Shown piece after piece: positions 1 through 64,000 of a stretch of DNA of 64,000 nt. Origin of the DNA: Acutalibacter sp. 1XD8-36 (lineage in GTDB: Bacteria; Bacillota; Clostridia; Oscillospirales; Acutalibacteraceae); the NCBI RefSeq assembly GCF_009917525.1, contig NZ_QZDU01000003.1, positions 124,001 to 188,000 of the forward strand. Reading direction: 5' to 3'. A program made the translations under genes and the position numbers. The notes beneath the pieces were generated by a model, which saw nothing but the letters and a program-made list of their open reading frames with translations, had not been told where the DNA came from and made no database searches. Position 1 is the stretch's first letter. Each line of letters opens with the position of its first letter.

Positions 1-1
1 T

Positions 2-280
2 ACCGTCACTGTGACCCATAAGGACGGCAGCACCAAGGACTTTACCTACGAGACCACCGAGGAAATGCTGGGGGCTGTCCTCCAGAAGGAGGGCCTTATT
101 GAGGGGGAGGACTCCCAGTACGGCCTGTTTGTAAAGGCTGTTGACGGCTATACCGCCGACGAGGGCAGCCAGGAGTGGTGGCGCCTGACGGTGGACGGAG
201 AGACGGCAATGACCGGCATTGACTCCACCCCTATTGAGGAGGGCAAAAGCTACGGCCTGGTGCTGACGGTGGGCTACTGA
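2..280 (+). CDS. DUF4430 domain protein, C-terminal part (5' end outside window)
   Basis: The open frame runs in from the left edge, so only the last 92 residues are seen; a GTG at base 11 is internal. The segment matches a DUF4430 (transcobalamin C-terminal-like) domain: a strand, a helix beginning around TEEMLGAVLQKEGLI, then a YTADEGSQEWWRLTVDG stretch and a final strand ending in VLTVGY. In the family this extracellular beta-grasp domain is found on secreted or anchored proteins, often next to ECF transporter S components. The stop codon overlaps the next start (TGATG), so it is translationally coupled to the S component. A role in capturing a corrinoid or similar ligand is only an inference from this pairing. 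Confidence 0.7.
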   Translation, partial: TVTVTHKDGSTKDFTYETTEEMLGAVLQKEGLIEGEDSQYGLFVKAVDGYTADEGSQEWWRLTVDGETAMTGIDSTPIEEGKSYGLVLTVGY

Positions 281-780
281 TGAACAAGCGCCTTTTATCC
301 ATGTGCGTCATGGCAATGATGGGTGTGCTGCTGACAGCGGGCAAGGAGGTAATGGCCTTTCTGCCCAACTTCGAGCCGGTGACCCTTTTAATTGTGCTGT
401 TCACCTTGAGCTTCGGGCCGGTGGCAATGGGGGCCGTCTGCGTGTTCCTGCTGCTGGAGGGGCTGCTGTACGGATTCGGGAGCTGGTGGGTGATGTACCT
501 TTACATATGGCCGCTGCTGGCGGCGCTCACCTGGGTTTTCAGGCGCATGGATAAGGCGTGGCAGTGGGCGGTGTTCGCGGGGCTGTATGGCCTGTGTTTC
601 GGGACGCTGTGCTCGCTGACGTACCTGCCTGTGGGCGGGGTGCGGATGATGTTTGCCTGGATTATAAGCGGGCTCCCCTTTGACTTTATGCACGCCGGCG
701 GCAATTTCCTGCTGATGCTGCTGTTGTACAGGCCGTTAAAAGGGGCTCTGGACAGGCTTAGGGGGGTGAGTGGGCTGTGA
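280..780 (+). CDS. ECF transporter S component-like membrane protein
   Basis: A 166-residue integral membrane protein with about five to six hydrophobic segments and short polar loops, the size and layout of substrate-binding (S) subunits of energy-coupling factor vitamin transporters. An N-terminal AMMGVLLTAGKEVMAFLPN segment and a later FGPVAMGAVCVFLLLEGLLYGFG stretch resemble the aromatic and glycine-rich helices of this family. The start codon shares one base with the DUF4430 stop. No ECF ATPases or T subunit are visible here, so if functional it would use a shared energising module encoded elsewhere (group II ECF). The ligand cannot be read from the sequence; cobalamin or a related cofactor is a guess from the DUF4430 neighbour. 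Confidence 0.7.
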   Translation: MNKRLLSMCVMAMMGVLLTAGKEVMAFLPNFEPVTLLIVLFTLSFGPVAMGAVCVFLLLEGLLYGFGSWWVMYLYIWPLLAALTWVFRRMDKAWQWAVFAGLYGLCFGTLCSLTYLPVGGVRMMFAWIISGLPFDFMHAGGNFLLMLLLYRPLKGALDRLRGVSGL

Positions 781-1304
781 GGTACTTTGCAAGATACTTT
801 ATAGATTTCGGGGCCATTGCCCTGGTGTATGCCCTGGTGCTTTTCAGGCGGTGGCGGGCCCGGGGCCGGGACGTGCTGGTGGTGCGCACGCTGATGTACG
901 CGTACCTCACATTAGTGCTCCTTGTCACATTGATGCCGGTGATAGCTTCGTTGCCATTTATGCTGAACCACCCCTATGAGCCCATGAACATGACGCCCTT
1001 TGTGGACGTTTTTGAGGGGCGGGGGGATTTTGTGAGGCAGGTGGCGCTAAACGTGGTTATGACTGCGCCCTTCGGGTTCCTGCTACCGCTGTGCAGGCGG
1101 GCGGGCTTTGGAAAGACGGTGCTGTGGTGCCTGCTCATGAGCCTTTCCATAGAGCTTATCCAGCCGCTCATGAGCGGAGGAAGGAGCTCCGACATTACGG
1201 ACATTATCACAAATACGGCCGGAGGGGCGATTGGGTACGGACTGCACGTCCTGTTCAGGCCGGTTACAGATTGGCTTTTGGAGCGCCTGAAAAAGGCTGA
1301 GTAA
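777..1304 (+). CDS. VanZ-like family membrane protein
   Basis: A 175-residue protein with four to five membrane segments. VanZ-family signatures are present: an NVVMTAPFGFLLPL segment, SLSIELIQ, and a C-terminal DITDIITNTAGGAIGYG motif. VanZ-like proteins are linked to teicoplanin and lipoglycopeptide tolerance in enterococci, but most chromosomal homologues have no known function, so no resistance role is claimed. The GTG start overlaps the preceding stop (GTGA), making this the third coupled gene of the left-edge operon. A bidirectional hairpin terminator follows within 10 bases. Confidence 0.8.
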   Translation: MRYFARYFIDFGAIALVYALVLFRRWRARGRDVLVVRTLMYAYLTLVLLVTLMPVIASLPFMLNHPYEPMNMTPFVDVFEGRGDFVRQVALNVVMTAPFGFLLPLCRRAGFGKTVLWCLLMSLSIELIQPLMSGGRSSDITDIITNTAGGAIGYGLHVLFRPVTDWLLERLKKAE

Positions 1305-1309
1305 AAAAA

Positions 1310-1336
1310 GAGCTGTCCCGGAAAATGGGACAGCTC
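1310..1336. terminator. Bidirectional rho-independent terminator
   Basis: A 10 bp perfect stem (GAGCTGTCCC / GGGACAGCTC) with a 7-base loop lies between two convergent operons. A seven-base A run before it gives a U tract on the minus strand, and the T-rich sequence after it serves the plus strand. Confidence 0.85.
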
Positions 1337-1348
1337 AATTCTTTGGTT

Positions 1349-1594
1349 TCAGCGCTTCATGCGCTCCATGACTATGCGGGCCATCTCGCCCACGTTCTTC
1401 ATGGAGGATATCTCGCCCATCTTGAACTTCATGCGGAACTCCCGCTCTACGGCGGAGATGAGGGTGATATGCTCCAGGCTGTCCCAGTCCTCGATGTCGT
1501 CGGCGGTGGTCTCGGGGTTGACACGGATGGAGCTATCGTCAAATACATCCTGGAATACCCGGTCGAGCCTTGCGAATACGTCTCTTGCGTCCAT
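1349..1594 (-). CDS. Acyl carrier protein of a surface acylation operon
   Basis: An 81-residue, mostly acidic four-helix protein with the phosphopantetheine attachment motif DSLEHI; Ser39 is the expected modified residue. A strong ribosome site (AAAGGAGG) lies 8 bases before the ATG. It is the last gene of a minus-strand operon with an MBOAT acyltransferase and a DHHW protein, so it is probably a dedicated carrier, comparable in logic to DltC of the D-alanylation pathway, rather than the fatty-acid synthase AcpP. No adenylation enzyme (DltA-like) is encoded beside it, so the loading enzyme and acyl group are unknown. The gene is followed directly by the 1310-1336 terminator. Confidence 0.85.
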   Translation of the reverse strand: MDARDVFARLDRVFQDVFDDSSIRVNPETTADDIEDWDSLEHITLISAVEREFRMKFKMGEISSMKNVGEMARIVMERMKR

Positions 1595-1619
1595 TATACA
1601 TGCCTCCTTTCAGTTTAGG

Positions 1620-3164
1620 TTAATCTACGGCACCGGCGGCGGGGGGAGCCGTGGTGGGGCCGGGCTGGGGGTATGGGTCGGTGACTGACTCACCGGCGTT
1701 CTGGTCGATGATGGCCTGGATGTAGTTTGCATTGTCACCAACCACAGAGAAGGCTGAGACTGTGAACACCACGTCGGTTATGCCCAGGTCACGAATCATG
1801 CTTACAAGGTTGCGCTCCATATACCGGATGTCGGCTACGTATATCTCGCCGAAGGAGCTGGTATAGAAGGGGACGGTGGCGTTGCCGTAGCTGTCCTTCA
1901 TAACTAAGAGCTTGCGGCCGTTCTGCACATCGGTGGTGATTTTGACAATATACTGGTCGCCGCCGAGATAGACAATATAGGGGTCCTCGGGGACCTCGGC
2001 ACCGAAGAGGTCGTCATCATCCCAGGAGAAGTTGAAGGCCTGGTCGTAGTAGACGGCGGAATAGGGGACGCCGGGGAGATAGTAGATAAAGTCCTCGGGG
2101 TCGCTGAGAAGGTCCGCGGATTTGGACCAGCTGTACATGGTGCCCATGGAGTTTTCAATCTTCTTGGAGGTATAGGTGGAGATGTCCGCAAAGGGTACTC
2201 CGGCGGCGTTGGCGAAGGCCTGGGCCGCGTAGTAGGCCCCCAGGGGCTGCCAGTGGTGGTCGGTGCGGCAATAGATTGGCTCTTCTGAGTGGGCGGAGAG
2301 GGCGCTGCAGATGTTCAGGGGCTTTATTGCAGGGTCGAGCTTCTGGTGGACGCTGTCGAAGCACTGGGACTGGTCGGCAACATACTCCTTATACTCCTCC
2401 GGGGTGTAGAACTGGCAGGGGAGGGGGGCGGGCATGGACCAGATGTTTACAGAGGGGTCCACCTTTTGGCGCAGATTATTTAGGGCCGAGGCGTAGGCGT
2501 CGCCGCTGCCCCCGGCGAACATCTCCATGCCCCGCCAGTGTCCGTCCTGCTTGATTATCATGATATTCTCGATGATATCCTTGCCCTCGACCTCTTGGTT
2601 GGGGAAGGGGTCGGCGGTGGGGCCGGGGTCGGGGTTGGCTGGGACGGCGTCCATACGGCGGCCCGCGGCGCCTGCGGGCAGAACAGTTCCGCTGCCTTCG
2701 CCAGCGGAACTATCGTTGTTCATGGGGACAGGGGTGGGCTCGGACGTTGGGTTATCGTCGGTTATTTTATTTATCTTGCCCACGAACTGCACGGAGTTGT
2801 CGGACTTGGGCAGGCCGAAAAGCCGCTTGAAGCTGTTGCCAAGGTTTTTAAAGCCGTCATGATTCGGGACGGTATCATCATAGTAGGTGGCAACCCCTGC
2901 GGTGAAGTCGCCGGAGAAGTAGCTCTCCAGGGTGAACTTTGGAAAGGCGGCCAGGTCGCGTTTTTCAATAAGGGACTTGGTGGAGCGGGGCAGCACCAGC
3001 AGGAGAACCGACGTTGTGGCGAAGGCCAGTACCAGTACCAGCAGGCAGAGGACGGACATGCGGCTGCTGAGGACACGGCGGCGGTCGGCCTTTTTGCGGC
3101 GGCGCGGCTGTGGGGGCGGCTGGGATGAGGGGTCGCGCATATGCTTTATCTCAGGGGTTTCCAT
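1620..3164 (-). CDS. DHHW family protein (AlgJ/AlgX-like SGNH acyltransferase)
   Basis: A protein of about 514 residues with a basic, proline-rich cytoplasmic N terminus, one transmembrane helix at roughly residues 35-60 and a long extracellular part. The family-defining DHHW motif is near residue 305, and a KDSYGN motif near residue 425 supplies the likely nucleophile serine of the SGNH fold. A low-complexity Pro/Gly/Thr linker near 140-195 and a Pro-rich tail flank the catalytic region. In alginate and teichoic acid modification, such proteins complete transfer of an acyl group passed across the membrane by an MBOAT protein. The ATG at 3164 has AAGGTG 6 bases upstream; a GTG at 3173 lies within that ribosome site and is less likely. 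Confidence 0.85.
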   Translation of the reverse strand: METPEIKHMRDPSSQPPPQPRRRKKADRRRVLSSRMSVLCLLVLVLAFATTSVLLLVLPRSTKSLIEKRDLAAFPKFTLESYFSGDFTAGVATYYDDTVPNHDGFKNLGNSFKRLFGLPKSDNSVQFVGKINKITDDNPTSEPTPVPMNNDSSAGEGSGTVLPAGAAGRRMDAVPANPDPGPTADPFPNQEVEGKDIIENIMIIKQDGHWRGMEMFAGGSGDAYASALNNLRQKVDPSVNIWSMPAPLPCQFYTPEEYKEYVADQSQCFDSVHQKLDPAIKPLNICSALSAHSEEPIYCRTDHHWQPLGAYYAAQAFANAAGVPFADISTYTSKKIENSMGTMYSWSKSADLLSDPEDFIYYLPGVPYSAVYYDQAFNFSWDDDDLFGAEVPEDPYIVYLGGDQYIVKITTDVQNGRKLLVMKDSYGNATVPFYTSSFGEIYVADIRYMERNLVSMIRDLGITDVVFTVSAFSVVGDNANYIQAIIDQNAGESVTDPYPQPGPTTAPPAAGAVD

Positions 3165-3200
3165 TAGAGTCACCTTGCTTTCATTATGGTATGGCTGGAG

Positions 3201-4622
3201 CTAGAAGCGCCAGTAGAGGAACACATTGTTGGTGGCGTCCACCAGCAGGATACTCACTATGGCTAAAAGGCCCATGCAGGCGATGAGGGAGCCTGCGCGC
3301 CCAGCTATATACAGGGAGTCCTGGGAGGACTCCAGGAAGAAGCTCTTGATTTTCGGCAGGAGGGGCAGGCTGCAGGCCACGGAGACGGCGATAAGGAAGA
3401 GGTTGTTCTGGAAAGAGGCCCAGGTGATGGGGTCGAAGAAGGGTGCCGCGCCGGTTATAGCTCCCACAGCGGTGATGTTTTTGAAGAACAGGCCGAGCTG
3501 GGAGAGGTCCTCAAAGTAGAAAATGCCGAAGCCGATGATTATGACAAGCTTGCTGTAGATATGCTTCCACCATAGGGGCCACTTTTTAATCCGCTTCTTG
3601 CCCAGCTTCTGCTCGAAGAATATAAAGCAGCCAAAGTATAGGCCCCAAATAATGTAGTTCCAGGCGGCGCCATGCCAGACGCCGGTGCAGAACCATACAA
3701 GGAAAAGGCTTATATACTTGCGGTTCTGACCGAAGATGGGCACATAGAGAAGGTAATCCCGGAAGAAGGAGCCAAGAGAGATATGCCAGCGCTGCCAGAA
3801 CTCCGCTATTGTCCGGCAGGCAAAGGGGTGGGTGAAGTTCTCGTCAAAGTGGAAGCCGAACATGCGGCCAAGGCCTATGGCTATGTCGGAGTAGCCGGAG
3901 AAGTCAAAGTAGACATAGAGGGAGTAGACTATCACCGTGTACCAGGTGCCGAGGAAGGAGAGGGTGGAGATGTCCTTGCCGAAGAAGGAGTCCACTATCA
4001 CCCAAAGGTTATTGGCAAGTACCACCTTCTTTGAGAGGCCGACTATCACCCTGAGGGCGCCGTCGCAGAGGTCCGTGGGGGTGACGGTGCGGGACTCAAT
4101 CTCCTCCTCCACCACGCTGTACCGCACGATGGGGCCGGCTATGAGCTGGGGGAAGAGGGAGAGGTACAGAAGAAAGCGGGAGTAGCGGGGCTGGACCTCC
4201 ACGGTCTCCCAGTAGCAGTCCAGGATATAGGATATGGCCTGGAAGGTGAAGAAGCTTATGCCTATGGGCATACGTATCTGGGGCACCGGCAGGGACAGGC
4301 CTGAGAGCCCGTTCAGGTTTTCCACAATAAAGCCGCTGTATTTGAATATCACCAGCAGGGCTATGTCAATTACAATGCCAAGGGCCACAGCGACTTTGTC
4401 TCTGCCGGTGCCCCGGTTTTTGCCGATAAGTATGCCTATGTACCAGTTGAGGAAGGAGCTGAATATGAGCAGGACAATCCATAGGGGCTCGCCCCAGGCG
4501 TAGAATATCAGGGAGAAGACTATGAGCACCACGTTTTTTGCGGGCAGGGTCTTCGCCAGGAAATAGCTTATGAAGCATAGGGGCAGGAATATGTAGATGA
4601 AGAAAAGGTCTGCAAATACCAA
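3201..4622 (-). CDS. MBOAT family O-acyltransferase (AlgI/PatA/DltB-like)
   Basis: A 473-residue polytopic membrane protein with about ten hydrophobic segments. MBOAT hallmarks are clear: FWQRWHISL with His280, and the catalytic-type VWHGAAWNYIIWG with His317. Family members move an acyl group, from a carrier protein or CoA, across the membrane to an extracellular polymer. Here the downstream DHHW protein and acyl carrier protein make a complete hand-off chain. The start is TTG with AGGAG 10 bases upstream; no better in-frame start is seen. The 16-base gap to the upstream TPM gene supports one transcript. The polymer and the acyl group (acetyl, alanyl or other) cannot be told from sequence. 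Confidence 0.9.
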   Translation of the reverse strand: MVFADLFFIYIFLPLCFISYFLAKTLPAKNVVLIVFSLIFYAWGEPLWIVLLIFSSFLNWYIGILIGKNRGTGRDKVAVALGIVIDIALLVIFKYSGFIVENLNGLSGLSLPVPQIRMPIGISFFTFQAISYILDCYWETVEVQPRYSRFLLYLSLFPQLIAGPIVRYSVVEEEIESRTVTPTDLCDGALRVIVGLSKKVVLANNLWVIVDSFFGKDISTLSFLGTWYTVIVYSLYVYFDFSGYSDIAIGLGRMFGFHFDENFTHPFACRTIAEFWQRWHISLGSFFRDYLLYVPIFGQNRKYISLFLVWFCTGVWHGAAWNYIIWGLYFGCFIFFEQKLGKKRIKKWPLWWKHIYSKLVIIIGFGIFYFEDLSQLGLFFKNITAVGAITGAAPFFDPITWASFQNNLFLIAVSVACSLPLLPKIKSFFLESSQDSLYIAGRAGSLIACMGLLAIVSILLVDATNNVFLYWRF

Positions 4623-4638
4623 ATGAGGTCAGCTCCTC

Positions 4639-5478
4639 TTATAGTTTTCGTATGCGGGAGGGGCCCTCGCTGCGCTGGGAGGACTTGACTATCATGGGCG
4701 TGCGGCTCTCCCGGTGGAGCACGGTGGTGCGGGGTGGGGTCACCAAAGGGCTGTGGCGATGGACCCTGCGGCGGGGGGCATACCTGCGGCGGCGCCCGCG
4801 GAATGCAAAGAATGCAATACAGACCGCGGCGGCGGGCAGGGATATAAGCAACCCCAAGGGAAGGGCCCCAAGGCCTTTCCCCTCCTCCTCAGGCTCCGGT
4901 TCTGCCAGGACCGGCTGGCCCTCTGGGGTATCGGTGAAGGCCTCGGCCTCCGCTGCCGCCTCGGTGATGAACTTTGAGACCCCGGCATCGTAGGCGCGGG
5001 CGGCGAAGTCCGGCTCCAGCTGGGCGTCGAGCATGGACTTGAGAAGGTCTGTGGTGAAGTGGGACTGAAGGCCGTCCCCTGCCGCGGCTACGTAGTCCTC
5101 GTCGGATATGGACAGGGCCAGGATAAGGCCACGGCCCTCGGTCCCTCCCACCTGCCAGGACTTCATCACCGAGCGTAGGTACTCTACCCGCTGGGTGTAG
5201 CCGGTCACAGGCAGGGTGTCCATTGTGAGGACAACGAGCTGGACAGAGCGGGAGCTGAGCCCGGCGTTTTTTGTGAGGATAAGGGATTTGGTCTCGCCGC
5301 TGAGCACGTTGGCTCCGTCGCTATAGTAGAAGTCGGCGCCGGGCTCGGGGATAGCAGGCCCGGACTCGGCGCGGGCGGTATTGGCTGCCCCACAATATAA
5401 AGACGATAAAAGAAACAGGAAGGTCACAAATAACAGGGAAAAAATCTTAGAAAATCTCAGCCTGGCGCTGCGCTCCAT
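4639..5478 (-). CDS. TPM domain membrane-anchored protein
   Basis: A 279-residue protein with a signal peptide or anchor (hydrophobic residues 12-32), an extracellular TPM domain at about 45-175 (FYYSDGANVLSGETKSLI near the start, RGLILALSISDEDYVAAAGDGLQ in the middle), an acidic linker, a second transmembrane helix near 205-228 and a basic Arg/His-rich tail. TPM domains occur in YgcG-like proteins and in the plant photosystem II repair protein TLP18.3, where acid phosphatase activity has been proposed; the bacterial role is unclear. It is the first gene of the acylation operon, directly after the promoter at 5527-5555. Confidence 0.8.
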   Translation of the reverse strand: MERSARLRFSKIFSLLFVTFLFLLSSLYCGAANTARAESGPAIPEPGADFYYSDGANVLSGETKSLILTKNAGLSSRSVQLVVLTMDTLPVTGYTQRVEYLRSVMKSWQVGGTEGRGLILALSISDEDYVAAAGDGLQSHFTTDLLKSMLDAQLEPDFAARAYDAGVSKFITEAAAEAEAFTDTPEGQPVLAEPEPEEEGKGLGALPLGLLISLPAAAVCIAFFAFRGRRRRYAPRRRVHRHSPLVTPPRTTVLHRESRTPMIVKSSQRSEGPSRIRKL

Positions 5479-5526
5479 AATACTCCTCCTGGAGGGACAA
5501 AATAAGGGGCAAATATCCCCCTATAT

Positions 5527-5555
5527 ATTCTAACCCGAAAAGGGAAGGGTGTCAA
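5527..5555 (-). promoter_or_regulatory. Sigma-A promoter of the acylation operon
   Basis: On the minus strand TTGACA and TAGAAT are separated by 17 bases, placing a start about 40 bases before the TPM gene and its AGGAGG ribosome site. Confidence 0.8.
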
Positions 5556-5556
5556 G

Positions 5557-5739
5557 CTACGATATATGGTGGAGGATATAGGGGTATGGGCAAGAGAAAG
5601 CTGCCGGGGAATACCCGGCAGCGGCGGTATTGAGGCTGACCCGCCGCAGGCCTCCCAGCCGGTTATCGGCGGTGGCGGTGCAGGCGGTCAGAAAAAGGCA
5701 TAGCAGCAGGAATACTGCCAGCAGCTTTGGGATAGACAT
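5557..5739 (-). CDS. Small putative lipoprotein
   Basis: A 60-residue frame with an ideal lipoprotein signal: hydrophobic LLAVFLLLCLFL followed by the lipobox LTAC (Cys20). AGGAGGAG sits 7 bases before the ATG, favouring translation. The mature part is only 40 residues with no recognisable domain. A strong hairpin at 5600-5622 lies inside the last third of the frame, so the C terminus is encoded by the probable operon terminator, which is unusual and may mean the gene is a truncated remnant. It is last in the metG-tatD-radical SAM transcription unit. Confidence 0.5.
   Translation of the reverse strand: MSIPKLLAVFLLLCLFLTACTATADNRLGGLRRVSLNTAAAGYSPAAFSCPYPYILHHIS
5600..5622 (-). terminator. 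Hairpin terminator inside the end of the small lipoprotein gene
   Basis: A 9 bp stem (GCTGCCGGG / CCCGGCAGC) with a short loop is followed on the minus strand by TTTCTCTT. It probably ends the metG operon. Confidence 0.6.
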
Positions 5740-5772
5740 GGGAAAACTCCTCCTACCCCTATAGTCTGGCCC

Positions 5773-6408
5773 CTATTCCCTGATATATTCCCGCACGAAG
5801 AAGTCCGCTCCGACGCTCTCGGCGACCTTCTGGCAGGCGTCGAGCTCCGCCTTGGGGAGGGTGCTCACGGCGGTCATGCGCACATGGGGCACGTTCAGGA
5901 CTGCTGTGCTTGTAAAGCGCAGGATGGCAGGGAAGGCCCTGAGACCGAAGCGGCTGTGGCAGAGCCTGTCATAACCCTCGGGGGTGCTGGCGTTGAGGCT
6001 TATTGAGACGGCGTCAACACGCCCGTCCAGGTCCAAGGCGGCGTTGCGGCCTGTTATGAGGTTTGCAAGGCCGTTGGTGTTTATGCGGATGAAGTGGGAG
6101 CCTGTGGAGCGTATCTGGTCGCAGAGCCACATCATGTCGTCCCAGCGGCAGGCGGGCTCGCCATAGCCGCAGAAGACTATCTCGGGGTATGTATTCAGAT
6201 CCCGGCGCTGCAGCTGGGCCCAGAACTCCTCCCTGGTGGGCTCCCCGCCCTGATACCAGAGGTTATTGGAGTAGAGGCTGCCGGAGCTGTTCTGCCTGAG
6301 GCAGAAGTCGCAGCGGTTGGGGCAAGAGTTTGTCATATTGATGTACAGGTTTACGCCGTATTCGTAGGTGGCGCTGGCTCCGTATAGCTGGCTAATGTGG
6401 TTTTCCAT
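5773..6408 (-). CDS. TatD-associated radical SAM protein
   Basis: A 211-residue protein with the radical SAM cluster motif CPNRCDFC (Cys29, Cys33, Cys36), which binds a 4Fe-4S cluster and S-adenosylmethionine. A GYGEP segment near residue 85 fits the SAM-binding region. It is shorter than most radical SAM enzymes, with no extra C-terminal cluster domain. A known family of short radical SAM proteins is found next to TatD hydrolases, and this one lies 35 bases after tatD on the same strand. Its substrate is unknown; the linkage suggests a joint role in nucleic acid or nucleotide repair, which is inference only. Confidence 0.85.
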   Translation of the reverse strand: MENHISQLYGASATYEYGVNLYINMTNSCPNRCDFCLRQNSSGSLYSNNLWYQGGEPTREEFWAQLQRRDLNTYPEIVFCGYGEPACRWDDMMWLCDQIRSTGSHFIRINTNGLANLITGRNAALDLDGRVDAVSISLNASTPEGYDRLCHSRFGLRAFPAILRFTSTAVLNVPHVRMTAVSTLPKAELDACQKVAESVGADFFVREYIRE

Positions 6409-6443
6409 ACAGATTATACTCCTATTGTGTTGCTCCTAAAGAT

Positions 6444-7274
6444 TTAGTATGCGTTGGGGCTTTGGGCCGTTACCCGGGGGATTCGGCCCTCAAGACGGAA
6501 GAGCCGCCGGATATTTTGGTTGGAGGCCTCCAGGACCTCCCGGGTGGTAATGCCCCGAAGCTCCGCGATTTTGGCGGCGGTATGGGGAATCATGCTGGAG
6601 TCGTTGCGGCGGCCCCTATGGGGCTCGGGGGCCATATAGGGGGCGTCGGTCTCCAAAAGCAGGCGGTCGAGGGGTATCCCGGCGGCTACCCGCAGGATTT
6701 TCTTGGCATTTTTAAAGGTGACCGCGCCGCCGATACCGATATACATGCCAAGGTCCAATATTTCCCGGGCCATCTCAAGGCTCCCGGAGAAGCAGTGCAG
6801 GACGCCCTGGGGACGGTACTCTCTGAGCAGCTCCAGCACGTCGGCGTGGGCGTCCCGGTCGTGGACGCATACCGGCAGGTCCAGCTCCTTTGCAAGGGAG
6901 AGCTGGGCGGCGAAGACCTCCCGCTGGCGCTCCCTTGGGGCGCAGTCCTCCCAGTGGTAGTCAAGGCCTATCTCGCCTACAGCCACGGCGTCACCCCGCT
7001 CCAGCCAGACCCTGAGGCACTGTAGCCAGTCCTCCGGCAGGCTGCCGTCTATCTCCTCGGGGTGTATGCCCACGGCGGCGAAGATATAGGGGTTAAGGTC
7101 GGAGAGGCCCACGGTGGAGGCGCAGGTGAGCAGGCGGGTGCCCATATTTATGACGCAGCGCACGCCGGACAGGGGGAGCTGCTTCTCTAAAAGCCAGGCC
7201 CTGTCCTCCTGGAAGGCGCTGTCGTCGTAGTGGGCGTGGGAGTCGTATATTTCAAAGTAATCCTCAGGGCCCAT
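6444..7274 (-). CDS. tatD: TatD family metal-dependent hydrolase
   Basis: A 276-residue amidohydrolase-fold protein of normal family length. Metal-binding motifs are visible: DSHAHYDD at residues 11-18, GEIGLDYHW in the middle, VCVHDRDAH, HCFSG, and ETDAPYMAPEPHRG near the C terminus. TatD enzymes are cytosolic metal-dependent 3'-5' exonucleases active on single-stranded DNA and RNA. The gene starts one base after the metG stop, so it is cotranscribed with it, an arrangement common in Bacillota. Confidence 0.92.
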   Translation of the reverse strand: MGPEDYFEIYDSHAHYDDSAFQEDRAWLLEKQLPLSGVRCVINMGTRLLTCASTVGLSDLNPYIFAAVGIHPEEIDGSLPEDWLQCLRVWLERGDAVAVGEIGLDYHWEDCAPRERQREVFAAQLSLAKELDLPVCVHDRDAHADVLELLREYRPQGVLHCFSGSLEMAREILDLGMYIGIGGAVTFKNAKKILRVAAGIPLDRLLLETDAPYMAPEPHRGRRNDSSMIPHTAAKIAELRGITTREVLEASNQNIRRLFRLEGRIPRVTAQSPNAY

Positions 7275-7275
7275 A

Positions 7276-9252
7276 TCAGCGGACCTTGCTGCCGGCGGGG
7301 ATACCGTCGGCGAATATCACTTTTACGTCGTTTTCCCCGGCGTCGGCGGCTAATATCATGCCCTGGCTCTCCACGCCGCAGAGGGTGGCGGGCTTAAGGT
7401 TTGAGACCACTATCACATTATGGCCTGTAAGCTCCTCGGGCTTGTACCAGGGGGCGATTCCTGAGGCTACCGTGCGCACCACCCCGGTGCCGTCGTCCAG
7501 GCTGAGCTTTAACAGCTTCTTTGCCCGCTTCACCGGCTGGCAGTCGATTATTTTCGCTACCCGCAGGTCCACGGCGGCGAAGTCGGTGATAGCTATTTTC
7601 GCTATGCCATGGAGCTCCTTATGGAGCTCGGCCTTCTTTTGCATGTCGTCCTCAGTGGGGGCGGGGGAGCTGCCGGCGTATTTTTCCTCCATGCGCTTCA
7701 TAATGTCCTCCATCTCCTGGCGCTCAAAGAGTATGGAGGGGGAGTCCGTGACCTTATTGCCGGAGGCGGGATAGTTGTTGGTCCTGTCAAGGAGCTCCCA
7801 GGGCAGGGGCACAGTGCCCAGCTGCCGCAGTATGGAGACTGAGGTTTCGGGCATGAAGGGGAACAGCAGGGTGGCGCTGGTGGTGATGGAGTCCACCAGG
7901 TTATAGAGCACTGTGGAGAGCCGGGCGCACTGGGTGGGGTCCTTGGCTAAAATCCAGGGGGTGGTCTCGTCGATATATTTATTGCAGCGCTTTAAGAGGG
8001 TGAATATCTCCGAGAGGGCGTCGGCTGTGCGCAGCTGCTCCATTTTAGCCGCAACCTTATCCCGGCAGGAGGCCACGCAGGCGTGCAGGTCGCTGTCCTC
8101 GGGGGCGGTTATTTTGCAGTCCTCCACCTTGCCGTCGAAGTATTTGTTTATCATGGAGACAGTGCGGTTTACAAGATTTCCCAGGACATTGGCAAGGTCG
8201 CTGTTGGTGCGGTCGTTTATCAAGTCCCAGGTGATGTTGCCGTCGTTCTCGAAGGGCAGCTCCCTGAGGATATAGTAGCGCACAGCGTCCGTGTCGAACA
8301 CGTCCACCAGGTCGTCGGCGTACATGACGTTCCCGGCGGATTTCGACATCTTGCTGCCGTCCATTAGGACCCAGGGGTGTCCGAAGACCTGCTTGGGAAG
8401 GTGGAGGCCCAGGGCCATAAGGAAGATGGGCCAGTAGATGGTGTGGAAGCGGGTGATGTCCTTGCCGATTACATGGATGCCCGCGGGCCAGTATTTTTTG
8501 AAGAGCTCATCGCTCTCGCCGCCGCAGTGGTAGCCAAGGCCGGTGATATAGTTGGTGAGGGCGTCCAGCCAGACGTATATTACATGCTGGGGGTCGAAGT
8601 CCACAGGCACGCCCCACTTGATGGAGGTGCGGGTGACGCAGAGGTCCTGAAGCCCGGGCAGCAGGAAGTTGTTCATCATCTCGTTGCGGCGGGATACGGG
8701 CTGGATGAAGTCGGGGTGGGAGTTGATATGGTCTATGAGCCGCTGGGCATAGTTGCTCATTTTGAAGAAGTAGGCTTCCTCCCGCTCCTTCCTGGGCTCG
8801 CGGCCGCAGTCGGGGCATTTGCCGTCTATCAGCTGGCTCTCGGTGAGGAAGGACTCGCACTCGTCGCAGTAGAGGCCCTCATAGGAGCTCTTATAGATGT
8901 CCCCCTGGTCGTAGAACTTTTTGAATATCCTCTGGACCTCTTTTACGTGATAGTCGTCGGTGGTGCGGATAAAATGGTCGTAGGAAAGGTTCATCAGGTC
9001 AAACTGCTGCCTTACAAGGGACGAGGTGCCGTCCACGAACTCCTTCGGGGATAGGCCGGAGGCCTTGGCCTTCTGCTCGTTCTTCTTGCCGTGCTCGTCG
9101 GTGCCGGTCTGGAAGTATACGTCATAGCCCTGCATACGCTTGAAGCGGGCTATGCAGTCGGCTAAAACAGGGTCGGCAATGTTGCCGATATGGGGCTTGC
9201 CCGAGGTATAGGCTATGGCCGTGGTGATATAATAAGCGCCTTTTGATTCCAT
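7276..9252 (-). CDS. metG: Methionyl-tRNA synthetase
   Basis: 658 residues, full length for the form with a C-terminal tRNA-binding domain. The class I HIGH-type motif HIGN is at residues 21-24, and a zinc knuckle with CDEC and CPDC pairs lies near 127-147. DGSKMSKS, the KMSKS loop, is near residue 300. The last 110 residues form an EMAP II/Arc1p-like OB fold (FAAVDLRVAKI through GMILAA) that improves tRNA binding. It charges tRNA-Met in the cytosol. It heads the metG-tatD-radical SAM unit, possibly with the small membrane protein gene upstream. No T-box leader is evident in the short upstream region. Confidence 0.97.
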   Translation of the reverse strand: MESKGAYYITTAIAYTSGKPHIGNIADPVLADCIARFKRMQGYDVYFQTGTDEHGKKNEQKAKASGLSPKEFVDGTSSLVRQQFDLMNLSYDHFIRTTDDYHVKEVQRIFKKFYDQGDIYKSSYEGLYCDECESFLTESQLIDGKCPDCGREPRKEREEAYFFKMSNYAQRLIDHINSHPDFIQPVSRRNEMMNNFLLPGLQDLCVTRTSIKWGVPVDFDPQHVIYVWLDALTNYITGLGYHCGGESDELFKKYWPAGIHVIGKDITRFHTIYWPIFLMALGLHLPKQVFGHPWVLMDGSKMSKSAGNVMYADDLVDVFDTDAVRYYILRELPFENDGNITWDLINDRTNSDLANVLGNLVNRTVSMINKYFDGKVEDCKITAPEDSDLHACVASCRDKVAAKMEQLRTADALSEIFTLLKRCNKYIDETTPWILAKDPTQCARLSTVLYNLVDSITTSATLLFPFMPETSVSILRQLGTVPLPWELLDRTNNYPASGNKVTDSPSILFERQEMEDIMKRMEEKYAGSSPAPTEDDMQKKAELHKELHGIAKIAITDFAAVDLRVAKIIDCQPVKRAKKLLKLSLDDGTGVVRTVASGIAPWYKPEELTGHNVIVVSNLKPATLCGVESQGMILAADAGENDVKVIFADGIPAGSKVR

Positions 9253-9336
9253 TGGTATCCTCCGTAAGCTTTGGTATTTTTGAACTGTATATATTTTCTT
9301 ATATTATTTCCGTTTCATGCACTCCCTATCGGCTCT

Positions 9337-9441
9337 TTATCGGGCGAGCAGGGCGGAGAAGACCGCCGCCAGCATTAAAAGCGCCAGCGCGCCGGCTATG
9401 ATACGGACGAGCATGGTGCGTCGGTCGGGTCGGGGCTTCAT
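9337..9441 (-). CDS. Small single-span membrane protein (34 aa)
   Basis: A 34-residue frame: a basic start (MKPRPDRRTMLVR) followed by one hydrophobic helix rich in Ala and Leu. It has its own promoter (9482-9510) and a good ribosome site (AAAGGAG, 8 bases before ATG), which is better support than most frames of this size have. It resembles in layout the tiny one-helix proteins often seen in Clostridia, but I do not recognise a named family. It ends 84 bases before metG on the same strand with no clear terminator between, so the promoter may also serve metG. Confidence 0.55.
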   Translation of the reverse strand: MKPRPDRRTMLVRIIAGALALLMLAAVFSALLAR

Positions 9442-9481
9442 TGTGCACGCTCCTTTTCTGTGTAAGCCGTAATTAAACTAC

Positions 9482-9510
9482 ATTTTACCATTTTTTTTTC
9501 AATTTGTAAA
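9482..9510 (-). promoter_or_regulatory. Promoter for the small membrane protein and perhaps metG
   Basis: On the minus strand TTTACA and TAAAAT are separated by 17 bases, upstream of the AAAGGAG ribosome site of the 34-residue frame. Confidence 0.65.
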
Positions 9511-9526
9511 CACTTGAGCGGAGAAA

Positions 9527-9552
9527 AAAGCGCTCCCGAAAGGGAGCGCTTT
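9527..9552 (-). terminator. Terminator of the TM2-DUF3267 operon
   Basis: An 11 bp stem (AAAGCGCTCCC / GGGAGCGCTTT) with a GAAA tetraloop, followed on the minus strand by TTTCTCC. It lies 6 bases after the DUF3267 gene. Confidence 0.85.
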
Positions 9553-9557
9553 CTGTG

Positions 9558-10130
9558 CTATTTTGGCAGATACCAGTAGGAATTGAAACCGTGGTTATAT
9601 ACCCTCCCGCCCTTTGGCACCTGGGTGAGGGTGTTGAAAATATTGTAGTAGTCCCCGGCGCCCATGCCGGTGCAGATGGCGCCGAACATGGCGGTGGCAA
9701 GGTTTGGCAGGGCCATACCTATTATATAGGGAGTGAGGCCGAACACCAGGTTTGGGAGCAGGCTCATGAAGATAAAGCGGGATTTGCTCATGTCCTCGGT
9801 GCCTATGACGAAGAGCATGCCCTGACGCAGGTTCGTGTAGAGGTACACGTCCTCCCTGAAGCATACGGCGTGCAGCAGCTCGTGGGGCAGCAGGACAGCC
9901 ATGGGCAGGAAGCACCCGGCTATCATCTGGCCTGTGTTGAAGGTGCCCTGGCAGCGCTGAAACGCCGGTGCCGCAAGCAGTATTAAAATGAGCACGCACA
10001 GGCCGTTGGCTATCAGAGACAGGGCCTTGGTATCCCTGACTTCCCTAAACTGGACCGCTCTCGAACGTCGAGGGGCACGGGGCAGGGAGGCGGGGTCCAG
10101 GTTATAGGTGCCTTTATAATGCAGTCGCAT
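9558..10130 (-). CDS. DUF3267 domain protein, zincin-like membrane protein
   Basis: A 190-residue protein with several membrane segments and an HELLH motif (LLPHELLHAV), the HExxH zinc-binding signature of metalloproteases, located next to a membrane helix as in DUF3267 proteins. Family members are predicted membrane-embedded zincins; no substrate is known. A second acidic ligand further along cannot be assigned with confidence. The gene starts 3 bases after the TM2 gene upstream and ends at the hairpin 9527-9552, so the three minus-strand genes form one operon. Confidence 0.75.
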   Translation of the reverse strand: MRLHYKGTYNLDPASLPRAPRRSRAVQFREVRDTKALSLIANGLCVLILILLAAPAFQRCQGTFNTGQMIAGCFLPMAVLLPHELLHAVCFREDVYLYTNLRQGMLFVIGTEDMSKSRFIFMSLLPNLVFGLTPYIIGMALPNLATAMFGAICTGMGAGDYYNIFNTLTQVPKGGRVYNHGFNSYWYLPK

Positions 10131-10133
10131 ATG

Positions 10134-10814
10134 TCAGTCCCTGAGAATGACGCCGTTGCCGTCGAAGCGGGCGCCGTTTGAGGAGAGAATCGTTACACCC
10201 TCGATGAAGGCCCATACTGCGGTGGCGGCAGTGGCGAGGCCGCAGGTGAGCAGGCCTCCGGCAAGGCTGAGCACAAGCTGGATTACGCCCCGGGAGTTAA
10301 AGCCCAGGTAGAAGTTATGCACGCCGAAGATTCCCAGTATGATAGCCAGAAGGCCTGCCGCAAGGCGGCTCTTCTGCTGGTAGCCCGCGGGGGGAGTAGT
10401 GTATATGGGCTGCCGGGGAGGTTCCGGGCGGTAGCTCTGGGTGGTGTAGTTTGGGGGCTGATAGCCGGAGTAGGGCTGGGAATAGGGCTGCTGGCCGGAG
10501 CTTTGGGGATGGCCGGGGTCGCCGGAGGGCTGGGTGTTAAAATTATATACGTACTGGTTCTGAACCGTGGGCTGGGGCTCCACAGGGGGCTCCGGCGCAT
10601 GGGGCGGCTCGGTGGTGAACTCGATAGCCGGGGGCTCCGGCTGAGGGTCCAGGGTGAGCTGGGGGGTGGGCTTTTCCCAGGCTGGGGTCGGGTCCGGCGC
10701 TGGAGCCTGGGGAGCGGGCTCAGAGGCCTGACCCTCCTGTGGGACGGTGGCAGCGGGCTCCGCGGGTGCCTCGGGCTGCTGGGGGTTAAGGTCCTTGTTT
10801 TCCATATCGTTCAT
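10134..10814 (-). CDS. TM2 domain protein with long proline-rich N terminus
   Basis: A 226-residue protein. Residues 1-145 are disordered and rich in Pro, Gln, Glu and later Tyr (repeated YxxP and PPxY-like patches). Residues about 150-226 form a TM2 domain: two helices around KSRLAAGLLAIILGIFGVHNFYLG and a second around GLATAATAVWAFIEGVTIL. TM2 domains pair two membrane helices with a short conserved turn; bacterial functions are unknown. AAGGAGG sits 8 bases before the ATG. A shorter TM2 paralogue lies immediately upstream, so this is probably a local duplication with a grown N terminus. Confidence 0.85.
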   Translation of the reverse strand: MNDMENKDLNPQQPEAPAEPAATVPQEGQASEPAPQAPAPDPTPAWEKPTPQLTLDPQPEPPAIEFTTEPPHAPEPPVEPQPTVQNQYVYNFNTQPSGDPGHPQSSGQQPYSQPYSGYQPPNYTTQSYRPEPPRQPIYTTPPAGYQQKSRLAAGLLAIILGIFGVHNFYLGFNSRGVIQLVLSLAGGLLTCGLATAATAVWAFIEGVTILSSNGARFDGNGVILRD

Positions 10815-10827
10815 GAGTGCTGCCTCC

Positions 10828-11160
10828 TTAGTCTTTCAGGTAGACGCCGTTGGCGTCGGTGTTTATACGTCCGTCCAGAAGCTTAATGCCGTCCAGTATG
10901 CCCCATATCTGCATGACGATGGCTCCAACGCCGCAGGTCAGGATAGATATGAGCAGTTGCATAAGGCCCCTGGAGGTGTTGCCAAGGTAGAAGCTGTGTA
11001 CGCCGTAGGCCCCAAGGATTATTCCGAAAATACCCGCAGCGATACGGCTGCGCTGCATGTAGCCGGGAGGCGGGTCAATGCCCGCCTGAGGCTGGTATTG
11101 TGGGGGATTGTACATGGGCTGCTGGCCCTGGGGCTGGTAGCCGTTATTATAGTCTGCCAT
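10828..11160 (-). CDS. TM2 domain protein (short paralogue)
   Basis: A 110-residue protein with a short Gln/Pro/Tyr-rich start (YQPQGQQPMYNPPQY) and a TM2 domain: RSRIAAGIFGIILGAYGVHSFYLG and a second helix before GILDGIKLLDG. The C-terminal stretch matches the end of the neighbouring TM2 protein, including the final LKD versus LRD, which supports duplication. It is the first gene of the operon, behind a promoter at 11215-11244. Confidence 0.85.
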   Translation of the reverse strand: MADYNNGYQPQGQQPMYNPPQYQPQAGIDPPPGYMQRSRIAAGIFGIILGAYGVHSFYLGNTSRGLMQLLISILTCGVGAIVMQIWGILDGIKLLDGRINTDANGVYLKD

Positions 11161-11214
11161 AATCTCTGTCGCTCCTTTATACCGGCTTTTGCCGTGATTC
11201 TTTTCCGTAGGTAT

Positions 11215-11244
11215 ATCTTAGCACGAGTAATGTTAAGAAAGCAA
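11215..11244 (-). promoter_or_regulatory. Probable promoter of the TM2 operon
   Basis: On the minus strand TTGCTT and TAAGAT are separated by 18 bases, 55 bases before the first TM2 gene. The match is moderate. Confidence 0.5.
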
Positions 11245-11444
11245 GGGGGTGGGGGCAAAAGTAAGGTATTCTTAATCAGTAGAAAGGTTTTTGGCGGCGG
11301 AGGACCGGTTTTTTGAAAAAATATTTATTTTTTTTCGCGGAAGTTCGCCTTTTTTACGAAACTTTGGGGTGTTTTCGAGGTATGGTTGAGAGGAGGTTTC
11401 ATGAGCATAAAAAACAGCGGAAATCTGAAAGGAGTGGTTAGGCC

Positions 11445-12569
11445 TTGTTTCGGAAGAAGCAGGAGAGGCCCGCGGCACTGAGCGTGCAGGCGAGGCCGGC
11501 GGGCGGGTTTAACGGGCTGCCCCTTGGAGCGGGGGAGCGGGAGCTGTACAGGGCTCTCAGGCAGTCGGTGCCCATAATCGACGCGGCTGTGTATAAGCTG
11601 AGGCGGCTTATAGGGGATTTTAAGGTGAGCTGCCCGGACTTAAATGTACAGGAAAGGCTGCAGAGGTTTTTGGACGGCGTAAAGGTAAACGCCGGGGGCA
11701 CAGGGATAAATGAGTTTCTGGGGATATACCTTGAGGAGCTCATCACCTATGGGAACGCCGTGGGGGAGATGGTGGCCTCCGGGGGACAGATAGGGGCGCT
11801 GTATAACGCGGGGCTGAGGGACCTGGAGCTGGAGGACGACGGCTCTTTGGGCATTAAGGTGTATGTGCTGGAGCCCGGCGGGCGCAGGGAGTGCACGTGC
11901 AGGGAGCTGCTGCTTGTCTCGGCGCTGAACCCTGAGGCGGGGTCCCTCTGGGGGGTGTCGCTGCTGAGGGGGCTGCCCTTTGTGAGCTCGGTGCTCACGC
12001 AGATATACCAGACCCTGGGGACGAACTGGGAGCGCATGGGGAACGTGAGGTTTGCTGTGACCTGCAGGCCGGACGGCGCCCCGGGCGGGGCCCTGGAGCG
12101 GGCCAGGCAGATGGCGAAGGAGTGGAAGAACGCTATGAGCTCCAGGGAGCCAAGGGACTTTGTGGCGGTGGGGGATGTGTCCATCAAAGCCATAGGGCCT
12201 GATAACCAGCTGATGGAGAGCGAGGTACCTGTAAGGCAGATGCTGGAGCAGATAGTGGCGAAGCTGGGGCTGCCGCCGTTCCTTTTAGGGCTTAGCTGGT
12301 CCTCCACGGAGAGGATGTCCAGCCAGCAGGCGGATGTGCTCACAAGCGAGCTGGAGGCATACAGGAGGGTGCTGACCCCGGTGGTGCTGAAGGTGTGCAG
12401 GACCTGGCTGATGCTTGAGGGGCTGCCTGTGGAGTGCGGGATTGTCTGGGACGAAATCACAATGCAGGACGAGGTGGACCATGCCAACGCGAGATATTAT
12501 ACGGCGAGGGCCAGGAAGCTTGAGAGGGAGCTGGAAGCAGAGGACAGAGAGAGGGGGAGCGTTTTATGA
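11445..12569 (+). CDS. Phage portal protein
   Basis: A 374-residue protein with the features of HK97/PBSX-type portals: an N-terminal helical region, a central domain with IYLEELITYGNAVGEMV, and a C-terminal helical clip and stem region (PPFLLGLSWSSTERMSSQQADVLTSELEAYRRVLTPVVLKV). Portals form a dodecameric ring at one capsid vertex through which DNA normally passes. The TTG start has GAAAGGAG 10 bases upstream. Its last bases overlap the next start (ATGA). The 284 bases upstream contain AT-rich stretches but no convincing promoter. A 26-codon frame at 11401 with a close AGGAGG overlaps the start and could be a leader peptide. Confidence 0.85.
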   Translation: MFRKKQERPAALSVQARPAGGFNGLPLGAGERELYRALRQSVPIIDAAVYKLRRLIGDFKVSCPDLNVQERLQRFLDGVKVNAGGTGINEFLGIYLEELITYGNAVGEMVASGGQIGALYNAGLRDLELEDDGSLGIKVYVLEPGGRRECTCRELLLVSALNPEAGSLWGVSLLRGLPFVSSVLTQIYQTLGTNWERMGNVRFAVTCRPDGAPGGALERARQMAKEWKNAMSSREPRDFVAVGDVSIKAIGPDNQLMESEVPVRQMLEQIVAKLGLPPFLLGLSWSSTERMSSQQADVLTSELEAYRRVLTPVVLKVCRTWLMLEGLPVECGIVWDEITMQDEVDHANARYYTARARKLERELEAEDRERGSVL

Positions 12570-13501
12570 AAGAGGGGCTTGTGATGAAAGCGGCGGGAGT
12601 GCCGGGGAGGGAGGACATGGAGGCTATAAACAGGTACACCAGAAGGGCGTATGGGCCGGAGGAGGTGTATATGTTTTCCCTGGTGCTCTGTGACAATGAG
12701 ATAGACCGGGACTTTGAGAGGTTTTCTGTTGAGAGCCTTGAAAGGCTGCGGGAGCTGTTTTTGGGGAAGACCTGTATCTTTGACCACGAGCGCAAAAGCG
12801 CCAATCAGACGGCCCGCATATACCATACGGAGCTGGAGCAGGCAAAGGGGGAAATAACCCAGGCCGGGGAGGGGCTGGTGCGCCTTACAGCCAGGGCGTA
12901 CCTCCCCAGGACCCAGGGGAATAAGGAGACCATCGAGCTTATTGAGAGCGGGATTTTAAAGGAGGTGAGCGTGAGCTGCTCGGTAAAGCGCGGGGTCTGC
13001 GGCATTTGCGGAAAGGAGAGCTGTGAGCACAAAAAGGGCGGCACCTATGGGGGCAGGCTGGCCCATACGGTACTTACCGAGCCTACGGACGCCTATGAGT
13101 GCTCCTTTGTGGCTGTGCCGGCCCAGAGGGGCGCGGGAGTGGTTAAGAGCGCGAAGGTGGAGAAGCTGCTAAGTGGTGAGTATGGAGGGGAGGTGACTCT
13201 CAGCAAGGCCCAGGTGACGGAAATAGGAGAGCGGTTTAAACGTCTCTCCGAGAAGGCGGGCTGGGGAGAGCGCTACCGGATGAAGCTGGAGCAGGGCGTG
13301 CTGAAGTACAGCGCCATCGTGCAGCCGGATATGCCAAGGGCTGTGATGGAGTCGGCGGTAAAGGGGCTGTCCATTGAGGAGCTGTCCGCTATGGAGAAGA
13401 CCTATAGCGGGATGGCCCAGAAGATACTGCCACTAAAGCCCCAGCTTATGCCGGCAGCCTGCGGCAGGAAGGAGAGCAATAACAGGGACTTTAAGATTTG
13501 A
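12566..13501 (+). CDS. Phage prohead protease-like protein
   Basis: A 311-residue protein in the position of a prohead protease or scaffold, between portal and capsid. The N-terminal half carries segments typical of phage capsid proteases (VLCDNEIDRDFERFSVESLERL, then IFDHE and an ESGILKEVSVSCSVKRG core), with His in FDHE and Ser in VSVS as candidate catalytic residues. A Cys cluster (CGICGKESCEHKKG, about residues 150-162) could bind zinc, and the C-terminal 100 residues are helical and scaffold-like. The protease assignment is by position and weak motif similarity. It overlaps the portal gene by four bases. Confidence 0.6.
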   Translation: MKEGLVMKAAGVPGREDMEAINRYTRRAYGPEEVYMFSLVLCDNEIDRDFERFSVESLERLRELFLGKTCIFDHERKSANQTARIYHTELEQAKGEITQAGEGLVRLTARAYLPRTQGNKETIELIESGILKEVSVSCSVKRGVCGICGKESCEHKKGGTYGGRLAHTVLTEPTDAYECSFVAVPAQRGAGVVKSAKVEKLLSGEYGGEVTLSKAQVTEIGERFKRLSEKAGWGERYRMKLEQGVLKYSAIVQPDMPRAVMESAVKGLSIEELSAMEKTYSGMAQKILPLKPQLMPAACGRKESNNRDFKI

Positions 13502-13551
13502 GTAATATACAAAAAATAAAAAATACACTAAATTTTCAGGAGGATTTAGCT

Positions 13552-14562
13552 ATGGCTTATTATGAGAATATTTCTTTGGAGAAGGGCATGTACACAACCC
13601 CCGGCAAGAGCTTCAGCCAGGTGCTGGAGGAGCTGGACAGCTCGGAAAACTACCGGGGAACGCCGATGGAGGGTCTGGACGCGTACCAGCGGCAGCTCAA
13701 GCGTTTTGCCATTAAGGTGAGCGGGCCGGAGTCCGGAACGCTGGAGAGCTTTTTCCAGAGCACCCAGAGCGCTGCACTGTTCCCGGAATATGTGGCCCGG
13801 GCGGTGAAGCAGGGCATGGAGAGCGGCACAAGGGCCGAGGACCTGGCGGCGACGGTCACCAGAATAGACGCCATGGACTATAGGAGCATAGTAGCCGAGC
13901 CTGAGACCGAGGGCGATACCGGCGAGCTAAAGATTGTGGCAGAGGGGGCGCTGCTGCCCAGCACGAAGATACATACCAGCGCAAACCTGGTGAGGCTGCA
14001 AAAGCACGGCCGTATGCTTGTGAGCACCTATGAGGCGCTGAGGTTCCAGAAGCTGGACCTGCTGACGGTGACTCTGCGGCAGATAGGGGCTTATATGGCA
14101 GGGGCCCAGGTGAAGGACGCGGTAGAGGTGCTGATGAACGGCGAGGACGGGAATACCCCGCTGACGTTTAAAAAGGGCACGCCCAATTACGGCGACTTCA
14201 TCGGGCTCTGGGGGGAGCTGGCCCCCTACGAGCTGAACACGGTGGTGGCAGGGACGGCGGCTATGCAGAAGCTTTTGCAGGTGGAGGAATTTAAGGACGC
14301 CCAGGCGGGGATGAACTTCCAGGGGACCGGGACCCTGTGCACTCCCCTGGGGGCGAAGCTGATACATGTGCCGGGGATGGCTGCGGATAAGATAGTGGTG
14401 CTGGACAGGGGCTGCGCATTGGAGATGGTGCAGTCGGGGGACATAAACCTGGACTGCGATAAGCTGATAGACAGGCAGCTGGAGCGGGCAGGCATCAGCG
14501 TTATCAGCGGGTTTGCAAGGATATTCAAGGACGCGGTGTCCGGCCTGGACTGCGGCGCGTAA
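13552..14562 (+). CDS. Phage major capsid protein-like
   Basis: A 336-residue protein with an HK97-fold pattern: a helical N terminus, then FPEYVARAVKQGMESGTRAEDLAATVTRIDAMDYRSI (the spine and E-loop region), ALLPSTKIHTSANLVRLQKHGRMLVSTYEALRF, and a C-terminal P-domain ending in ISVISGFARIFKDAV. The ATG at 13552 has AGGAGG 9 bases upstream, so it was preferred to a TTG at 13498 that overlaps the previous gene. A dedicated strong ribosome site fits the high dose needed for a structural protein. It is followed by the only long gap in the cluster. Confidence 0.75.
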   Translation: MAYYENISLEKGMYTTPGKSFSQVLEELDSSENYRGTPMEGLDAYQRQLKRFAIKVSGPESGTLESFFQSTQSAALFPEYVARAVKQGMESGTRAEDLAATVTRIDAMDYRSIVAEPETEGDTGELKIVAEGALLPSTKIHTSANLVRLQKHGRMLVSTYEALRFQKLDLLTVTLRQIGAYMAGAQVKDAVEVLMNGEDGNTPLTFKKGTPNYGDFIGLWGELAPYELNTVVAGTAAMQKLLQVEEFKDAQAGMNFQGTGTLCTPLGAKLIHVPGMAADKIVVLDRGCALEMVQSGDINLDCDKLIDRQLERAGISVISGFARIFKDAVSGLDCGA

Positions 14563-14613
14563 CTGACAGAATGAACTAGGCTGAAGGCGGGGGCGCAAAG
14601 CGCGAAGGGAGTC

Positions 14614-14720
14614 AAGGGAGATATGTCCCCCTTGCGGGTCTAGGGCGGCTTCGCATGGCGAATGCCAGGAGCCCTAGTGGGGTTTGGGACGACTTCGCAC
14701 AGCGAATGCCAAAAGTCCCA
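14614..14720 (+). repeat. Three hairpins in the capsid-connector gap
   Basis: The 215-base gap after the capsid gene holds a CAAGGG/CCCTTG hairpin (14614-14636) and two related cruciform elements at 14641-14676 (outer TAGGGC/GCCCTA) and 14685-14720 (outer TGGGAC/GTCCCA). Both of the latter contain an inner TTCGC/GCGAA stem followed by ATGCC. They resemble dispersed palindromic repeats; they could also stabilise or end the head transcript. Confidence 0.6.
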
Positions 14721-14777
14721 GCCGCCGTAGGCCGTAAATATAATCCTAAAAAGGAAACGGAGAAAGGGGTAACAGCC

Positions 14778-15164
14778 ATGACTATAAGCACAGAAAACGT
14801 AGCCGAGAAATTCAGGCTCTACAGCGGCGAGGAGCCTGACGGCAATGAGCCCGTAAGGGAGGCTCTTTGCAGGGAGCTTTGCAGGGAGTGCGCGGCGTGG
14901 GTGGCGGCAAGAATAAAGCCCGAGCTCACGGATACCGAGGGCACCGAGAGCGAAAGGAACGCCCTGGAATGCCTGGCGGCAGCGGAAGCCTTCTGGCAGC
15001 TGGCGGCGCTGGACCAGGCGGCGGCACCCCAGGGGGTGGGCTCAGGCGAGATAAAAATACAGCTTGGTGACAGGCTGGGGGCGGCACAGCGGCTGCGGGA
15101 CGAAAAGGGGCTTGCCTGCCGGGGGCTGACAGTTGAGGACGGATTTTATTTCGGAACGGCATGA
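14778..15164 (+). CDS. Phage head-tail connector-like protein
   Basis: A 128-residue mainly helical protein following the capsid gene, the usual place of the gp6/YqbG-type connector. It has helices around NEPVREALCRELCRECAAWVAARIKPEL and ALECLAAAEAFWQLAALDQA, then a short C-terminal part rich in charged residues. The ATG at 14778 has GAAAGGGG upstream and was chosen over an upstream in-frame start at 14655, whose reading crosses the hairpin repeats. Connector identity is positional inference; the protein itself is not clearly recognisable. Confidence 0.5.
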   Translation: MTISTENVAEKFRLYSGEEPDGNEPVREALCRELCRECAAWVAARIKPELTDTEGTESERNALECLAAAEAFWQLAALDQAAAPQGVGSGEIKIQLGDRLGAAQRLRDEKGLACRGLTVEDGFYFGTA

Positions 15165-15180
15165 GAGGAGGTAAAGGGTC

Positions 15181-15864
15181 ATGGGGACGGCTAGGGAGAT
15201 TTTGCTGGGCCTGCTTGAAATGTTCCGGGCGGCTATGCCTGAGGTGGAGTTTCGGGAGGCCTTAAGCGCGAAGGAGGCCTTCAGGCCGGGAGCCCGGGTG
15301 TGCGTTATGGGCGCGGTCTCGAAGGAGAGCGAGCAGGGCGGCGAGTGGAGCGGCAAGCTGGCCTTTACAGTGTATGTGCCAAGGGGCAGGGGCAGCGCCG
15401 ATGATGTTCTGAATAAAATGGCGGAGCTTGCAAAGGCGGGAGAGCCTTTATTTGCGGGAGTTGAGCGGGGGGCGGCGGCCTTAGACAAGGCTGGCGGAGC
15501 CGTAGCCGCCGGGTGCGTGTTCACCTTCCTGCGGGCCGGGAGCGCCGGAGGGAAGAAGGTGAGATACCCGGTGGAGATAAACGGCGAGAGATGTACTGCC
15601 GCAGGCTGGAAGGTATCGGAGAAGGAGTCCGGGGAGGGGATAAGGGCCATTGGAGAGAGCGAGCCTTTCTATTATAAAGGAAGCCGGGGATTTACGGTGG
15701 AGGTTCAGGGGCTGGATTTTGAGAGCCCGGAGGAGCTTGAGGGCTTTACCCTGAGGCTTGGGAGCCAGAGGGTGATGTACACAGGGTGCAGGTGGAGGAG
15801 CCTCTCGGCAGAGGGCAGCGGGGTGCTGACTGCCGGGAGGAGAATAGAGATAGAGGGGGAATGA
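15181..15864 (+). CDS. Phage-like protein, possible tail-terminator fusion
   Basis: A 227-residue protein I do not firmly recognise. Residues 1-120 read like a tail-terminator or head-completion protein: an N-terminal helix (REILLGLLEMFRAAMPEVEF), alternating strands (GKLAFTVYVPRG), then a helix and a closing strand (GCVFTFLRA). Residues 128-227 are strand-rich with several glycine turns (YPVEINGERCTAAGW, FYYKGSRGFTVEVQGLDF, GFTLRLGSQRVMYTGCRW), a pattern compatible with a tube-type beta-sandwich. If so, this would combine two tail functions in one chain. That reading is inference and needs structure prediction. ATGA overlap with the next frame. Confidence 0.5.
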   Translation: MGTAREILLGLLEMFRAAMPEVEFREALSAKEAFRPGARVCVMGAVSKESEQGGEWSGKLAFTVYVPRGRGSADDVLNKMAELAKAGEPLFAGVERGAAALDKAGGAVAAGCVFTFLRAGSAGGKKVRYPVEINGERCTAAGWKVSEKESGEGIRAIGESEPFYYKGSRGFTVEVQGLDFESPEELEGFTLRLGSQRVMYTGCRWRSLSAEGSGVLTAGRRIEIEGE

Positions 15865-15959
15865 GCATGGAGAGCCTGGAGCGGGCGGAGGAGCTGAGCA
15901 GGGAGATTGAACGGGACAGCAGGAGGTATCCCGGGACTATAGGGGAGGCGCTGAGATGA
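15861..15959 (+). CDS. 32-residue coupled frame between connector and LysM genes
   Basis: The frame overlaps the preceding stop (ATGA at 15861) and its own stop overlaps the next start (ATGA at 15956), so it is translationally coupled on both sides. The 32-residue product is highly charged and helical (MESLERAEELSREIERD). It stands where a contractile phage would carry tail chaperones and a tape-measure gene of one to several kilobases. No family is recognised. Confidence 0.55.
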   Translation: MSMESLERAEELSREIERDSRRYPGTIGEALR

Positions 15960-16471
15960 GGCTGATGACTATGAGCTTCAAGGGGCTTTGCTGGCAGGTA
16001 AACCCCACTGAGCTGAATGTGGAGTACGCCCAGAATATCCGGGAGACCACCCTGCCCTTTGCCGGGAGCAGGCTGACGGACCTGGGGGTGAAAAAGCGGC
16101 AGGTGACCGGCAAGGGGTATTTTGTGGGCAGTACCTGCATGGAGCAGTGGAGGAAGCTTGAGGAGCTCTTTGGGCAGGGCGGTCCTGGAAACTTGCAGCT
16201 TCCGGGGCTGGAGCCCTTTAGGGCTGTGCTCTCGGGGCTCAGGCTGCTGGGGGAGGAAGGAGCGGATATTGTGAAGTACAGCTTTGCTTTTACCGAGGTA
16301 TGGGCCGGAGAGAGCTATAGGGGCCAGGGGGTGCACAGGGCCGAGGCCGGGGAGAGCCTTTGGGACTATGCCGGAAGGTATGGCTGGGACATGGAGCTGC
16401 TGCGGGCGGCTAATCCCCATATCAGGGATATCGCCTGCCTGGAGCTTGGGGAGGAGGTGTTTGCGCCGTGA
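15956..16471 (+). CDS. LysM domain phage tail/baseplate protein (XkdP/gp53-like)
   Basis: A 171-residue protein. The N-terminal 110 residues (FKGLCWQVNPTELNVEYAQN ... YSFAFTEVW) match the family of small contractile-tail proteins that sit between tape measure and hub in PBSX-type phages. The last 50 residues form a LysM repeat (VHRAEAGESLWDYAGRYGWDMELLRAANPHIRDIACLELGEEVFAP), a peptidoglycan-type binding module. In PBSX the equivalent is XkdP, thought to help attach the hub. Coupled to both neighbours by 4-base overlaps. Confidence 0.8.
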   Translation: MRLMTMSFKGLCWQVNPTELNVEYAQNIRETTLPFAGSRLTDLGVKKRQVTGKGYFVGSTCMEQWRKLEELFGQGGPGNLQLPGLEPFRAVLSGLRLLGEEGADIVKYSFAFTEVWAGESYRGQGVHRAEAGESLWDYAGRYGWDMELLRAANPHIRDIACLELGEEVFAP

Positions 16472-17382
16472 TTTACTGGGGGGTAATGCAGGACGGCGGG
16501 AGAATGCTGCTGGGGGACCCGAGGGAGGCGGCGCTCTCCTTTGACTGGGATGCTCCGGCGGACCAGCTAAAGGCGGTCTTCCCGGCTGACAGAATTTGGG
16601 AGGATATCAACGAGGTCTGTATGTATGAGGGCGGCAAGGGGGTCTTCAGGGGAATAGTGGACGAGCAGAACACCCGGCTCACCTCTGAGGGGCTGTTTGT
16701 GGAGCTGGTGTCCAGGAGCAGGGAGGCACTGCTTTTGGACAATGAGGCCGAGCCGGTGATTATTAAGAGGCCCTCCCTGGAGAGCATACATAAAAGGCTT
16801 ATAGAGCCGCTGGGGTTCGGGCGGATAAAGGGGGAGAGCGAAAGCGTGCCGGGGGAGCTGAGGGTTGAGAAGGGGGCCTCCTGCTGGCGGGTGCTCTGTG
16901 ACTTCTGCGGGGAGTATTTGGGGACCGAGCCCTATGTTGACTTTGAGGGGGACATACGCTGCGAGGGGCTGGGGGAAGTGAGGGCGGAGCTTCGGGACGT
17001 GATAAGCGCGGAGCTCCAGAGGCTGCCCTATAAAAGGCTGAGCGCGGTGTGGAAGCAGGGCTACCGAGGGGGCTACGACACCCTTTACAGCGACCCGGAG
17101 GCACCTGTAGTGCGCAGGAGATATGTGAGCGCCCAGAGCGGCAGGGACCCGAGGGGAATGCTTGAGGAGGCCAAAAGGGACAGCGGGCTATTGACGGTGG
17201 TATGCGCCGGGGGTGTCTGGCCCTTAAGGGGGATAATAGCTGACGTGTCTGTGCCGGGGCTTGGGAGGTTTGAGGGCTGCCGGGTGCGGCGGGGCACGTA
17301 TTTTAGGGATGGAAACGGTGAGCGGACAAGATTAGTGCTGGAAAGGGGGAAAGGGGATGTGGCTGACCAGGAAGCTTTTTGA
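16468..17382 (+). CDS. Baseplate hub-like protein (XkdQ/gpD type)
   Basis: A 304-residue protein with the order expected of a phage hub: an N-terminal beta region (ALSFDWDAPADQLKAVF, then GVFRGIVDEQNTRLTSEGLFVELVSRSREALLLDNEA), a middle segment resembling the LysM-like insert of late control D proteins (IKRPSLESIHKRLIEPLGF), and a C-terminal beta region that ends before the spike gene. Hubs form the trimeric centre of the baseplate to which the spike attaches. GTG start overlapping the previous stop (GTGA); a 26-base overlap with the next gene. Confidence 0.7.
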   Translation: MIYWGVMQDGGRMLLGDPREAALSFDWDAPADQLKAVFPADRIWEDINEVCMYEGGKGVFRGIVDEQNTRLTSEGLFVELVSRSREALLLDNEAEPVIIKRPSLESIHKRLIEPLGFGRIKGESESVPGELRVEKGASCWRVLCDFCGEYLGTEPYVDFEGDIRCEGLGEVRAELRDVISAELQRLPYKRLSAVWKQGYRGGYDTLYSDPEAPVVRRRYVSAQSGRDPRGMLEEAKRDSGLLTVVCAGGVWPLRGIIADVSVPGLGRFEGCRVRRGTYFRDGNGERTRLVLERGKGDVADQEAF

Positions 17383-17683
17383 GGGCGGCGGCGTGAGGCT
17401 GCACAGCGGCAGGGTAGAGGAGGCCGGGGGCTTCTCGGTGCAGGGGGAGAGCCTGTTTAAGGAGCCGGAGCAGCTTCTGCCCTATGGACTCATGAGCGTT
17501 GCCGAGGCGGGGAAGCAGGCGGTAATGCTGGACGGCTACTGCGCCGGGGTAGCCGGAGTCCCGGACAGCGGGCTGCAGGCGGGTGAGACCAGGCTGTACT
17601 CGGCGGGGGGCGCGGAGATATGCCTTTTAAACGACGGCAGGGTGGTTATAAACGGACAGGCCTTTGAGCCAAAGGAGGGTTAG
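17357..17683 (+). CDS. Baseplate spike/assembly protein V-like
   Basis: A 108-residue protein. Its C-terminal part, LQAGETRLYSAGGAEICLLNDGRVVINGQAF, matches the OB-fold-to-needle junction of gpV and Mu gp45-type spike proteins, where the repeated turns lead into a triple beta-helix. The usual longer needle is missing, so the protein is short for the family (about 180-220 residues). ATG with GAAAGGGG upstream, inside the end of the hub gene. Confidence 0.6.
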   Translation: MWLTRKLFEGGGVRLHSGRVEEAGGFSVQGESLFKEPEQLLPYGLMSVAEAGKQAVMLDGYCAGVAGVPDSGLQAGETRLYSAGGAEICLLNDGRVVINGQAFEPKEG

Positions 17684-17686
17684 AGC

Positions 17687-18019
17687 TTGGACACGGTTGT
17701 AAAGGACGGCGGCTTCGTGCCGGGACCTGGGGGGCTTCCGGCAGTGGCCGTGGGGCTTGAGGAGACGCTGAACTATGTGCGGCTGAGCCTGGCGGTAAGG
17801 CAGGGGGAGTTCCCATATGACAGGGGCATGGGCAGCAGGCTGCACCTGCTTGACAGGGAGGAGGAGCATGCCCCGGAGCGGGCTTTGGCTATGGCGAACG
17901 AGGCGCTGCTGTGGCTGCCGGGGGTGCGGGTGACTGAGGTTTTTATAAGCGGCGGGGGCATGAGCTTTAGGGTGTCGGCCCCGGCGGGAGAGGGGAGTGT
18001 TGAGCTTGGAGAGCTATAG
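17687..18019 (+). CDS. Baseplate wedge protein, gp25/XkdS-like
   Basis: A 110-residue protein with the gp25/gpW pattern: ETLNYVRLSLAVRQGEFPYDRGMGSRLHLL, where the gp25 fold has its conserved loop, then ALAMANEALLWLPGVRVTEVFIS. In T4 gp25 locks the sheath to the baseplate and contains the conserved EPR-type interface. Its presence without any sheath gene nearby is notable. TTG start with AAAGGAGGG 7 bases upstream. It overlaps the next gene by 23 bases. Confidence 0.7.
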   Translation: MDTVVKDGGFVPGPGGLPAVAVGLEETLNYVRLSLAVRQGEFPYDRGMGSRLHLLDREEEHAPERALAMANEALLWLPGVRVTEVFISGGGMSFRVSAPAGEGSVELGEL

Positions 18020-19064
18020 GGAGATACTTGAGAGGATGAAAGGGGAGTACACAGAAAGGAGCGGCAGCAGGCCGGAGGATGTTTCGGATATAGGAATCAG
18101 GCTGCAGGTGATGGCTGGGGAGGTGTACAGATTACAGGCGCGGATGGACTGGCTGTGGCGGCAGGCCTTCCCACAGACTGCCGACGGGGAGCGGCTGGAC
18201 ATGCACGGCATGGAGCGGGGCGTAAAGCGCAGGGGCAGCGAGAAGGCCAAGGGAACCCTGGTATTCTCAAGATATGTGCCGGTGAGCTTTGACCTGGTGA
18301 TACCAAAGGGGACTGTCTGCGCTTCCTCGGGGGAGGCGGCAGAGTATGAGACCACAGAGGAGGCTGTGCTCGGCGCGGGGTCGGTAACGGTAGCTGTACC
18401 GGCTATGGCGGTGACAGGGGGCAGCGGTGGGAACGCCGCGGCGGGGTATATAAACACCCTGGTGAGTGAAGTAAACGGCATAAACTATGTGACAAACCCC
18501 AAGGCCTTTTCCGGCGGCACGGACCCGGAGCAGGACGGGGACTACAGGAAGCGGATACTTGAGGGTATCGACAGGCTTGAGGGCTTCGGCAGCCCGGGTT
18601 ACTTTGAGGGCATAGCTTTGGAGCACGAGGGCGTGCGCTCGGCCCAGGCGGGGGTCTCAGGGGACGGCTCCATGGTGACGGTCTACGTCTGGGGAGACGG
18701 GGCGGCTGTCTCCGAGGAGGCGGCCGCTGCCCTGCAGGAGGAGCTTAACGGCAGGTGCCCGGTGGGTGTGGAGGCTGTGGTCCAGTCCGCCGGAACAAAG
18801 AAGGTGGCGGTGGGCGCGGCGCTGAAAATGCGGGAGGGCGTGGAGTTCAGCGCCGTAACCGCCTCCCTTACAAATGCTGTGAAGGCCTGGCTTGGGAAGC
18901 GCTCTGTGGGGGAGAGCGTGTATATGGCGGACATACAGCGGCTCATTATGGACACGGAGCCGGGCGTGGGCAGGGTCAACTTTATTGACTCCAGCCGGGA
19001 CCATGAGGGTACGCTGGGCATAGTGCCAACGGCCGGCATGGTGGTATTCTCGGAGGTGAAGTGA
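17997..19064 (+). CDS. Baseplate J/gp47-like protein
   Basis: A 355-residue protein of the baseplate J family. Hallmarks include RMDWLWRQAFPQTADGERLDMHGMERGV near residue 40-70, GTLVFSRYVPVSFDLVIPKGTVCAS, GGSGGNAAAGYINTLVSEVNGINYVTNPKAFSGGTDPEQDGDYRKRILE, and a C-terminal domain (SVGESVYMADIQRLIMDTEPGVGRVNF). Full family length, with no sign of decay. In phages it forms the outer wedge of the baseplate next to gp25. Confidence 0.9.
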   Translation: MLSLESYREILERMKGEYTERSGSRPEDVSDIGIRLQVMAGEVYRLQARMDWLWRQAFPQTADGERLDMHGMERGVKRRGSEKAKGTLVFSRYVPVSFDLVIPKGTVCASSGEAAEYETTEEAVLGAGSVTVAVPAMAVTGGSGGNAAAGYINTLVSEVNGINYVTNPKAFSGGTDPEQDGDYRKRILEGIDRLEGFGSPGYFEGIALEHEGVRSAQAGVSGDGSMVTVYVWGDGAAVSEEAAAALQEELNGRCPVGVEAVVQSAGTKKVAVGAALKMREGVEFSAVTASLTNAVKAWLGKRSVGESVYMADIQRLIMDTEPGVGRVNFIDSSRDHEGTLGIVPTAGMVVFSEVK

Positions 19065-19525
19065 TGGACAGCGTTGAGAATATGAGGAAGATACTGAACG
19101 GCTCTGGGGCCTATAGGCTGGACGGCGGCACCATGATAGACCAGGAGCTGGAGGCCTACGGCGCGGGGCTCAGGCCGGTTGAGGAGAGCCTTGTAAGGCT
19201 GGAGGGGGATATTTTTGCCGCCACCGCCGGGCCGGAGCGCCTGGGTATCTGGGAGCGCTTATACAGGCGGCAGTCCTCCTGGGCGGACATTGACACCCGC
19301 AGGCGCGGCGCTGCCGCCGCCCTCTCCCGTCGGGGCGGGCCGGTGCTCATGAGGGATATGGAGGGCATACTGGACGCCGCGGGGATAAGGGGGAGCGCTG
19401 GCCTTGAGGAAGGGAAGATGGTCATACATGTTCAGGAGTACCTGGGTATCACGGAGGCCGAGGCCCGGAAGGTGGCGGAAAGGATGATGCCTGCGGGGGT
19501 CAGGTGGGAGATTCGGGCGGATTGA
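19064..19525 (+). CDS. Phage tail protein I-like (YmfQ/XkdU, DUF2313-type)
   Basis: A 153-residue protein following baseplate J, as XkdU follows XkdT in PBSX. It has an N-terminal helical half (QELEAYGAGLRPVEESLVRLEGDIFAATAGPERLGIWERLYRR) and a C-terminal half with HVQEYLGITEAEARKVAERMMPAGVRWEI, matching the 'LEK..PAH' type ending of the family. The ATG shares a base with the previous stop (TGATG); a GTG three bases earlier is possible. It normally bridges wedge and fibre, but no fibre gene follows: the next gene is an unrelated DUF2442 gene behind its own promoter. Confidence 0.7.
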   Translation: MDSVENMRKILNGSGAYRLDGGTMIDQELEAYGAGLRPVEESLVRLEGDIFAATAGPERLGIWERLYRRQSSWADIDTRRRGAAAALSRRGGPVLMRDMEGILDAAGIRGSAGLEEGKMVIHVQEYLGITEAEARKVAERMMPAGVRWEIRAD

Positions 19526-19550
19526 CTATGCTTTTTGAATCTGGTAGAAT
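19522..19550 (+). promoter_or_regulatory. Promoter of the DUF2442 gene
   Basis: TTGACT and TAGAAT are separated by 17 bases, with TGG before the -10 (extended -10). It begins at the stop of the last baseplate gene and sets the right border of that cluster. Confidence 0.75.
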
Positions 19551-19582
19551 GGAAAAAACAACATGTGAGTCGGGGTGCGCAT

Positions 19583-19831
19583 ATGATACCAAAAATCAAA
19601 GCTGTTACGCCGCTGCCGGATTTTTTTCTGCGTGTGGTTTTTGATGACGGAAAGTCGGTCCTATATGATGTGAAGGAGGATATGGAGCAGATAGAGAGCT
19701 ACAGGGATTTGCGCTCCATCACGGGCCTTTTCAATCAGGTCCAGCTTGACCAGAGCCGGACCTGTGTGTTCTGGAATGACAGGATAGACCTGCCGAGTGA
19801 CACTATTTATGAGTATGGCAGGGTGCAGTAG
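19583..19831 (+). CDS. DUF2442 family protein
   Basis: An 82-residue protein from the ATG at 19583. It has the DUF2442 pattern: IKAVTPLPDFFLRVVFDDGKSVLYDVKEDM, then FNQVQLDQSRTCVFWNDRIDLPSDTIYEYG. Family members are small, often found near toxin-antitoxin or mobile genes, and have no proven function. A TTG-initiated longer frame from 19535 is ruled out because the -10 box at 19545-19550 lies inside it. It is monocistronic between its promoter and the 19854-19890 terminator. Confidence 0.85.
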   Translation: MIPKIKAVTPLPDFFLRVVFDDGKSVLYDVKEDMEQIESYRDLRSITGLFNQVQLDQSRTCVFWNDRIDLPSDTIYEYGRVQ

Positions 19832-19853
19832 TACGAGTATTTGAGCAAAAACA

Positions 19854-19890
19854 GAAAGTCCCCCGGAGGTTTTGCCTGCCGGGGGCTTTC
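19854..19890 (+). terminator. Terminator after DUF2442
   Basis: GAAAG and CCCCCGG pair with CCGGGGG and CTTTC across a 12-base loop, with one bulged T, followed by TTGC. Confidence 0.75.
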
Positions 19891-19961
19891 TTGCATTATC
19901 CCCCAATCCCCCGGCATATATTTATACCATCCAATCACATACCTGCAAGGAGTGTATGAAT

Positions 19962-21095
19962 ATGAAAAAAACTGTCGCTTTGATGCTGGCCCTGCTGCTG
20001 GCTGTAATTTTCCTGCCGGGGCTTGCCGCCCGGGGGGAGGGGGTTGAGATATCCGCGCCGTCGGCTGTGCTTATGGAGGCGGGGACCGGGCGGGTGCTCT
20101 TTGAGAAGAACTCCCGGGAGGTGAGGCCATGCGCGTCCATTACCAAGGTCATGACCCTGTGCCTTACCTTTGACGCTTTGGAGAGCGGCCAGCTTTCCCT
20201 TGGGGACCAGCTCTCGGCCTCGGCCCACGCTGCGTCTATGGGGGGCTCGGATATCTGGCTCAAAGAGGGGGAGCTCATGAGCGTGGACGACCTGATAAAG
20301 GCCACGGTGATAATGAGCGCCAACGACGCGGCTGTGGTACTGGCTGAAAACGTGGCCGGGAGCGAGGAGTCCTTTGTGCAGAGGATGAACGAGCGGGCCG
20401 GGGAGCTGGGCATGGAGGATACTGTATTTAAAAACTGCAACGGCCTGGACGAGGAGGGGCATGTCACCAGCGCCTATGACGTGGCGCTTATGAGCCGGGA
20501 GCTTATAAGGCATGAGAGGATAACCGACTACACGCTGACCTGGATAGACTACGTGAGGGACGGCGCGACCCAGCTTGTGAACACCAACAAGCTCATACGC
20601 AGCTATCAGGGCATAACGGGCCTGAAGACCGGCACGACCTCCCAGGCGGGGAGCTGCATAACCGCTACCGCCGAGAGGAACGGCCTGAGGCTCATTGCCG
20701 TGGTGCTGGGCGCGGGGAGCACCGACGACAGGTTCAAGGACGCCGCAGCCCTTCTGGACTACGGCTTCGGCGGCTGGTCGGTGACGGTGCCGGAGAGCCC
20801 GGAGCTGCCCATGGTGCCGGTAAAGGGGGGCATGGAGGAGACTGTGGGGGCAGAGGCCGGGGAGAGCCCGGAGATACTCATGGAGTCCGCCTCGATGGGG
20901 GAGATTGAGGAGCAGATAAGCTGGGTGCCGGAGCTGAAGGCCCCGGTGAAGAAGGGAGATATTATAGGGAAGATAACCTATTCCGCAGGGGGCGAGGTGG
21001 TGGCGAAGGTAGATATCACCGCCGCCGGGGACGTTCCCGCCATAAGCTTTTCCTCGGCCTTTACCTACCTGCTGTATAGCTTTCTTGGCCTTTAA
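19962..21095 (+). CDS. D-alanyl-D-alanine carboxypeptidase (PBP5/DacF type)
   Basis: A 377-residue serine peptidase of family S11. It has a signal peptide (MKKTVALMLALLLAVIFLPG), the active-site SITK at residues 59-62, SAN at 119-121 and KTG at 222-224, and a C-terminal beta domain ending in an amphipathic, weakly hydrophobic tail for membrane association. It trims the terminal D-Ala of peptidoglycan stem peptides outside the membrane. The ATG at 19962 has AAGGAG at 9 bases; an ATG two codons earlier is too close to that site. In spore formers DacF-type enzymes also act on the cortex. Confidence 0.92.
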   Translation: MKKTVALMLALLLAVIFLPGLAARGEGVEISAPSAVLMEAGTGRVLFEKNSREVRPCASITKVMTLCLTFDALESGQLSLGDQLSASAHAASMGGSDIWLKEGELMSVDDLIKATVIMSANDAAVVLAENVAGSEESFVQRMNERAGELGMEDTVFKNCNGLDEEGHVTSAYDVALMSRELIRHERITDYTLTWIDYVRDGATQLVNTNKLIRSYQGITGLKTGTTSQAGSCITATAERNGLRLIAVVLGAGSTDDRFKDAAALLDYGFGGWSVTVPESPELPMVPVKGGMEETVGAEAGESPEILMESASMGEIEEQISWVPELKAPVKKGDIIGKITYSAGGEVVAKVDITAAGDVPAISFSSAFTYLLYSFLGL

Positions 21096-21128
21096 AAAAA
21101 GTTTTTAGCCAATCTTCGGAAACTTGCC

Positions 21129-21157
21129 TTGCAAAATGCTCAGACTTATTGTACAAT
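21129..21157 (+). promoter_or_regulatory. Promoter of pgi
   Basis: TTGCAA and TACAAT are separated by 17 bases, 70 bases before the pgi start. Confidence 0.75.
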
Positions 21158-21227
21158 ATAGGTTAGAAAAAAGTTACCGCCCCATAGCGGCATGTTTGCC
21201 GCGGGGCCTAGCAAAGGAGTTTTGAAA

Positions 21228-22568
21228 ATGCCGCTAAAACTGGACGACAGGTATTTAAAAGGCTTTGTTTCACAGCACGAGTACGAGGGTATCGGGGCGC
21301 AGGTAAAGTGCGCTTCGGAACTGCTCATGTCCGGCAAGGGCCAGGGCAACGACTTCTTAGGATGGGTCACCCTGCCTGAGGACTACGATAAGGAGGAGTT
21401 CGCGCGAATCAAGTCCGCAGCCGAGCGCATAAAGAAGAACTCCCAGGTGTTCATCGTCATCGGTATCGGCGGCTCCTATCTGGGGGCGAGGGCCGCTATC
21501 GAGTTTCTGAAGTCGGATAAGTACAATAACCTGCCAAAGGACACCCCGGATATCTACTTCACCGGGAACTCAATCAGCTCCACCGCCCTGCAGGAGCTGG
21601 TGACAATCTGTGAGGGCAGGGACGTGTCCATTAACATGATTTCAAAGTCAGGCACCACCACCGAGCCCGCCATAGCCTTTAGGGTCTTCAGGGAGCTTCT
21701 GGAGAAGAAGTACGGCAAGGAGGGCGCAAGGGAGCGTATCTTCTGCACCACGGATAAGGCCCGGGGCACCTTAAAGCAGCTTGCCGACAAGGAGGGCTTT
21801 GAGACCTTCGTTGTGCCCGACGACGTGGGCGGGCGCTTCTCCGTGCTCACCGCCGTGGGCCTGCTGCCCATCGCCGTTGCAGGCTGCGATATCGACGCGC
21901 TTATGGGCGGCGCGCGCAAGGCAATGAAGGCCTATACGAGCACTGAGCTTGACGAGAACGACTGCTATAAGTATGCGGCTATCCGCAATATACTCTATAA
22001 TAAGGGCAAGTCCGTAGAGGTCATGGTGAGCTATGAGCCCTGCTACGCAATGATGAACGAGTGGTGGAAGCAGCTCTACGGCGAGAGCGAGGGCAAGGAC
22101 CAGAAGGGCCTGCTCCCTGCCTCGGTGGTCTTCTCCACGGACCTGCACTCCCTTGGGCAGTATATCCAGGACGGGCGCAGGCAGCTCTTTGAGACCGTGG
22201 TGCTCATCGACCAGCCCAAGCACCAGGTCACCCTTGGGAAGGACCCCACCGACGTGGACGGCCTCAACTACCTTGAGGGCCGCACCATGGCCTTTATAAA
22301 CGAGAAGGCCTTCGAGGGCACAGTGCTGGCCCATAACGACGGCGGCGTGCCCAACGTGGTGATACACGCCAGCGACTTCTCCGAGGACACCCTGGGCCAG
22401 CTTATATACTTCTTCGAGAAGGCCTGCGCCATCTCCGGCTACCTGCTGGGGGTCAACCCCTTCGACCAGCCCGGCGTTGAGAGCTATAAGAAGAACATGT
22501 TCGCCCTGCTGGGCAAGCCGGGGTATGAGGACCAGAAGGCCGCCCTGGAGGAGCGTATCGGGCGCTGA
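21228..22568 (+). CDS. pgi: Glucose-6-phosphate isomerase
   Basis: 446 residues, the length of the short Bacillota-type isomerases. Diagnostic segments are [38 protein letters not shown] (phosphate-binding SIS motif), [19 protein letters not shown] and a C-terminal [22 protein letters not shown] with the signature lysine region. It interconverts glucose-6-phosphate and fructose-6-phosphate in glycolysis. The ATG at 21228 has AAAGGAG 9 bases upstream; an in-frame ATG at 21192 has no ribosome site. Confidence 0.97.
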
Positions 22569-22637
22569 TAAAATTTTGGGACGAAACGGTCCGCTGTGCG
22601 GGCTGTCAAAATATTACAAAACAAAGGAGAGTTAAAT

Positions 22638-23051
22638 ATGGTTACTCTTTTAACAGGAAAAAAAGGTTCCGGCAAGACAAAGAAGCTCATTGAGCTGGTG
22701 AACGTGGCCCTGGAGAAGTCCAACGGCAATGTGGTCGTCATCGAGAAGGGCAAGCAGATGACCTTCAACATCCCCTACGCCGCCCGCCTGGTGGACTCCG
22801 ACGCCTATGACATCAAGGGCGCGGAGACCCTGCAGGGCTTCATCTGCGGCATCTGCGCGGGAAACTACGACGTGACCGACATCTTCGTGGACTCCACCCT
22901 GAAGATTACCGGCACCGGCGCCGCCGAGATAGAGGGCCTGGTAGCGGAGCTCAAGAAGCTCAGCGAGACCGCCGACACCAATATCGTCCTCTCGGTCTCC
23001 GCCGCCGAGGAGGATATACCCGCCTCTATGATGGACTGCGTGCTGAAATAA
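22638..23051 (+). CDS. Small P-loop protein (Clostridia conserved type)
   Basis: A 137-residue protein opening with a Walker A loop, LLTGKKGSGKTKKLIELV. It then has alternating strand-helix segments including TDIFVDSTLKITG (possible Walker B-like strand) and TNIVLSVSAAEEDIP at the C terminus. Similar proteins are sometimes labelled PilT-like, but no pilus genes are present and the protein is far too short for a PilT ATPase, so that name should not be taken as function. AAAGGAGAG lies 8 bases before the ATG. Its role is unknown. Confidence 0.75.
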   Translation: MVTLLTGKKGSGKTKKLIELVNVALEKSNGNVVVIEKGKQMTFNIPYAARLVDSDAYDIKGAETLQGFICGICAGNYDVTDIFVDSTLKITGTGAAEIEGLVAELKKLSETADTNIVLSVSAAEEDIPASMMDCVLK

Positions 23052-23054
23052 GTC

Positions 23055-23083
23055 TTGACAAATCACATTTTGGAAACTATAAT
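23055..23083 (+). promoter_or_regulatory. Consensus promoter of the DUF177-rpmF operon
   Basis: TTGACA, 17 bases, TATAAT: both hexamers match consensus exactly, as expected for a ribosomal protein unit. Confidence 0.9.
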
Positions 23084-23150
23084 ATACTTTGTGAAAGTTC
23101 GGCAATTCTAGGCCGGAGGCTTTCGTGAAGCTGCCAGAGGTATATGCGAT

Positions 23151-23636
23151 ATGGAAATTGACCTGAAAAAGCTGTTTCAGTCAGACGCTTTAGAGCGTCT
23201 AAATGTGGAGCTGGACCTTTCCGGGGTGGAATTGGGCGGTGCCAAGCCGTTTTGTGCGCCCGTGAGGGTCGAGGCCCGGCTGAGGGGCTTTGCCGGTTCA
23301 GTGGAGCTGAGCGCCCGGGTGGAGTATACCATGAGTATGCCCTGCGACCGGTGCGCGGAGCCTGTCGTGCGCGATTATACAAAGGAGTTCTCCCACACCC
23401 TGGTCCGTGAAAGCCAGGAGGACACGGCTGAGTTTATCACTGTGCCCGGTGAGCGGCTGGACCTGGACGCCCTGGTGCTGGAGGACCTTTTGATGGACAG
23501 CCCAGGCCAATTCCTCTGCAGGGAGGACTGCAAGGGGTTATGCCCGAGCTGTGGAAAAAACTGGAACGAGGGAATGTGCGCCTGCGGGGCGCCGCAGACG
23601 GACCCAAGGCTAGAGGTTTTAAGGCAGCTGCTTTGA
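23151..23636 (+). CDS. DUF177 (YceD-like) protein
   Basis: A 161-residue protein with the YceD/DUF177 pattern: EYTMSMPCDRCAEPVVRDYTKEFSHTLV, then LDALVLEDLLMDSPGQFLCREDCKGLCPSCGKNWNEGMCACG with two CxxC-type zinc pairs. YceD homologues sit upstream of rpmF in most bacteria and are tied to 23S rRNA or large-subunit metabolism. The position 42 bases before rpmF and behind a consensus promoter fits this. Confidence 0.92.
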   Translation: MEIDLKKLFQSDALERLNVELDLSGVELGGAKPFCAPVRVEARLRGFAGSVELSARVEYTMSMPCDRCAEPVVRDYTKEFSHTLVRESQEDTAEFITVPGERLDLDALVLEDLLMDSPGQFLCREDCKGLCPSCGKNWNEGMCACGAPQTDPRLEVLRQLL

Positions 23637-23678
23637 CTCTGAAAAAATCCATCTATAAAAATTAAGGAGGTGCTGAAA

Positions 23679-23861
23679 ATGGCGGTACCCAAGAGAAAAC
23701 TGTCCAGTGCCCGCAAGAATAAGCGGCGCTCAAACGTGTGGAAGCTTCAGGCCCCCGCGCTGATGAAGTGCCCCCAGTGCGGAGAGTTCAAGTCTCCCCA
23801 CCGTGTCTGCTCCCACTGCGGTTTCTATAACAACCGGAAAGTGGTCGACAAGGGCGCGTAA
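23679..23861 (+). CDS. rpmF: 50S ribosomal protein L32
   Basis: 60 residues starting MAVPKRKLSSARKNKRRS, the universal L32 start, and carrying a zinc ribbon: CPQCGEFKSPHRVCSHCG. This is the zinc-dependent (C+) form. AAGGAGGTGCTGAAA precedes the ATG at 23679; an upstream ATG-like start two codons into that site is not used. The operon ends at the hairpin 23936-23971. Confidence 0.97.
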   Translation: MAVPKRKLSSARKNKRRSNVWKLQAPALMKCPQCGEFKSPHRVCSHCGFYNNRKVVDKGA

Positions 23862-23935
23862 GCGCACTTCGTCGTACAAGGATGCGTAAGCGAGCTTTAT
23901 TAAACGAGGGAGCTCAGCCTGTTTTAAAGGACGAG

Positions 23936-23971
23936 AAGGGAACGCCGGAGGTTCTGGGCGCTCCCTTTTTT
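23936..23971 (+). terminator. Terminator of the DUF177-rpmF operon
   Basis: AAGGGA-A-CGCC pairs with GGCG-C-TCCCTT around a 10-base loop, followed by six T. It lies inside a longer open frame that continues into the DUF512 gene and so rules out the upstream starts of that gene. Confidence 0.85.
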
Positions 23972-24004
23972 GTTACCGGAAGATATATGGAAGGGGGCGG
24001 CGGT

Positions 24005-25372
24005 GTGGTAAGGATAACCGGCGTTGAGGAGGGGAGCCGCGCTAAGCGCGCGGGCATTTGCCCCGGGGACATTCTCATAAGCATAAACGGCCACGGGATA
24101 GGGGATATTTTAGATTACCGTTTCTTTGAGACCGAGCGGGAGCTGAGGCTCCTGCTGGAGCGGGAGGGCAGGGAGTACAGCCTGGAGCTGGTGAAGCCCC
24201 GGTATGCCGGGCTGGGGCTGGAGTTTGACAGCTACCTTATGGACAGGGAGCGCTCCTGCCGGAACAAGTGCGTGTTCTGCTTTATAGACCAGCTCCCAAA
24301 GGGTATGCGGGAGACGCTCTATTTTAAGGATGACGACGACAGGCTCAGCTTCCTCTTCGGCAACTATATCACCCTGACAAATATAGACGACAGGGAGGTT
24401 GAGCGCATACTTGAAATGCACATCAGCCCCATAAATATTTCCGTGCACACAATAGAGCCCGAGCTGCGGTGCAGGATGATGGGCAACAGGTTTGCGGGGG
24501 AGAGCCTTAGGCACCTGTACCGGCTGGCGGAGGGGGGCATACAGCTCAACTGCCAGATAGTCCTCTGCCCGGGGCTAAACGACGGCGGGGCGCTGGACTT
24601 CACCCTAAAAGAGCTCTGTGGGCTGAAGGGCAGCCTGCAGAGCGTGGCCTGTGTGCCGGTGGGCCTTACAAGGTACAGGGAGGGATTGTATCCTTTGGAG
24701 CCCTTTGACAGGGAGTCCGCGGGAGCGGCTCTGGAGATAATTGAGGGCTGGGGAGAGCGCTGCAAGAGGGAGCGCGGGGCCCGGACGGTGTACGCCTCGG
24801 ACGAGCTGTATATACTCTCGGGGAGGGAGCTGCCGCCCCTGGAGTTTTACGAGGATTTCCCCCAGATAGAGAACGGCGTGGGAATGCTGCGGGATTTGGA
24901 GGACAGCTTCCTCTGGGCCATTGAGGAGGCCGGGGACGTGGAGCTGGAGGGCCCCAGGCACGTCACCATACCCACCGGGGAGTGCGGCTATGATTTTTTG
25001 AATAAAATGCTTGACGTACTGCGGGATAGATGTCATAATTTAAGCATAGACCTTGTGCCCATAAAAAATGAGTTCTTCGGCGGCACAGTAAACGTCACCG
25101 GGCTGCTGACCGGGCGGGATATCTGCGCACAGCTTAGAGGCCGGGAACTGGGGGACCAGGTGCTTATCGCAAACAACATGCTGCGCTCCGGAGAGGATGT
25201 CTTCCTGGACGACATGACCCTTTTGGAGCTCTCCGAAAATCTTGGCACCCCGGCAGCAAGGGTAGGCAGCTCCGGCGCGGACCTGCTCTCGGCCCTCCTG
25301 AACCAAAGCAATCCCGAAACCACATCCCATAACCCCTACGAATACCAAAGCTGGGAAACGGATAAAAGTTAA
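24005..25372 (+). CDS. DUF512 family radical SAM protein with PDZ domain
   Basis: 455 residues from a GTG start at 24005 (GGAAGGGGG 7 bases upstream). The product begins MVRITGVEEGSRAKRAGICPGDILISING, a PDZ-like domain that normally starts DUF512 proteins. A radical SAM-type cluster motif CRNKCVFCFIDQ (Cys85, Cys89, Cys92) and a C-terminal DUF512 domain (PTGECGYDFLNKML ... NEFFGGTVNVTGLLTGRDI ... DDMTLLELSENLG) follow. The family is common in Clostridia and Cyanobacteria and of unknown function. It has been placed next to der in many genomes, as here. Earlier in-frame starts lie before or inside a terminator. Confidence 0.9.
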   Translation: MVRITGVEEGSRAKRAGICPGDILISINGHGIGDILDYRFFETERELRLLLEREGREYSLELVKPRYAGLGLEFDSYLMDRERSCRNKCVFCFIDQLPKGMRETLYFKDDDDRLSFLFGNYITLTNIDDREVERILEMHISPINISVHTIEPELRCRMMGNRFAGESLRHLYRLAEGGIQLNCQIVLCPGLNDGGALDFTLKELCGLKGSLQSVACVPVGLTRYREGLYPLEPFDRESAGAALEIIEGWGERCKRERGARTVYASDELYILSGRELPPLEFYEDFPQIENGVGMLRDLEDSFLWAIEEAGDVELEGPRHVTIPTGECGYDFLNKMLDVLRDRCHNLSIDLVPIKNEFFGGTVNVTGLLTGRDICAQLRGRELGDQVLIANNMLRSGEDVFLDDMTLLELSENLGTPAARVGSSGADLLSALLNQSNPETTSHNPYEYQSWETDKS

Positions 25373-25408
25373 AGATGATAAGTGAAAGATAAAAAGTTTT
25401 TGAAAGGT

Positions 25409-25440
25409 GTCGGAAAACTTTTTTCAAAAAGTTTTCTGAC
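25409..25440 (+). terminator. Long AT-rich hairpin between DUF512 and der
   Basis: GTC and GAAAACTTTTT pair with AAAAAGTTTTC and GAC with one mismatch, forming a 14 bp stem with a 2-base loop, 15 bases before der. It ends without a T run, so it may be an attenuator or a dispersed repeat rather than a full terminator. Confidence 0.5.
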
Positions 25441-25454
25441 AGAAGGTGGGAAAA

Positions 25455-26783
25455 ATGCCAAAGCCGATTGTAGCCATAGTGGGGCGGCCCAACGTAGGCA
25501 AATCCACTTTATTTAATAAGATAGTAGGGCGAAGGCTGTCCATAGTTGAGGACACCCCCGGGGTCACCAGGGACCGTATCTTTGGGGACGCGGAGTGGTG
25601 CGGGCGGCAGTTCTCCCTGGTGGACACAGGAGGCCTGGAGCCCGCCTCCAGGGACGTGCTCCTGACCCAAATGCGGGAGCAGGCCCAGATAGCCATAGAC
25701 TCCGCCAGCGCCATTATATTTGTCACCGACATCCGCACAGGGGTCACAGCCACGGACCAGGAGGTGGCCAGCCTGCTGCTGAAAAGCGGAAGGCCGGTGG
25801 TGCTCTGCGTGAACAAATGCGACAGCGTGGGACAGCCGCCGGTGGAGTTCTATGAGTTCTATAACCTGGGGCTGGGGGACCCGGTGATGGTCTCCTCGGT
25901 CCACGGCCACGGCACCGGGGACCTGCTGGACAGGGTGATGGAGTCCCTGCCCGAGGAGCCGGAGGAGGAGCCGGACGGTGAGATAATCAAGGTCGCCGTT
26001 ATAGGCAAACCCAACGTGGGCAAGTCCTCCCTGGTGAACAGGGTGGCGGGGGAAAACCGCTGCATAGTCTCGGACATGGCGGGGACTACAAGGGACGCCG
26101 TTGACATGACTATCGAAAACGAGCACGGCACATTCACCTTTATTGACACGGCGGGCCTTAGAAGAAAGTCCAAGGTTGAGGACTCCGTGGAATACTACAG
26201 CAACCTGCGGGCGGAGATGGCGGTGGAGCGGGCCGACGTGTGCCTTATCCTGATAGACGGCACCGTGGGCTTTACAGACCAGGATTCCAAGGTGGCGGGC
26301 ATTGCCCATGAGGCCGGGAAGGGCTGTATCGTCTGCGTAAATAAGTGGGACGCGGTTGAGAAGGACGATAAGACCATGGACCAAATGCGCCTGAAGCTGG
26401 CTGAGGACTTCTCATTTATGAGCTACGCCCCAATCATCTTTATCTCGGCAAAAACTGGGCAGCGGCTCTCGAGGATGTTTGAGCTTATAAAGCTGGCGGC
26501 TATGAGCAACTCCATGCGGGTCACCACCGGCGCTTTAAACGATGTGCTGGCCCAGGCGGTGAACCGGGTACAGCCGCCCACGGACAAGGGGCGCCGCCTG
26601 AAGATATACTATATGACCCAGGCCTCTACCAAGCCGCCCACCTTCGTGTGCTTCTGCAACGACCACGAGCTTTTCCACTACTCCTACCAGCGGTACATCA
26701 TTAACCGTATCCGGGAGACCTTCGGGCTGGACTGCACGCCGGTGCGCCTGATGATTCGGGACAAGAAGGACGAGAAAGAATAA
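25455..26783 (+). CDS. der: Ribosome biogenesis GTPase Der (EngA)
   Basis: 442 residues with two tandem GTPase domains. The first carries GRPNVGKST and DTGGLEP; the second GKPNVGKSS, DTAGLRRKSKVED and NKWD. A C-terminal KH-like domain (RRLKIYYMTQASTKPPTFVCFCND) follows. Der is an essential factor in 50S subunit maturation. The ATG at 25455 has AAGGTGG upstream; a GTG at 25446 overlaps that site and is less likely. Confidence 0.97.
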   Translation: MPKPIVAIVGRPNVGKSTLFNKIVGRRLSIVEDTPGVTRDRIFGDAEWCGRQFSLVDTGGLEPASRDVLLTQMREQAQIAIDSASAIIFVTDIRTGVTATDQEVASLLLKSGRPVVLCVNKCDSVGQPPVEFYEFYNLGLGDPVMVSSVHGHGTGDLLDRVMESLPEEPEEEPDGEIIKVAVIGKPNVGKSSLVNRVAGENRCIVSDMAGTTRDAVDMTIENEHGTFTFIDTAGLRRKSKVEDSVEYYSNLRAEMAVERADVCLILIDGTVGFTDQDSKVAGIAHEAGKGCIVCVNKWDAVEKDDKTMDQMRLKLAEDFSFMSYAPIIFISAKTGQRLSRMFELIKLAAMSNSMRVTTGALNDVLAQAVNRVQPPTDKGRRLKIYYMTQASTKPPTFVCFCNDHELFHYSYQRYIINRIRETFGLDCTPVRLMIRDKKDEKE

Positions 26784-26800
26784 ACTAGGGGGAGAAAAAC

Positions 26801-27505
26801 ATGTCAATGCAGGCTGTATTTATTCTGGCGCTGATAATTTCAACGGTGATAGGCTATCTGCTGGGGGGAGTGAGCTGGGCTATAATCCTCACCAGGATAG
26901 TCCAGCGAAAGGACATCCGGGAACAGGGCAGCGGCAACGCGGGCATGACAAATGTGCTCAGGAGCGTGGGCAAGCTCCCGGCCCTGCTGACCTTTGCGGG
27001 GGACTTTATAAAGTGCGTGGCAGCCGTGCTCCTGAGCCAGCTTGCCCTCTACCTGCTGGCTATGGCCTTTACAGACATAGCTCCCGGGGCGGAGCTCTTT
27101 AGATACACCCGCTATATTGCCGGGACGGCCTGCGTGGTGGGGCATATCTTCCCAATCTATTACGGCTTTAGGGGGGGCAAGGGCATTGTGACCGCGGCGG
27201 CAATGATACTTCTCACGGACTGGCGGGTGTTCATAGCCGTCATACTTACCTTCGGCCTGGTCTTTGCCTGGAAGAAGATAATGTCCCTGTGCTCGGTGAC
27301 AAGCGCGGGGATGTACCCGGTGTGCACCTTCCTGATAGTCTTTTTCATGGACTATAGCCGGGGCTTCTGCGGGCTGGAGTACCTGCTGTTTGCCACAGGG
27401 GTGAGCGTGTTCGTGGGGGTGCTGGTGATGGTGAAGCACCGGGCGAACATAGGGCGGCTTATGAGGGGCGAGGAGAAGCCCATTATCGGGACAAAATCAC
27501 GCTGA
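26801..27505 (+). CDS. plsY: Glycerol-3-phosphate acyltransferase PlsY
   Basis: 234 residues and five to six membrane helices. PlsY motifs are present: GSGNAGMTN (motif 1), the GDFIKC segment, and VVGHIFPIYYGFRGGKGIVTA (motif 2), which binds glycerol-3-phosphate and acyl phosphate. It transfers an acyl group from acyl-phosphate to glycerol-3-phosphate, the first step of phospholipid synthesis, in the membrane. The der-plsY order, 17 bases apart, is conserved in many Bacillota. The C-terminal 40 residues are basic and cytoplasmic. Confidence 0.95.
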   Translation: MSMQAVFILALIISTVIGYLLGGVSWAIILTRIVQRKDIREQGSGNAGMTNVLRSVGKLPALLTFAGDFIKCVAAVLLSQLALYLLAMAFTDIAPGAELFRYTRYIAGTACVVGHIFPIYYGFRGGKGIVTAAAMILLTDWRVFIAVILTFGLVFAWKKIMSLCSVTSAGMYPVCTFLIVFFMDYSRGFCGLEYLLFATGVSVFVGVLVMVKHRANIGRLMRGEEKPIIGTKSR

Positions 27506-27523
27506 CAAAGCATAGCAGGGATT

Positions 27524-27553
27524 ATGAGGGGGACATGGGTTCCCCCTCATTTG
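27524..27553 (+). terminator. Terminator after plsY
   Basis: A perfect 10 bp stem (ATGAGGGGGA / TCCCCCTCAT) with a 7-base loop, followed by TTGTGGTTTG. Confidence 0.8.
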
Positions 27554-27612
27554 TGGTTTGCATAGGTACGGACACAGGTAAAAGTTTATGCTACATAGAG
27601 GAGGAATGATTT

Positions 27613-28596
27613 ATGGACTGCAATTTCAAGACGGCTGAGGGCCGGTTCAACTTCCGGGTAGGGGCCGTGATTCAGCGGGGCGGCAGGCTCCTGGGGGTAC
27701 ACGACCGCCCGGGCGACGAGAAGTTCCACTACCTGCCCGGGGGCCGGGTACAGCTGCACGAGACCATGGAGGAGGCCCTGAGGCGGGAGCTCCGGGAGGA
27801 GCTGGGGGTTGACTCCAGGGTGCTGCGCCCCCTATGGCTGAGGGAGTGCTTTGACGACGGAGATGAGCCGCCGTACCATGGATTTGAGGTGTATTTCCTG
27901 GTTGAACTGGACTGGGACGCCCTGCCCAGTACCGACGGGCCATTTGAGCGGGCGGACACCGGCGGGGAGCAGCACTTTTTCAACTGGATTGAGCCGGGGA
28001 GTTATCAGGGCTATATACACCCGGAGTTTGTGCGCCGGAGCTTCCCGGAGCTGCCGGAGAGCTTTACGCTTATCACTGACAGAGTTTCCGGGGGCGCGCG
28101 GCCCGGCGGCGACGTAAAATTTCCCACTGAAGCGGGGCTTTTCAACTTCCGGGCTGCCGGTATCTTCGTCCATGAGGGAAAACTCCTTGCGATGACGGAG
28201 CCGGGAATCGGGCACTACTACCTGCCCGGGGGCCGGGTGCGGATAAATGAGGCCATGGAGGAAGCCCTGAGGCGGGAGGTCCGGGAGGAGCTGGGGGTTG
28301 GCTCCAGGCTGGTGCGCCCCCTATGGCTCTGCGAGAGCTTCTTCCCCCTGGGGGGCCGGCAGGTCCACGAGCTGGCAATGTACTATTTAGGGGAGCTGGA
28401 CTGGGAGCGGCTCCCGGCCCTTGAGGGGGAGTTCAGCCTTGCAGACAGCGACGGCGCTGAGCACAGCTATAGGTGGCTCACAGAGGAGGAGGTGAAAAGG
28501 GCCAGGATATACCCCATACCCATGCAGGAGTGCTGGCCTGTCCTGCCGGAGGAGTTCACCCTGTACAGCAATGTCAGGGACCGTCGAATCCTGTAA
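27613..28596 (+). CDS. Tandem double Nudix hydrolase
   Basis: A 327-residue protein made of two Nudix domains of about 150 residues in tandem. Each has a complete Nudix box (GGRVQLHETMEEALRRELREEL and GGRVRINEAMEEALRREVREEL) with the REEL catalytic glutamates intact. Surrounding sequence is also similar between halves (LRPLWLRECF versus VRPLWLCESF; HYLPGGRV versus YYLPGGRV), so it arose by internal duplication. Nudix enzymes cleave nucleoside diphosphates linked to another moiety; the substrate is not evident. GAGGAGG lies 8 bases before the ATG. Confidence 0.9.
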   Translation: MDCNFKTAEGRFNFRVGAVIQRGGRLLGVHDRPGDEKFHYLPGGRVQLHETMEEALRRELREELGVDSRVLRPLWLRECFDDGDEPPYHGFEVYFLVELDWDALPSTDGPFERADTGGEQHFFNWIEPGSYQGYIHPEFVRRSFPELPESFTLITDRVSGGARPGGDVKFPTEAGLFNFRAAGIFVHEGKLLAMTEPGIGHYYLPGGRVRINEAMEEALRREVREELGVGSRLVRPLWLCESFFPLGGRQVHELAMYYLGELDWERLPALEGEFSLADSDGAEHSYRWLTEEEVKRARIYPIPMQECWPVLPEEFTLYSNVRDRRIL

Positions 28597-28642
28597 AAAT
28601 TTACAGAAAATTCACATTTAGGCACATCTTGCTCTCCAGGGA

Positions 28643-28671
28643 TTGACTTTTGCCCGGGAATGTATTATCAT
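28643..28671 (+). promoter_or_regulatory. Promoter of the murA operon
   Basis: TTGACT and TATCAT are separated by 17 bases, 88 bases before murA. Confidence 0.7.
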
Positions 28672-28759
28672 TAGCATAAGCTCCCATAATATTTGCAGAT
28701 GAAAAATCCCGGGCAAAGGGCCGTATGCGGCCTTTACAAGCCCTATAGGAAGTGGAAAT

Positions 28760-30052
28760 TTGAATAAATACGTGATTCATGGAGGCCACCGCCTTTGCGG
28801 TGAGGTCGTAATAAACGGCGCTAAAAATGCCGCGGTAGCCATACTGCCCGCGGTAATACTGTCCGACTCCCCCTGCCGCATTGAAAACCTGCCGGATATC
28901 TCCGACGTGAAGAACGCCGCCTATATCCTGGAGGAGATGGGCGCGGCGGTGAGCTACCCGGACAGGCATACTATCGATATAGACCCAAGGCCCATCAGCA
29001 CCCATATTGTCAGCGCGGACGTGGCCCGCGGCATGCGGGGCTCCTACTACTTTATCGGGGCGCTGCTGGGACGGTGCAGGCAGGCACTGGTGCCGCTGCC
29101 GGGGGGCTGTGACTTCGGCGTGCGGCCCATTGACCAGCATTTAAAGGGCTTCGAGGCTTTGGGCTGTGAGCACAGCCTGGACAACGGCGGCATGATTTCC
29201 GTCACGGCCCCAAACGATTTATTCGGAGCGCATATATATTTGGACGTGGTTTCAGTGGGGGCCACCATCAACATCATGCTCACGGCAGTGAAGGCCCGGG
29301 GCGTGACTGTTATTGAGAACGCCGCCAGGGAGCCCCACGTGGTGGACCTTGCCAATTTCCTGAATACCATGGGTGCTGACGTGCGCGGTGCAGGCACCGA
29401 CACCATTAAAATACATGGCGTCCAGCAGCTGCGGGGCGTCTGCTACGCCATTATACCCGACCAGATAGAGGCGGGCACCTATATGATGGCTGCCGCCGCC
29501 ACCCACGGTGACATCACCGTGCGCAATGTCACCCCCCAGCACCTGGCCTCTATTTCCGCAAAGCTGGTGGAGATGGGCGTGCACGTGGAGGAGGGCGACG
29601 ACACTGTGCGGGTCACCTGCGACAGGCAGCTCAGAAAGTGCAACGTGAAGACCCTGCCGCACCCGGGCTTCCCCACGGATATGCAGCCCCAGATAACTAC
29701 CCTGCTCTCTGCGGCCGGGGGTATCAGCATGGTGACCGAGAGCATTTACAGCGGCGGGCGCTTTAAGTACGTGGACGAGCTCAGAAAGATGGGCGCGAAG
29801 ATTACCGTAGAGGGGAGCCTCGCGGTGGTGGAGGGCGTGCCCATGCTCAAGGGGGCGCCTGTGCGGGCTTTAGATTTGCGGGCCGGGGTAGCCATGGTGC
29901 TGGCAGGGCTCATGTGCGACGGCGTGACCCAGGTGGAGAATATCAAGTTTATCGAGCGGGGCTATGAGAATATTGTGGATAAGCTGGCGAGTTTAGGCGC
30001 TGACATATACCTGGAGAAGACCCCCGACCGGACCATGTACCAGATTGGATAG
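28760..30052 (+). CDS. murA: UDP-N-acetylglucosamine 1-carboxyvinyltransferase
   Basis: 430 residues, full length. NGAKNAAVAILPA near the start binds substrate, and the catalytic loop PLPGGCDFGVRPIDQH carries Cys117, the residue alkylated by fosfomycin in sensitive enzymes. The C-terminal DLRAGVAMVLAGLM helix is also typical. It adds enolpyruvate from PEP to UDP-GlcNAc, the first committed step of peptidoglycan synthesis, in the cytosol. The start is TTG with AGGAAGTGG upstream. It overlaps the next gene by 8 bases and leads an operon with walJ and rlmH. Confidence 0.96.
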   Translation: MNKYVIHGGHRLCGEVVINGAKNAAVAILPAVILSDSPCRIENLPDISDVKNAAYILEEMGAAVSYPDRHTIDIDPRPISTHIVSADVARGMRGSYYFIGALLGRCRQALVPLPGGCDFGVRPIDQHLKGFEALGCEHSLDNGGMISVTAPNDLFGAHIYLDVVSVGATINIMLTAVKARGVTVIENAAREPHVVDLANFLNTMGADVRGAGTDTIKIHGVQQLRGVCYAIIPDQIEAGTYMMAAAATHGDITVRNVTPQHLASISAKLVEMGVHVEEGDDTVRVTCDRQLRKCNVKTLPHPGFPTDMQPQITTLLSAAGGISMVTESIYSGGRFKYVDELRKMGAKITVEGSLAVVEGVPMLKGAPVRALDLRAGVAMVLAGLMCDGVTQVENIKFIERGYENIVDKLASLGADIYLEKTPDRTMYQIG

Positions 30053-30896
30053 AAGAGAGGGAAAGTGGGCCGCTGAGATACTGGGTATGCAGAACCCGGA
30101 CGGCACCTGGGGGAGCCAGTTCCACACCCTGTCCATGCCGGACCGCCGCCGGGGGCTTATCACCACCGAGCAGGCTTTGAGACGGCTGAAGATACTGGGA
30201 TTTACCATCGGGGACGAGCCTGTCAGACGCGCGGTAGACTGTATGCTGGCCTGCCTGCGGGGGGAGCGGAAGATTGACAGCTACTGGGAGAAGGGCCACG
30301 ACTGGGCGCTTTTCACAAGGCTCATGCTCTGCACATGGGTGCGGGAGTTTGACCCCGAGGAGCCCTTGGCCCTGGATTTCGCCCGCCGTTGGGCGCGGGT
30401 AATCGAGGGCGCGTTCGCGGGGGGAGGCTATGATTTTGCGGCCTACAGTGAGGCGTATACGGCCGAGTTTAATTCCCCTATCCGTGGCGGCAGGGAGCGG
30501 GACTTTGTGGATTTCTACCATGTAAGCCTGCTGAGAGGCATGCTTACTGAGGGTACGGAGAGTAAGTTTTTAGACTATATAGTAAATAAGCCTGAGGGTA
30601 TCTACTATATATGTGACGGCCCGGTGAGTGTGCCGCCAAAGGAGTTTGCCTCCCGGGAGACAGTGCGGTATTTATCTGCGCTGGAGCTGCTGCTGGGCTA
30701 TAGACTGGGGCCGGGGAAGCTGCGTTTTGCCGCAGACTGGCTTCGGGAGAACCGGGACGCCGGCGGGCTCTGGGACCTGGGGCCCAAGGCTGCCGACCGG
30801 GTGCATTTGCCCCTTGCGGACTCATGGCGCAGGAAGGGCTCCCGGCAGGCCGACTGTACGTACTGGGTGGGGAGTATCCTCGCCCGGCTGACTTAG
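30045..30896 (+). CDS. Hypothetical protein, alpha/alpha-toroid-like
   Basis: A 283-residue helical protein starting at TTG inside the end of murA. The MQNPDGTWGSQFHTLSMP segment near residue 15 and repeated helix pairs (ITTEQALRRLKILGF, VRRAVDCMLACL, ALELLLGYRLGPGKLRFAADWL) resemble the helical repeats of the terpenoid cyclase / prenyltransferase superfamily. No catalytic DxDD-type motif is seen, so enzyme function cannot be claimed. A possibly related gene begins at 63595. Its place between murA and walJ suggests cotranscription but not necessarily a cell-wall role. Confidence 0.7.
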   Translation: MDRREGKWAAEILGMQNPDGTWGSQFHTLSMPDRRRGLITTEQALRRLKILGFTIGDEPVRRAVDCMLACLRGERKIDSYWEKGHDWALFTRLMLCTWVREFDPEEPLALDFARRWARVIEGAFAGGGYDFAAYSEAYTAEFNSPIRGGRERDFVDFYHVSLLRGMLTEGTESKFLDYIVNKPEGIYYICDGPVSVPPKEFASRETVRYLSALELLLGYRLGPGKLRFAADWLRENRDAGGLWDLGPKAADRVHLPLADSWRRKGSRQADCTYWVGSILARLT

Positions 30897-30946
30897 AATA
30901 TCCGCACCCTGCCGACGGCGGGGTGATTTTATGGGGAGGGGTACAT

Positions 30947-31729
30947 ATGGCAAGGTTTTGCCCGCTGTTCTCGGGGAGCTCCGGGAACAGCTCATACCTG
31001 GGCTCTCGGAGCGCCGGGGTGCTTATCGACGCGGGGGTAAGCGCAAGGAGGCTTGACGGACGCATGAAGCTCTGCGGCATAGACCCGCTGGCCGTTGGGG
31101 GGATACTTGTCACCCACGAGCACAGCGACCATGTGAGCGGCATAAGGGTCTTTGCCAGGAAGTACGGCCTGCCGGTGTACGGCTCGGCGGGTACCCTCAG
31201 GGCCATTGGGGACAGCCTGGAGGGGGTGGAGCTCATTGACATCGGCGCGGGGGCAGAGATAGCCGGGATGGAGGTGCGGCCCTTCCCCACCTCCCACGAC
31301 TGCCTTCAGCCCACAGGTTACCGCATACATACTGAGGACGGCAGGGATTTCTGCTTCGCCACTGACCTGGGGTATCTCTCGGAGGAGGTCCGGGAGAACC
31401 TGCTGGGCTGTGATATGGTGGTGATAGAGTCAAACCATGACGTTGAAATGCTGCGCAACGGACCGTACCCCTACTACCTTAAGCGCCGCATACTCTCCGA
31501 CAGGGGGCACCTCTCCAACGCCGTCTGTGCGGAGTTTCTGCCGGAGCTCTTAAAGAGCGGCGTGCGCCGTTTCGTGCTGGCCCATTTGAGCGACACCAAC
31601 AATACCCCTAAACTTGCCCATGAGACCTCCCTAGCCGCCCTTGTCCGGGAGGGTTATGTGAGTGACGTCGACTTTATATTGCAGGTAGCCATGCCCGAGA
31701 ACACCGGAAGCCATACGGTTATCTTTTAG
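30947..31729 (+). CDS. walJ: MBL-fold hydrolase, WalJ/YycJ type
   Basis: 260 residues with the metallo-beta-lactamase motif THEHSDHVSG, a FPTSHDCLQPTGY segment with the next His, and FATDLGY and SNHDVEML further on. These match the YycJ/WalJ family (RNase Z-like fold, 5'-3' nuclease activity reported) that often accompanies rlmH. The start MARFCPLFSGSSGNSSYLG is the family's usual beginning, so the ATG at 30947 (GGGGAGGGG upstream) was chosen over longer frames that enter the previous gene. Confidence 0.88.
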   Translation: MARFCPLFSGSSGNSSYLGSRSAGVLIDAGVSARRLDGRMKLCGIDPLAVGGILVTHEHSDHVSGIRVFARKYGLPVYGSAGTLRAIGDSLEGVELIDIGAGAEIAGMEVRPFPTSHDCLQPTGYRIHTEDGRDFCFATDLGYLSEEVRENLLGCDMVVIESNHDVEMLRNGPYPYYLKRRILSDRGHLSNAVCAEFLPELLKSGVRRFVLAHLSDTNNTPKLAHETSLAALVREGYVSDVDFILQVAMPENTGSHTVIF

Positions 31730-31737
31730 GAGGGCCT

Positions 31738-32208
31738 ATGCTGGGAGTGAAAATTGTCTGCCTGGGCAAGCTCAAGGAGGAGTATTGGCGGGCGGCGGTG
31801 AGGGAATATGAGAAGCGCCTGTCGGCCCTGTGCAGGTTTGAGCTGGTGGAGCTGCCTGAGGCGCGGCTTGGGAGCTCCCCTAATAAGGGGGAGATATCGG
31901 CGGCCCTGGAGCGTGAGGCGGGGGCGGTGATACCGAAGCTGGAGGGCATGGTAGTGCCCTTGTGCATAGAGGGCAGGAAGCTGGACTCGGTGGGGCTGAG
32001 CAGGCTGCTGTCGGGGGCCATGCAGTCGCCGGGGGCCATAAGCTTTGTGATTGGCAGCTCCTATGGGCTGTCGGACTCGGTGAAGGCCCTGGGGACGGGG
32101 ATATCCATGTCGCCCATGACCTTCCCCCACCAGCTTGCCAGGGTCATGCTCTGCGAGCAGATATATCGGGGGCTCCAGATTCTGCGGGGCGCGCCCTACC
32201 ATAAGTAA
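31738..32208 (+). CDS. rlmH: 23S rRNA (pseudouridine1915-N3)-methyltransferase RlmH
   Basis: 156 residues, a SPOUT-fold methyltransferase. The knot region carries ISFVIGSSYGLSDSV, and the C terminus is MSPMTFPHQLARVMLCEQIYRGLQILRGAPYHK, the strongly conserved RlmH ending. It methylates pseudouridine 1915 in helix 69 of 23S rRNA, on the assembled 70S ribosome. Nine bases after walJ; a terminator begins at its stop codon. Confidence 0.96.
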   Translation: MLGVKIVCLGKLKEEYWRAAVREYEKRLSALCRFELVELPEARLGSSPNKGEISAALEREAGAVIPKLEGMVVPLCIEGRKLDSVGLSRLLSGAMQSPGAISFVIGSSYGLSDSVKALGTGISMSPMTFPHQLARVMLCEQIYRGLQILRGAPYHK

Positions 32209-32236
32209 GAGTCCACCCGGTTGGGTGGACTCTTTT
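32209..32236. terminator. Terminator after rlmH (convergent site)
   Basis: A GAGTCCACCC / GGGTGGACTC stem of 10 bp with a GGTT loop, followed by TTTT. It separates the plus-strand murA operon from the minus-strand PTS gene. Confidence 0.85.
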
Positions 32237-32256
32237 GGCTGTTATTGAAAAAGTTT

Positions 32257-33339
32257 TTAAATGTCGAGCTTCATGTCGTCCGGCTTTACCCAGCCCAGCT
32301 TACGCAGGCCCAGGTCGAACAGGAGGGCCAGTATGGCGGGAAGGACTATGCTTATAAGTATGAGCCCCAGCCAGTCCATGGCGGTTATCCCGGCCTTGAC
32401 CCCCTGGGACACGTCGCTTACCCAGCCGGAGTACACGCCAATCTGCCCCACCAGCCCACAGGTGCCCATTCCCGAGGCCACGCCGCCGGAGGGGTCGTTC
32501 ATCTGCAGGCCGAAGACACAGGTGGCTATGGGGCCGGTCACAGCCGAGGCAAGGGTGGGGGCTATCCAAATGCGGGGGTTTTTCACGATGTTTGGCACCT
32601 GGAGCATGGAGGTGCCAAGCCCTTGGGCCACGAGGCCTCCCCAGCCGTTTTCCCTGAAGCTAATCACCGCGAAGCCCACCATCTGGGCACAGCAGCCCGC
32701 AACCGCCGCGCCCCCTGCAAGCCCAGTGAGCCCGAAGGCCGCGCAGAGCGCCGCAGAGGAGATGGGCAAGGTGAGGGCTATGCCCACCAGCACCGAGACG
32801 ATTATCCCCATCCAGAAGGGCTGCAGAACTGTTGCGTCCTTAATGAGCTGCCCGAAGGCCGCCGCCGCCGAGCCCACCGCCGGGGCCAGGAGATAGGCCA
32901 GGGCTGTGCCGCTGCCGATGGTGACAATGGGGGTTACCAAGATGTCCACAGGGGTCTTTTTGCTCACCAGCTTCCCCAGCTGGGCGGCTGCTATAGCCAT
33001 TATGAGCACGGCTAATGGTCCGCCGCCCCCTCCAAGGCTGTTTGCCGCGGTGCCCACCGCTGTCAGTGAAAACAGTACCAGCGGGGGTGCTTTAAGGGCG
33101 TAGCCGATGGCCACAGCCATTGCCGGGCCGGACATGGACTTTGCGAAATTCCCGACCTCCTCTAAAACAGGCAGGCCGAGCTGTGTCCCCAAAGTGGAGA
33201 TTATAGTCCCCACCAGGAGGGAGGCAAACAGGCCCTGGGCCATGGCGCTCATTGCGTCCACAAGATATAGCTGTACATAAGTGCTGACCCGCTCCCAGCC
33301 TGTGGACCTGCGGGGGGCGTGATTCTGTTCCTTTGCCAA
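32257..33339 (-). CDS. PTS IIC-like permease (PTS_EIIC_2 type)
   Basis: A 360-residue polytopic protein with about ten membrane segments, very rich in Ala and Gly. It matches the PTS_EIIC_2 family: PPLVLFSLTAVGTAANSLGGGGGPLAVLIMAIAAAQLGKLVSKKTPVDILVTPIVTI and a later NDPSGGVASGMGTCGLVGQIGVY segment. These are single-gene membrane proteins related to PTS sugar permeases but lacking IIA and IIB partners, and their substrate is unknown. No PTS phosphocarrier domain is present in this protein or nearby. The TTG start follows AAGGAG, after a strongly structured leader. Confidence 0.8.
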   Translation of the reverse strand: MAKEQNHAPRRSTGWERVSTYVQLYLVDAMSAMAQGLFASLLVGTIISTLGTQLGLPVLEEVGNFAKSMSGPAMAVAIGYALKAPPLVLFSLTAVGTAANSLGGGGGPLAVLIMAIAAAQLGKLVSKKTPVDILVTPIVTIGSGTALAYLLAPAVGSAAAAFGQLIKDATVLQPFWMGIIVSVLVGIALTLPISSAALCAAFGLTGLAGGAAVAGCCAQMVGFAVISFRENGWGGLVAQGLGTSMLQVPNIVKNPRIWIAPTLASAVTGPIATCVFGLQMNDPSGGVASGMGTCGLVGQIGVYSGWVSDVSQGVKAGITAMDWLGLILISIVLPAILALLFDLGLRKLGWVKPDDMKLDI

Positions 33340-33379
33340 AATAGGTTCTCCTTCCGTTTTCAGACTAATGCCACCGAAA

Positions 33380-33417
33380 GGAGCGCCGCCGGTGGTTCAC
33401 CACAAGGGCAGCGCCCC
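33380..33417 (-). ncRNA. Structured leader upstream of the PTS-like gene
   Basis: In the minus-strand leader, GGGGCGCTGCC pairs with GGCGGCGCTCC (11 bp, two G-U pairs), enclosing a GTGGT-GA-ACCAC hairpin. Outside it, TGCC/GGCA and CCGA/TCGG give two competing short pairings. This might be a cis-regulatory RNA or a dispersed palindromic repeat; it matches no riboswitch consensus I know. The remainder of the 33340-33592 gap shows nothing definite. Confidence 0.4.
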
Positions 33418-33592
33418 ATCGGCAAAATGTTACTATGGAAAATCTATATTGACTATGTTGCCAAAATCAGCCGCCCGCTAAGAGTTTCGAGGTCGCCGCC
33501 GGGTTTTTCCCGGTCTGATGGTCGCCTCAGGGCTCCTTGGCGGTTTACGGCGGATTTTAGCCGTATTGAGTTTGAAAGAATAGAAAATATGT

Positions 33593-34258
33593 TTACTGTA
33601 CCGCTTCCCCAAGCCGGAAGGCGATTTCCCTCTGCACCCGCTCAAGGTCCGGGTCGCAGAGCAGGGGCAGCACCTCCAGGAGCTCCGAGGGGGGCAGGTC
33701 CCACCAGCGAAAGCGCAGCAGCAGTTCCCTGAGTTCAGGGGTGAAGCGCTCCTTTATAAACCGGGCGGGGTTGCCGCCGAAAACCGTATAGGGCGGGACC
33801 TCGCAGGCTACAAGGGAGTAGGCGGCGATAATGGCGCCGTCCCCGATTTTCGTCCCGGGCATGATAATGCTCTTGCGCCCTATCCACACGTCATTGCCGA
33901 TTACGATATCGCCCTTATGGGGGAGCTGGGACAGATGGGGCGGGGTGCGCTCCTCCCAGGCGCCGCCGAAGACATTGAAGGGGTAGGTGGTGACGCTGCT
34001 CATACGGTGGTTGGCGGGGCCCATAATGAAGCGGGTACCCGAGGCTATGGCGCAGAATTTGCCGATAACCAGGCGGTCGCCGAACTCGGGGTAGTTAAAG
34101 AGCACGTTATTCCTTTCAAAGGCCGTGGGGTCGTTTTCATCGTCGTAGTAGGTGTAGTCGCCCACGGTGATATTTGGGGCCTCTATAACATTTTTTATAA
34201 AGCAAGAGGTTTTATACTCGTTGGGGTATACCGCATTCGGGTCGGGTATGCGCTCCAT
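33593..34258 (-). CDS. Vat/CatB family xenobiotic O-acetyltransferase
   Basis: A 221-residue left-handed beta-helix acetyltransferase. Segments match streptogramin acetyltransferases (Vat) and CatB: VGDYTYYDDEND, IGKFCAIASGTRFIMGPANHRMSSVTTYPFNVFG (with the catalytic-type His in ANHRM), GDIVIGNDVWIGRKSIIMPGTKIGDGAIIAAYSLV, and PYTVFGGNPARFIKERF. Such enzymes acetylate streptogramin A or chloramphenicol, but many relatives act on sugars, so resistance is possible, not shown. It has its own promoter at 34306-34333 and no mobile element beside it. Confidence 0.85.
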   Translation of the reverse strand: MERIPDPNAVYPNEYKTSCFIKNVIEAPNITVGDYTYYDDENDPTAFERNNVLFNYPEFGDRLVIGKFCAIASGTRFIMGPANHRMSSVTTYPFNVFGGAWEERTPPHLSQLPHKGDIVIGNDVWIGRKSIIMPGTKIGDGAIIAAYSLVACEVPPYTVFGGNPARFIKERFTPELRELLLRFRWWDLPPSELLEVLPLLCDPDLERVQREIAFRLGEAVQ

Positions 34259-34305
34259 AAGCTATATAACTCCTTTGTGGTCTTTTAAATATGGGTATCT
34301 ATATA

Positions 34306-34333
34306 ATTATACCGGCTTTGCCTGGGAAGTCAA
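34306..34333 (-). promoter_or_regulatory. Promoter of the acetyltransferase gene
   Basis: On the minus strand TTGACT and TATAAT are separated by 16 bases, 47 bases before the start codon. Confidence 0.75.
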
Positions 34334-34387
34334 GGGGTGAGGAAAGAAAATGCCGGGAAAGCGGGCGAAAATGTAAACTAAGGGCGG

Positions 34388-34416
34388 TGGACTTCGGGCC
34401 CGGATTGGGTTATACT
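34388..34416 (+). promoter_or_regulatory. Promoter of the XRE regulator gene
   Basis: TGGACT and TATACT are separated by 17 bases, followed by the GAAAGGGG ribosome site of the next gene. The -35 is weak. Confidence 0.55.
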
Positions 34417-34449
34417 TTATCTAAACTTTTTTGAAAGGGGATTTGAAAT

Positions 34450-34893
34450 ATGGGTTTAGGCAGCAGTATTTTTGAGGCCAGGAAGAAAAGCGGGCTCTCC
34501 CAGGAGGAGGTGGCCGGGAGGCTTGGAGTGAGCCGCCAGACCATCTCCAAATGGGAGCTGGACGAGACCCTGCCGGACATACGCCAGGCGAAGCAGCTCT
34601 CGGGGCTGTACAAGGTGACCCTGGATGAGCTGGTGGACTTCGACTTGGAGGTGAAGGAGATTGAGGAGGCCATCCGGCGCACCAGCGAGGAGGCCCAGAA
34701 GAAAATCAACTGGACCGACATGTGGGCAAAGAAATACCCGGTGCTTGCAGCTTACAGGGGAGAGGTGGAGACCGGGGGCTATGAGGAGAAGCTAAGGGAA
34801 ATGCTGGCGCGGCTGCGCCGGGAGCAGGGGTATTCTGAGGAGGACGCGTTTTTGGTGCTAAAGGATATCTTGGCCCAGATTTGGAAGGGATAA
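34450..34893 (+). CDS. XRE-type helix-turn-helix regulator
   Basis: A 147-residue protein with an N-terminal HTH of the Cro/XRE class: FEARKKSGLSQEEVAGRLGVSRQTISKWELDETLPDIRQAKQLSGLYKVTLDELV (residues 8-62). A helical C-terminal part (about 70-147) with no known effector domain follows. It could control the divergent acetyltransferase gene 190 bases away, but no palindromic operator was identified, so the target is open. Confidence 0.88.
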   Translation: MGLGSSIFEARKKSGLSQEEVAGRLGVSRQTISKWELDETLPDIRQAKQLSGLYKVTLDELVDFDLEVKEIEEAIRRTSEEAQKKINWTDMWAKKYPVLAAYRGEVETGGYEEKLREMLARLRREQGYSEEDAFLVLKDILAQIWKG

Positions 34894-34907
34894 GACTGTA
34901 GATAGTA

Positions 34908-34947
34908 CAAAAAGGACTGCTTACACAGAGATAGGCAGTCCTTTTTG
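34908..34947. terminator. Terminator after the XRE gene
   Basis: CAAAAAGGACTGC pairs with GCAGTCCTTTTTG (13 bp) around a 14-base loop; symmetric, so it can act in both directions. Confidence 0.85.
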
Positions 34948-34969
34948 CACATAACAGCAGAGAAAATAT

Positions 34970-34998
34970 TTGACAGATGCTGTCGTATCTGGTAGAAT
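34970..34998 (+). promoter_or_regulatory. Strong promoter of the toxin-like RNA
   Basis: TTGACA, 17 bases, TAGAAT, with TGG before the -10 (extended -10). It drives a short structured transcript ending at 35191. Confidence 0.85.
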
Positions 34999-35047
34999 TG
35001 GTATAGCCCCGAAAGGGGCGGGGCGCTGCGATAAGTGCAGGCGGTTT

Positions 35048-35075
35048 GGCGATATCCTCCGAAGGGAGGTGAGCC
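35048..35075 (+). promoter_or_regulatory. Ribosome-site-sequestering hairpin
   Basis: CCTCC (35056-35060) pairs with GGAGG (35065-35069), the ribosome site of the 34-residue peptide, and flanking GGC/GCC extend the stem. Masking of the ribosome site is typical of type I toxin messages. Confidence 0.7.
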
Positions 35076-35078
35076 TTT

Positions 35079-35183
35079 ATGCCGATTACCTTTACATTTC
35101 ATATTTGGGGAATTACCGTGTCAATTAAACTGACCGTACCCAAGAAAAAGGTAACAAAGCAAAACCGCCACTCCGACAAGTGA
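35079..35183 (+). CDS. Small toxin-like peptide of a type I toxin-antitoxin locus
   Basis: A 34-residue frame with an excellent ribosome site (GGGAGGTG, 8 bases before ATG) held in a hairpin. The product has a short hydrophobic/aromatic N-terminal half (ITFTFHIWGITVSIKLTV) and a basic tail (PKKKVTKQNRHSDK) whose codons form the left side of the terminator. This tail-in-terminator layout and the convergent antisense promoter match TxpA/RatA-type loci of Bacillota. The peptide itself is not a clear TxpA homologue and its hydrophobic part is short for a membrane pore, so toxicity is inferred from architecture only. Confidence 0.65.
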   Translation: MPITFTFHIWGITVSIKLTVPKKKVTKQNRHSDK

Positions 35184-35191
35184 CGGTTTTG
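35160..35191. terminator. Shared bidirectional terminator of toxin and antitoxin RNAs
   Basis: CAAAACCG-C-CACT pairs with AGTG-A-CGGTTTTG. A runs and T runs flank it on both sides, so both convergent RNAs can end here, and they would overlap across this stem. Confidence 0.8.
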
Positions 35192-35248
35192 TAGTACACT
35201 ATAAAATCAACACTGGAGCCAGACCGCTTACCACACAGCGCCCTCTTT
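35160..35248 (-). ncRNA. RatA-like antisense antitoxin RNA
   Basis: A minus-strand RNA of about 90 nucleotides is predicted between a consensus promoter (35255-35284) and the bidirectional terminator. The segment reading, on the plus strand, AGCCAGACCGCTTACCAC and then GCGCCCTCTTTGT before the -10 is the kind of sequence seen repeatedly in RatA-type antitoxin genes of Bacillota. It would pair with the 3' end of the toxin message. The start is estimated from the -10 box. Confidence 0.7.
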
Positions 35249-35254
35249 GTTTGT

Positions 35255-35284
35255 ATTATAGCACCTGCAAACCATGTTTGTCAA
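35255..35284 (-). promoter_or_regulatory. Consensus promoter of the antisense RNA
   Basis: On the minus strand TTGACA and TATAAT, both perfect, are separated by 18 bases, and point toward the toxin gene. Confidence 0.85.
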
Positions 35285-35304
35285 GAACCATGTTTATGTA
35301 GGCC

Positions 35305-35333
35305 TTGACTTGAGGTTATATAAGTGATATAAT
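35305..35333 (+). promoter_or_regulatory. Promoter of the DUF6440-GNAT pair
   Basis: TTGACT, 17 bases, TATAAT, 40 bases before the DUF6440 start. Confidence 0.8.
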
Positions 35334-35372
35334 TCTTATGAAAGAAAATAAAATCATTCAGGAGGATTTTTT

Positions 35373-35537
35373 ATGGACCGTTTTGAGAAGGTTTCAAGCC
35401 AGGGCAAGCTGACCGTTACGGAGATTTGGAGGGATAAGGAGACCGGCGTTCTCTACCTGTTCCACAAGGACGGGTATGCCGGGGGGCTCACCCCGTTGCT
35501 GGATAGGGACGGCAAGCCCATCGTTACCCAGGGCTGA
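35373..35537 (+). CDS. DUF6440 family small protein
   Basis: A 54-residue protein: RFEKVSSQGKLTVTEIWRDKETGVLYLFHKDGYAGGLTPLLDRDGKPI. This matches the DUF6440 family of small beta-rich proteins with a conserved DKETGVLYL and GGLTPLLD core, found alone or near the end of other genes in Bacillota; function unknown. AGGAGG lies 7 bases before the ATG. It begins the transcript that continues into the GNAT gene. Confidence 0.85.
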   Translation: MDRFEKVSSQGKLTVTEIWRDKETGVLYLFHKDGYAGGLTPLLDRDGKPIVTQG

Positions 35538-35549
35538 GTGCGGCGGGAT

Positions 35550-36044
35550 ATGTGCCGGATAAGGCCTGTGACCCCAGATGACCTGTCGGCCCTCCTTACC
35601 ATTAAAGACGACCCGACGCTCCACCGCGACCGGCTTCGCCAGCAGGGTGAGGGCTCGGCGGTATACCTGGGGGCGTTCACGGACGGCGGGGCGGCGGGGT
35701 TCGTGCTGCTGTCGCTGGAAAATAAAGCCGGCGTCATGCCGTACACGAACAATAGCCGCTGTGCGGACATGATAGACCTGCTGGTAGCAGAGCCATTGAG
35801 GGGCCGGGGTATAGGCTCCAAGCTGGCGCGGGCCTGCGAGGAGGCCTGCCGGGAGAGGGGAGTGCCGTATCTCGGCCTGGACGTGAACCCGGAGGATAAT
35901 CCGGCGGCAAAGCGGCTGTATGAAGGGCTGGGCTATACCGCCGTTGGGGAGCTGCACCTGGACGGAGTGTACGGCTATGTCAATGAGGACGGCACTCCGG
36001 GGGAGTATGAGGACTGGTGTATCGACATGATAAAGAAGCTGTAA
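35550..36044 (+). CDS. GNAT family N-acetyltransferase
   Basis: A 164-residue protein with the GNAT acetyl-CoA loop RGRGIGSKLARACEEACRE near residue 90-108 and the following VNPEDNPAAKRLYEGLGYTAVGE (motif B). These enzymes acetylate amines or protein N termini; the substrate is unknown. The ATG at 35550 was preferred; a GTG directly after the DUF6440 stop (35538) is also possible, and neither has a strong ribosome site, so translation may depend on coupling. Confidence 0.88.
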   Translation: MCRIRPVTPDDLSALLTIKDDPTLHRDRLRQQGEGSAVYLGAFTDGGAAGFVLLSLENKAGVMPYTNNSRCADMIDLLVAEPLRGRGIGSKLARACEEACRERGVPYLGLDVNPEDNPAAKRLYEGLGYTAVGELHLDGVYGYVNEDGTPGEYEDWCIDMIKKL

Positions 36045-36052
36045 CATAACAA

Positions 36053-36088
36053 GGCCGGGCGCTCTCAGGGAACGCCCGGCCGGATTTT
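36053..36088. terminator. Convergent terminator between GNAT and gdhA
   Basis: A 9 bp GC-rich stem (GGCCGGGCG / CGCCCGGCC) followed by GGATTTTTG on the plus strand; gdhA converges from the other side. Confidence 0.8.
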
Positions 36089-36104
36089 TGCACGTTACAG
36101 GTTA

Positions 36105-37487
<1,383 letters not shown>

Positions 37488-37491
37488 TCCT

Positions 37492-37520
37492 ATCTTACCA
37501 CATTTTTTTGGATTTTACAA
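37492..37520 (-). promoter_or_regulatory. Promoter of gdhA
   Basis: On the minus strand TTGTAA and TAAGAT are separated by 17 bases. Confidence 0.6.
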
Positions 37521-37581
37521 GGGGTAAATTGAGAAAAATTCCTTGGGGCTACAAATGGACCGGGATAAAAATGCAAAAGGC

Positions 37582-37610
37582 TTGACACGGGGCGGCAAAT
37601 TGTTTAAAAT
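37582..37610 (+). promoter_or_regulatory. Promoter of the purB operon
   Basis: TTGACA, 17 bases, TAAAAT, about 48 bases before purB. Confidence 0.8.
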
Positions 37611-37657
37611 AACAGAGTATGGGTCCAGAGAAATGTTTTGGAAGGAGCGACCTACAA

Positions 37658-39094
37658 ATGAGCCAAAGGGAAGTGTACGAATCCCCGCTGTCCGCAAGAT
37701 ACGCGGGCCGGGAGATGAAATATCTGTTCTCGCCGGACAAGAAGTTCCGCACCTGGCGCAGGCTGTGGATAGCTTTGGCGGAAGCCGAGCACGAGCTCGG
37801 CCTGCCGGTAACTTCTGAGCAGGTGGAGGAGCTTCGCGCCCACGCTGAGGATATCAACTATGAGGTGGCGGAGGCCAGGGAGAAGGAGGTCCGTCACGAC
37901 GTTATGAGCCACGTGTACGCCTACGGCCAGCAGTGCCCGGGGGCCGCGGGAATCATACATCTTGGGGCTACATCCTGCTATGTGGGGGACAATACCGACA
38001 TAATTATAATGACCGAGGCGCTGGCGCTTATCCGGGACAAGCTGGTATCTGTGCTGAGGGTCCTCTCAAAGTTCGCCCTGGAGCACGCCGGGCTGCCGAC
38101 ACTGGCCTTCACCCACTTCCAGCCCGCCCAGCCGACAACTGTGGGCAAGCGCGCCGCGCTGTGGATACAGGATTTGCTGCTGGATTTGGAGGACGTGGAA
38201 TACCAGCTTTCCAAGGCAAAGCTCCTGGGCTCAAAGGGCACCACCGGCACCCAGGCCAGCTTCCTGGAGCTTTTTGAGGGGAATCACCAAAAAGTGAAGG
38301 AACTGGATAAGAAAATTGCAGAAAAGCTGGGCTATAAGGAGAGCTTTGCCGTGTCGGGCCAGACATATTCACGGAAGCTGGACAGCCAGATGCTGAATAT
38401 TTTGTCAGGTATTGCCCAGAGCGCCGCGAAGTTTTCCAACGATATCCGGCTTCTGCAGCACCTCAAGGAGGTGGAGGAGCCCTTTGAGAAGGGGCAGATT
38501 GGCTCCAGCGCCATGGCCTATAAGCGCAACCCCATGCGCACGGAGAGGATAGCCTCCCTTGCAAGGTATGTCATGGTCGACGCGCTGAACCCGGCCCTCA
38601 CCGAGGCCGGGCAGTGGTTCGAGCGCACCCTTGACGACTCGGCCAACAAGCGCCTGAGCGTGCCGGAGGCCTTTTTGGCGGTGGACGGCATCCTGACCCT
38701 GTACGCCAACGTGGCCGACGGCCTGGTAGTGTACCCCAAGGTGATAGAGCAGCACCTGCTGCGGGAGCTGCCATTTATGGCGACGGAGAACATCATGATG
38801 GACGCGGTGAAGCGGGGCGGCGACAGGCAGCAGCTCCACGAGGCCATCCGGGTGCACTCCATGGCGGCGGGTAAGGTGATAAAGGAGCAGGGGGGCGAAA
38901 ACGACCTGCTGGAGCGCATAGCCGGGGACCCGCTGTTCGGCGTGACCCTGGAGGAGCTCCGGGAGATACTGAAGCCTGAGAAGTACGTGGGCCGCGCCCC
39001 CGAGCAGACCATGGACTTCCTCAACGAGGTGGTCGGGCCGGTGCTGGAGCGGTACAAGGACGCAAAGACCGTGGAAGTGGAGGTTACTGTATGA
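37658..39094 (+). CDS. purB: Adenylosuccinate lyase
   Basis: 478 residues of the fumarase/aspartase superfamily. The signature GSSAMAYKRNPMRTERIASL near residue 285 contains the catalytic serine loop; HDVMSHVYAYGQQCPGAAGIIHLGATSCYVGDN and TLAFTHFQPAQPTTVGKRAALW hold active-site histidines. It converts SAICAR to AICAR and adenylosuccinate to AMP. The ATG at 37658 has AAGGAG 10 bases upstream; an ATG at 37619 is too close to the promoter start. It overlaps the GNAT gene by 4 bases. Confidence 0.96.
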   Translation: MSQREVYESPLSARYAGREMKYLFSPDKKFRTWRRLWIALAEAEHELGLPVTSEQVEELRAHAEDINYEVAEAREKEVRHDVMSHVYAYGQQCPGAAGIIHLGATSCYVGDNTDIIIMTEALALIRDKLVSVLRVLSKFALEHAGLPTLAFTHFQPAQPTTVGKRAALWIQDLLLDLEDVEYQLSKAKLLGSKGTTGTQASFLELFEGNHQKVKELDKKIAEKLGYKESFAVSGQTYSRKLDSQMLNILSGIAQSAAKFSNDIRLLQHLKEVEEPFEKGQIGSSAMAYKRNPMRTERIASLARYVMVDALNPALTEAGQWFERTLDDSANKRLSVPEAFLAVDGILTLYANVADGLVVYPKVIEQHLLRELPFMATENIMMDAVKRGGDRQQLHEAIRVHSMAAGKVIKEQGGENDLLERIAGDPLFGVTLEELREILKPEKYVGRAPEQTMDFLNEVVGPVLERYKDAKTVEVEVTV

Positions 39095-39615
39095 CAAGAC
39101 TTACGCTGCATGTGCCGGAGCCGGAGGAGCTCGATTTCCGTCAGAAGCTGCTGTCCGACCCCGAGAGCATGGGCTATAACGCGGGCTGCGGGCTGGAAAG
39201 CCCGGGTTATCATAACGACACCGGCTGCATAGACTTTCCCAGGGAGGACTGGGACGGCTGGTATGCCCGCTGGGTGGGTAATGAGCCGGAGCGGTTCTAC
39301 GCCTACCTTAAAGATACAGAGAGCGGCGAATTCGTGGGCGAGGTCAGCCTGTACGAGACCGGCGGGCCCGGAGTGTACGAGATGGGCATAGTGCTGCACA
39401 GCTCCCGGCGGGGGAGGGGCTACTCCAGCGAGGGCGTCAGCCTGCTGCTGGGCCACGCCTTCGGGGAGCTGGGGGCCAAAGAGGTCACAAACTGCTTTGA
39501 GCCCACCCGCGAGGCCGCGCTGAAGATACACAAGGCCGCCGGGTTCAGGGTAGTCCGGGAAGAGGGTGGCCTGTTATATTTGAGCATAAAAAGTAATAGT
39601 TTTAAAGAGGTATAA
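39091..39615 (+). CDS. GNAT family N-acetyltransferase between purB and purA
   Basis: A 174-residue GNAT of the RimJ/RimL-like group: VSLYETGGPGVYEMGIVLHSSRRGRGYSSEGVSLLLGHAF includes the acetyl-CoA loop, and NCFEPTREAALKIHKAAGFRVVRE is motif B. The start overlaps the purB stop (ATGA), and purA follows 5 bases later, so it is firmly embedded in the purine operon. Its substrate is unknown; nothing in the sequence ties it to purines beyond position. Confidence 0.88.
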   Translation: MTRLTLHVPEPEELDFRQKLLSDPESMGYNAGCGLESPGYHNDTGCIDFPREDWDGWYARWVGNEPERFYAYLKDTESGEFVGEVSLYETGGPGVYEMGIVLHSSRRGRGYSSEGVSLLLGHAFGELGAKEVTNCFEPTREAALKIHKAAGFRVVREEGGLLYLSIKSNSFKEV

Positions 39616-39620
39616 AGAAT

Positions 39621-40901
39621 ATGGTCAAAGCAATCGTAGGCGCCTGCTGGGGCGATGAGGGCAAGGGCAAGATAACCGACGTGTTGGCGGAAGATTCCGA
39701 CATAGTTATACGCTTTCAGGGCGGCTCAAATGCCGGGCATACTATTATAAATGAGTATGGCAGGTTTGCCCTGCACCAGCTCCCCTCAGGTGTTTTCCGG
39801 CAGAATATCACGAATATTATAGGCAACGGCGTGGCGTTTTCTGTAGAAAACTTTGTCACCGAAATGCAGTATATAAAAGACGGCGGCGTGCCCGAGCCCA
39901 GGATACTGATTTCAAACCGCTGCCAGGTGCTCATGCCCTACCATAAGGAGCTGGACGGCCTGGAGGAGGCGAGGCTTGCCGACAAGGCCTTCGGCTCTAC
40001 AAAATCAGGCATAGCCCCCTTCTACTCCGACAAATATGCAAAAATAGGCTTCCAGATAAGCGACCTTTTTGACGATAAGGACGCCTTATACGAGCGTATC
40101 GACCACGTGCTGGGCCTGAAAAATGTGCTCTATACTGAGCTCTACCACCGTGAGCCCCTGAACCGGGACGACATCTATAATAAGCTCATGGAGTATAAGG
40201 AGATAGTTGCCCCATATGTTGCGGACACCACCACCCTGCTATACAACGCCGTGAAGGAGGGCAAGACCATCCTCCTGGAGGGGCAGCTGGGCTCCCTGAG
40301 GGACCCGGACATGGGTATCTACCCCATGACAACCTCCTCCTCGCCCCTGGCGGGCTTCGGCACGGTGGGCGCGGGAGGCATACCGCCCTATGCCATCGGG
40401 AAGATTTACTGCGTGGTAAAGGCCTACTCCAGCGCCGTGGGAGCGGGGGAGTTTGTCTCGGAAATCTTCGGGGACGAGGCCGAGGAGCTCCGCAAGCGCG
40501 GCGGCGACAAGGGTGAGTACGGCGCGACCACCGGCCGCCCCCGTCAGGTGGGCTGGCTGGACCTGGTGGCGGCAAAATACGGCTGCATGGTCCAGGGGGC
40601 TACGGACGTGGCATTCACTGTGCTGGATGCGCTGGGGTACCTTGACGAGATACCGGTCTGCGTGGCCTATGAGCTGGACGGCAAGCAGATAGACTACTTC
40701 CCGCCCACGGCCCAGCTGAAAAGGTGCAAGCCTGTGCTGGAGAAGCTGCCCGGCTGGAAGTGCGATATTAAGGGTATCAAGAGGTATGAGGATTTGCCTG
40801 AGAATGCCAGGAAATATGTGGAGTTTGCTGAGAAATACCTGGGCGTGCCGGTGACGATGGTTTCAAACGGCCCGGCCCGGGAGGATATTATGTATCGCTA
40901 A
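39621..40901 (+). CDS. purA: Adenylosuccinate synthetase
   Basis: 426 residues. It begins with the GTP-binding loop WGDEGKGKITD and QGGSNAGHTI, both diagnostic. GATTGRPRQVGWLDLVA near residue 300 matches the family C-terminal substrate loop. PurA joins IMP and aspartate with GTP to make adenylosuccinate, which PurB then cleaves, so the two steps from IMP to AMP are encoded together. Terminator at 40919-40945. Confidence 0.96.
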   Translation: MVKAIVGACWGDEGKGKITDVLAEDSDIVIRFQGGSNAGHTIINEYGRFALHQLPSGVFRQNITNIIGNGVAFSVENFVTEMQYIKDGGVPEPRILISNRCQVLMPYHKELDGLEEARLADKAFGSTKSGIAPFYSDKYAKIGFQISDLFDDKDALYERIDHVLGLKNVLYTELYHREPLNRDDIYNKLMEYKEIVAPYVADTTTLLYNAVKEGKTILLEGQLGSLRDPDMGIYPMTTSSSPLAGFGTVGAGGIPPYAIGKIYCVVKAYSSAVGAGEFVSEIFGDEAEELRKRGGDKGEYGATTGRPRQVGWLDLVAAKYGCMVQGATDVAFTVLDALGYLDEIPVCVAYELDGKQIDYFPPTAQLKRCKPVLEKLPGWKCDIKGIKRYEDLPENARKYVEFAEKYLGVPVTMVSNGPAREDIMYR

Positions 40902-40918
40902 GGTTAGGCTAGGAAGGG

Positions 40919-40945
40919 AAAACAGTCTGGTTTCGGGCTGTTTTT
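40919..40945 (+). terminator. Terminator after purA
   Basis: AAAACAG and CTGTTTT pair around a GU-extended loop, followed by TTCTGTTTT. Confidence 0.7.
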
Positions 40946-41016
40946 CTGTTTTAGACCTATGTTCCGGGCTTTGAGCAAACTGCCGCAGAACAGGACGACT
41001 TTAAGGAGGAGATTTT

Positions 41017-42846
41017 ATGTGTGGAATCGTTGGTTATATCGGAGACAGCCAAGCGGCCCCGGTGCTGCTGGAGGGGCTGACTAAGCTGGAGTACCGGGGG
41101 TACGACTCGGCAGGGGTGGCGGTGCACAATGAGTCCGGCCTGCACGTGGTGAAGGCCAAGGGGCGGCTCTCGGTTTTGGAGGGGATACTGGATGGGGGCG
41201 GGAAGCTCCCCGGCACGGTGGGTATCGGACACACCCGCTGGGCTACCCACGGCGCGCCCTCGGATGTGAACTCCCACCCCCAGGCAAGCGGCGGCGGGCT
41301 CTTCGCGGTGGTGCATAACGGCATTATCGAGAACTATATGCAGCTAAAGGAGCATTTGATTCGCCGGGGCGTGGAGTTCGTCTCCGACACGGACACGGAG
41401 GTGGTGGCCCAAATGCTGGAGCACTACTACCGGGGGGACGTGCCGGAGGCAATACGCCAGGTGACCGAGCGGGTGCAGGGCAGCTACGCCCTGGGAATAA
41501 TCTGCGCGGACTGCCCGGATAAGGTGTTCGCCGTGAGGAAGGACAGCCCGCTGATAGTCGGCCTCTCGGATGGGCAGAATTTTATAGCCTCGGATGTGAC
41601 GGCGATTCTGGCCCATACCAGAAGGATGGTGCGCCTGAAGGACCGGGAGATAGCCGTGCTCACCCGGGAGGGGGCGGAGTTCTTCGACAGGGAGCTGGAG
41701 CCGGTTGAGAAGCCGGTGGAGACGGTGGAGTGGGACATAACCGCCGCTGAGAAGGGCGGCTATGAGCACTTCATGATGAAGGAGATTTGCGAGCAGCCGG
41801 AGGCTTTGAGTAAAACTATCTCACCCAGGATACAGGCAGGAAGGGTAGTGCTGGACGACTTGAAGCTGACAAAGGCCGATATCGAGAATATCAGCCGGAT
41901 ATTCATTGTGGCCTGCGGGACCTCATATCACGTGGGGGCCGTGGCGAAATATGCCTTTGAGAAGCTGCTGAGAATGCCCATTGAGACGGATGTGGCCTCG
42001 GAATTCAGATACCGTGAGCCGATTTTGGACGAGCGCACTTTGGTTATTATAATCAGCCAGTCCGGTGAGACCGCCGACACCCTTGCGGCCCTGCGGGAGG
42101 CGAAGAGGCAGGGGGCCAGGACCCTGGCTATTGTGAATGTGGTGGGCAGCACCATTGCCAGCGAAGCCGACGATGTGCTCTACACCTGGGCGGGGCCGGA
42201 GATAGCCGTGGCCTCCACCAAGGCCTACAGCACCCAGCTTGCCGTCATCTACCTGATAGCCCTGCACATGGCCCAGGAGCTGGGGACTCTGCCGGAGGGC
42301 GAGCTTGCGGAGTTCGTAGGGGCTCTGGAGAGGCTGCCGGAGCTGGCGGGCAGGTGCCTGGAGGACAGGGAGACCATACAGCATTTTGCCTCACGGCATT
42401 TTAACGCTAAGGATATTTACTTTATAGGCCGGAACGTGGACTATGCTGCGTCCCTTGAGGCATCGCTGAAGCTGAAGGAAATATCATATATCCATTCTGA
42501 GGCGTACACCGGCGGGGAGCTGAAGCACGGGCCGATTTCCCTGATTGAGGAGGGCACGCTGGTGGTGGCAATCTGCACCTGCGGGCGGCTGTTCGGGAAG
42601 ATGGCGGCGAATATCCGGGAGGTGAAGGCCAGGGGCGCGGTGGTGCTGGGGCTGTGCACGGAGGAGTTCGCACAGGAGATGAAGGGGGTCGCGGACTGGC
42701 AGTTCTGCGTGCCGAAGGTGCCGGACTTTATGCTGCCCTCAATGAGCATACTGCCACTGCAGCTATTCGCGTACTATGTGGCATCCATGAAGGGCTGCGA
42801 CATAGATAAGCCCAGAAATTTGGCAAAGTCTGTAACGGTGGAATGA
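41017..42846 (+). CDS. glmS: Glutamine-fructose-6-phosphate aminotransferase
   Basis: 609 residues, full length. Cys2 (MCGIVGYIG) is the glutaminase nucleophile; GHTRWATHG and the NHNG-equivalent VVHNGIIENY follow. Two SIS domains make up the C-terminal isomerase half (CGTSYHVGAV, SQSGETADTLAAL), and the ending is KPRNLAKSVTVE, the usual GlmS terminus. It makes glucosamine-6-phosphate for peptidoglycan. AAGGAGG precedes the ATG. The 70 bases between the purA terminator and the start are too short to hold a glmS ribozyme. Confidence 0.97.
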   Translation: MCGIVGYIGDSQAAPVLLEGLTKLEYRGYDSAGVAVHNESGLHVVKAKGRLSVLEGILDGGGKLPGTVGIGHTRWATHGAPSDVNSHPQASGGGLFAVVHNGIIENYMQLKEHLIRRGVEFVSDTDTEVVAQMLEHYYRGDVPEAIRQVTERVQGSYALGIICADCPDKVFAVRKDSPLIVGLSDGQNFIASDVTAILAHTRRMVRLKDREIAVLTREGAEFFDRELEPVEKPVETVEWDITAAEKGGYEHFMMKEICEQPEALSKTISPRIQAGRVVLDDLKLTKADIENISRIFIVACGTSYHVGAVAKYAFEKLLRMPIETDVASEFRYREPILDERTLVIIISQSGETADTLAALREAKRQGARTLAIVNVVGSTIASEADDVLYTWAGPEIAVASTKAYSTQLAVIYLIALHMAQELGTLPEGELAEFVGALERLPELAGRCLEDRETIQHFASRHFNAKDIYFIGRNVDYAASLEASLKLKEISYIHSEAYTGGELKHGPISLIEEGTLVVAICTCGRLFGKMAANIREVKARGAVVLGLCTEEFAQEMKGVADWQFCVPKVPDFMLPSMSILPLQLFAYYVASMKGCDIDKPRNLAKSVTVE

Positions 42847-42869
42847 GAAAAAATGTGTGTGAGGGATGT

Positions 42870-43673
42870 ATGAAAGGTCAGATAGAGCGTCTAAAAGATG
42901 TCAAATTATTTGTATTGGATATGGACGGCACCATATATCTTGGTGACAGGCTGTTTCCATACACCAAGGATTTCCTGAGGGCAATTCAGGAGTCGGGGCG
43001 GGATTTTTGTTTTTTTACCAATAATAGCTCAAGGAATAGGGAGGCGTATTTAGCTAAGCTGCACAGGATGGGCATAGAGGTGCCGCCGGAGAAAATGCTA
43101 ATCTCAAACCACGTGATACTTCGCTGGCTCCGGGAAAACCGTCCGGGAGGAAGGGCCTATGTGGTGGGAACAGAGCCCCTGTTGGCGGACTTCAGGCAGG
43201 AGGGTATCGAGCTTGACGACCATGGGCCGGACTATGTAGTTCTGGGCTTCGACACCAGCCTGACCTATGACAAGCTTGCCAAAGCCTGCCATTTTATCAG
43301 GAACGGAGCAGAGGTGTTCGGGGTAAACCCCGACTGGAATTGCCCGGTGGAGGGTGGATTTGTGCCGGACTGCGGGTCGATAGCGGCGCTGGTGAGGGCG
43401 TCGACAGGGGTGCAGTGTGAGTTTTTCGGCAAGCCCTCGAAGCACACTTTACAGTATATATTGGATGTGTGCGGGAAGCAGGCCCAAGAGGTTGCGGTAA
43501 TAGGGGATAGGCTCTATACAGACATTGCCGTAACAAAGGAGTCTGAGGCGGTGTCGGTGCTGGTGCTGAGCGGGGAGACCACAGTTGATATGCTGGCAAA
43601 TTCTGAAATAAAGCCCGATGTAATCGCGGAAAATGTGGGTGAAATCGGGGCATATTTACGGCAAAACGGGTGA
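42870..43673 (+). CDS. HAD-IIA family phosphatase (NagD-like)
   Basis: 267 residues. VLDMDGTIYLGD holds the catalytic aspartates, FTNNSSRNREAYLAKL is motif II, and GKPSKHTLQYIL plus VIGDRLYTDIAVTKE are motifs III and IV. NagD-like enzymes dephosphorylate nucleotides and sugar phosphates; a link to the amino-sugar gene glmS upstream is possible. An ATG at 42843 overlaps the glmS stop, but the ATG at 42870 has GAGGGATGT upstream and gives the usual family start. Confidence 0.9.
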   Translation: MKGQIERLKDVKLFVLDMDGTIYLGDRLFPYTKDFLRAIQESGRDFCFFTNNSSRNREAYLAKLHRMGIEVPPEKMLISNHVILRWLRENRPGGRAYVVGTEPLLADFRQEGIELDDHGPDYVVLGFDTSLTYDKLAKACHFIRNGAEVFGVNPDWNCPVEGGFVPDCGSIAALVRASTGVQCEFFGKPSKHTLQYILDVCGKQAQEVAVIGDRLYTDIAVTKESEAVSVLVLSGETTVDMLANSEIKPDVIAENVGEIGAYLRQNG

Positions 43674-43697
43674 AAATACTCTCAAAGGAGGGCGTTT

Positions 43698-44054
43698 ATG
43701 GAGTATTTTAATGCGTTTTGGGTGGGCGGGCTCATATGCCTTGCGGGCCAGCTGCTGATAGACCTGACAAAACTGACCCCCGCCAGAATAATGGTGACAT
43801 ATGTCACGGTTGGCGTGCTTCTGGGGGCGCTGGGAGTTTACACACCGCTGGTGGACTTTGCGGGCGCGGGGGCGACAGTGCCCCTGTGCGGGTTCGGATG
43901 GGCACTCTCCGAGGGCGTCCGAAGGGCAGTGGTGGAGCAGGGCTTCCTTGGCATATTCACCGGCGGCCTGACCGCAGGGGCCGCAGGGACCACCGCAGCA
44001 GTATTTTTCGGGTACCTTGCCGCCCTTGTTGCAAAGCCCCGGGACAAATCATAG
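43698..44054 (+). CDS. spoVAE: Stage V sporulation protein AE
   Basis: A 118-residue protein with four membrane segments. It matches SpoVAE: FWVGGLICLAGQLLIDLTKLTPARIMVTYV, then PLVDFAGAGATVPLCGFGWALSEGV and GIFTGGLTAGAAGTTAAVFFGYL. SpoVA proteins form the channel that loads and releases dipicolinic acid in the spore inner membrane. spoVAC and spoVAD, usually adjacent, are not in this window. The gene follows glmS-HAD and is closed by a terminator, so a forespore promoter was looked for in the 24-base gap but none fits. Confidence 0.88.
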   Translation: MEYFNAFWVGGLICLAGQLLIDLTKLTPARIMVTYVTVGVLLGALGVYTPLVDFAGAGATVPLCGFGWALSEGVRRAVVEQGFLGIFTGGLTAGAAGTTAAVFFGYLAALVAKPRDKS

Positions 44055-44055
44055 C

Positions 44056-44085
44056 AAAAGCCTCCGGAACCCCCGGAGGCTTTTT
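44056..44085 (+). terminator. Terminator after spoVAE
   Basis: AAAAGCCTCCGG pairs with CCGGAGGCTTTT (12 bp) around a 5-base loop, followed by T. Confidence 0.85.
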
Positions 44086-44101
44086 AACTCAAAAGTTTCG
44101 T

Positions 44102-44142
44102 CCACCTTTACAAAGGTGGCAGGGTGTGGGGCAGCGCCCCAC
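44102..44142. repeat. Composite palindromic repeat
   Basis: Two hairpins in tandem: CCACCTT/AAGGTGG (44102-44119) and GTGGGGC-AGC-GCCCCAC (44126-44142). The second matches the core of the element at 62573-62589. Confidence 0.65.
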
Positions 44143-44165
44143 GACCTAGTTGCAGGCCCCGCCTG

Positions 44166-44783
44166 CTAATTACAAAATCCAACCACCCCACTACAATAAG
44201 ACACCCGCTGAAACCATAACCCAGGCAAGTCCCGGGCAAGCTCATCACAAACAAAATAGAACTCCTCATCATCCCAGCCGTCCCCCACCTGGGCACGGCA
44301 CTCCTCCAGCTGCGCCCGGCTGCCAAAAGCAACATCACCTATCAGAAGCTCTCCCCCGGGCTCAAGAAGCTCCAAAATTTTGGCTAAAAAGGGGAGCTTT
44401 TGGGAGTCGCTGAGATGGTGCAGGGCATAGGTGGACACAATAAAATCGTAACGCCGGGAGGCAAGCTCCGGGTGCAGCCCCTGGGTAAAATCCCCGCAAT
44501 ACAGCTTGGCATCGGGCATTTTAGCCTGGGCTGCGGCAAGCATTTTGGGTGAAAAATCCTGGCCGTAAATCCGGCAGCCCGCGTCATACAGCTTAGAGGT
44601 AAGGGTGCCGGTCCCAAAGCCGATGTCAAGGACGGTTGGCGTACCGCGGCTAAGGCAGCGGCTGTAAATCAGAGCCAGCACCTGCCTGTAGCCCGCGAAG
44701 GGGTAGGTATCAGAGTTGTCTGAAAGGCCGACAGCTTTATCATAGCCATCGGCCCAGAGGTCAAATCCAGTTTTGTCCAGCAT
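44166..44783 (-). CDS. Class I SAM-dependent methyltransferase
   Basis: A 205-residue protein with the Rossmann-fold SAM motifs: VLDIGFGTGTLTSKLYDAGCRIYGQDFSPKML (motif I and the acidic end of strand 2), AKLYCGDF and YDFIVSTYALHHLSD (motif II/III). The final stretch ends YCSGVVGFCN. The substrate is unknown; the DLWADGYDKAV start is seen in a group of putative YrrT-like methyltransferases. It has no clear operon partner. Confidence 0.9.
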   Translation of the reverse strand: MLDKTGFDLWADGYDKAVGLSDNSDTYPFAGYRQVLALIYSRCLSRGTPTVLDIGFGTGTLTSKLYDAGCRIYGQDFSPKMLAAAQAKMPDAKLYCGDFTQGLHPELASRRYDFIVSTYALHHLSDSQKLPFLAKILELLEPGGELLIGDVAFGSRAQLEECRAQVGDGWDDEEFYFVCDELARDLPGLWFQRVSYCSGVVGFCN

Positions 44784-44878
44784 AAAATACTCCTCTCAGA
44801 ATACAGGGAGGAGGGGGAAGCACCGAGTTTCCCCACAAGAAAGCAAGCCCCTAAAAGGGCCAGCAGATTTTCAAAGGG

Positions 44879-45028
44879 TCACTGAATAGAGCAGTCCAGG
44901 TAGTGCTCCAGCTCCTCCTCGTCCTTTTTGTGGTCGAGATACATGAGCAGAGCCGCGACTGAAGCCGCGACAGCAGCTATGGCAGAGATAAGGCCAATAA
45001 AAAGCGCGAGCTTGGTCCCTTTTTTCAT
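44879..45028 (-). CDS. Small single-span membrane protein (49 aa)
   Basis: A 49-residue protein: short basic start (MKKGTK), one hydrophobic helix (LALFIGLISAIAAVAASVAALLMYL) and a charged tail (DHKKDEEELEHYLD). GGAGGTG lies 6 bases before the ATG, and a promoter (45066-45094) precedes it. The layout resembles small YtxH-like proteins but no family is recognised. A longer in-frame start before the promoter -10 is excluded. Confidence 0.7.
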   Translation of the reverse strand: MKKGTKLALFIGLISAIAAVAASVAALLMYLDHKKDEEELEHYLDCSIQ

Positions 45029-45065
45029 AGCGGACACCTCCAAAATGAGATACATTGTAACTATT

Positions 45066-45094
45066 ATAATAACCAAGTTTGTGGGAAAAGTCAA
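45066..45094 (-). promoter_or_regulatory. Promoter of the 49-residue membrane protein
   Basis: On the minus strand TTGACT and TATTAT are separated by 17 bases. Confidence 0.65.
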
Positions 45095-45120
45095 GACAGA
45101 TTTTGTAAAAAGCAAAAGAA

Positions 45121-45150
45121 AAAAGGCCCGGCACCCTCAAGCGGGCAGCC
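45121..45150 (-). terminator. Terminator of rpsT
   Basis: On the minus strand GCCCG pairs with CGGGC around an 11-base loop, with GGCT/GGCC flanks and a following CTTTTTTC run. Confidence 0.65.
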
Positions 45151-45174
45151 AAGCCTCCAAACCGGCGGGACCGG

Positions 45175-45435
45175 TTACGCCCCAGCGTGAAGCTTCTTGT
45201 CCAGAGCGGACTTTTTATGGGCGGCGTTATTCTTATGAATTATGCCCTTAGCAGCAGCCTGGTCGATTTTCTTGAAGGCGGCGCGGACAGCGGCCTCCTT
45301 GTCAGCGGCGTTGCTGTCGATGGCTGAATTGGCCTTCTTGAGCTGAGTCTTCAGAGCGGAATTGAGGGCCCTGTTCTGCAGGGTCTTCGTGGCGATGACC
45401 TTAACGCGCTTTTTTGCGGATTTGATGTTTGGCAA
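45175..45435 (-). CDS. rpsT: 30S ribosomal protein S20
   Basis: 86 residues from a TTG start: MPNIKSAKKRVKVIATKTLQNRALNSALKTQLKKA is the standard S20 beginning, and the protein is Lys/Ala-rich and helical throughout. AAGGAGGTG lies 6 bases before the TTG. S20 binds 16S rRNA. A non-AUG start is also found for rpsT in E. coli, where it serves autoregulation, so the same may apply here (inference). Confidence 0.95.
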   Translation of the reverse strand: MPNIKSAKKRVKVIATKTLQNRALNSALKTQLKKANSAIDSNAADKEAAVRAAFKKIDQAAAKGIIHKNNAAHKKSALDKKLHAGA

Positions 45436-45472
45436 TCGTGACACCTCCTTACCCATCGTCATACTACCTGCT

Positions 45473-45501
45473 ATGATAGCACAGTTTCTGAGAAAATGCA
45501 A
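45473..45501 (-). promoter_or_regulatory. Promoter of rpsT
   Basis: On the minus strand TTGCAT and TATCAT are separated by 17 bases, about 38 bases before the start codon. Confidence 0.7.
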
Positions 45502-45547
45502 GTGTTTTTTATAAGAACGGTGAAATCCCGGTAACATAATCAAAAGA

Positions 45548-45572
45548 GAAAGCCAAGGTCCTCTTGGCTTTC
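45548..45572 (-). terminator. Terminator of the secreted protein gene
   Basis: A perfect 10 bp stem (GAAAGCCAAG / CTTGGCTTTC) with a 5-base loop, followed on the minus strand by TCTTTTGATT. Confidence 0.8.
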
Positions 45573-45615
45573 CTTGCTAAAATATTTAACTATATTGACA
45601 GTGATATATATGGGT

Positions 45616-46524
45616 TCAATAAGTTACCATGTAATACCCAGCAAAATCATAATAATTATGTGGTTCATAGCCAGAACCAAAATCCCGGTCACAAACACTG
45701 GGATCATAAATTTTGAAATTGCCAGCATCGGTATTTTGAATATAGCCCTCATACCCACGTTTATGCGACCAATAACCGCCTTTATCCTGACGGAAGAAAT
45801 GGAAATCTCTAGCTGTAGACCCTACGTATGAGAATGCGAGAGCAATCTTGTATTGCCGATACCCAGGCTTTGCATCTGCAGTTGTCGGTTTAACGGTTTT
45901 TCCATTAAAATACTTTGCGTCAGCACCGAGCAAGATTGTCAGATTTCTTCTCATGTAGTTTACAGAGTAGTGTTGGCCTGATGAAGAATAGCCTATAACA
46001 TACATGGGGTCACCGTAACGTGAATAACAATTCATGGCGTAAGCATAGCAATTAGCTTTTTCACGTACTGGATCATCCCATAAATCTTCGTCGTAAGCAT
46101 GTTCGTAACCTCCTGTTGGAAGAAACCCCCCTCCATCAGGGGGAAGCACGACACTATATGACGATGTATCATATTCATCTATCGAAGTATGGGAATCATC
46201 CTGCTCGGTGCCAGCGAAAAGAAGTGGATTGTAGTTGACATAAAGGCGTTCATCTTCTGGAATCAATGCGAAATACTCTATCCAATCCAAAACATAAATC
46301 TTGCTTACAACATCCTCATCTTCAAGAGGCAAATCATTATACCAATCCCACCATCTATCGGGGTCGGGGGCATACTTTTCTACCATCTCCTGAATAACCG
46401 GGTTGTTCCTCAGTTGTTCTACCCGCGCGGCAACGTCTGAATTAGAAGTTTCAGCATAAGCCTGCAAATTGATACTGCATACTGTGAGAATCAGTACTAA
46501 CATTAACGAAAGAACTTTTTTCAT
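45616..46524 (-). CDS. Secreted protein of unknown function, possible cysteine hydrolase
   Basis: A 302-residue protein with a signal peptide (cleavage near AYA-ET, residue 25). The C-terminal half has two motifs spaced like a Cys/His hydrolase: NCYAYAMNCY (Cys159) and DFHFFRQDKGGYWSHKRG (His242, His254). I do not recognise a named family, though NCYAYA plus WSHK pairs occur together in other secreted bacterial proteins. The base composition is clearly more AT-rich than the neighbours, suggesting recent transfer. It has a promoter (46603-46631), possibly a short translated leader, and a terminator. Confidence 0.65.
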   Translation of the reverse strand: MKKVLSLMLVLILTVCSINLQAYAETSNSDVAARVEQLRNNPVIQEMVEKYAPDPDRWWDWYNDLPLEDEDVVSKIYVLDWIEYFALIPEDERLYVNYNPLLFAGTEQDDSHTSIDEYDTSSYSVVLPPDGGGFLPTGGYEHAYDEDLWDDPVREKANCYAYAMNCYSRYGDPMYVIGYSSSGQHYSVNYMRRNLTILLGADAKYFNGKTVKPTTADAKPGYRQYKIALAFSYVGSTARDFHFFRQDKGGYWSHKRGYEGYIQNTDAGNFKIYDPSVCDRDFGSGYEPHNYYDFAGYYMVTY

Positions 46525-46530
46525 GTGGTT

Positions 46531-46575
46531 TCAACTCCATTTCTTTATTTTAACAGAAGTGCTGTGCAAAAGCAT
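46531..46575 (-). CDS. Possible 14-residue leader peptide
   Basis: A 14-codon frame starting ATG after a very strong ribosome site (GGGAGGTGATAA) and ending seven bases before the secreted protein start. It follows the promoter at 46603-46631. It could couple translation to the downstream gene, or be chance. Confidence 0.3.
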   Translation of the reverse strand: MLLHSTSVKIKKWS

Positions 46576-46602
46576 TTATCACCTCCCTGTTTTTCTAAAA
46601 AT

Positions 46603-46631
46603 AGTATATCATAACACATGGCATATGTCAA
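46603..46631 (-). promoter_or_regulatory. Promoter of the secreted protein gene
   Basis: On the minus strand TTGACA and TATACT are separated by 17 bases. Confidence 0.75.
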
Positions 46632-46704
46632 TGATAAATAATAGTTTTTACGATTTTTCATAATCTGTTGGCATTGTTTGTAATCCATCAACAAGGAAAA
46701 TGCA

Positions 46705-46805
46705 AGAAAAAAGCAACCGCCCCCAGGCTAGGGACAGCGGTTACTGAGTGACGTTTTACAAGGCCAGCCGGACAAAACGCTGAATTCTGCCCTCACTCTT
46801 CTTTA
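46705..46805 (-). ncRNA. Second RatA-like antisense RNA, without an intact toxin gene
   Basis: A minus-strand RNA of about 100 nucleotides is predicted between a consensus promoter (46812-46841) and a hairpin (AACCGCCCC / GGG, GCGGTT) followed by GCTTTTTTC. Blocks before its -10 (GCCCT then CTTT) correspond to those of the 35160-35248 RNA. On the plus strand only a short frame ending SNRPQARDSGY reads through the hairpin, the type of tail seen on such toxins; no ribosome site or hydrophobic part remains. Confidence 0.55.
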
Positions 46806-46811
46806 GATTAT

Positions 46812-46841
46812 ATTATACCCTTGCTGGGAGGGAGGTGTCAA
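46812..46841 (-). promoter_or_regulatory. Consensus promoter of the second RatA-like RNA
   Basis: On the minus strand TTGACA and TATAAT, both perfect, are 18 bases apart, the same spacing as at 35255-35284. Confidence 0.75.
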
Positions 46842-46891
46842 CGGGAAAATGTGAAAGAATTGTGAATTGTAAAAAAATGTGAAAAAGGCTC

Positions 46892-46920
46892 TTGACTTTT
46901 CCTGACCATGTGATTAGAAT
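46892..46920 (+). promoter_or_regulatory. Promoter of groES-groEL
   Basis: TTGACT, 17 bases, TAGAAT, immediately followed by the CIRCE element. Between the secreted gene (46524) and groES (47073) the space is filled by two promoters, the RatA-like RNA, this promoter, CIRCE and a GC-rich 120-base leader. Confidence 0.85.
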
Positions 46921-46924
46921 ATAG

Positions 46925-46951
46925 TTAGCACTTGAGAGAGCCGAGTGCTAA
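46925..46951 (+). promoter_or_regulatory. CIRCE operator (HrcA site)
   Basis: TTAGCACTT-N9-GAGTGCTAA, the inverted repeat bound by the heat-shock repressor HrcA, with one mismatch from the ideal. It overlaps the transcription start of groES. Confidence 0.95.
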
Positions 46952-47072
46952 AAATTACAAAAAGCTGTTTCTTTTTGCCGGGGGCCGTCAGTTTTGGGCG
47001 GCGGCTGTACCGGCGGATTAGCGCTCCCCCGGGGCGCGGATATAGCCGGGGAGAAAGGATACGGTGTTTTTT

Positions 47073-47357
47073 ATGAAAATCAAGCCACTTTTGGACAGGG
47101 TGCTCATCAAGACTGAGGACGCGGAGGAGACCACAAAGAGCGGCATCGTGCTGGCGGCAAAGTCCGTTGAGAAGCCCCAGATTGCAAGGGTAGTCGCTGT
47201 GGGCCCCGGCGGAGAGGTGGACGGCAAGGAAATCAAGATGTACCTCAAGGAGGGCGACAGGGTCATCTCCGCCAAGTACAGCGGCACAGAGGTGAAGGTT
47301 GACGGGGAGGAGTACACCATCGTCAAGCAGAGCGATATCCTGGCTGTTGTTGAGTAA
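47073..47357 (+). CDS. groES: Co-chaperonin GroES
   Basis: 94 residues starting MKIKPLLDRVLIKTEDAEETTKSGIVL, with the mobile loop in this region, and ending YTIVKQSDILAVVE. GroES caps the GroEL ring during ATP-driven protein folding. The ATG at 47073 gives the usual family start, although the AAAGGAT ribosome site is closer to an in-frame GTG at 47064. Controlled by CIRCE upstream. Confidence 0.96.
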   Translation: MKIKPLLDRVLIKTEDAEETTKSGIVLAAKSVEKPQIARVVAVGPGGEVDGKEIKMYLKEGDRVISAKYSGTEVKVDGEEYTIVKQSDILAVVE

Positions 47358-47380
47358 AGAAATCTATACTATATAAATAG

Positions 47381-49021
<1,641 letters not shown>

Positions 49022-49045
49022 GATAATCAAGCAATAGGAAGCTTT

Positions 49046-49085
49046 AAAGGCCGGTACCCAAGAGGCTGGGGGCCGGCCTTTTTGT
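49046..49085 (+). terminator. Terminator of groESL
   Basis: AAAGGCCGG pairs with CCGGCCTTT around an 18-base loop, followed by TTTTGTG. Confidence 0.85.
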
Positions 49086-49168
49086 GTTTTTCCCCTTGCT
49101 AAACCCGGGATAATATAGTACAATTAGGCAAAAGCCAGGCAACTAATTTTTGGAAATGAGGCGATTGT

Positions 49169-50008
49169 TTGAAGCTGAAATATTTGGGGACTGCGGCGGC
49201 GGAGGCTGTGCCGGCGCTGTTCTGCGAGTGCGAGGTGTGCGAGCGGGCCAGGGAGCTGGGCGGGCGGAATGTGCGCACCAGGAGCCAGGCGCTTTTGGAT
49301 GGGCGGCTGCTAATTGACTTCCCTGCGGACACCTATCTGCATGTACTGCGGGAGGGCCTGCGGCTTCATGAGATAAACTCCTGCATTGTGACCCACTGCC
49401 ACTCGGACCATATATACCCCGGGGACCTCTGGTGCCTGATAAGCTATGCCGGACGGCGCAGGGAAAAGAGGGCCTTCCATCTCTATGGCACCGGGGCGGT
49501 GCTGGAGATGGTGCGGGCCCAGTGTGAGGATATTGAGCAGATAATCCGGGAGGGCGGGCTCTGCCTCCATGAAATCAGGCCATTTGAGCCCTTTGAGGTG
49601 GAGGGCTACAGGGTCACGGCCCTGAAGGCCGACCACGGCGCGCCGGAGTCGGTGGTGTATGCCGTGGAGGGGCCCGGGGGAAAGGCCATGCTCTATGCCC
49701 ACGACACCGGGCTGCTCCAGGAGGAGAGCATGGAGTACCTGCGTGGGAGCGGGCTGCGCTTTGGGCTGGTCTCCTATGACTGCACAAACGGCCTGCTGGA
49801 GCACGGCGAGCGCAACCATATGGGGATAAACGGCGACGTGCGTTTCAGGGAGCTGCTGGAGAAGGCCGGTGTGCTGGCTGAGGGCTGTGTGCATGTGGCA
49901 AACCATTTCTCCCATAATGGCGGCGGGGCCGGGTATGACGAGATGGTCCCGGCTGCCGGTGAGAGGGGCTTTTTAACCTCCTATGACGGCATGGAAGTTG
50001 AGTTTTAA
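49169..50008 (+). CDS. MBL-fold metal-dependent hydrolase (PhnP-like)
   Basis: A 279-residue protein with THCHSDHIYPGD (zinc motif HxHxDH), ADHGAPESVVYAV and YAHDTG. An N-terminal FCECEVCERARELG with closely spaced cysteines resembles the extra zinc site of PhnP-type phosphodiesterases, though no phosphonate genes are present. The TTG start has GAGGCG upstream. It lies 28 bases before the alpha-xylosidase gene, so it is probably cotranscribed, but a shared pathway is not evident. Confidence 0.85.
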   Translation: MKLKYLGTAAAEAVPALFCECEVCERARELGGRNVRTRSQALLDGRLLIDFPADTYLHVLREGLRLHEINSCIVTHCHSDHIYPGDLWCLISYAGRRREKRAFHLYGTGAVLEMVRAQCEDIEQIIREGGLCLHEIRPFEPFEVEGYRVTALKADHGAPESVVYAVEGPGGKAMLYAHDTGLLQEESMEYLRGSGLRFGLVSYDCTNGLLEHGERNHMGINGDVRFRELLEKAGVLAEGCVHVANHFSHNGGGAGYDEMVPAAGERGFLTSYDGMEVEF

Positions 50009-50036
50009 GTGAAACTATAATAAAAGGAGCGGGTGT

Positions 50037-52301
50037 ATGAAATTTACAAGAGGCTACTGGCTGAACAAGCCCGGCGTTGAAAATTTTGACTGCGTACAGA
50101 TTCGGGAAATCCGGGTGGAAAATGGGAAGGTCTACCTTTACAGCGTGCCCTATCCCCAGGACGAGCGGGGCATGGGGGGGCCTGTGCTGGAGATGGACAT
50201 AAGCTCCCCTAGGCGGGACATTATCAGGACGGAGGCCTGGCACTTTAAGGGGAGCGCAAAGAAGGCGCCGGAATTTGAGCTCGAGACGGAAGACTGCCCC
50301 CTGGAGACGGAGAAATTTGAGGGGGGGATTACCCTTAGGAGCGGCGATACCAGCCTGAGGATAACCTGCCGTCCCGCAAGCTTTACATATTATTATAAGG
50401 GCAAAAAGCTGACAAATGTTGGCGATAAGTTTGGGCACAGCATGATAAGCTATATGCAGACCCCTGAGGGGCCGTTCATGCGGGCCCAGCTGGATTTGGA
50501 CATTGGGGAGAAGGTGTACGGCCTGGGGGAGCGGTTCACACCTTTTGTCAGGAATGGACAGGTTGTCGACCTGTGGCAAGAGGACGGCGGCACCTGCTCG
50601 GAGATTTCCTACAAGAATATCCCCTTCTATCTAACCAATAGGGGGTACGGTGTTTTTGTCAATTCCAGCGGGCCGGTGAGCTATGAGATATGCTCTGAGG
50701 TGGTGACCCGGGCGCAGTTCTCGGTGCCGGGGGAGAAGCTGGACTTTATGGTAATTGGCGGCGGGGAGCCAAAAGAGGTACTGCATAATTATACGGCACT
50801 CACCGGGCGTCCGGCGCTGCCCCCTGCCTGGACCTTTGGACTGTGGCTCTCCACCTCATTTACCACAAACTATGACGAGGATACTGTCAATGAGTTTGTA
50901 AACGGCATGGCTGAGAGGGATATCCCTCTGGAGGTCTTCCACTTTGACTGCTACTGGATGGCTGAAAATGAGTGGTGCAATTTCACCTTTGACCCCAAAA
51001 TGTTTAAGGACGCCCCGGGAATGCTGAAGCGCCTGAAGGAGCGCGGACTGCGCATATGCGTGTGGATAAACTCCTATATCGGGCAAAAATCTCCCCTTTT
51101 CCGGGAGGCAATGGAGCTGGGCTACCTGCTGAAGCGCCCGAACGGGGATGTCTGGCAGTGGGATTTGTGGCAGGCTGGCATGGGCCTAGTGGACTTCACC
51201 AACCCTGGAGCCTGGAAGTGGTACCAGGATAAGCTGCGCGGGCTGCTGGATATGGGGGTGGACTGCTTTAAGACAGATTTCGGCGAGAGGATACCCACGG
51301 ACTGCGTTTATTATGACGGCAGCGACCCTGAGCTTATGCATAATTATTACACGTATCTGTATAATAAATGCGTTTTTGAGCTGCTGGAGGAGTATAAGGG
51401 CAGGGACGAGGCCTGCCTGTTTGCCCGCAGCGCCACCGCCGGCGGTCAGAAATTCCCGGTGCACTGGGGGGGCGACTGCTCCTCAAACTACCTGTCTATG
51501 AGCGAATCCCTGAGGGCGGGGCTCTCACTGACCTGCTCGGGGTTTGGCTTCTGGAGCCACGATATCAGCGGGTTTGAGGGCACCGCGCCCGCGGATGTGT
51601 ATAAGCGCTGGGCGGCCTTCGGGCTGCTCTCCACCCACTCGCGGCTGCACGGCTCCAACTCCTACCGTGTGCCCTGGCTGTTTGACGAGGAGTCGGTGGA
51701 CGTGGTGCGGAAGTTTACCAAGCTGAAGTGCTCCCTCATGCCTTATCTGTACTCAAAGGCGGTGGAGGCCCATAGGACCGGCGTGCCGATGATGAGGGCA
51801 ATGGTGCTGGAGTTCCCGCAAGATATTGCGTGTGGTGACTTGGACAGGCAGTATATGCTGGGTGAGAGCCTGCTGGTAGCGCCGGTGTTTACCAAGGAAG
51901 GTGATGTGGATTATTACCTGCCGGAGGGCCGGTGGACAAACCTGCTTAGCGGGGAGGTTGTGACCGGCGGGCGCTGGGTGCATGAGGTGCACGACTTCAT
52001 GAGCCTGCCGCTGATGGTGCGGGAGAACACAATCCTGCCGGTGGGGGCGCTGGATTCCACTGTGGAATATGACTATTCCAAGGGCCTGACGCTGCATGTT
52101 TTTGAGCTTAATGACGAGGCGCAGTGTGAGGTAGTGGACATGAACGGTGAGAAATTCCTGACAGTTACTGCTAAGAATGTGGCAGGGAAAGTCAGCTTCC
52201 ACTTTGAGGGACAGGCTGAGGGACTGAAGATTGTCCTGCACGGTGCCGATGGTGAGAGAGTAGTTGAGGTAAGTACGGATTTACAGGATTTGACAGTTTG
52301 A
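50037..52301 (+). CDS. GH31 alpha-xylosidase (YicI type)
   Basis: A 754-residue glycoside hydrolase of family 31. The nucleophile motif is CFKTDFGERIP with Asp414; GLGERFTPFVRNGQ near the N terminus, FHFDCYWM and a C-terminal FGFWSHDISGFEG fit the family, and the KTDFGE form is that of YicI-like alpha-xylosidases rather than the WxDMNE of alpha-glucosidases. No signal peptide, so it acts in the cytosol on imported xylo-oligosaccharides such as isoprimeverose. No sugar transporter is adjacent. Terminator at 52310-52338. Confidence 0.92.
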   Translation: MKFTRGYWLNKPGVENFDCVQIREIRVENGKVYLYSVPYPQDERGMGGPVLEMDISSPRRDIIRTEAWHFKGSAKKAPEFELETEDCPLETEKFEGGITLRSGDTSLRITCRPASFTYYYKGKKLTNVGDKFGHSMISYMQTPEGPFMRAQLDLDIGEKVYGLGERFTPFVRNGQVVDLWQEDGGTCSEISYKNIPFYLTNRGYGVFVNSSGPVSYEICSEVVTRAQFSVPGEKLDFMVIGGGEPKEVLHNYTALTGRPALPPAWTFGLWLSTSFTTNYDEDTVNEFVNGMAERDIPLEVFHFDCYWMAENEWCNFTFDPKMFKDAPGMLKRLKERGLRICVWINSYIGQKSPLFREAMELGYLLKRPNGDVWQWDLWQAGMGLVDFTNPGAWKWYQDKLRGLLDMGVDCFKTDFGERIPTDCVYYDGSDPELMHNYYTYLYNKCVFELLEEYKGRDEACLFARSATAGGQKFPVHWGGDCSSNYLSMSESLRAGLSLTCSGFGFWSHDISGFEGTAPADVYKRWAAFGLLSTHSRLHGSNSYRVPWLFDEESVDVVRKFTKLKCSLMPYLYSKAVEAHRTGVPMMRAMVLEFPQDIACGDLDRQYMLGESLLVAPVFTKEGDVDYYLPEGRWTNLLSGEVVTGGRWVHEVHDFMSLPLMVRENTILPVGALDSTVEYDYSKGLTLHVFELNDEAQCEVVDMNGEKFLTVTAKNVAGKVSFHFEGQAEGLKIVLHGADGERVVEVSTDLQDLTV

Positions 52302-52309
52302 TAAATAAG

Positions 52310-52338
52310 AGTCCTGCGGGGATGCACCTCGCAGGACT
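52310..52338. terminator. Convergent terminator after GH31
   Basis: AGTCCTGCG pairs with CGCAGGACT, followed by TTTATTTTTTT; it also lies just after the minus-strand decarboxylase gene. Confidence 0.85.
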
Positions 52339-52339
52339 T

Positions 52340-53686
52340 TTATTTTTTTAGCACGGATATGGTCTCGACACAATAGTAACGGTAAATTTCTACTGTGTTT
52401 TCTGTCAAAACCTCACCGGGTACGGCGGGAGCTACGGCAGGCGGACAGCTCACTGAGAGGCCCGCCAGGGTGCGTCCTACGGAGTCGGTGATTGACAGCT
52501 TTTCACTGGGGGAGAAGAGCGCTTGACGAAGGGTCAGGAGTTGCTGGGGAGGCTGGAGGGCTGGGAGCCGGTGAGGCAGCGGCGGGCGCAGGGGGAGATT
52601 GATGATGGCCGATTCCAGCTGGTGGAGGGCCTCCGGCGGGGTCTCGGGGGTGGGCATGAGCACCAGGTAGTCGGGGTCGGCGTACTCGGGGTGGATACCC
52701 TCTGACTGTAGGAGGTCGGCAAGCTCCGGGCCGGTATAGCCGCTGGAATGGGTAGAGATTGTCAGCTTTATGGGCTCGTCTCCGGCGAACTGCCAGTTTT
52801 TTTGTGAGAGATTTGACTTTAAAGCTGTCAAATACTGAATGGTGTCAGCCAGTTTTTGTGGGTAATTCTTGTCAAGATATAAGTTACATAAATCTAATGA
52901 CTGGAGTATCAGATATGAGGGGCTGGTAGAGCCGAACATTGACATGGCATGACAGGCATTGCTGGCATAGATTGACGGTGAATTGTGTGAAATATGTAGG
53001 TACGCACCCCCCGTGAGGACAGGGAGGGTCTTGTGCGCGCTGTCACAGCAGAGGTCCGCGCCAAGGTCCAGGGGGTGGAGGGAGGGGCTGAGGAAGCGCA
53101 GATAGGCTCCGTGGGCGTTGTCAACAAGGAGGGGTACATGGTGGCGGTGTGACACCTCGGCCAGGGATTTGATGTCGGCTGTGTTGCCCAGGTAGTCGGG
53201 GCTGGTGAGGTAGACGGCGGCTGCGCTGGGGTGCCGGGTGAGCATATCATCAAGATATGATGGGGGTATATCACACCGGCACAAGCTGTAGCGGTCATTC
53301 TGTGGGTAGAGCCAGCAGACATCCAAATCCAGGAGCGCGGCGGCGGTGAGGAAGGCCTTGTGTGCGTTGCGCCCGGCCAGAATCAGCGGGCGGGCGGCGG
53401 GGCCTTCGGCGCGGGCCAGGAGGGTCAGATAGAGCATGGCGCGTATGCACTGGGAGGAGCCTCCGGTGGAGTAGAGGGTGGCGGCTGAGCCAAAGAGCCT
53501 GGCAGCATTTGACTGGCTTTCCCGGATAATGCCCTGGGGGCCGTACAGGTTGTCGGCGCCGCCTATCTCGGTGATGTCCCAGGGCTCGCAGCCCAGGAAA
53601 CTTATCCCCTTATGCCCCGGCATGTGGAGGCGGGAGGGGCTTGAGCCGGCATAAAACCTGACAAAATCATGGATTGGCGTGGTCAT
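52340..53686 (-). CDS. Orn/Lys/Arg decarboxylase-type PLP enzyme
   Basis: A 448-residue fold-type I PLP enzyme. LHMPGHKG near residue 22, the cofactor-lysine motif SAHKTLPVLTGGAYLHIS and the VDNAHGAYLRF strand match the short amino acid decarboxylases of Bacillota (YaaO-like). A shorter C-terminal domain than in the large E. coli enzymes is also typical. Likely reaction: decarboxylation of lysine, ornithine or arginine to a polyamine precursor. The ATG at 53686 overlaps the scfB stop (ATGA), so the two genes are translationally coupled. Confidence 0.88.
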   Translation of the reverse strand: MTTPIHDFVRFYAGSSPSRLHMPGHKGISFLGCEPWDITEIGGADNLYGPQGIIRESQSNAARLFGSAATLYSTGGSSQCIRAMLYLTLLARAEGPAARPLILAGRNAHKAFLTAAALLDLDVCWLYPQNDRYSLCRCDIPPSYLDDMLTRHPSAAAVYLTSPDYLGNTADIKSLAEVSHRHHVPLLVDNAHGAYLRFLSPSLHPLDLGADLCCDSAHKTLPVLTGGAYLHISHNSPSIYASNACHAMSMFGSTSPSYLILQSLDLCNLYLDKNYPQKLADTIQYLTALKSNLSQKNWQFAGDEPIKLTISTHSSGYTGPELADLLQSEGIHPEYADPDYLVLMPTPETPPEALHQLESAIINLPLRPPLPHRLPALQPPQQLLTLRQALFSPSEKLSITDSVGRTLAGLSVSCPPAVAPAVPGEVLTENTVEIYRYYCVETISVLKK

Positions 53687-55068
53687 GAGTTCTGAGGCTC
53701 GGCTTCCGCGGCCTTGAGCATAATGGCACACTCCATGCGCTTGCGGAACAGCTCGCAGCCGGCCTCGTAAATGCCGCTGATACTTCCGGTGGCGTGGTAG
53801 GCGTTGGCGGCGCAGCCCCCTGAGCAGTAGAGCTTGGCCCAGCAGTCGGCGCAGTCCGGGCGGGAGTAGACGTTGCAGGCCCGGAACTCCTCTTGGATGG
53901 CAGGGTTTGTCACACCGTCAAAGACATTCCCCAGCTTATATTTTTCATCACCTACAAACTGGTGGCAGGGGTACAAATCCCCCCAGGGGGTGACAGCCAT
54001 GTACTCAGTGCCGGAGCCGCAGCCGGAAATCCGCTTATATATACATGGGCCGCCCTCCAAATCAATCATATAGTGGTAGAAGGTGAAGGGCTTGCCGGAT
54101 TTCCTGCGCTGGAGCATTAGCTCTGCAAGCTTCTCGTACTGCTCCATGACAATTTTCCTGTCAGAGTCTGTCAGTGCCGAGGGGTCGTCCGGGGCGCAGA
54201 CCACCGGCTCCATGCTGAGCTCGGTGAAGCCCAGGTCCAGCATGGCCTTGATGTCCTCCAGGAAATCGGGGTTATGGTGGGTGAAGGTGCCGCGCATATA
54301 GTACTGCTTACCATTTCTGCTTTTGACAAGCTTCTGGAACTTGGGGACAATGGCGTCGAAGCTCCCCCGGCCCTGGTAGTCTACCCGGAAACGGTCATTT
54401 ACTTCCTTCCTGCCGTCCAGACTGAGGACAACATTTGACATCTCTTTATTACAAAAATCAATCACATCATCGTCGATAAGCATGCCGTTGGTGGTGAGGG
54501 TGAAGCGGAAATTCTTGCCGGCATTTCCCTCAACGGAGCGTGCATATTTGACAAGCTCCTTCACCACCTGCCAGTTCATCAGGGGCTCGCCGCCGAAGAA
54601 ATCCACCTCCAGGTTCCTGCGGCTACCGGAGTTTTCAATGAGAAAGTCCAGGGCGCGCCTGCCCACCTCATAGCTCATAAGGGCCCGCTCCCCGTGGAAA
54701 TTCCCTTGGCTTGCGAAGCAGTAGGAGCAGTTGAGGTTGCATGTGTGGGCCACGTGGAGGCAGAGGGCCTTAATAACGCTGCCGCTGCGGGCCTTGAAGT
54801 CCCCGGCCATAGGCTCAAAGCTGTCGAGGGTGAAGAGCTTCCCGGCCTGCTCCAGAGCTGAAATCTGGTCTAAGCATGACAGTATTTCAGGCTCCGTGAG
54901 CTCCTCTCTATGGCTGTATTTGTCAAGGATTATTGAGACTATCTCCTCCCGGGGGAGCTCTTTATACATTGCAATCATGTCATAAGCTGCCTCGTCCACC
55001 ACGTGGACAGAGCCTGAGCAGGTGTCCAGAACTATGTTATAGCCGCCGAGCTTGTATTGGTGTACCAT
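53683..55068 (-). CDS. scfB: SCIFF peptide maturase, radical SAM/SPASM enzyme
   Basis: A 461-residue enzyme. The first 95 residues form a PqqD-like peptide-binding region; the radical SAM motif CNLNCSYC has Cys110, Cys114 and Cys117; FFGGEPLMNW and LTTNGMLI follow. The C-terminal SPASM part holds two more cluster sites (CGSGTEYMAVTPWGDLYPCHQF; CNVYSRPDCADCWAKLYCSGGC). The family makes thioether bonds between Cys and Thr/other residues in the small Cys-rich SCIFF peptide. The precursor gene lies just upstream across a leaky-type terminator. Confidence 0.95.
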   Translation of the reverse strand: MVHQYKLGGYNIVLDTCSGSVHVVDEAAYDMIAMYKELPREEIVSIILDKYSHREELTEPEILSCLDQISALEQAGKLFTLDSFEPMAGDFKARSGSVIKALCLHVAHTCNLNCSYCFASQGNFHGERALMSYEVGRRALDFLIENSGSRRNLEVDFFGGEPLMNWQVVKELVKYARSVEGNAGKNFRFTLTTNGMLIDDDVIDFCNKEMSNVVLSLDGRKEVNDRFRVDYQGRGSFDAIVPKFQKLVKSRNGKQYYMRGTFTHHNPDFLEDIKAMLDLGFTELSMEPVVCAPDDPSALTDSDRKIVMEQYEKLAELMLQRRKSGKPFTFYHYMIDLEGGPCIYKRISGCGSGTEYMAVTPWGDLYPCHQFVGDEKYKLGNVFDGVTNPAIQEEFRACNVYSRPDCADCWAKLYCSGGCAANAYHATGSISGIYEAGCELFRKRMECAIMLKAAEAEPQNS

Positions 55069-55097
55069 GGGTCAGTCCTCCCTAAAATATGTCAGCA

Positions 55098-55127
55098 TAA
55101 AAAAGTGCCGCCGGGTTAGGGCGGCAC
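55098..55127 (-). terminator. Terminator between scfA and scfB
   Basis: On the minus strand GTGCCGCC pairs with GGCGGCAC around a 7-base loop, followed by TTTTTTATG. It probably keeps scfB expression below that of the scfA peptide. Confidence 0.8.
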
Positions 55128-55144
55128 CGAAACCTGAGGGGCGG

Positions 55145-55294
55145 TTACTCCTCGGTTTTGTTTTCACACTCCTGGTTTGCAATCCCGCAGCTGGTCTTGC
55201 AGGCGGACTGGCAGGAGGTCTGGCACTCGCCGCAGCCACCGTTCTTGGCGCTCTCGCAGAGGTCGCGGGTGTTCAGGGTCTTGATTAAATCCAT
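55145..55294 (-). CDS. scfA: SCIFF peptide precursor (six-cysteines-in-forty-five type)
   Basis: A 49-residue peptide: an N-terminal IKTLNTRDL leader, then Cys13 and a core GECQTSCQSACKTSCGIANQEC with cysteines at 21, 24, 28, 32, 36 and 43. This is the SCIFF pattern (QTSCQSACKTSC is almost invariant), a ribosomally made peptide cross-linked by ScfB and conserved across Clostridia with unknown function. GGAGGG lies 7 bases before the ATG. It has a promoter at 55327-55355. Seven cysteines are present in all, counting Cys13. Confidence 0.96.
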   Translation of the reverse strand: MDLIKTLNTRDLCESAKNGGCGECQTSCQSACKTSCGIANQECENKTEE

Positions 55295-55326
55295 GGGGTT
55301 TCCCTCCGTTCACATGAGTTTTTTAT

Positions 55327-55355
55327 ATTTTAGCACAAGGGCGGGGGGTTGTCAA
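55327..55355 (-). promoter_or_regulatory. Promoter of scfA
   Basis: On the minus strand TTGACA and TAAAAT are separated by 17 bases. The -35 overlaps the stop codon of the small gene upstream. Confidence 0.8.
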
Positions 55356-55501
55356 GAGTCCCGCTTCTGTTCATTGAGCGGCTGCGGCTCATATTCCACA
55401 GCGCCGCTTTCTACCCAGAGCAGAAAATCGGCAAGCTGTCTGTCCTCCAGGCCAAGCTTTCTTAGGCCTTGAATCAATCGGCTCATTTCTTGCATGTTCA
55501 T
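55352..55501 (-). CDS. Small helical protein (49 aa) upstream of scfA
   Basis: A 49-residue frame: MNMQEMSRLIQGLRKLGLEDRQLADFLLWVESG and an acidic, Pro/Gln tail. AAGGAGCG lies 7 bases before the ATG and a strong promoter (55551-55579) precedes it, so expression is likely. The helical segment resembles short regulators or adaptor proteins, but I recognise no family. Its promoter reads toward scfA, so a longer transcript could include both genes. Confidence 0.6.
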   Translation of the reverse strand: MNMQEMSRLIQGLRKLGLEDRQLADFLLWVESGAVEYEPQPLNEQKRDS

Positions 55502-55550
55502 AGTTTACGCTCCTTTTTATCCGGCGGTCTGTGTGTTTGCTTTCATCCAC

Positions 55551-55579
55551 ATTATACATTTTAGTTGAGCAAAAGTCAA
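55551..55579 (-). promoter_or_regulatory. Promoter of the 49-residue helical protein
   Basis: On the minus strand TTGACT and TATAAT are separated by 17 bases. It begins right after the GH3 gene, which has no other terminator in view. Confidence 0.8.
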
Positions 55580-55592
55580 GCTGTTGTGGGCC

Positions 55593-58388
55593 TTACGCCC
55601 CCATCTCCTTCTGCAGCTCCTGGAGGGTCTTCACCAGCTCCAGCGTTACGGACTTCAGCTCAAGGCCGGTCTGGGCGGCGAAGAAGCGCAGGTAGAAGTT
55701 GCCGGAGAAGCCCATCACGTTGAATTCGGCGGTCTCCCAGTCCCGCTGGGCCCCGGTGAGGGTGGCGGTGCCAAGGAGGTTCCGGTCCTGGAAGACGGAG
55801 AGGGGCAGCTGGGACACGTCGTTGCTATCGGTGGAGCGCAGGGTCAGGGTCAGCTTATACAGCCCCTGCTCCTTTATAGACACGCCGAATCTTGTGTTAT
55901 CACCCTTCTCAAGGCCGATAAGTGAGATGTCGAAGTCAATGCGGTTGTCGCCGCCCGCCTCAACGTAGAACATCTCGGCGCTGTCCCCGTCGTCCAGGGA
56001 GGGGGCTTCCGAGAGGGCCCGGTCAAGCTCGGTCTCTATGCCCCGGAGCCGCTGGAGGGCCGGGGACTGGAGGAGGAAGTTGCAGATATTCCCGGCGGAG
56101 CGCAGGTACTCCCAGCGGTCCACGGTGCCCTTTTCGAGGCCCTCGGCGGAGTTGTCGTGCATGGCGTTTGACGCGGAGTCCGGCACCACCATGAACAGGT
56201 CGTTCTGTGCCCGGACCATTGCGGCGGTGTTGGTACGCTCGCCCTCCTGGCCCTCGTCGTTGGACTTGGCCCACCAGTCGGTCATGACCATGCCGGTATA
56301 GCCCCACTGGCCGTGAAGTATGGTGGTGAGCAGGTCGTAGTTGCTGGCGGACCAGAGGCCGTTTACCGGGTTATAGCTCGTCATGATGGAGCGGGCGGCC
56401 CCGGCCTTTACGGCTATCTCGAAGGGGCGCAGGTAGATTTCCCGCAGGGCCCGCTCGGATATTACAGCCTCCACGTCGTGCCGGTGGAACTCCTGGCTGT
56501 TGCAGGCGAAATGCTTGATGGTGCCGGTTACGCCGTACTTGTGCATTGCGTTGAGCTGGGAGGCAGCCATCCGGCCTGTGAGCATGGGGTCCTCTGAGAA
56601 ATATTCGAAATTCCTGCCGTTAAGGGGGTGGCGGTGGATATTTATGCCGGGGCCCAGAAGGGTGTCTACCTTATTCTTACGAAGCTCCAGCCCTTCGTAC
56701 TCGTAGAGCTCGCTTACAAGCTCAGGGTCGAAGGTGCAGGCCTGGCAGGTGCCGTTGGGCATGGCGAAGGCGTGGGTGCCGCAGTCCATGCGTATACCGC
56801 TGGGGCCGTCGGCGCAGCAGCCGGTGGGTATGCCGAAGTCCAGCAGGCGCTTTGTGACCCCGCCGAAGGCTCCAGCCGTGCCGGGGGTGACCTTGGGGGA
56901 GCACATGCCCTCGCCACGGACTATGCAGCAGAGGTCATCGTCGGTGAGCTGGCTGAGGAACTGGTCCATAGTCACCTTGCCGTCGGATACGTCCGAGAGC
57001 TTATAGCCCTTATCTCCGGTGCAGCTCTCTGACTTTATGAGCTTCTCATTGCGCCTGTCCATGGGGTTCACGGTCCTCAGGGGTGCGGGCTCGTAGGCTT
57101 TACTATAGATACCGTCTTGGGGCGTGCCGGGGCGCAGGCGGTCGAAGGGGGTAACAGGGGCGCAGGCCTCCTCAAGCTGCTCTACTACAGTTTCATCTAA
57201 GGTGACTGAGCCAACCTTCTCCGCCGAGCGCACGTCGGTGCCTATATAGAAGGTATACTCGCCGCCCTCAAGCACCCAGGCGGACTTGTGCCCGGTAACG
57301 CCGGAGTCGTCGTAGCTGGCAAGGGCGCTGGGCGTGAAGAAGAGGCTGAAGCCCTGCTGCTCGCCGGGGGCCAGCTCACGGGTCTTGGCAAAGTGGCAGA
57401 GGGAGCGGGCGGGCTGGCCCAGCTTACCCTGGGGGGCCTCGCAGTAGACCTGCACCACCTCCCGTCCCGGGCGGGAGCCGGTGTTCCCCACCGTGACGCT
57501 GAGCCAGATATTGCCGTCATCGCCCAGGGATACGGATTGGTTTGAGAGCTCGAAAGTGGTGTACGTCAGGCCGAAGCCGAAGGGGTACAGCACCTTGTCC
57601 GGGGCGAAGGTCTCAAAATACCTGTAGCCCACGTACACGTCCTCGGGGTAGAGGTTGCGGCTCTCGCTGCCGAAGTTTCCGGCGGCAGGGTAGTCGCTGA
57701 TGTCCCGGGCGATGGTGTCCGATAGCCTGCCGCCGGGACTCTGTATGCCGGTGAGCACGTCTGCTACGGCAAGGCCGCCCTCCTGACCCCCCTGCCATAC
57801 ATACATGACGGCCCCGGGCTTATACTCCTCCACCCACTTCATGTCCAGGATGCCGCCGGAGTTTATCACCACGGCTACCCGGCGGAAGCTTTCGCATACG
57901 GCCTTCAGCATGTCAAGCTCGGCCTTGGCGGGAAGGTAGCTGCCCTCCACAGCGGAGCTGTCCTTGTCCTCACCGGCGGTGCGGCCCAGGATTACAACAG
58001 CGGCCTCGTTGGCCCGGGCGGCGGCTGAGACGGTCTCGGGGGAGAGGGGCATTTCCTCCTGGTACCAGGGCTCGTTGGCCCAGCCCTGCCCGGGGTCGAA
58101 GGGGTGGTCCTCTATCCAGGACTCATAGACGGACTTGAGCTCCCCGTCCACAGTTACTCTGCCGGAAGCTTCAAGGGCCTCGGTGATGTTCGGCACATGC
58201 CCGGTGTTCACAAGGCCGCCGGAGCCTGTGCCGGACTTATAGTAGTTGAACTGGCTGCGCCCGAAGACAGCTACTTTCGCCCCCTCGGGAAGGGGCAGGG
58301 CCTGGCCCTCGTTGCGAAGGAGCACGCAGCCCTCGGCTACAGTGCGGCGGGCAAGGGCAGAATACGCGCCGGGCTCAAAGGTTTTCAT
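55593..58388 (-). CDS. GH3 beta-glucosidase with permuted domain order
   Basis: A 931-residue glycoside hydrolase family 3 protein with the order C-domain (GCVLLRNEGQALPLPEGAKVAVFG, from residue 20), fibronectin-like domain (about 310-390: GREVVQVYCEAPQGKLGQPARSL), then the catalytic N-type barrel (GFGIPTGCCADGPSGIRMDCG near 530 and nucleophile Asp703 in GMVMTDWW), and a C-terminal beta-sandwich. This is the reverse of the usual order and is known from Ruminococcus-type enzymes. No signal peptide, so it works inside the cell on imported oligosaccharides. Confidence 0.92.
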   Translation of the reverse strand: MKTFEPGAYSALARRTVAEGCVLLRNEGQALPLPEGAKVAVFGRSQFNYYKSGTGSGGLVNTGHVPNITEALEASGRVTVDGELKSVYESWIEDHPFDPGQGWANEPWYQEEMPLSPETVSAAARANEAAVVILGRTAGEDKDSSAVEGSYLPAKAELDMLKAVCESFRRVAVVINSGGILDMKWVEEYKPGAVMYVWQGGQEGGLAVADVLTGIQSPGGRLSDTIARDISDYPAAGNFGSESRNLYPEDVYVGYRYFETFAPDKVLYPFGFGLTYTTFELSNQSVSLGDDGNIWLSVTVGNTGSRPGREVVQVYCEAPQGKLGQPARSLCHFAKTRELAPGEQQGFSLFFTPSALASYDDSGVTGHKSAWVLEGGEYTFYIGTDVRSAEKVGSVTLDETVVEQLEEACAPVTPFDRLRPGTPQDGIYSKAYEPAPLRTVNPMDRRNEKLIKSESCTGDKGYKLSDVSDGKVTMDQFLSQLTDDDLCCIVRGEGMCSPKVTPGTAGAFGGVTKRLLDFGIPTGCCADGPSGIRMDCGTHAFAMPNGTCQACTFDPELVSELYEYEGLELRKNKVDTLLGPGINIHRHPLNGRNFEYFSEDPMLTGRMAASQLNAMHKYGVTGTIKHFACNSQEFHRHDVEAVISERALREIYLRPFEIAVKAGAARSIMTSYNPVNGLWSASNYDLLTTILHGQWGYTGMVMTDWWAKSNDEGQEGERTNTAAMVRAQNDLFMVVPDSASNAMHDNSAEGLEKGTVDRWEYLRSAGNICNFLLQSPALQRLRGIETELDRALSEAPSLDDGDSAEMFYVEAGGDNRIDFDISLIGLEKGDNTRFGVSIKEQGLYKLTLTLRSTDSNDVSQLPLSVFQDRNLLGTATLTGAQRDWETAEFNVMGFSGNFYLRFFAAQTGLELKSVTLELVKTLQELQKEMGA

Positions 58389-58424
58389 AAAATTACCGCC
58401 TTTCTGATTTGAATACTTTAGACT

Positions 58425-58453
58425 ATTATACCAGAGATTTACAGTTTAGGCAA
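58425..58453 (-). promoter_or_regulatory. Promoter of the GH3 gene
   Basis: On the minus strand TTGCCT and TATAAT are separated by 17 bases, 37 bases before the start codon. Confidence 0.75.
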
Positions 58454-58531
58454 GGGTACGGACAAAAATACACAAAATCTGACCCATTGAATGGGAATAT
58501 CTGTGGATGAAATAAAATTCATAGTTTGCCC

Positions 58532-58560
58532 TTGACAATGTATATTTATGCGGTTATAAT
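58532..58560 (+). promoter_or_regulatory. Consensus promoter of the amino acid ABC operon
   Basis: TTGACA, 17 bases, TATAAT: a perfect match, 41 bases before the binding-protein gene. Confidence 0.9.
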
Positions 58561-58600
58561 GTATGACGAAAACTAAATTCAAGAAGGAAGTGCGGTAAAT

Positions 58601-59488
58601 ATGAAGCTGAAGAAGATTTTAGCCCTCCTGCTGGCCCTATGCCTTATTGTGACGGCGGCAGCGGCCTGCGGGGACGGGAAGAAGGGCGAAAAGCTGAAGG
58701 TGGCAACAAGCCCGGACTTTGCGCCCATGGCCTTTGTGGACACGAGCAAGCAGGGCCAGGAGCAGTATGTGGGCTTTGACATGATGCTGGCAAGGTATAT
58801 TGCCGACGAGATGGGGATGGAGCTTGAGATAATGCCGATGAGCTTTGACGCCTGCACCACGGCTGTGAGCATGGGCACCGTTGACATGGCTATATCCGGC
58901 TTCTCCTGGAGGCAGGACCGTGAGGACGGATTTAACCTCTCGGACTTCTACTATCCCGGGGACAACGAGAGCGACCAGGTGGTAATCGTGCGCAAGGAGG
59001 ACGAGGGCAAGTACACCAAGGCCGAGGACTTTAACGGCGTGAAGGTGGGGGCCCAGACCAGCTCCCTCCAGGAGTCCCTCTGCCAGGAGCAGCTTCCCGG
59101 CTGCGAGATAGTGGTGGTGGGCGACCTGGGCACGGCCCTCCTGCAGCTTAAGAAGGGCGACTTTGACGCCATGGCTGTGGCAAAGGGCCAGGCCGACGTG
59201 TTCATGTCCAACGACAGCGATGTGGCGCTCTCGGGCTTCCAGTTCGAGGTGGACGAGAAGTACACAGCCAATGTTATCGTTTTGAAGAAGGGCAACGACG
59301 ACCTGACTAAAAAGGTCAATGATATACTGAAAAAGGCCTACGACGCCGGGGTCTACGGCGAATGGTACGACGAGGCCAAGGAGCAGGCCATGAGCGCCAC
59401 CGCCCAGGAGGTCACCATTGAGGATGAGCCCTCCTCCGGTGAGGAAGGGACAGAGGGCGGCGAGTCCTCCCAGCTTGAGTCAGAGTAA
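58601..59488 (+). CDS. Polar amino acid ABC transporter, substrate-binding lipoprotein
   Basis: A 295-residue protein with a lipoprotein signal (LLALCLIVTAAAAC) and a family 3 solute-binding domain: LKVATSPDFAPMAFVD, GFDMMLARYIADEMGMELEIMPMSFD, GTVDMAISGFSWRQDREDGFNLSDFYY and GVKVGAQTSSLQESLCQEQL, ending with an acidic Ser/Glu-rich tail. The domain binds one amino acid or a related small ligand outside the membrane. First gene of the operon; the terminator at 59505-59532 before the permease gene is likely partial. Confidence 0.92.
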   Translation: MKLKKILALLLALCLIVTAAAACGDGKKGEKLKVATSPDFAPMAFVDTSKQGQEQYVGFDMMLARYIADEMGMELEIMPMSFDACTTAVSMGTVDMAISGFSWRQDREDGFNLSDFYYPGDNESDQVVIVRKEDEGKYTKAEDFNGVKVGAQTSSLQESLCQEQLPGCEIVVVGDLGTALLQLKKGDFDAMAVAKGQADVFMSNDSDVALSGFQFEVDEKYTANVIVLKKGNDDLTKKVNDILKKAYDAGVYGEWYDEAKEQAMSATAQEVTIEDEPSSGEEGTEGGESSQLESE

Positions 59489-59504
59489 TAAACAGGAAGA
59501 CCGC

Positions 59505-59532
59505 GTACCCGCCCGGCAAAACGGGCGGGTAC
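59505..59532 (+). terminator. Hairpin between binding protein and permease genes
   Basis: An 11 bp stem (GTACCCGCCCG / CGGGCGGGTAC) with a 6-base loop and a weak T run; probably reduces expression of the membrane genes relative to the binding protein. Confidence 0.7.
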
Positions 59533-59614
59533 TGTTATAGCAAGCTATAATTATACTATATAAATAAATTATAAATAAAAAATAAAACACAGAAATTTTG
59601 GAGGGAGCAGGGGA

Positions 59615-60304
59615 ATGGATTTATCGCAGATAGGGCCGAATATAGTGAAGCTCTTGCAGCAGTATTGGCAGGTGTTCCTGCTGGAGGGCGTTACGAACAC
59701 CCTGAAGCTGACAGCCATAGCGGTGCTGTTCGGCGTGATTCTGGGGACGCTGGTGGCCATGGGGAAGATGTGCAGGTTTAAAGTCGTGCGGTTCATAATC
59801 GGGGTGTATATAGAGGTGATAAGGGGCACGCCCATATTATTGCAGCTGTACATATTCTACTTTGTGCTCTCAAACGTGTTCTCCTTTTTGCCGCTTACGC
59901 CATTTATGTGGGTGGCCCTGGCCCTGTGCATAAACTCCTCGGCTTATGTGTCCGAGGTGATAAGGGCGGGCATACAGGCGGTGGACAAGGGGCAGACCGA
60001 GGCGGCAAGGAGCCTTGGGCTCTCCGGGCGGCAGACCATGACGAGGATAGTGCTGCCCCAGGCAGTGAGGAATATCCTGCCGGCCCTGGGCAACGAGTTT
60101 ATTATGATGCTCAAGGAGACGTCCCTTGCCTCCACCTTCTTCCTGGGGGATTTGATGACCTCGTACCTTTTGGTGGGCGGGGCCACGTACCTGCGGTTTG
60201 AGGCGCTGATTATTGTGGGCGTTATCTATCTCTGCCTGACCTTCCCGCTGAGCAAGGTCGTGGCGGCTTTTGAGAGGAGGATGGCACGTGGAACAGCGGA
60301 CTGA
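59615..60304 (+). CDS. Polar amino acid ABC transporter permease
   Basis: A 229-residue membrane protein with five helices. It has the HisMQ-type features: [25 protein letters not shown] near the N terminus and the EAA-loop [51 protein letters not shown], which contacts the ATPase. It probably forms a homodimer, since only one permease gene is present. It overlaps the ATPase gene by 17 bases. Confidence 0.95.
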
Positions 60305-61028
60305 GCTTATTAAAACGGTGGACCTGCATAAGAGCTTTGGGAAGCTCCAGGTTCTGAAGGGTGTGTCGGAGACCATACATTCCGGCGAGGTGGTGTCGGT
60401 GATAGGGCCCTCGGGGGGCGGGAAGAGCACCTTTTTAAGGTGCCTGAACCTGCTGGAGACTCCGGAGCAGGGGCAGATATTTTTTGAGGGCGTGGAGATA
60501 ACCGGGAAAAAGGTGGACATCGACCTGCATAGGCAGAAGATGGGCATGGTGTTCCAGCACTTCAACGTGTTCCCGCACCTGTCGGTGAAGCGGAACATCA
60601 CCCTGGCCCCAACCCTTGTAAAGGGCATGAGCGAGGGGGACGCGGATAAAAAGGCCATGGAGCTGCTGGAGCGGGTTGGCCTTGCGGACAAGGCAGAGGT
60701 CATGCCCGGGAAGCTCTCCGGCGGGCAGAAGCAGAGGCTTGCAATCGTGCGGGCCCTTGCCATGGAGCCGGACGTAATGCTCTTTGACGAGCCCACCAGC
60801 GCCCTGGACCCTGAGATGGTGGGGGAGGTGCTGGAGGTCATAAAGGGGCTGGTAGAGGCCGGCATGACAAGCGTGATAGTCACCCACGAGATGGGCTTTG
60901 CAAGGGAGGTATCCGACAGGGTGCTCTTTATGGCGGACGGGGTAATAATGGAGTCTGGGGCGCCGGAGGAGCTGTTCAGCAGCCCCCAAAACCCCAGGCT
61001 CAAGGATTTTCTCGGAAAGGTACTATAG
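60288..61028 (+). CDS. Polar amino acid ABC transporter ATP-binding protein
   Basis: 246 residues from a GTG start with AGGAGG 7 bases upstream. [10 protein letters not shown] (Walker A; GGG in place of the more usual SGS), [15 protein letters not shown] (signature), [10 protein letters not shown] (Walker B) and VTHEMGFA (switch His) are intact. It energises uptake by the permease. A TTG 6 codons earlier is in frame but lacks a ribosome site. Confidence 0.95.
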
Positions 61029-61061
61029 CTAAAAGCTGTTTAATGTAATGGAGGTATAGGC

Positions 61062-62507
61062 ATGACTAAAGCTGAAATATACAAGCTGCTGGAGGAAAAA
61101 CAGGAGCTGTTCACAGAGGTATCGGACAGGATTTGGGGGGACCCGGAGCTGTCTTTGTCGGAGCACAGGGCGGCTGAGCTGTATGAGAGGACCCTCTCTG
61201 AGCTGGGCTTTGAAGTGGAGCACGGTGTGGCGGGGATAGAGACAGCCTTCTCGGGGAAGTTCGGCAGCGGGAGGCCGGTGATAGGCATACTGGGGGAGTA
61301 TGACGCTCTTGCGGGGCTGAGCCAGAAGGCCGGGGAGCTCTCCCCCTGTGAGGAGGTTGAAGGGGGGCACGGACACGGCTGCGGGCACCATATGCTGGGG
61401 GCCGGGAGCCTGGCGGCGGCCTGGGCCGTAAAGGAGTACCTGGCGGCCTCAGGGGAGAGCGGCACGGTGATATACTACGGCTGCCCCGGCGAGGAGGGAG
61501 GCGCCGGCAAGGCGTTCATGGCCCGGGAGGGGCTGTTCTACTCCCTGGACGCGGCGCTGACCTGGCACCCGGGCACGGCTAACGAAATCTTTACCGGGAC
61601 GAACAACACCTCTATGCAGGTGGAGTACACCTTCAGCGGCATAGCCGCCCACGCCGCAGGGAACCCCCACCAGGGGAGAAGCGCCCTGGACGCGGTGGAG
61701 CTGATGAACATAGGGGTGCAGTTTTTGAGAGAGCATATCCCAAATACCGACTGCCTGCACTACGCCATCACCAATACCGGGGGTATTTCCCCAAATGTTG
61801 TGCAGAGCAAGGCTACAGTTCTATATATGGTGCGCTCAAACACGGTGCCCCGGAACAAGGAGCTGCTGGCAAGGGTGGACAATATTGCCAAGGGCGCGGC
61901 ACTGATGACCGACACCACCTTTAAGAGAAGGTTCATTGACGGCACGGCTGACCTGCTGCCCAACGAGACCCTTGAGCGGGCCCTCTACGCCAATATGGAG
62001 GAGATACCCCTGCCAGAGTACACAAAGGAGGAGCGGGACTTTGCCGCGGCTTTAGACGCCACCTGCCCGAATGACGGCGAGCTGCCGGGAATCGGGGCGA
62101 AGTACGACCCTGAAATCCGCAGGAGGGTGTCGGAGCTGTCGGACAACGGAAAGGCCCCGCTGAACGACTTCCTGTGCCCCTTCTTCCACAGCACCAACCA
62201 GGAGCCGGGCTCCACCGACGTGGGGGACGTGAGCTGGCAGACCCCAACAGCCCAGATAAGCACCGCCACCTGGACCGCCCATTCCCCAGGGCATAGCTGG
62301 CAGAATGTGAGCGGCGGGAAGACCGGCATAGCCCATAAGGGGCTGATGTACGCGGCGAAGGTGCTGGCGGGGACAGCCATAGACCTGCTGACAGACCCGA
62401 AGCTGCTGGAGGCTGCCCAGGCTGAGTTTAAAGTGGCTGCTGCAAAGGGCTACGACTGCCCGATAGAGCCGGACGCAGTGCCGGTGCCCGTGGAAGAAAT
62501 GCTATAG
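61062..62507 (+). CDS. M20 family amidohydrolase (AbgB-like)
   Basis: A 481-residue metallopeptidase-fold protein. GILGEYDALAGL, the metal motif GHGHGCGHHMLGAGSLAAA, YGCPGEEGGAGKAFMAREG and TWHPGTAN match the AbgB/p-aminobenzoyl-glutamate hydrolase group. These remove an acyl or aryl group from an amino acid or peptide amide. It follows the ABC transporter genes by 33 bases, so the imported ligand may be an N-acylated amino acid or dipeptide that it then cleaves; this is inference. Confidence 0.9.
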   Translation: MTKAEIYKLLEEKQELFTEVSDRIWGDPELSLSEHRAAELYERTLSELGFEVEHGVAGIETAFSGKFGSGRPVIGILGEYDALAGLSQKAGELSPCEEVEGGHGHGCGHHMLGAGSLAAAWAVKEYLAASGESGTVIYYGCPGEEGGAGKAFMAREGLFYSLDAALTWHPGTANEIFTGTNNTSMQVEYTFSGIAAHAAGNPHQGRSALDAVELMNIGVQFLREHIPNTDCLHYAITNTGGISPNVVQSKATVLYMVRSNTVPRNKELLARVDNIAKGAALMTDTTFKRRFIDGTADLLPNETLERALYANMEEIPLPEYTKEERDFAAALDATCPNDGELPGIGAKYDPEIRRRVSELSDNGKAPLNDFLCPFFHSTNQEPGSTDVGDVSWQTPTAQISTATWTAHSPGHSWQNVSGGKTGIAHKGLMYAAKVLAGTAIDLLTDPKLLEAAQAEFKVAAAKGYDCPIEPDAVPVPVEEML

Positions 62508-62545
62508 CAGAATGCTATGGGAGAGCGCGCGAAGCGAAACGCGGT

Positions 62546-62614
62546 CCAGGTGCGCCCGGCACCTGGCGGGGTTTGGGGCAGCGCCCCAAGCCCTTAACTC
62601 AGAGCGAAGCTCTG
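62546..62614. repeat. Composite palindromic repeat upstream of the WYL gene
   Basis: Three hairpins in a row: CCAGGTGC/GCACCTGG (62546-62566), TTGGGGC-AGC-GCCCCAA (62573-62589) and CAGAGC-GAA-GCTCTG (62600-62614). The middle one repeats the core seen at 44126-44142. Confidence 0.65.
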
Positions 62615-62629
62615 AAAAAAGGTAACCAC

Positions 62630-63532
62630 ATGAAAATCGACAGACTAATAGGAATACTATCCATAATGCTGCAGCGGGAAAAGGTCACAGCGCCTTTTCT
62701 CGCTGCGACTTTCGAGGTCTCCCGCCGCACCATTAACCGGGACATCGAAGCCCTCTGCCGCGCCGGAATCCCAATCTCCACCAGCCAGGGCGCGGGGGGC
62801 GGGCTGGCTATCATGAGCGGCTACAGGGTTGACAAGGCCCTGCTCACCTCCGGAGACATGCAGGCGATTCTAGCCGGGCTCCGGAGCCTTGACAGCGTCA
62901 GCGGCACCAACAGGTACTCCCAGCTAATGGAGAAGCTGGCGGGCCCGAAGCTCATGGCCCAGGAGGGCTCCCTGCTCATAGACCTGGCCTCCTGGTACAA
63001 GGGGCCCTTGTCTGAAAAGCTGGGCCTTTTGCAGGAGGCCATCAGCGGCTGCAGGCTGGCGGGCTTCAGGTACTACGGCCCGGGCGGGGAGTCCCGGCGG
63101 ACTGTTGAGCCCTACTATATCGTGTTCAGATGGGGCAGCTGGTACGTGTGGGGCTTCTGCCTGAAACGAAATGACTACAGGCTCTTTAAGCTGAACCGCA
63201 TGGCGGGCCTCACACTGCTGGAGGGCTTTGAGCCCCGGGAGATACCCTACCCGGATTTGAGCGACGAGCGGGTATTCCCCGGGAATTACCGGGTGGAGGC
63301 CATTGTGCCGCCAAAATACAAGTGGCGGCTGGTGGAGGAGTACGGCGAGGGGTGCTTTACTGTGGAGCCGGACGGGCGGTGCAGGTTTCAGATAGACTTC
63401 ACGAACCTTGACAGCGCCGTTGACTGGCTGCTGGAGTTCAGGGGCGATGCCGAGCTTATAGACCCACCTGAAGTCCGGGAGGAGCTTTTGAAGATGGGGA
63501 GAAAAATTATTGAGCGGTACGGGGAAACATGA
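62630..63532 (+). CDS. WYL domain transcriptional regulator (YafY-like)
   Basis: A 300-residue protein. Residues 1-60 form a winged helix (MKIDRLIGILSIMLQREKVTAPFLAATFEVSRRTINRDIEALCRAGIPI), followed by SQGAGGGLAIMSGYRVD. A WYL domain (about 135-210: VEPYYIVFRWGSWYVWGFCLKRNDYRLFKLNRMAGL) and a C-terminal WCX-type region follow. WYL domains sense small ligands or nucleic acids. A perfect palindrome sits at its stop codon, over the -35 of the next gene, so it probably controls that gene and perhaps itself. Confidence 0.9.
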   Translation: MKIDRLIGILSIMLQREKVTAPFLAATFEVSRRTINRDIEALCRAGIPISTSQGAGGGLAIMSGYRVDKALLTSGDMQAILAGLRSLDSVSGTNRYSQLMEKLAGPKLMAQEGSLLIDLASWYKGPLSEKLGLLQEAISGCRLAGFRYYGPGGESRRTVEPYYIVFRWGSWYVWGFCLKRNDYRLFKLNRMAGLTLLEGFEPREIPYPDLSDERVFPGNYRVEAIVPPKYKWRLVEEYGEGCFTVEPDGRCRFQIDFTNLDSAVDWLLEFRGDAELIDPPEVREELLKMGRKIIERYGET

Positions 63533-63550
63533 CATACTGTTGTCATGTTT
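63525..63550 (+). promoter_or_regulatory. Perfect palindromic operator for the WYL regulator
   Basis: AAACATGACA and TGTCATGTTT flank TACTGT (10 bp perfect arms). It includes the regulator's stop codon and covers the -35 region of the next gene. Confidence 0.75.
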
Positions 63551-63563
63551 ATGGGGGTATAAT
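63535..63563 (+). promoter_or_regulatory. Operator-overlapping promoter of the last gene
   Basis: A perfect TATAAT at 63558-63563 has no consensus -35: the 17-base position holds TACTGT, the centre of the palindrome. A poor -35 under an operator suggests activation by the bound regulator. Confidence 0.55.
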
Positions 63564-63594
63564 GGGATAAAATTATCCCTATGGAGGTAAACTG

Positions 63595-64000
63595 ATGGAC
63601 GTCAATAAAGCTAAAAGGTTCATCACCGATACCGCCCGGCCCCTGGAGCTGGCGGAGTACAGGTGTATATTCGAGGGCGGGCCGAGGCGGGCGGTGGCTG
63701 AGGAGCTTAAAAGGTTCCAGAACCCGGACGGCGGTTTCGGAAATGCCCTGGAGCCGGACAACTGGAACCCCGGCTCCACCCCCATCACCACCAACGACGC
63801 CATAATCCGCCTGCACCACTGCGGCGCCCTGGGAGAGGCCGGGGACATGGCGGAGGGCATTGCCCGGTGGCTGAGAAGCGGCGAGGGCTTCCTGCCGGAG
63901 AAACGGCGCTGGGCAGGGTCTGTCGCCTCAAACCTTCTATATCCCCACGCTGTCTGGTGGGAGCCCGGGGACCATGAGGGCGAGGGCTGGAACCCCACGG
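63595..64000 (+). CDS. Alpha/alpha-toroid-like protein, N-terminal part (runs off window)
   Basis: The first 135 residues of a frame open to the right edge. LKRFQNPDGGFGNALEPDNWNPGSTPITTNDAIIRLHHCGAL carries the QNPDGGF repeat typical of terpenoid cyclase / prenyltransferase helical toroids, and RWLRSGEGFLP suggests a second repeat. The start has GGAGGTAA 7 bases upstream. It may be regulated by the WYL protein through the palindrome at 63525-63550. The QNPDG segment is similar to that of the 30045 gene, so the two may be distant paralogues. Confidence 0.7.
   Translation, partial: MDVNKAKRFITDTARPLELAEYRCIFEGGPRRAVAEELKRFQNPDGGFGNALEPDNWNPGSTPITTNDAIIRLHHCGALGEAGDMAEGIARWLRSGEGFLPEKRRWAGSVASNLLYPHAVWWEPGDHEGEGWNPT

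Follow-up and report, generated by a model that had tools for sequence, protein, structure and literature searches.

A capsid-baseplate gene cluster of Acutalibacter as the candidate half of a split gene transfer agent-like element

What can a phage capsid be for when its genes run directly into those of a baseplate, with no packaging motor encoded beside them? A 64,000-nt stretch of the genome of Acutalibacter sp. 1XD8-36 (the window) raises this question with a cluster at 11445-19525 that extends from portal to gpI, all on the + strand (Table 1). A first-pass annotation of this DNA had described twelve unbroken genes with 4-26 base overlaps at nearly all junctions. We count eleven, and their frames are indeed intact, contiguous and on the same strand, but overlaps (4, 4, 4, 26, 23 and 4 bases) occur at only six of the ten junctions, the other four being gaps of 92, 16, 91 and 3 bases. 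The capsid frame opens at TTG 13498 (354 aa), yet ATG 13552, which is preceded by AGGAGG and corresponds to the start in relatives, is the more likely start, and its use turns one overlap into a gap. Fifty mononucleotide shuffles of the segment gave no + strand open frame above 250 aa (the longest per shuffle averaging 154), as against 374, 355, 336-354, 311 and 304 aa for the real frames.

Table 1. Features of the capsid-baseplate cluster and its upstream region, in window coordinates.
Feature	Position	Strand	Basis
Upstream region, divergent TM2-domain gene to portal	11161..11444	+	similar blocks in 6 genus genomes, by-eye comparison
Portal, 374 aa, TTG start	11445..12569	+	phrog_30703 E 8.9e-119
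Protein at head-protease position (putative), 311 aa	12566..13501	+	phrog_16951 (function unknown) E 9.3e-90
Major capsid, 336 aa	13552..14562	+	phrog_3922 E 2.4e-82; PF25209 E 3e-12
g4, connector-position protein, 169 aa (128 aa if start 14778)	14655..15164	+	no Pfam match
g5, probable terminator (N part) and tube-like (C part) fusion, 227 aa	15181..15864	+	model, Foldseek, weak profiles
DNA_circ_N and LysM (baseplate/tail base), 171 aa	15956..16471	+	PF07157 E 9e-7; PF01476 E 3e-4; phrog_184 baseplate hub E 6e-7
Baseplate hub, 304 aa	16468..17382	+	phrog_177 E 1.5e-8
Probable spike, Mu gp45-like, 108 aa	17357..17683	+	phrog_25991 E 0.002
gp25/GP46-like baseplate wedge, 110 aa	17687..18019	+	PF07409 E 4e-4 (below Pfam cut-off); phrog_43 E 8e-4
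Baseplate J wedge, 355 aa	17997..19064	+	PF04865 E 3.8e-37; phrog_6 E 3.2e-60
gpI/Mu gp48-like wedge, 154 aa	19061..19525	+	via relative L036, own Pfam match none

The proposed gene order stands where profiles match (portal, capsid, LysM, hub and J), while the protease-like gene is recognised only by position, its matches to head and protease families being weak (E 0.1-0.2), and the Pfam matches behind gp25, spike and gpI fall below the cut-off. The spike was assigned through the relative L036 (PF06890, E 5.5e-4, below cut-off), as was gpI (PF10076, E 2.4e-8, below cut-off; phrog_521, E 2.3e-12). The region that separates the portal from the divergent gene (TM2 domain, Pfam PF05154) would be the promoter region of the cluster; the window contains no LexA-type box, GAACNNNNGTTC, against 0.58 expected. 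By eye, no integrase or replication gene accompanies the structural locus among the frames of 8000-24000, nor did the profile scan of the eleven genes reveal one.

Capsid genes are joined directly to baseplate genes, as had been noticed at first pass, and Pfam and PHROG profiles recognised no sheath, tape measure or terminase within the cluster. Only g4 and g5 lie between the capsid and the LysM/hub genes, and the sheath, tube and long tape measure of a PBSX-type element are not found as a set in that interval. The predicted model of g4 is helical (pLDDT 82.9) and has no meaningful match in the PDB; its shared position and a weak identity of 18-25% mark it as a likely homologue of F10 of other genera. 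The model of g5 (pLDDT 86.5) retrieved the lambda and Mu terminators and neck proteins in Foldseek, with the tube protein CD1364 at rank 24, and all its profile matches are weak; on the strength of the model, g5 is probably a fusion of tail terminator and tail tube. The supposed absence of a tube thus probably does not hold, since this unassigned gene is likely to hide a tube domain. Relatives place the fusion in a series. In a few deeper ones Pfam recognises a sheath, accompanied by a tube-like protein and by a gene of 75-135 aa where a tape measure would be expected; the main clade keeps a tube-like protein but no sheath; and in the window the tube-like domain is probably joined to the terminator. 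The window cluster yielded no F6, F14 or fibre-like gene, and its particle may therefore lack parts.

The element is widespread. Of 100 sampled genera in the host's family, 52 gave a capsid match, one each, and 48 gave none; in 14 of these matches the aligned stretch contains a stop, yet the open frames are 330-379 aa. Across the order it was matched in 21/197 genomes (once each, none with an internal stop) and not in 176; its range covers about half of the sampled family genera and five other families of the order. Among the 52 capsid-bearing family genomes, 49 carry a large terminase gene, TerL1, just upstream of the portal, on the same contig and within a few kb. The exceptions are G000, G033 (other contig) and G079 (capsid fragment), the window genome being one of the three; in G046, TerL1 is split in two. 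Gene calls in relatives were greedy longest open reading frames and GC-rich loci lose genes, so gene-family counts are lower bounds. The portal was also found in six IMG/VR contigs and the capsid gene in five GenBank phage-collection records, and no long tape measure was seen in the six contigs or in the three of the five records inspected. MT835508 was rejected as a phage, since it carries ribosomal-protein genes and is host chromosome. L227, which may be phage or chromosome, has a sheath-like gene.

The first-pass statement that terminase is missing is thus true of the locus but not of the genome, whose TerL genes are all unlinked to the capsid cluster. One of these, TerL2, forms a TerS2-TerL2 pair on contig C62 (43209-45043), next to a holin, an amidase and an M23 peptidase and facing an XRE-S24 (LexA-like) regulator (Pfam assignments), with no structural genes near the chromosomal TerL2. 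The alternative raised at first pass, that missing genes lie elsewhere in the genome, is borne out to this extent, as a terminase-plus-lysis set at a second locus. The motif residues of TerL2 are intact: GGAGSGKS is present in 26/26 copies, and the acidic residues of what we take to be the other ATPase and nuclease motifs in 24-26 of 26. Another TerL of the same genome, on C54, is not a likely motor, as it belongs to a siphophage-like prophage with its own portal-, capsid- and tape-measure-type neighbours (by eye), and second Baseplate_J loci on C11 and C62 were assigned by their neighbours to other phage-like regions.

Within the window's genus, the capsid is present in 22/29 genomes. TerL1 lies beside it in three of these (G111, G120 and G121) and is absent from 19, and 18 of those 19 have the orthologous TerL2 at another locus; the trio has no second strong TerL (0/3 with TerL2), G111 showing two weak matches (E 2e-8 and 6e-5). 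The mutual exclusion among capsid-bearing members gives a one-sided Fisher value of 0.0026, uncorrected for kinship. Overall, TerL2 is orthologous in 24/29 genus genomes, including six of the seven that lack the capsid (G100, G110, G115, G117, G123 and G127); among these six, an entire portal is seen in G100 alone and part of one in G115. Because TerL2 occurs without the capsid, it may have another role or persist after the capsid is lost.

These distributions bear on the possibility that the cluster makes an empty capsid-baseplate nanoparticle, domesticated for some other job such as killing, adhesion or protein cargo, with TerL2 belonging to a different element. The loss of TerL1 from 19 of the 22 loci while structural genes remain constrained, the persistence of TerL2 in capsid-less genomes, and the failure of the TerL2 regulator's operator-like palindromes to recur ahead of the portal in any of three scanned genomes, so that no operator is common to the two loci there, all fit such a particle. 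Yet an empty particle would not account for the exclusion between the two terminases, nor for a portal kept at 63-90% identity across the genus, and none of the eleven genes matches a toxin or cargo family, though g4 is without assignment; we consider this explanation unlikely.

Somewhat less likely still is a slowly decaying prophage remnant that has lost terminase, sheath, F6, F14 and fibre genes singly while the rest is still whole. It draws on the stepwise loss of genes toward the window clade and on damaged capsid loci (frameshifted in G103, split in G109, carrying deletions in G115 and G100); such broken copies, which the first-pass annotation would have taken as refutation had relatives carried no others, are confined to a minority. 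Against decay, other genus clusters retain full-length frames despite long divergence, and the capsid remains single-copy in the 52 genera. Relative to the close relatives G119, G102 and G109, dN/dS was 0.132, 0.179 and 0.164 for the cluster, 0.084, 0.160 and 0.125 for the TerL2 set, and 0.078, 0.090 and 0.102 for MetG. Ten chosen pairs, all reported, ranged over 0.099-0.482, with over-long frames (e.g. L148/L149) inflating some rows and producing the highest values. These ratios support purifying selection on the structural genes rather than random decay, as had been proposed from the tightly packed frames. Trees of the element and of MetG share their main clades but differ in where they place G111/G121 and G105/G126, and the TerL1 trio forms one clade in the element tree and not in the MetG tree; these shifts make some transfer or misbinning of the element likely.

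Least of all do we favour the very improbable reading of TerS2-TerL2-holin-lysin as a chromosomally fixed phage satellite that packages itself in the capsids of others (the cluster's or a helper phage's), for which a compact repressor, terminase and lysis set without structural genes and its presence without this capsid in six genomes could speak, as could the serine-recombinase-like frames (by eye) near TerL2 in G102, G109 and G106, which suggest a phage or satellite origin, but which is hard to square with orthology in 24/29 genus genomes, a TerL2 tree broadly like that of MetG, and the set itself containing no recognised replication or integrase gene.

The observations that can be read from the sequences directly (gene content, single copy, constraint, the TerL1/TerL2 pattern and intact TerL2 motifs) are, in our judgement, probably best explained if the cluster is one half, the capsid and baseplate, of a split and domesticated element that is passed on mostly vertically, resembles a gene transfer agent (GTA) and has a vestigial tail. 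As in a GTA, phage-type capsid, portal and baseplate genes stay intact in the host chromosome, in single copy, mostly inherited with the host lineage and under purifying selection; portal and capsid are present and conserved, unlike in a tailocin, a tail without either. The first-pass annotation's domesticated particle is upheld as regards constraint, single copy and occurrence in many genera, but not as a motorless capsid. It had regarded terminase, sheath or tube genes, hidden in unassigned frames or present in relatives, as evidence against its proposal, and some of these are seen: the adjacent TerL in 49/52 family genomes, the probable tube domain of g5 and the sheath of a few deeper relatives, together with the unlinked terminase-lysis set, make half of a split GTA-like element the better reading.

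How such an element might work can be sketched. Its ancestor would have been a Mu/PBSX-type contractile phage whose tail was progressively shortened, leaving a capsid whose portal connects via g4 and g5 to a baseplate of contractile type, with a spike and hardly any shaft, or none. Across most of the genus the portal-side TerS-TerL would have been lost and its role most likely taken by TerS2-TerL2. We infer that TerL2 serves this capsid, and that assembly, DNA content, induction and delivery may proceed as follows: stress would relieve the XRE-S24 (LexA-like) regulator, TerL2 would load capsids with pieces of the host chromosome, the lysis genes at its locus would release the particles, and the baseplate would dock on a neighbouring cell.

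Recognised GTAs come mainly from Alphaproteobacteria and Brachyspira. PBSX of Bacillus subtilis, a domesticated element, carries LysM, hub, gp25/46, J and gp48-like genes after its capsid genes. The window cluster has the same order but differs in having no sheath, tape measure or adjacent terminase, and occupies ~8 kb in place of a full tail module. For TerL1 (L036 as query), the nearest named phages are the deep-sea thermophilic phage D6E and Psychrobacillus phage PVJ1 (50% identity over 95-97% of the query), free phages of ~49-53 kb, the comparison being limited to the terminase; for TerL2 the nearest is Thermoanaerobacterium phage THSA-485A (52% over 47% of the query), a 42 kb phage, whereas TerL2 is chromosomal without structural genes nearby. 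The closest parallel, compared by description, is FpGTA of Faecalibacterium, called the first GTA in the human gut microbiome (PMC12946183, 2026). It too comes from gut Clostridia and is divided between two separate loci, with holin and endolysin at the second. In FpGTA, locus I unites TerS, TerL, portal and capsid, and the baseplate genes are at locus II, whereas the window element has its capsid genes with those of the baseplate and its candidate terminase with the lysis genes; FpGTA has baseplate genes, no visible tail and small heads, as the particle proposed here would. The paper names PBSX as GTA-like and reports GTA-like DNA packaging in other Ruminococcaceae, Oscillospiraceae and Christensenellaceae, the gene cluster it describes being that of Faecalibacterium (PMC12946183). 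A literature search, with preprints and most subscription journals outside its scope, found no published account of the present element and no paper on Acutalibacteraceae and gene transfer agents.

More tentatively, and with somewhat less than even confidence, we suggest that the element represents an old GTA family of gut Clostridia, a DNA-delivery particle without a tail shaft, derived from a contractile phage by loss of sheath and tape measure, with a terminator-tube fusion seating the capsid on the baseplate, and whose terminase was swapped in one genus for an unrelated one at a second locus. If this is true, the motor of such a particle would be interchangeable, and the unrelated terminase would share its locus with lysis genes and a LexA-like switch. 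The element is a widespread candidate for the GTA-like packaging that PMC12946183 reports in other gut families. Its relatives allow the shrinking of a contractile tail towards a bare baseplate to be followed in nature, and in one genus the packaging motor has apparently been exchanged for a non-orthologous enzyme; both the reduction and the replacement are testable in cultured gut species.

The cluster at 11445-19525 comprises eleven genes, all on one strand, and shuffled sequence yielded no frame set comparable to theirs. Pfam and PHROGs assign the portal, the protease-position protein, the major capsid protein, DNA_circ_N/LysM, the hub, a gp25-like protein and Baseplate_J; the spike and gpI labels come from relatives whose Pfam scores fall short of the cut-off, and g4 (14655-15164) and g5 (15181-15864) were left without an assignment. 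Genes overlap at six of ten junctions as first called, or at five of ten when the capsid start is placed at ATG 13552, which is preceded by AGGAGG. Upstream of the portal (11161-11444), similar blocks are seen across six genus genomes, including AAAAGTAAGG followed by an ATTC.TAA block.

The capsid protein, used as a query against named genomes, recovered 60 loci, 57 with Clostridia-type titles (Clostridia, Clostridiales, Clostridiaceae, Oscillospiraceae, Ruminococcaceae, Ruminococcus) and three titled only 'bacterium'. Clustered gene calls from these loci give a recurrent order: TerS, TerL, portal, protease position, F6, capsid, F10, F14, F0a, F0b, LysM, hub, spike, gp25, J, gpI and a fibre-like gene, where F-numbers denote gene families and the last gene, which has no Pfam match, is named from position alone. 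TerL was called in at least 50 of the 60 loci and TerS in at least 38; in one representative, L036, Pfam and PHROGs identify TerS as PF03592 and TerL as PF03237 and phrog_2. The first-pass annotation's description of a cluster without terminase is true of the window locus, but many relatives carry both subunits upstream of the portal. Judged by tblastn and gap lengths, F6 and F14 vanish towards the window's clade. Two GenBank records from human faeces titled Bacteriophage sp. (L230, MT835508.1; L231, MT835952.1) also carry the cluster. MT835508 is host chromosome, since ribosomal-protein genes are also on the record, and the two records represent either packaged host DNA or contamination.

Among 100 genomes representing 100 genera of the Acutalibacteraceae, 52 have a single capsid match and 48 have none. 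In 49 of these 52 genomes the relatives' portal-adjacent terminase, TerL1, lies a few kilobases upstream of the capsid gene on the same contig; it does not in the window genome, G033 (TerL1 on another contig) or G079 (a capsid fragment); TerL1 is in two pieces in G046, and G070 has TerL1 and no capsid match. In the order sample, 21 of 197 genomes, from six families including the window's, carry one capsid match each with no internal stop, and the other 176 gave no match.

Within the window's genus, the capsid gene is present in 22 of 29 genomes, and only G111, G120 and G121 have TerL1 adjoining the cluster. When terminases in general were searched for, nearly all genus genomes without TerL1 proved to have another strong TerL (weak matches only in G118 and G122), and none of the three with it had a second strong one. 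Of the 19 genomes that have the capsid gene and no TerL1, 18 carry an ortholog of this second terminase, TerL2, and G122 (90% complete) does not; the one-sided Fisher value for the TerL1/TerL2 pattern, kinship ignored, is 0.0026. The motif residues of TerL2 are conserved in an alignment of 26 copies, including two from outside the genus. Elsewhere in the family, close TerL2 matches are confined to G026 and G038 (~55% identical across most of their length).

Features of the second terminase locus in the window's own genome (contig C62)
Feature	Coordinates	Strand	Evidence
TerL2	C62:43209-44639	minus	general terminase search
TerS2	C62		Pfam PF16677
Holin	C62		Pfam PF05105
Amidase	C62		Pfam PF01510
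M23 peptidase	C62		Pfam PF01551
XRE-S24 regulator, facing TerL2 set	C62		Pfam PF00717

All three lysis-type companions are found in G000 (the window's own genome), G119, G102, G109 and G125, holin and amidase in G101, G106 and G112, and a holin in G107 (with a partial amidase), G108, G115 and G124; eleven other TerL2 loci lack a lysis-gene match, G114 among them having a small holin-like frame by eye. Between the regulator and TerS2 are palindromes with the pattern TTGACnnnnnGTCAA; none was found upstream of the portal in the three genomes scanned. In G102, G109 and G106, frames resembling serine recombinases lie near the set and give a hint of where it came from. Beside the set, C62:47000-68000 (L101, L102) is prophage-like: it has baseplate and replication-type frames, but inspection by eye showed neither a capsid nor a terminase gene belonging to it. 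TerL2 probably replaces TerL1, and the packaging motor was probably swapped and relocated, not lost. Against replacement, TerL2 is also found in six of the seven genus genomes in which the capsid gene was not matched (G100, G110, G115, G117, G123 and G127), among which the portal is whole in G100 and partial in G115.

The tail seems reduced as well. g5 is the counterpart of two genes in relatives, F0a and F0b, a fusion also seen in some other loci (e.g., L032, L035, L037 and L055). The AlphaFold2 model of g5 (pLDDT 86.5) is closest to a functionally uncharacterised Salmonella protein and to tail terminators and neck proteins (Mu, phiCD508, lambda gpU); six matches have E < 0.001, and a C. difficile tube ranks 24th. 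In profile searches, g5 matched lambda gpU at E 0.13, F0b matched XkdM-type tubes at E 0.02 (among seven weak matches, titin included) and F0a found no phage protein. A terminator joined to a tube is a probable, not proven, identity for g5. A sheath is present in deeper relatives L049 and, under the Pfam cut-off, L227, and L053 has a gene closely resembling that of L049; all three encode a tube-like protein of 130-158 residues. At the tape-measure position these relatives have 75-135 residue frames, so the long tape measure was apparently lost earlier than the sheath. Of the forms examined, that of the window's lineage is the most reduced.

Genus clusters neither broken nor cut by a contig end retain the eleven genes in order. 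The capsid gene is in two pieces in G103 and G109. The former (L158, C263) shows a frame change near codon 82-88; in the latter (L139/L140, C16), one piece occupies C16:37769-38035 and the remainder begins at 164075, ~126 kb away, and the right border has frames that look phage-like by eye; this reflects either a large element within the gene or an assembly effect. G107 has a second, more divergent capsid gene outside the cluster (L159, C72; 55% identity), with no other cluster genes found alongside. Deletions run from mid-portal to mid-g4 in G115 (L272, C1:655001-672000) and from the protease position to the hub in G100 (L275, C129), and the remaining baseplate genes are open in both.

By the Nei-Gojobori method, cluster dN/dS is 0.132 with G119 (over 1914 codons, the portal and protease-position gene being absent from the G119 contig), 0.179 with G102 and 0.164 with G109; the seven other pairs range from 0.099 to 0.482. 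Corresponding values are 0.084, 0.160 and 0.125 for the TerL2 set with its regulator, and 0.078, 0.090 and 0.102 for the host gene MetG. Constraint acts on the cluster, more loosely than on MetG. The first-pass annotation picked up a genuine pattern and was right to suspect domestication. In the element tree, the TerL1 trio forms one clade nested between TerL1-less clades (deep supports 91-98); the MetG tree places G111 and G121 apart, and transfer or misbinning may therefore be involved.

The nearest published system that we found is FpGTA, a gene transfer agent of Faecalibacterium, which has two loci, with lysis genes at the second, and ~40 nm heads without visible tails containing ~9 kb DNA (PMC12946183). 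The element here divides its genes differently between loci. It may account for part of the packaging described in PMC12946183. The proposed sheathless and split architecture, if order-wide, would come as a surprise to the specialist.
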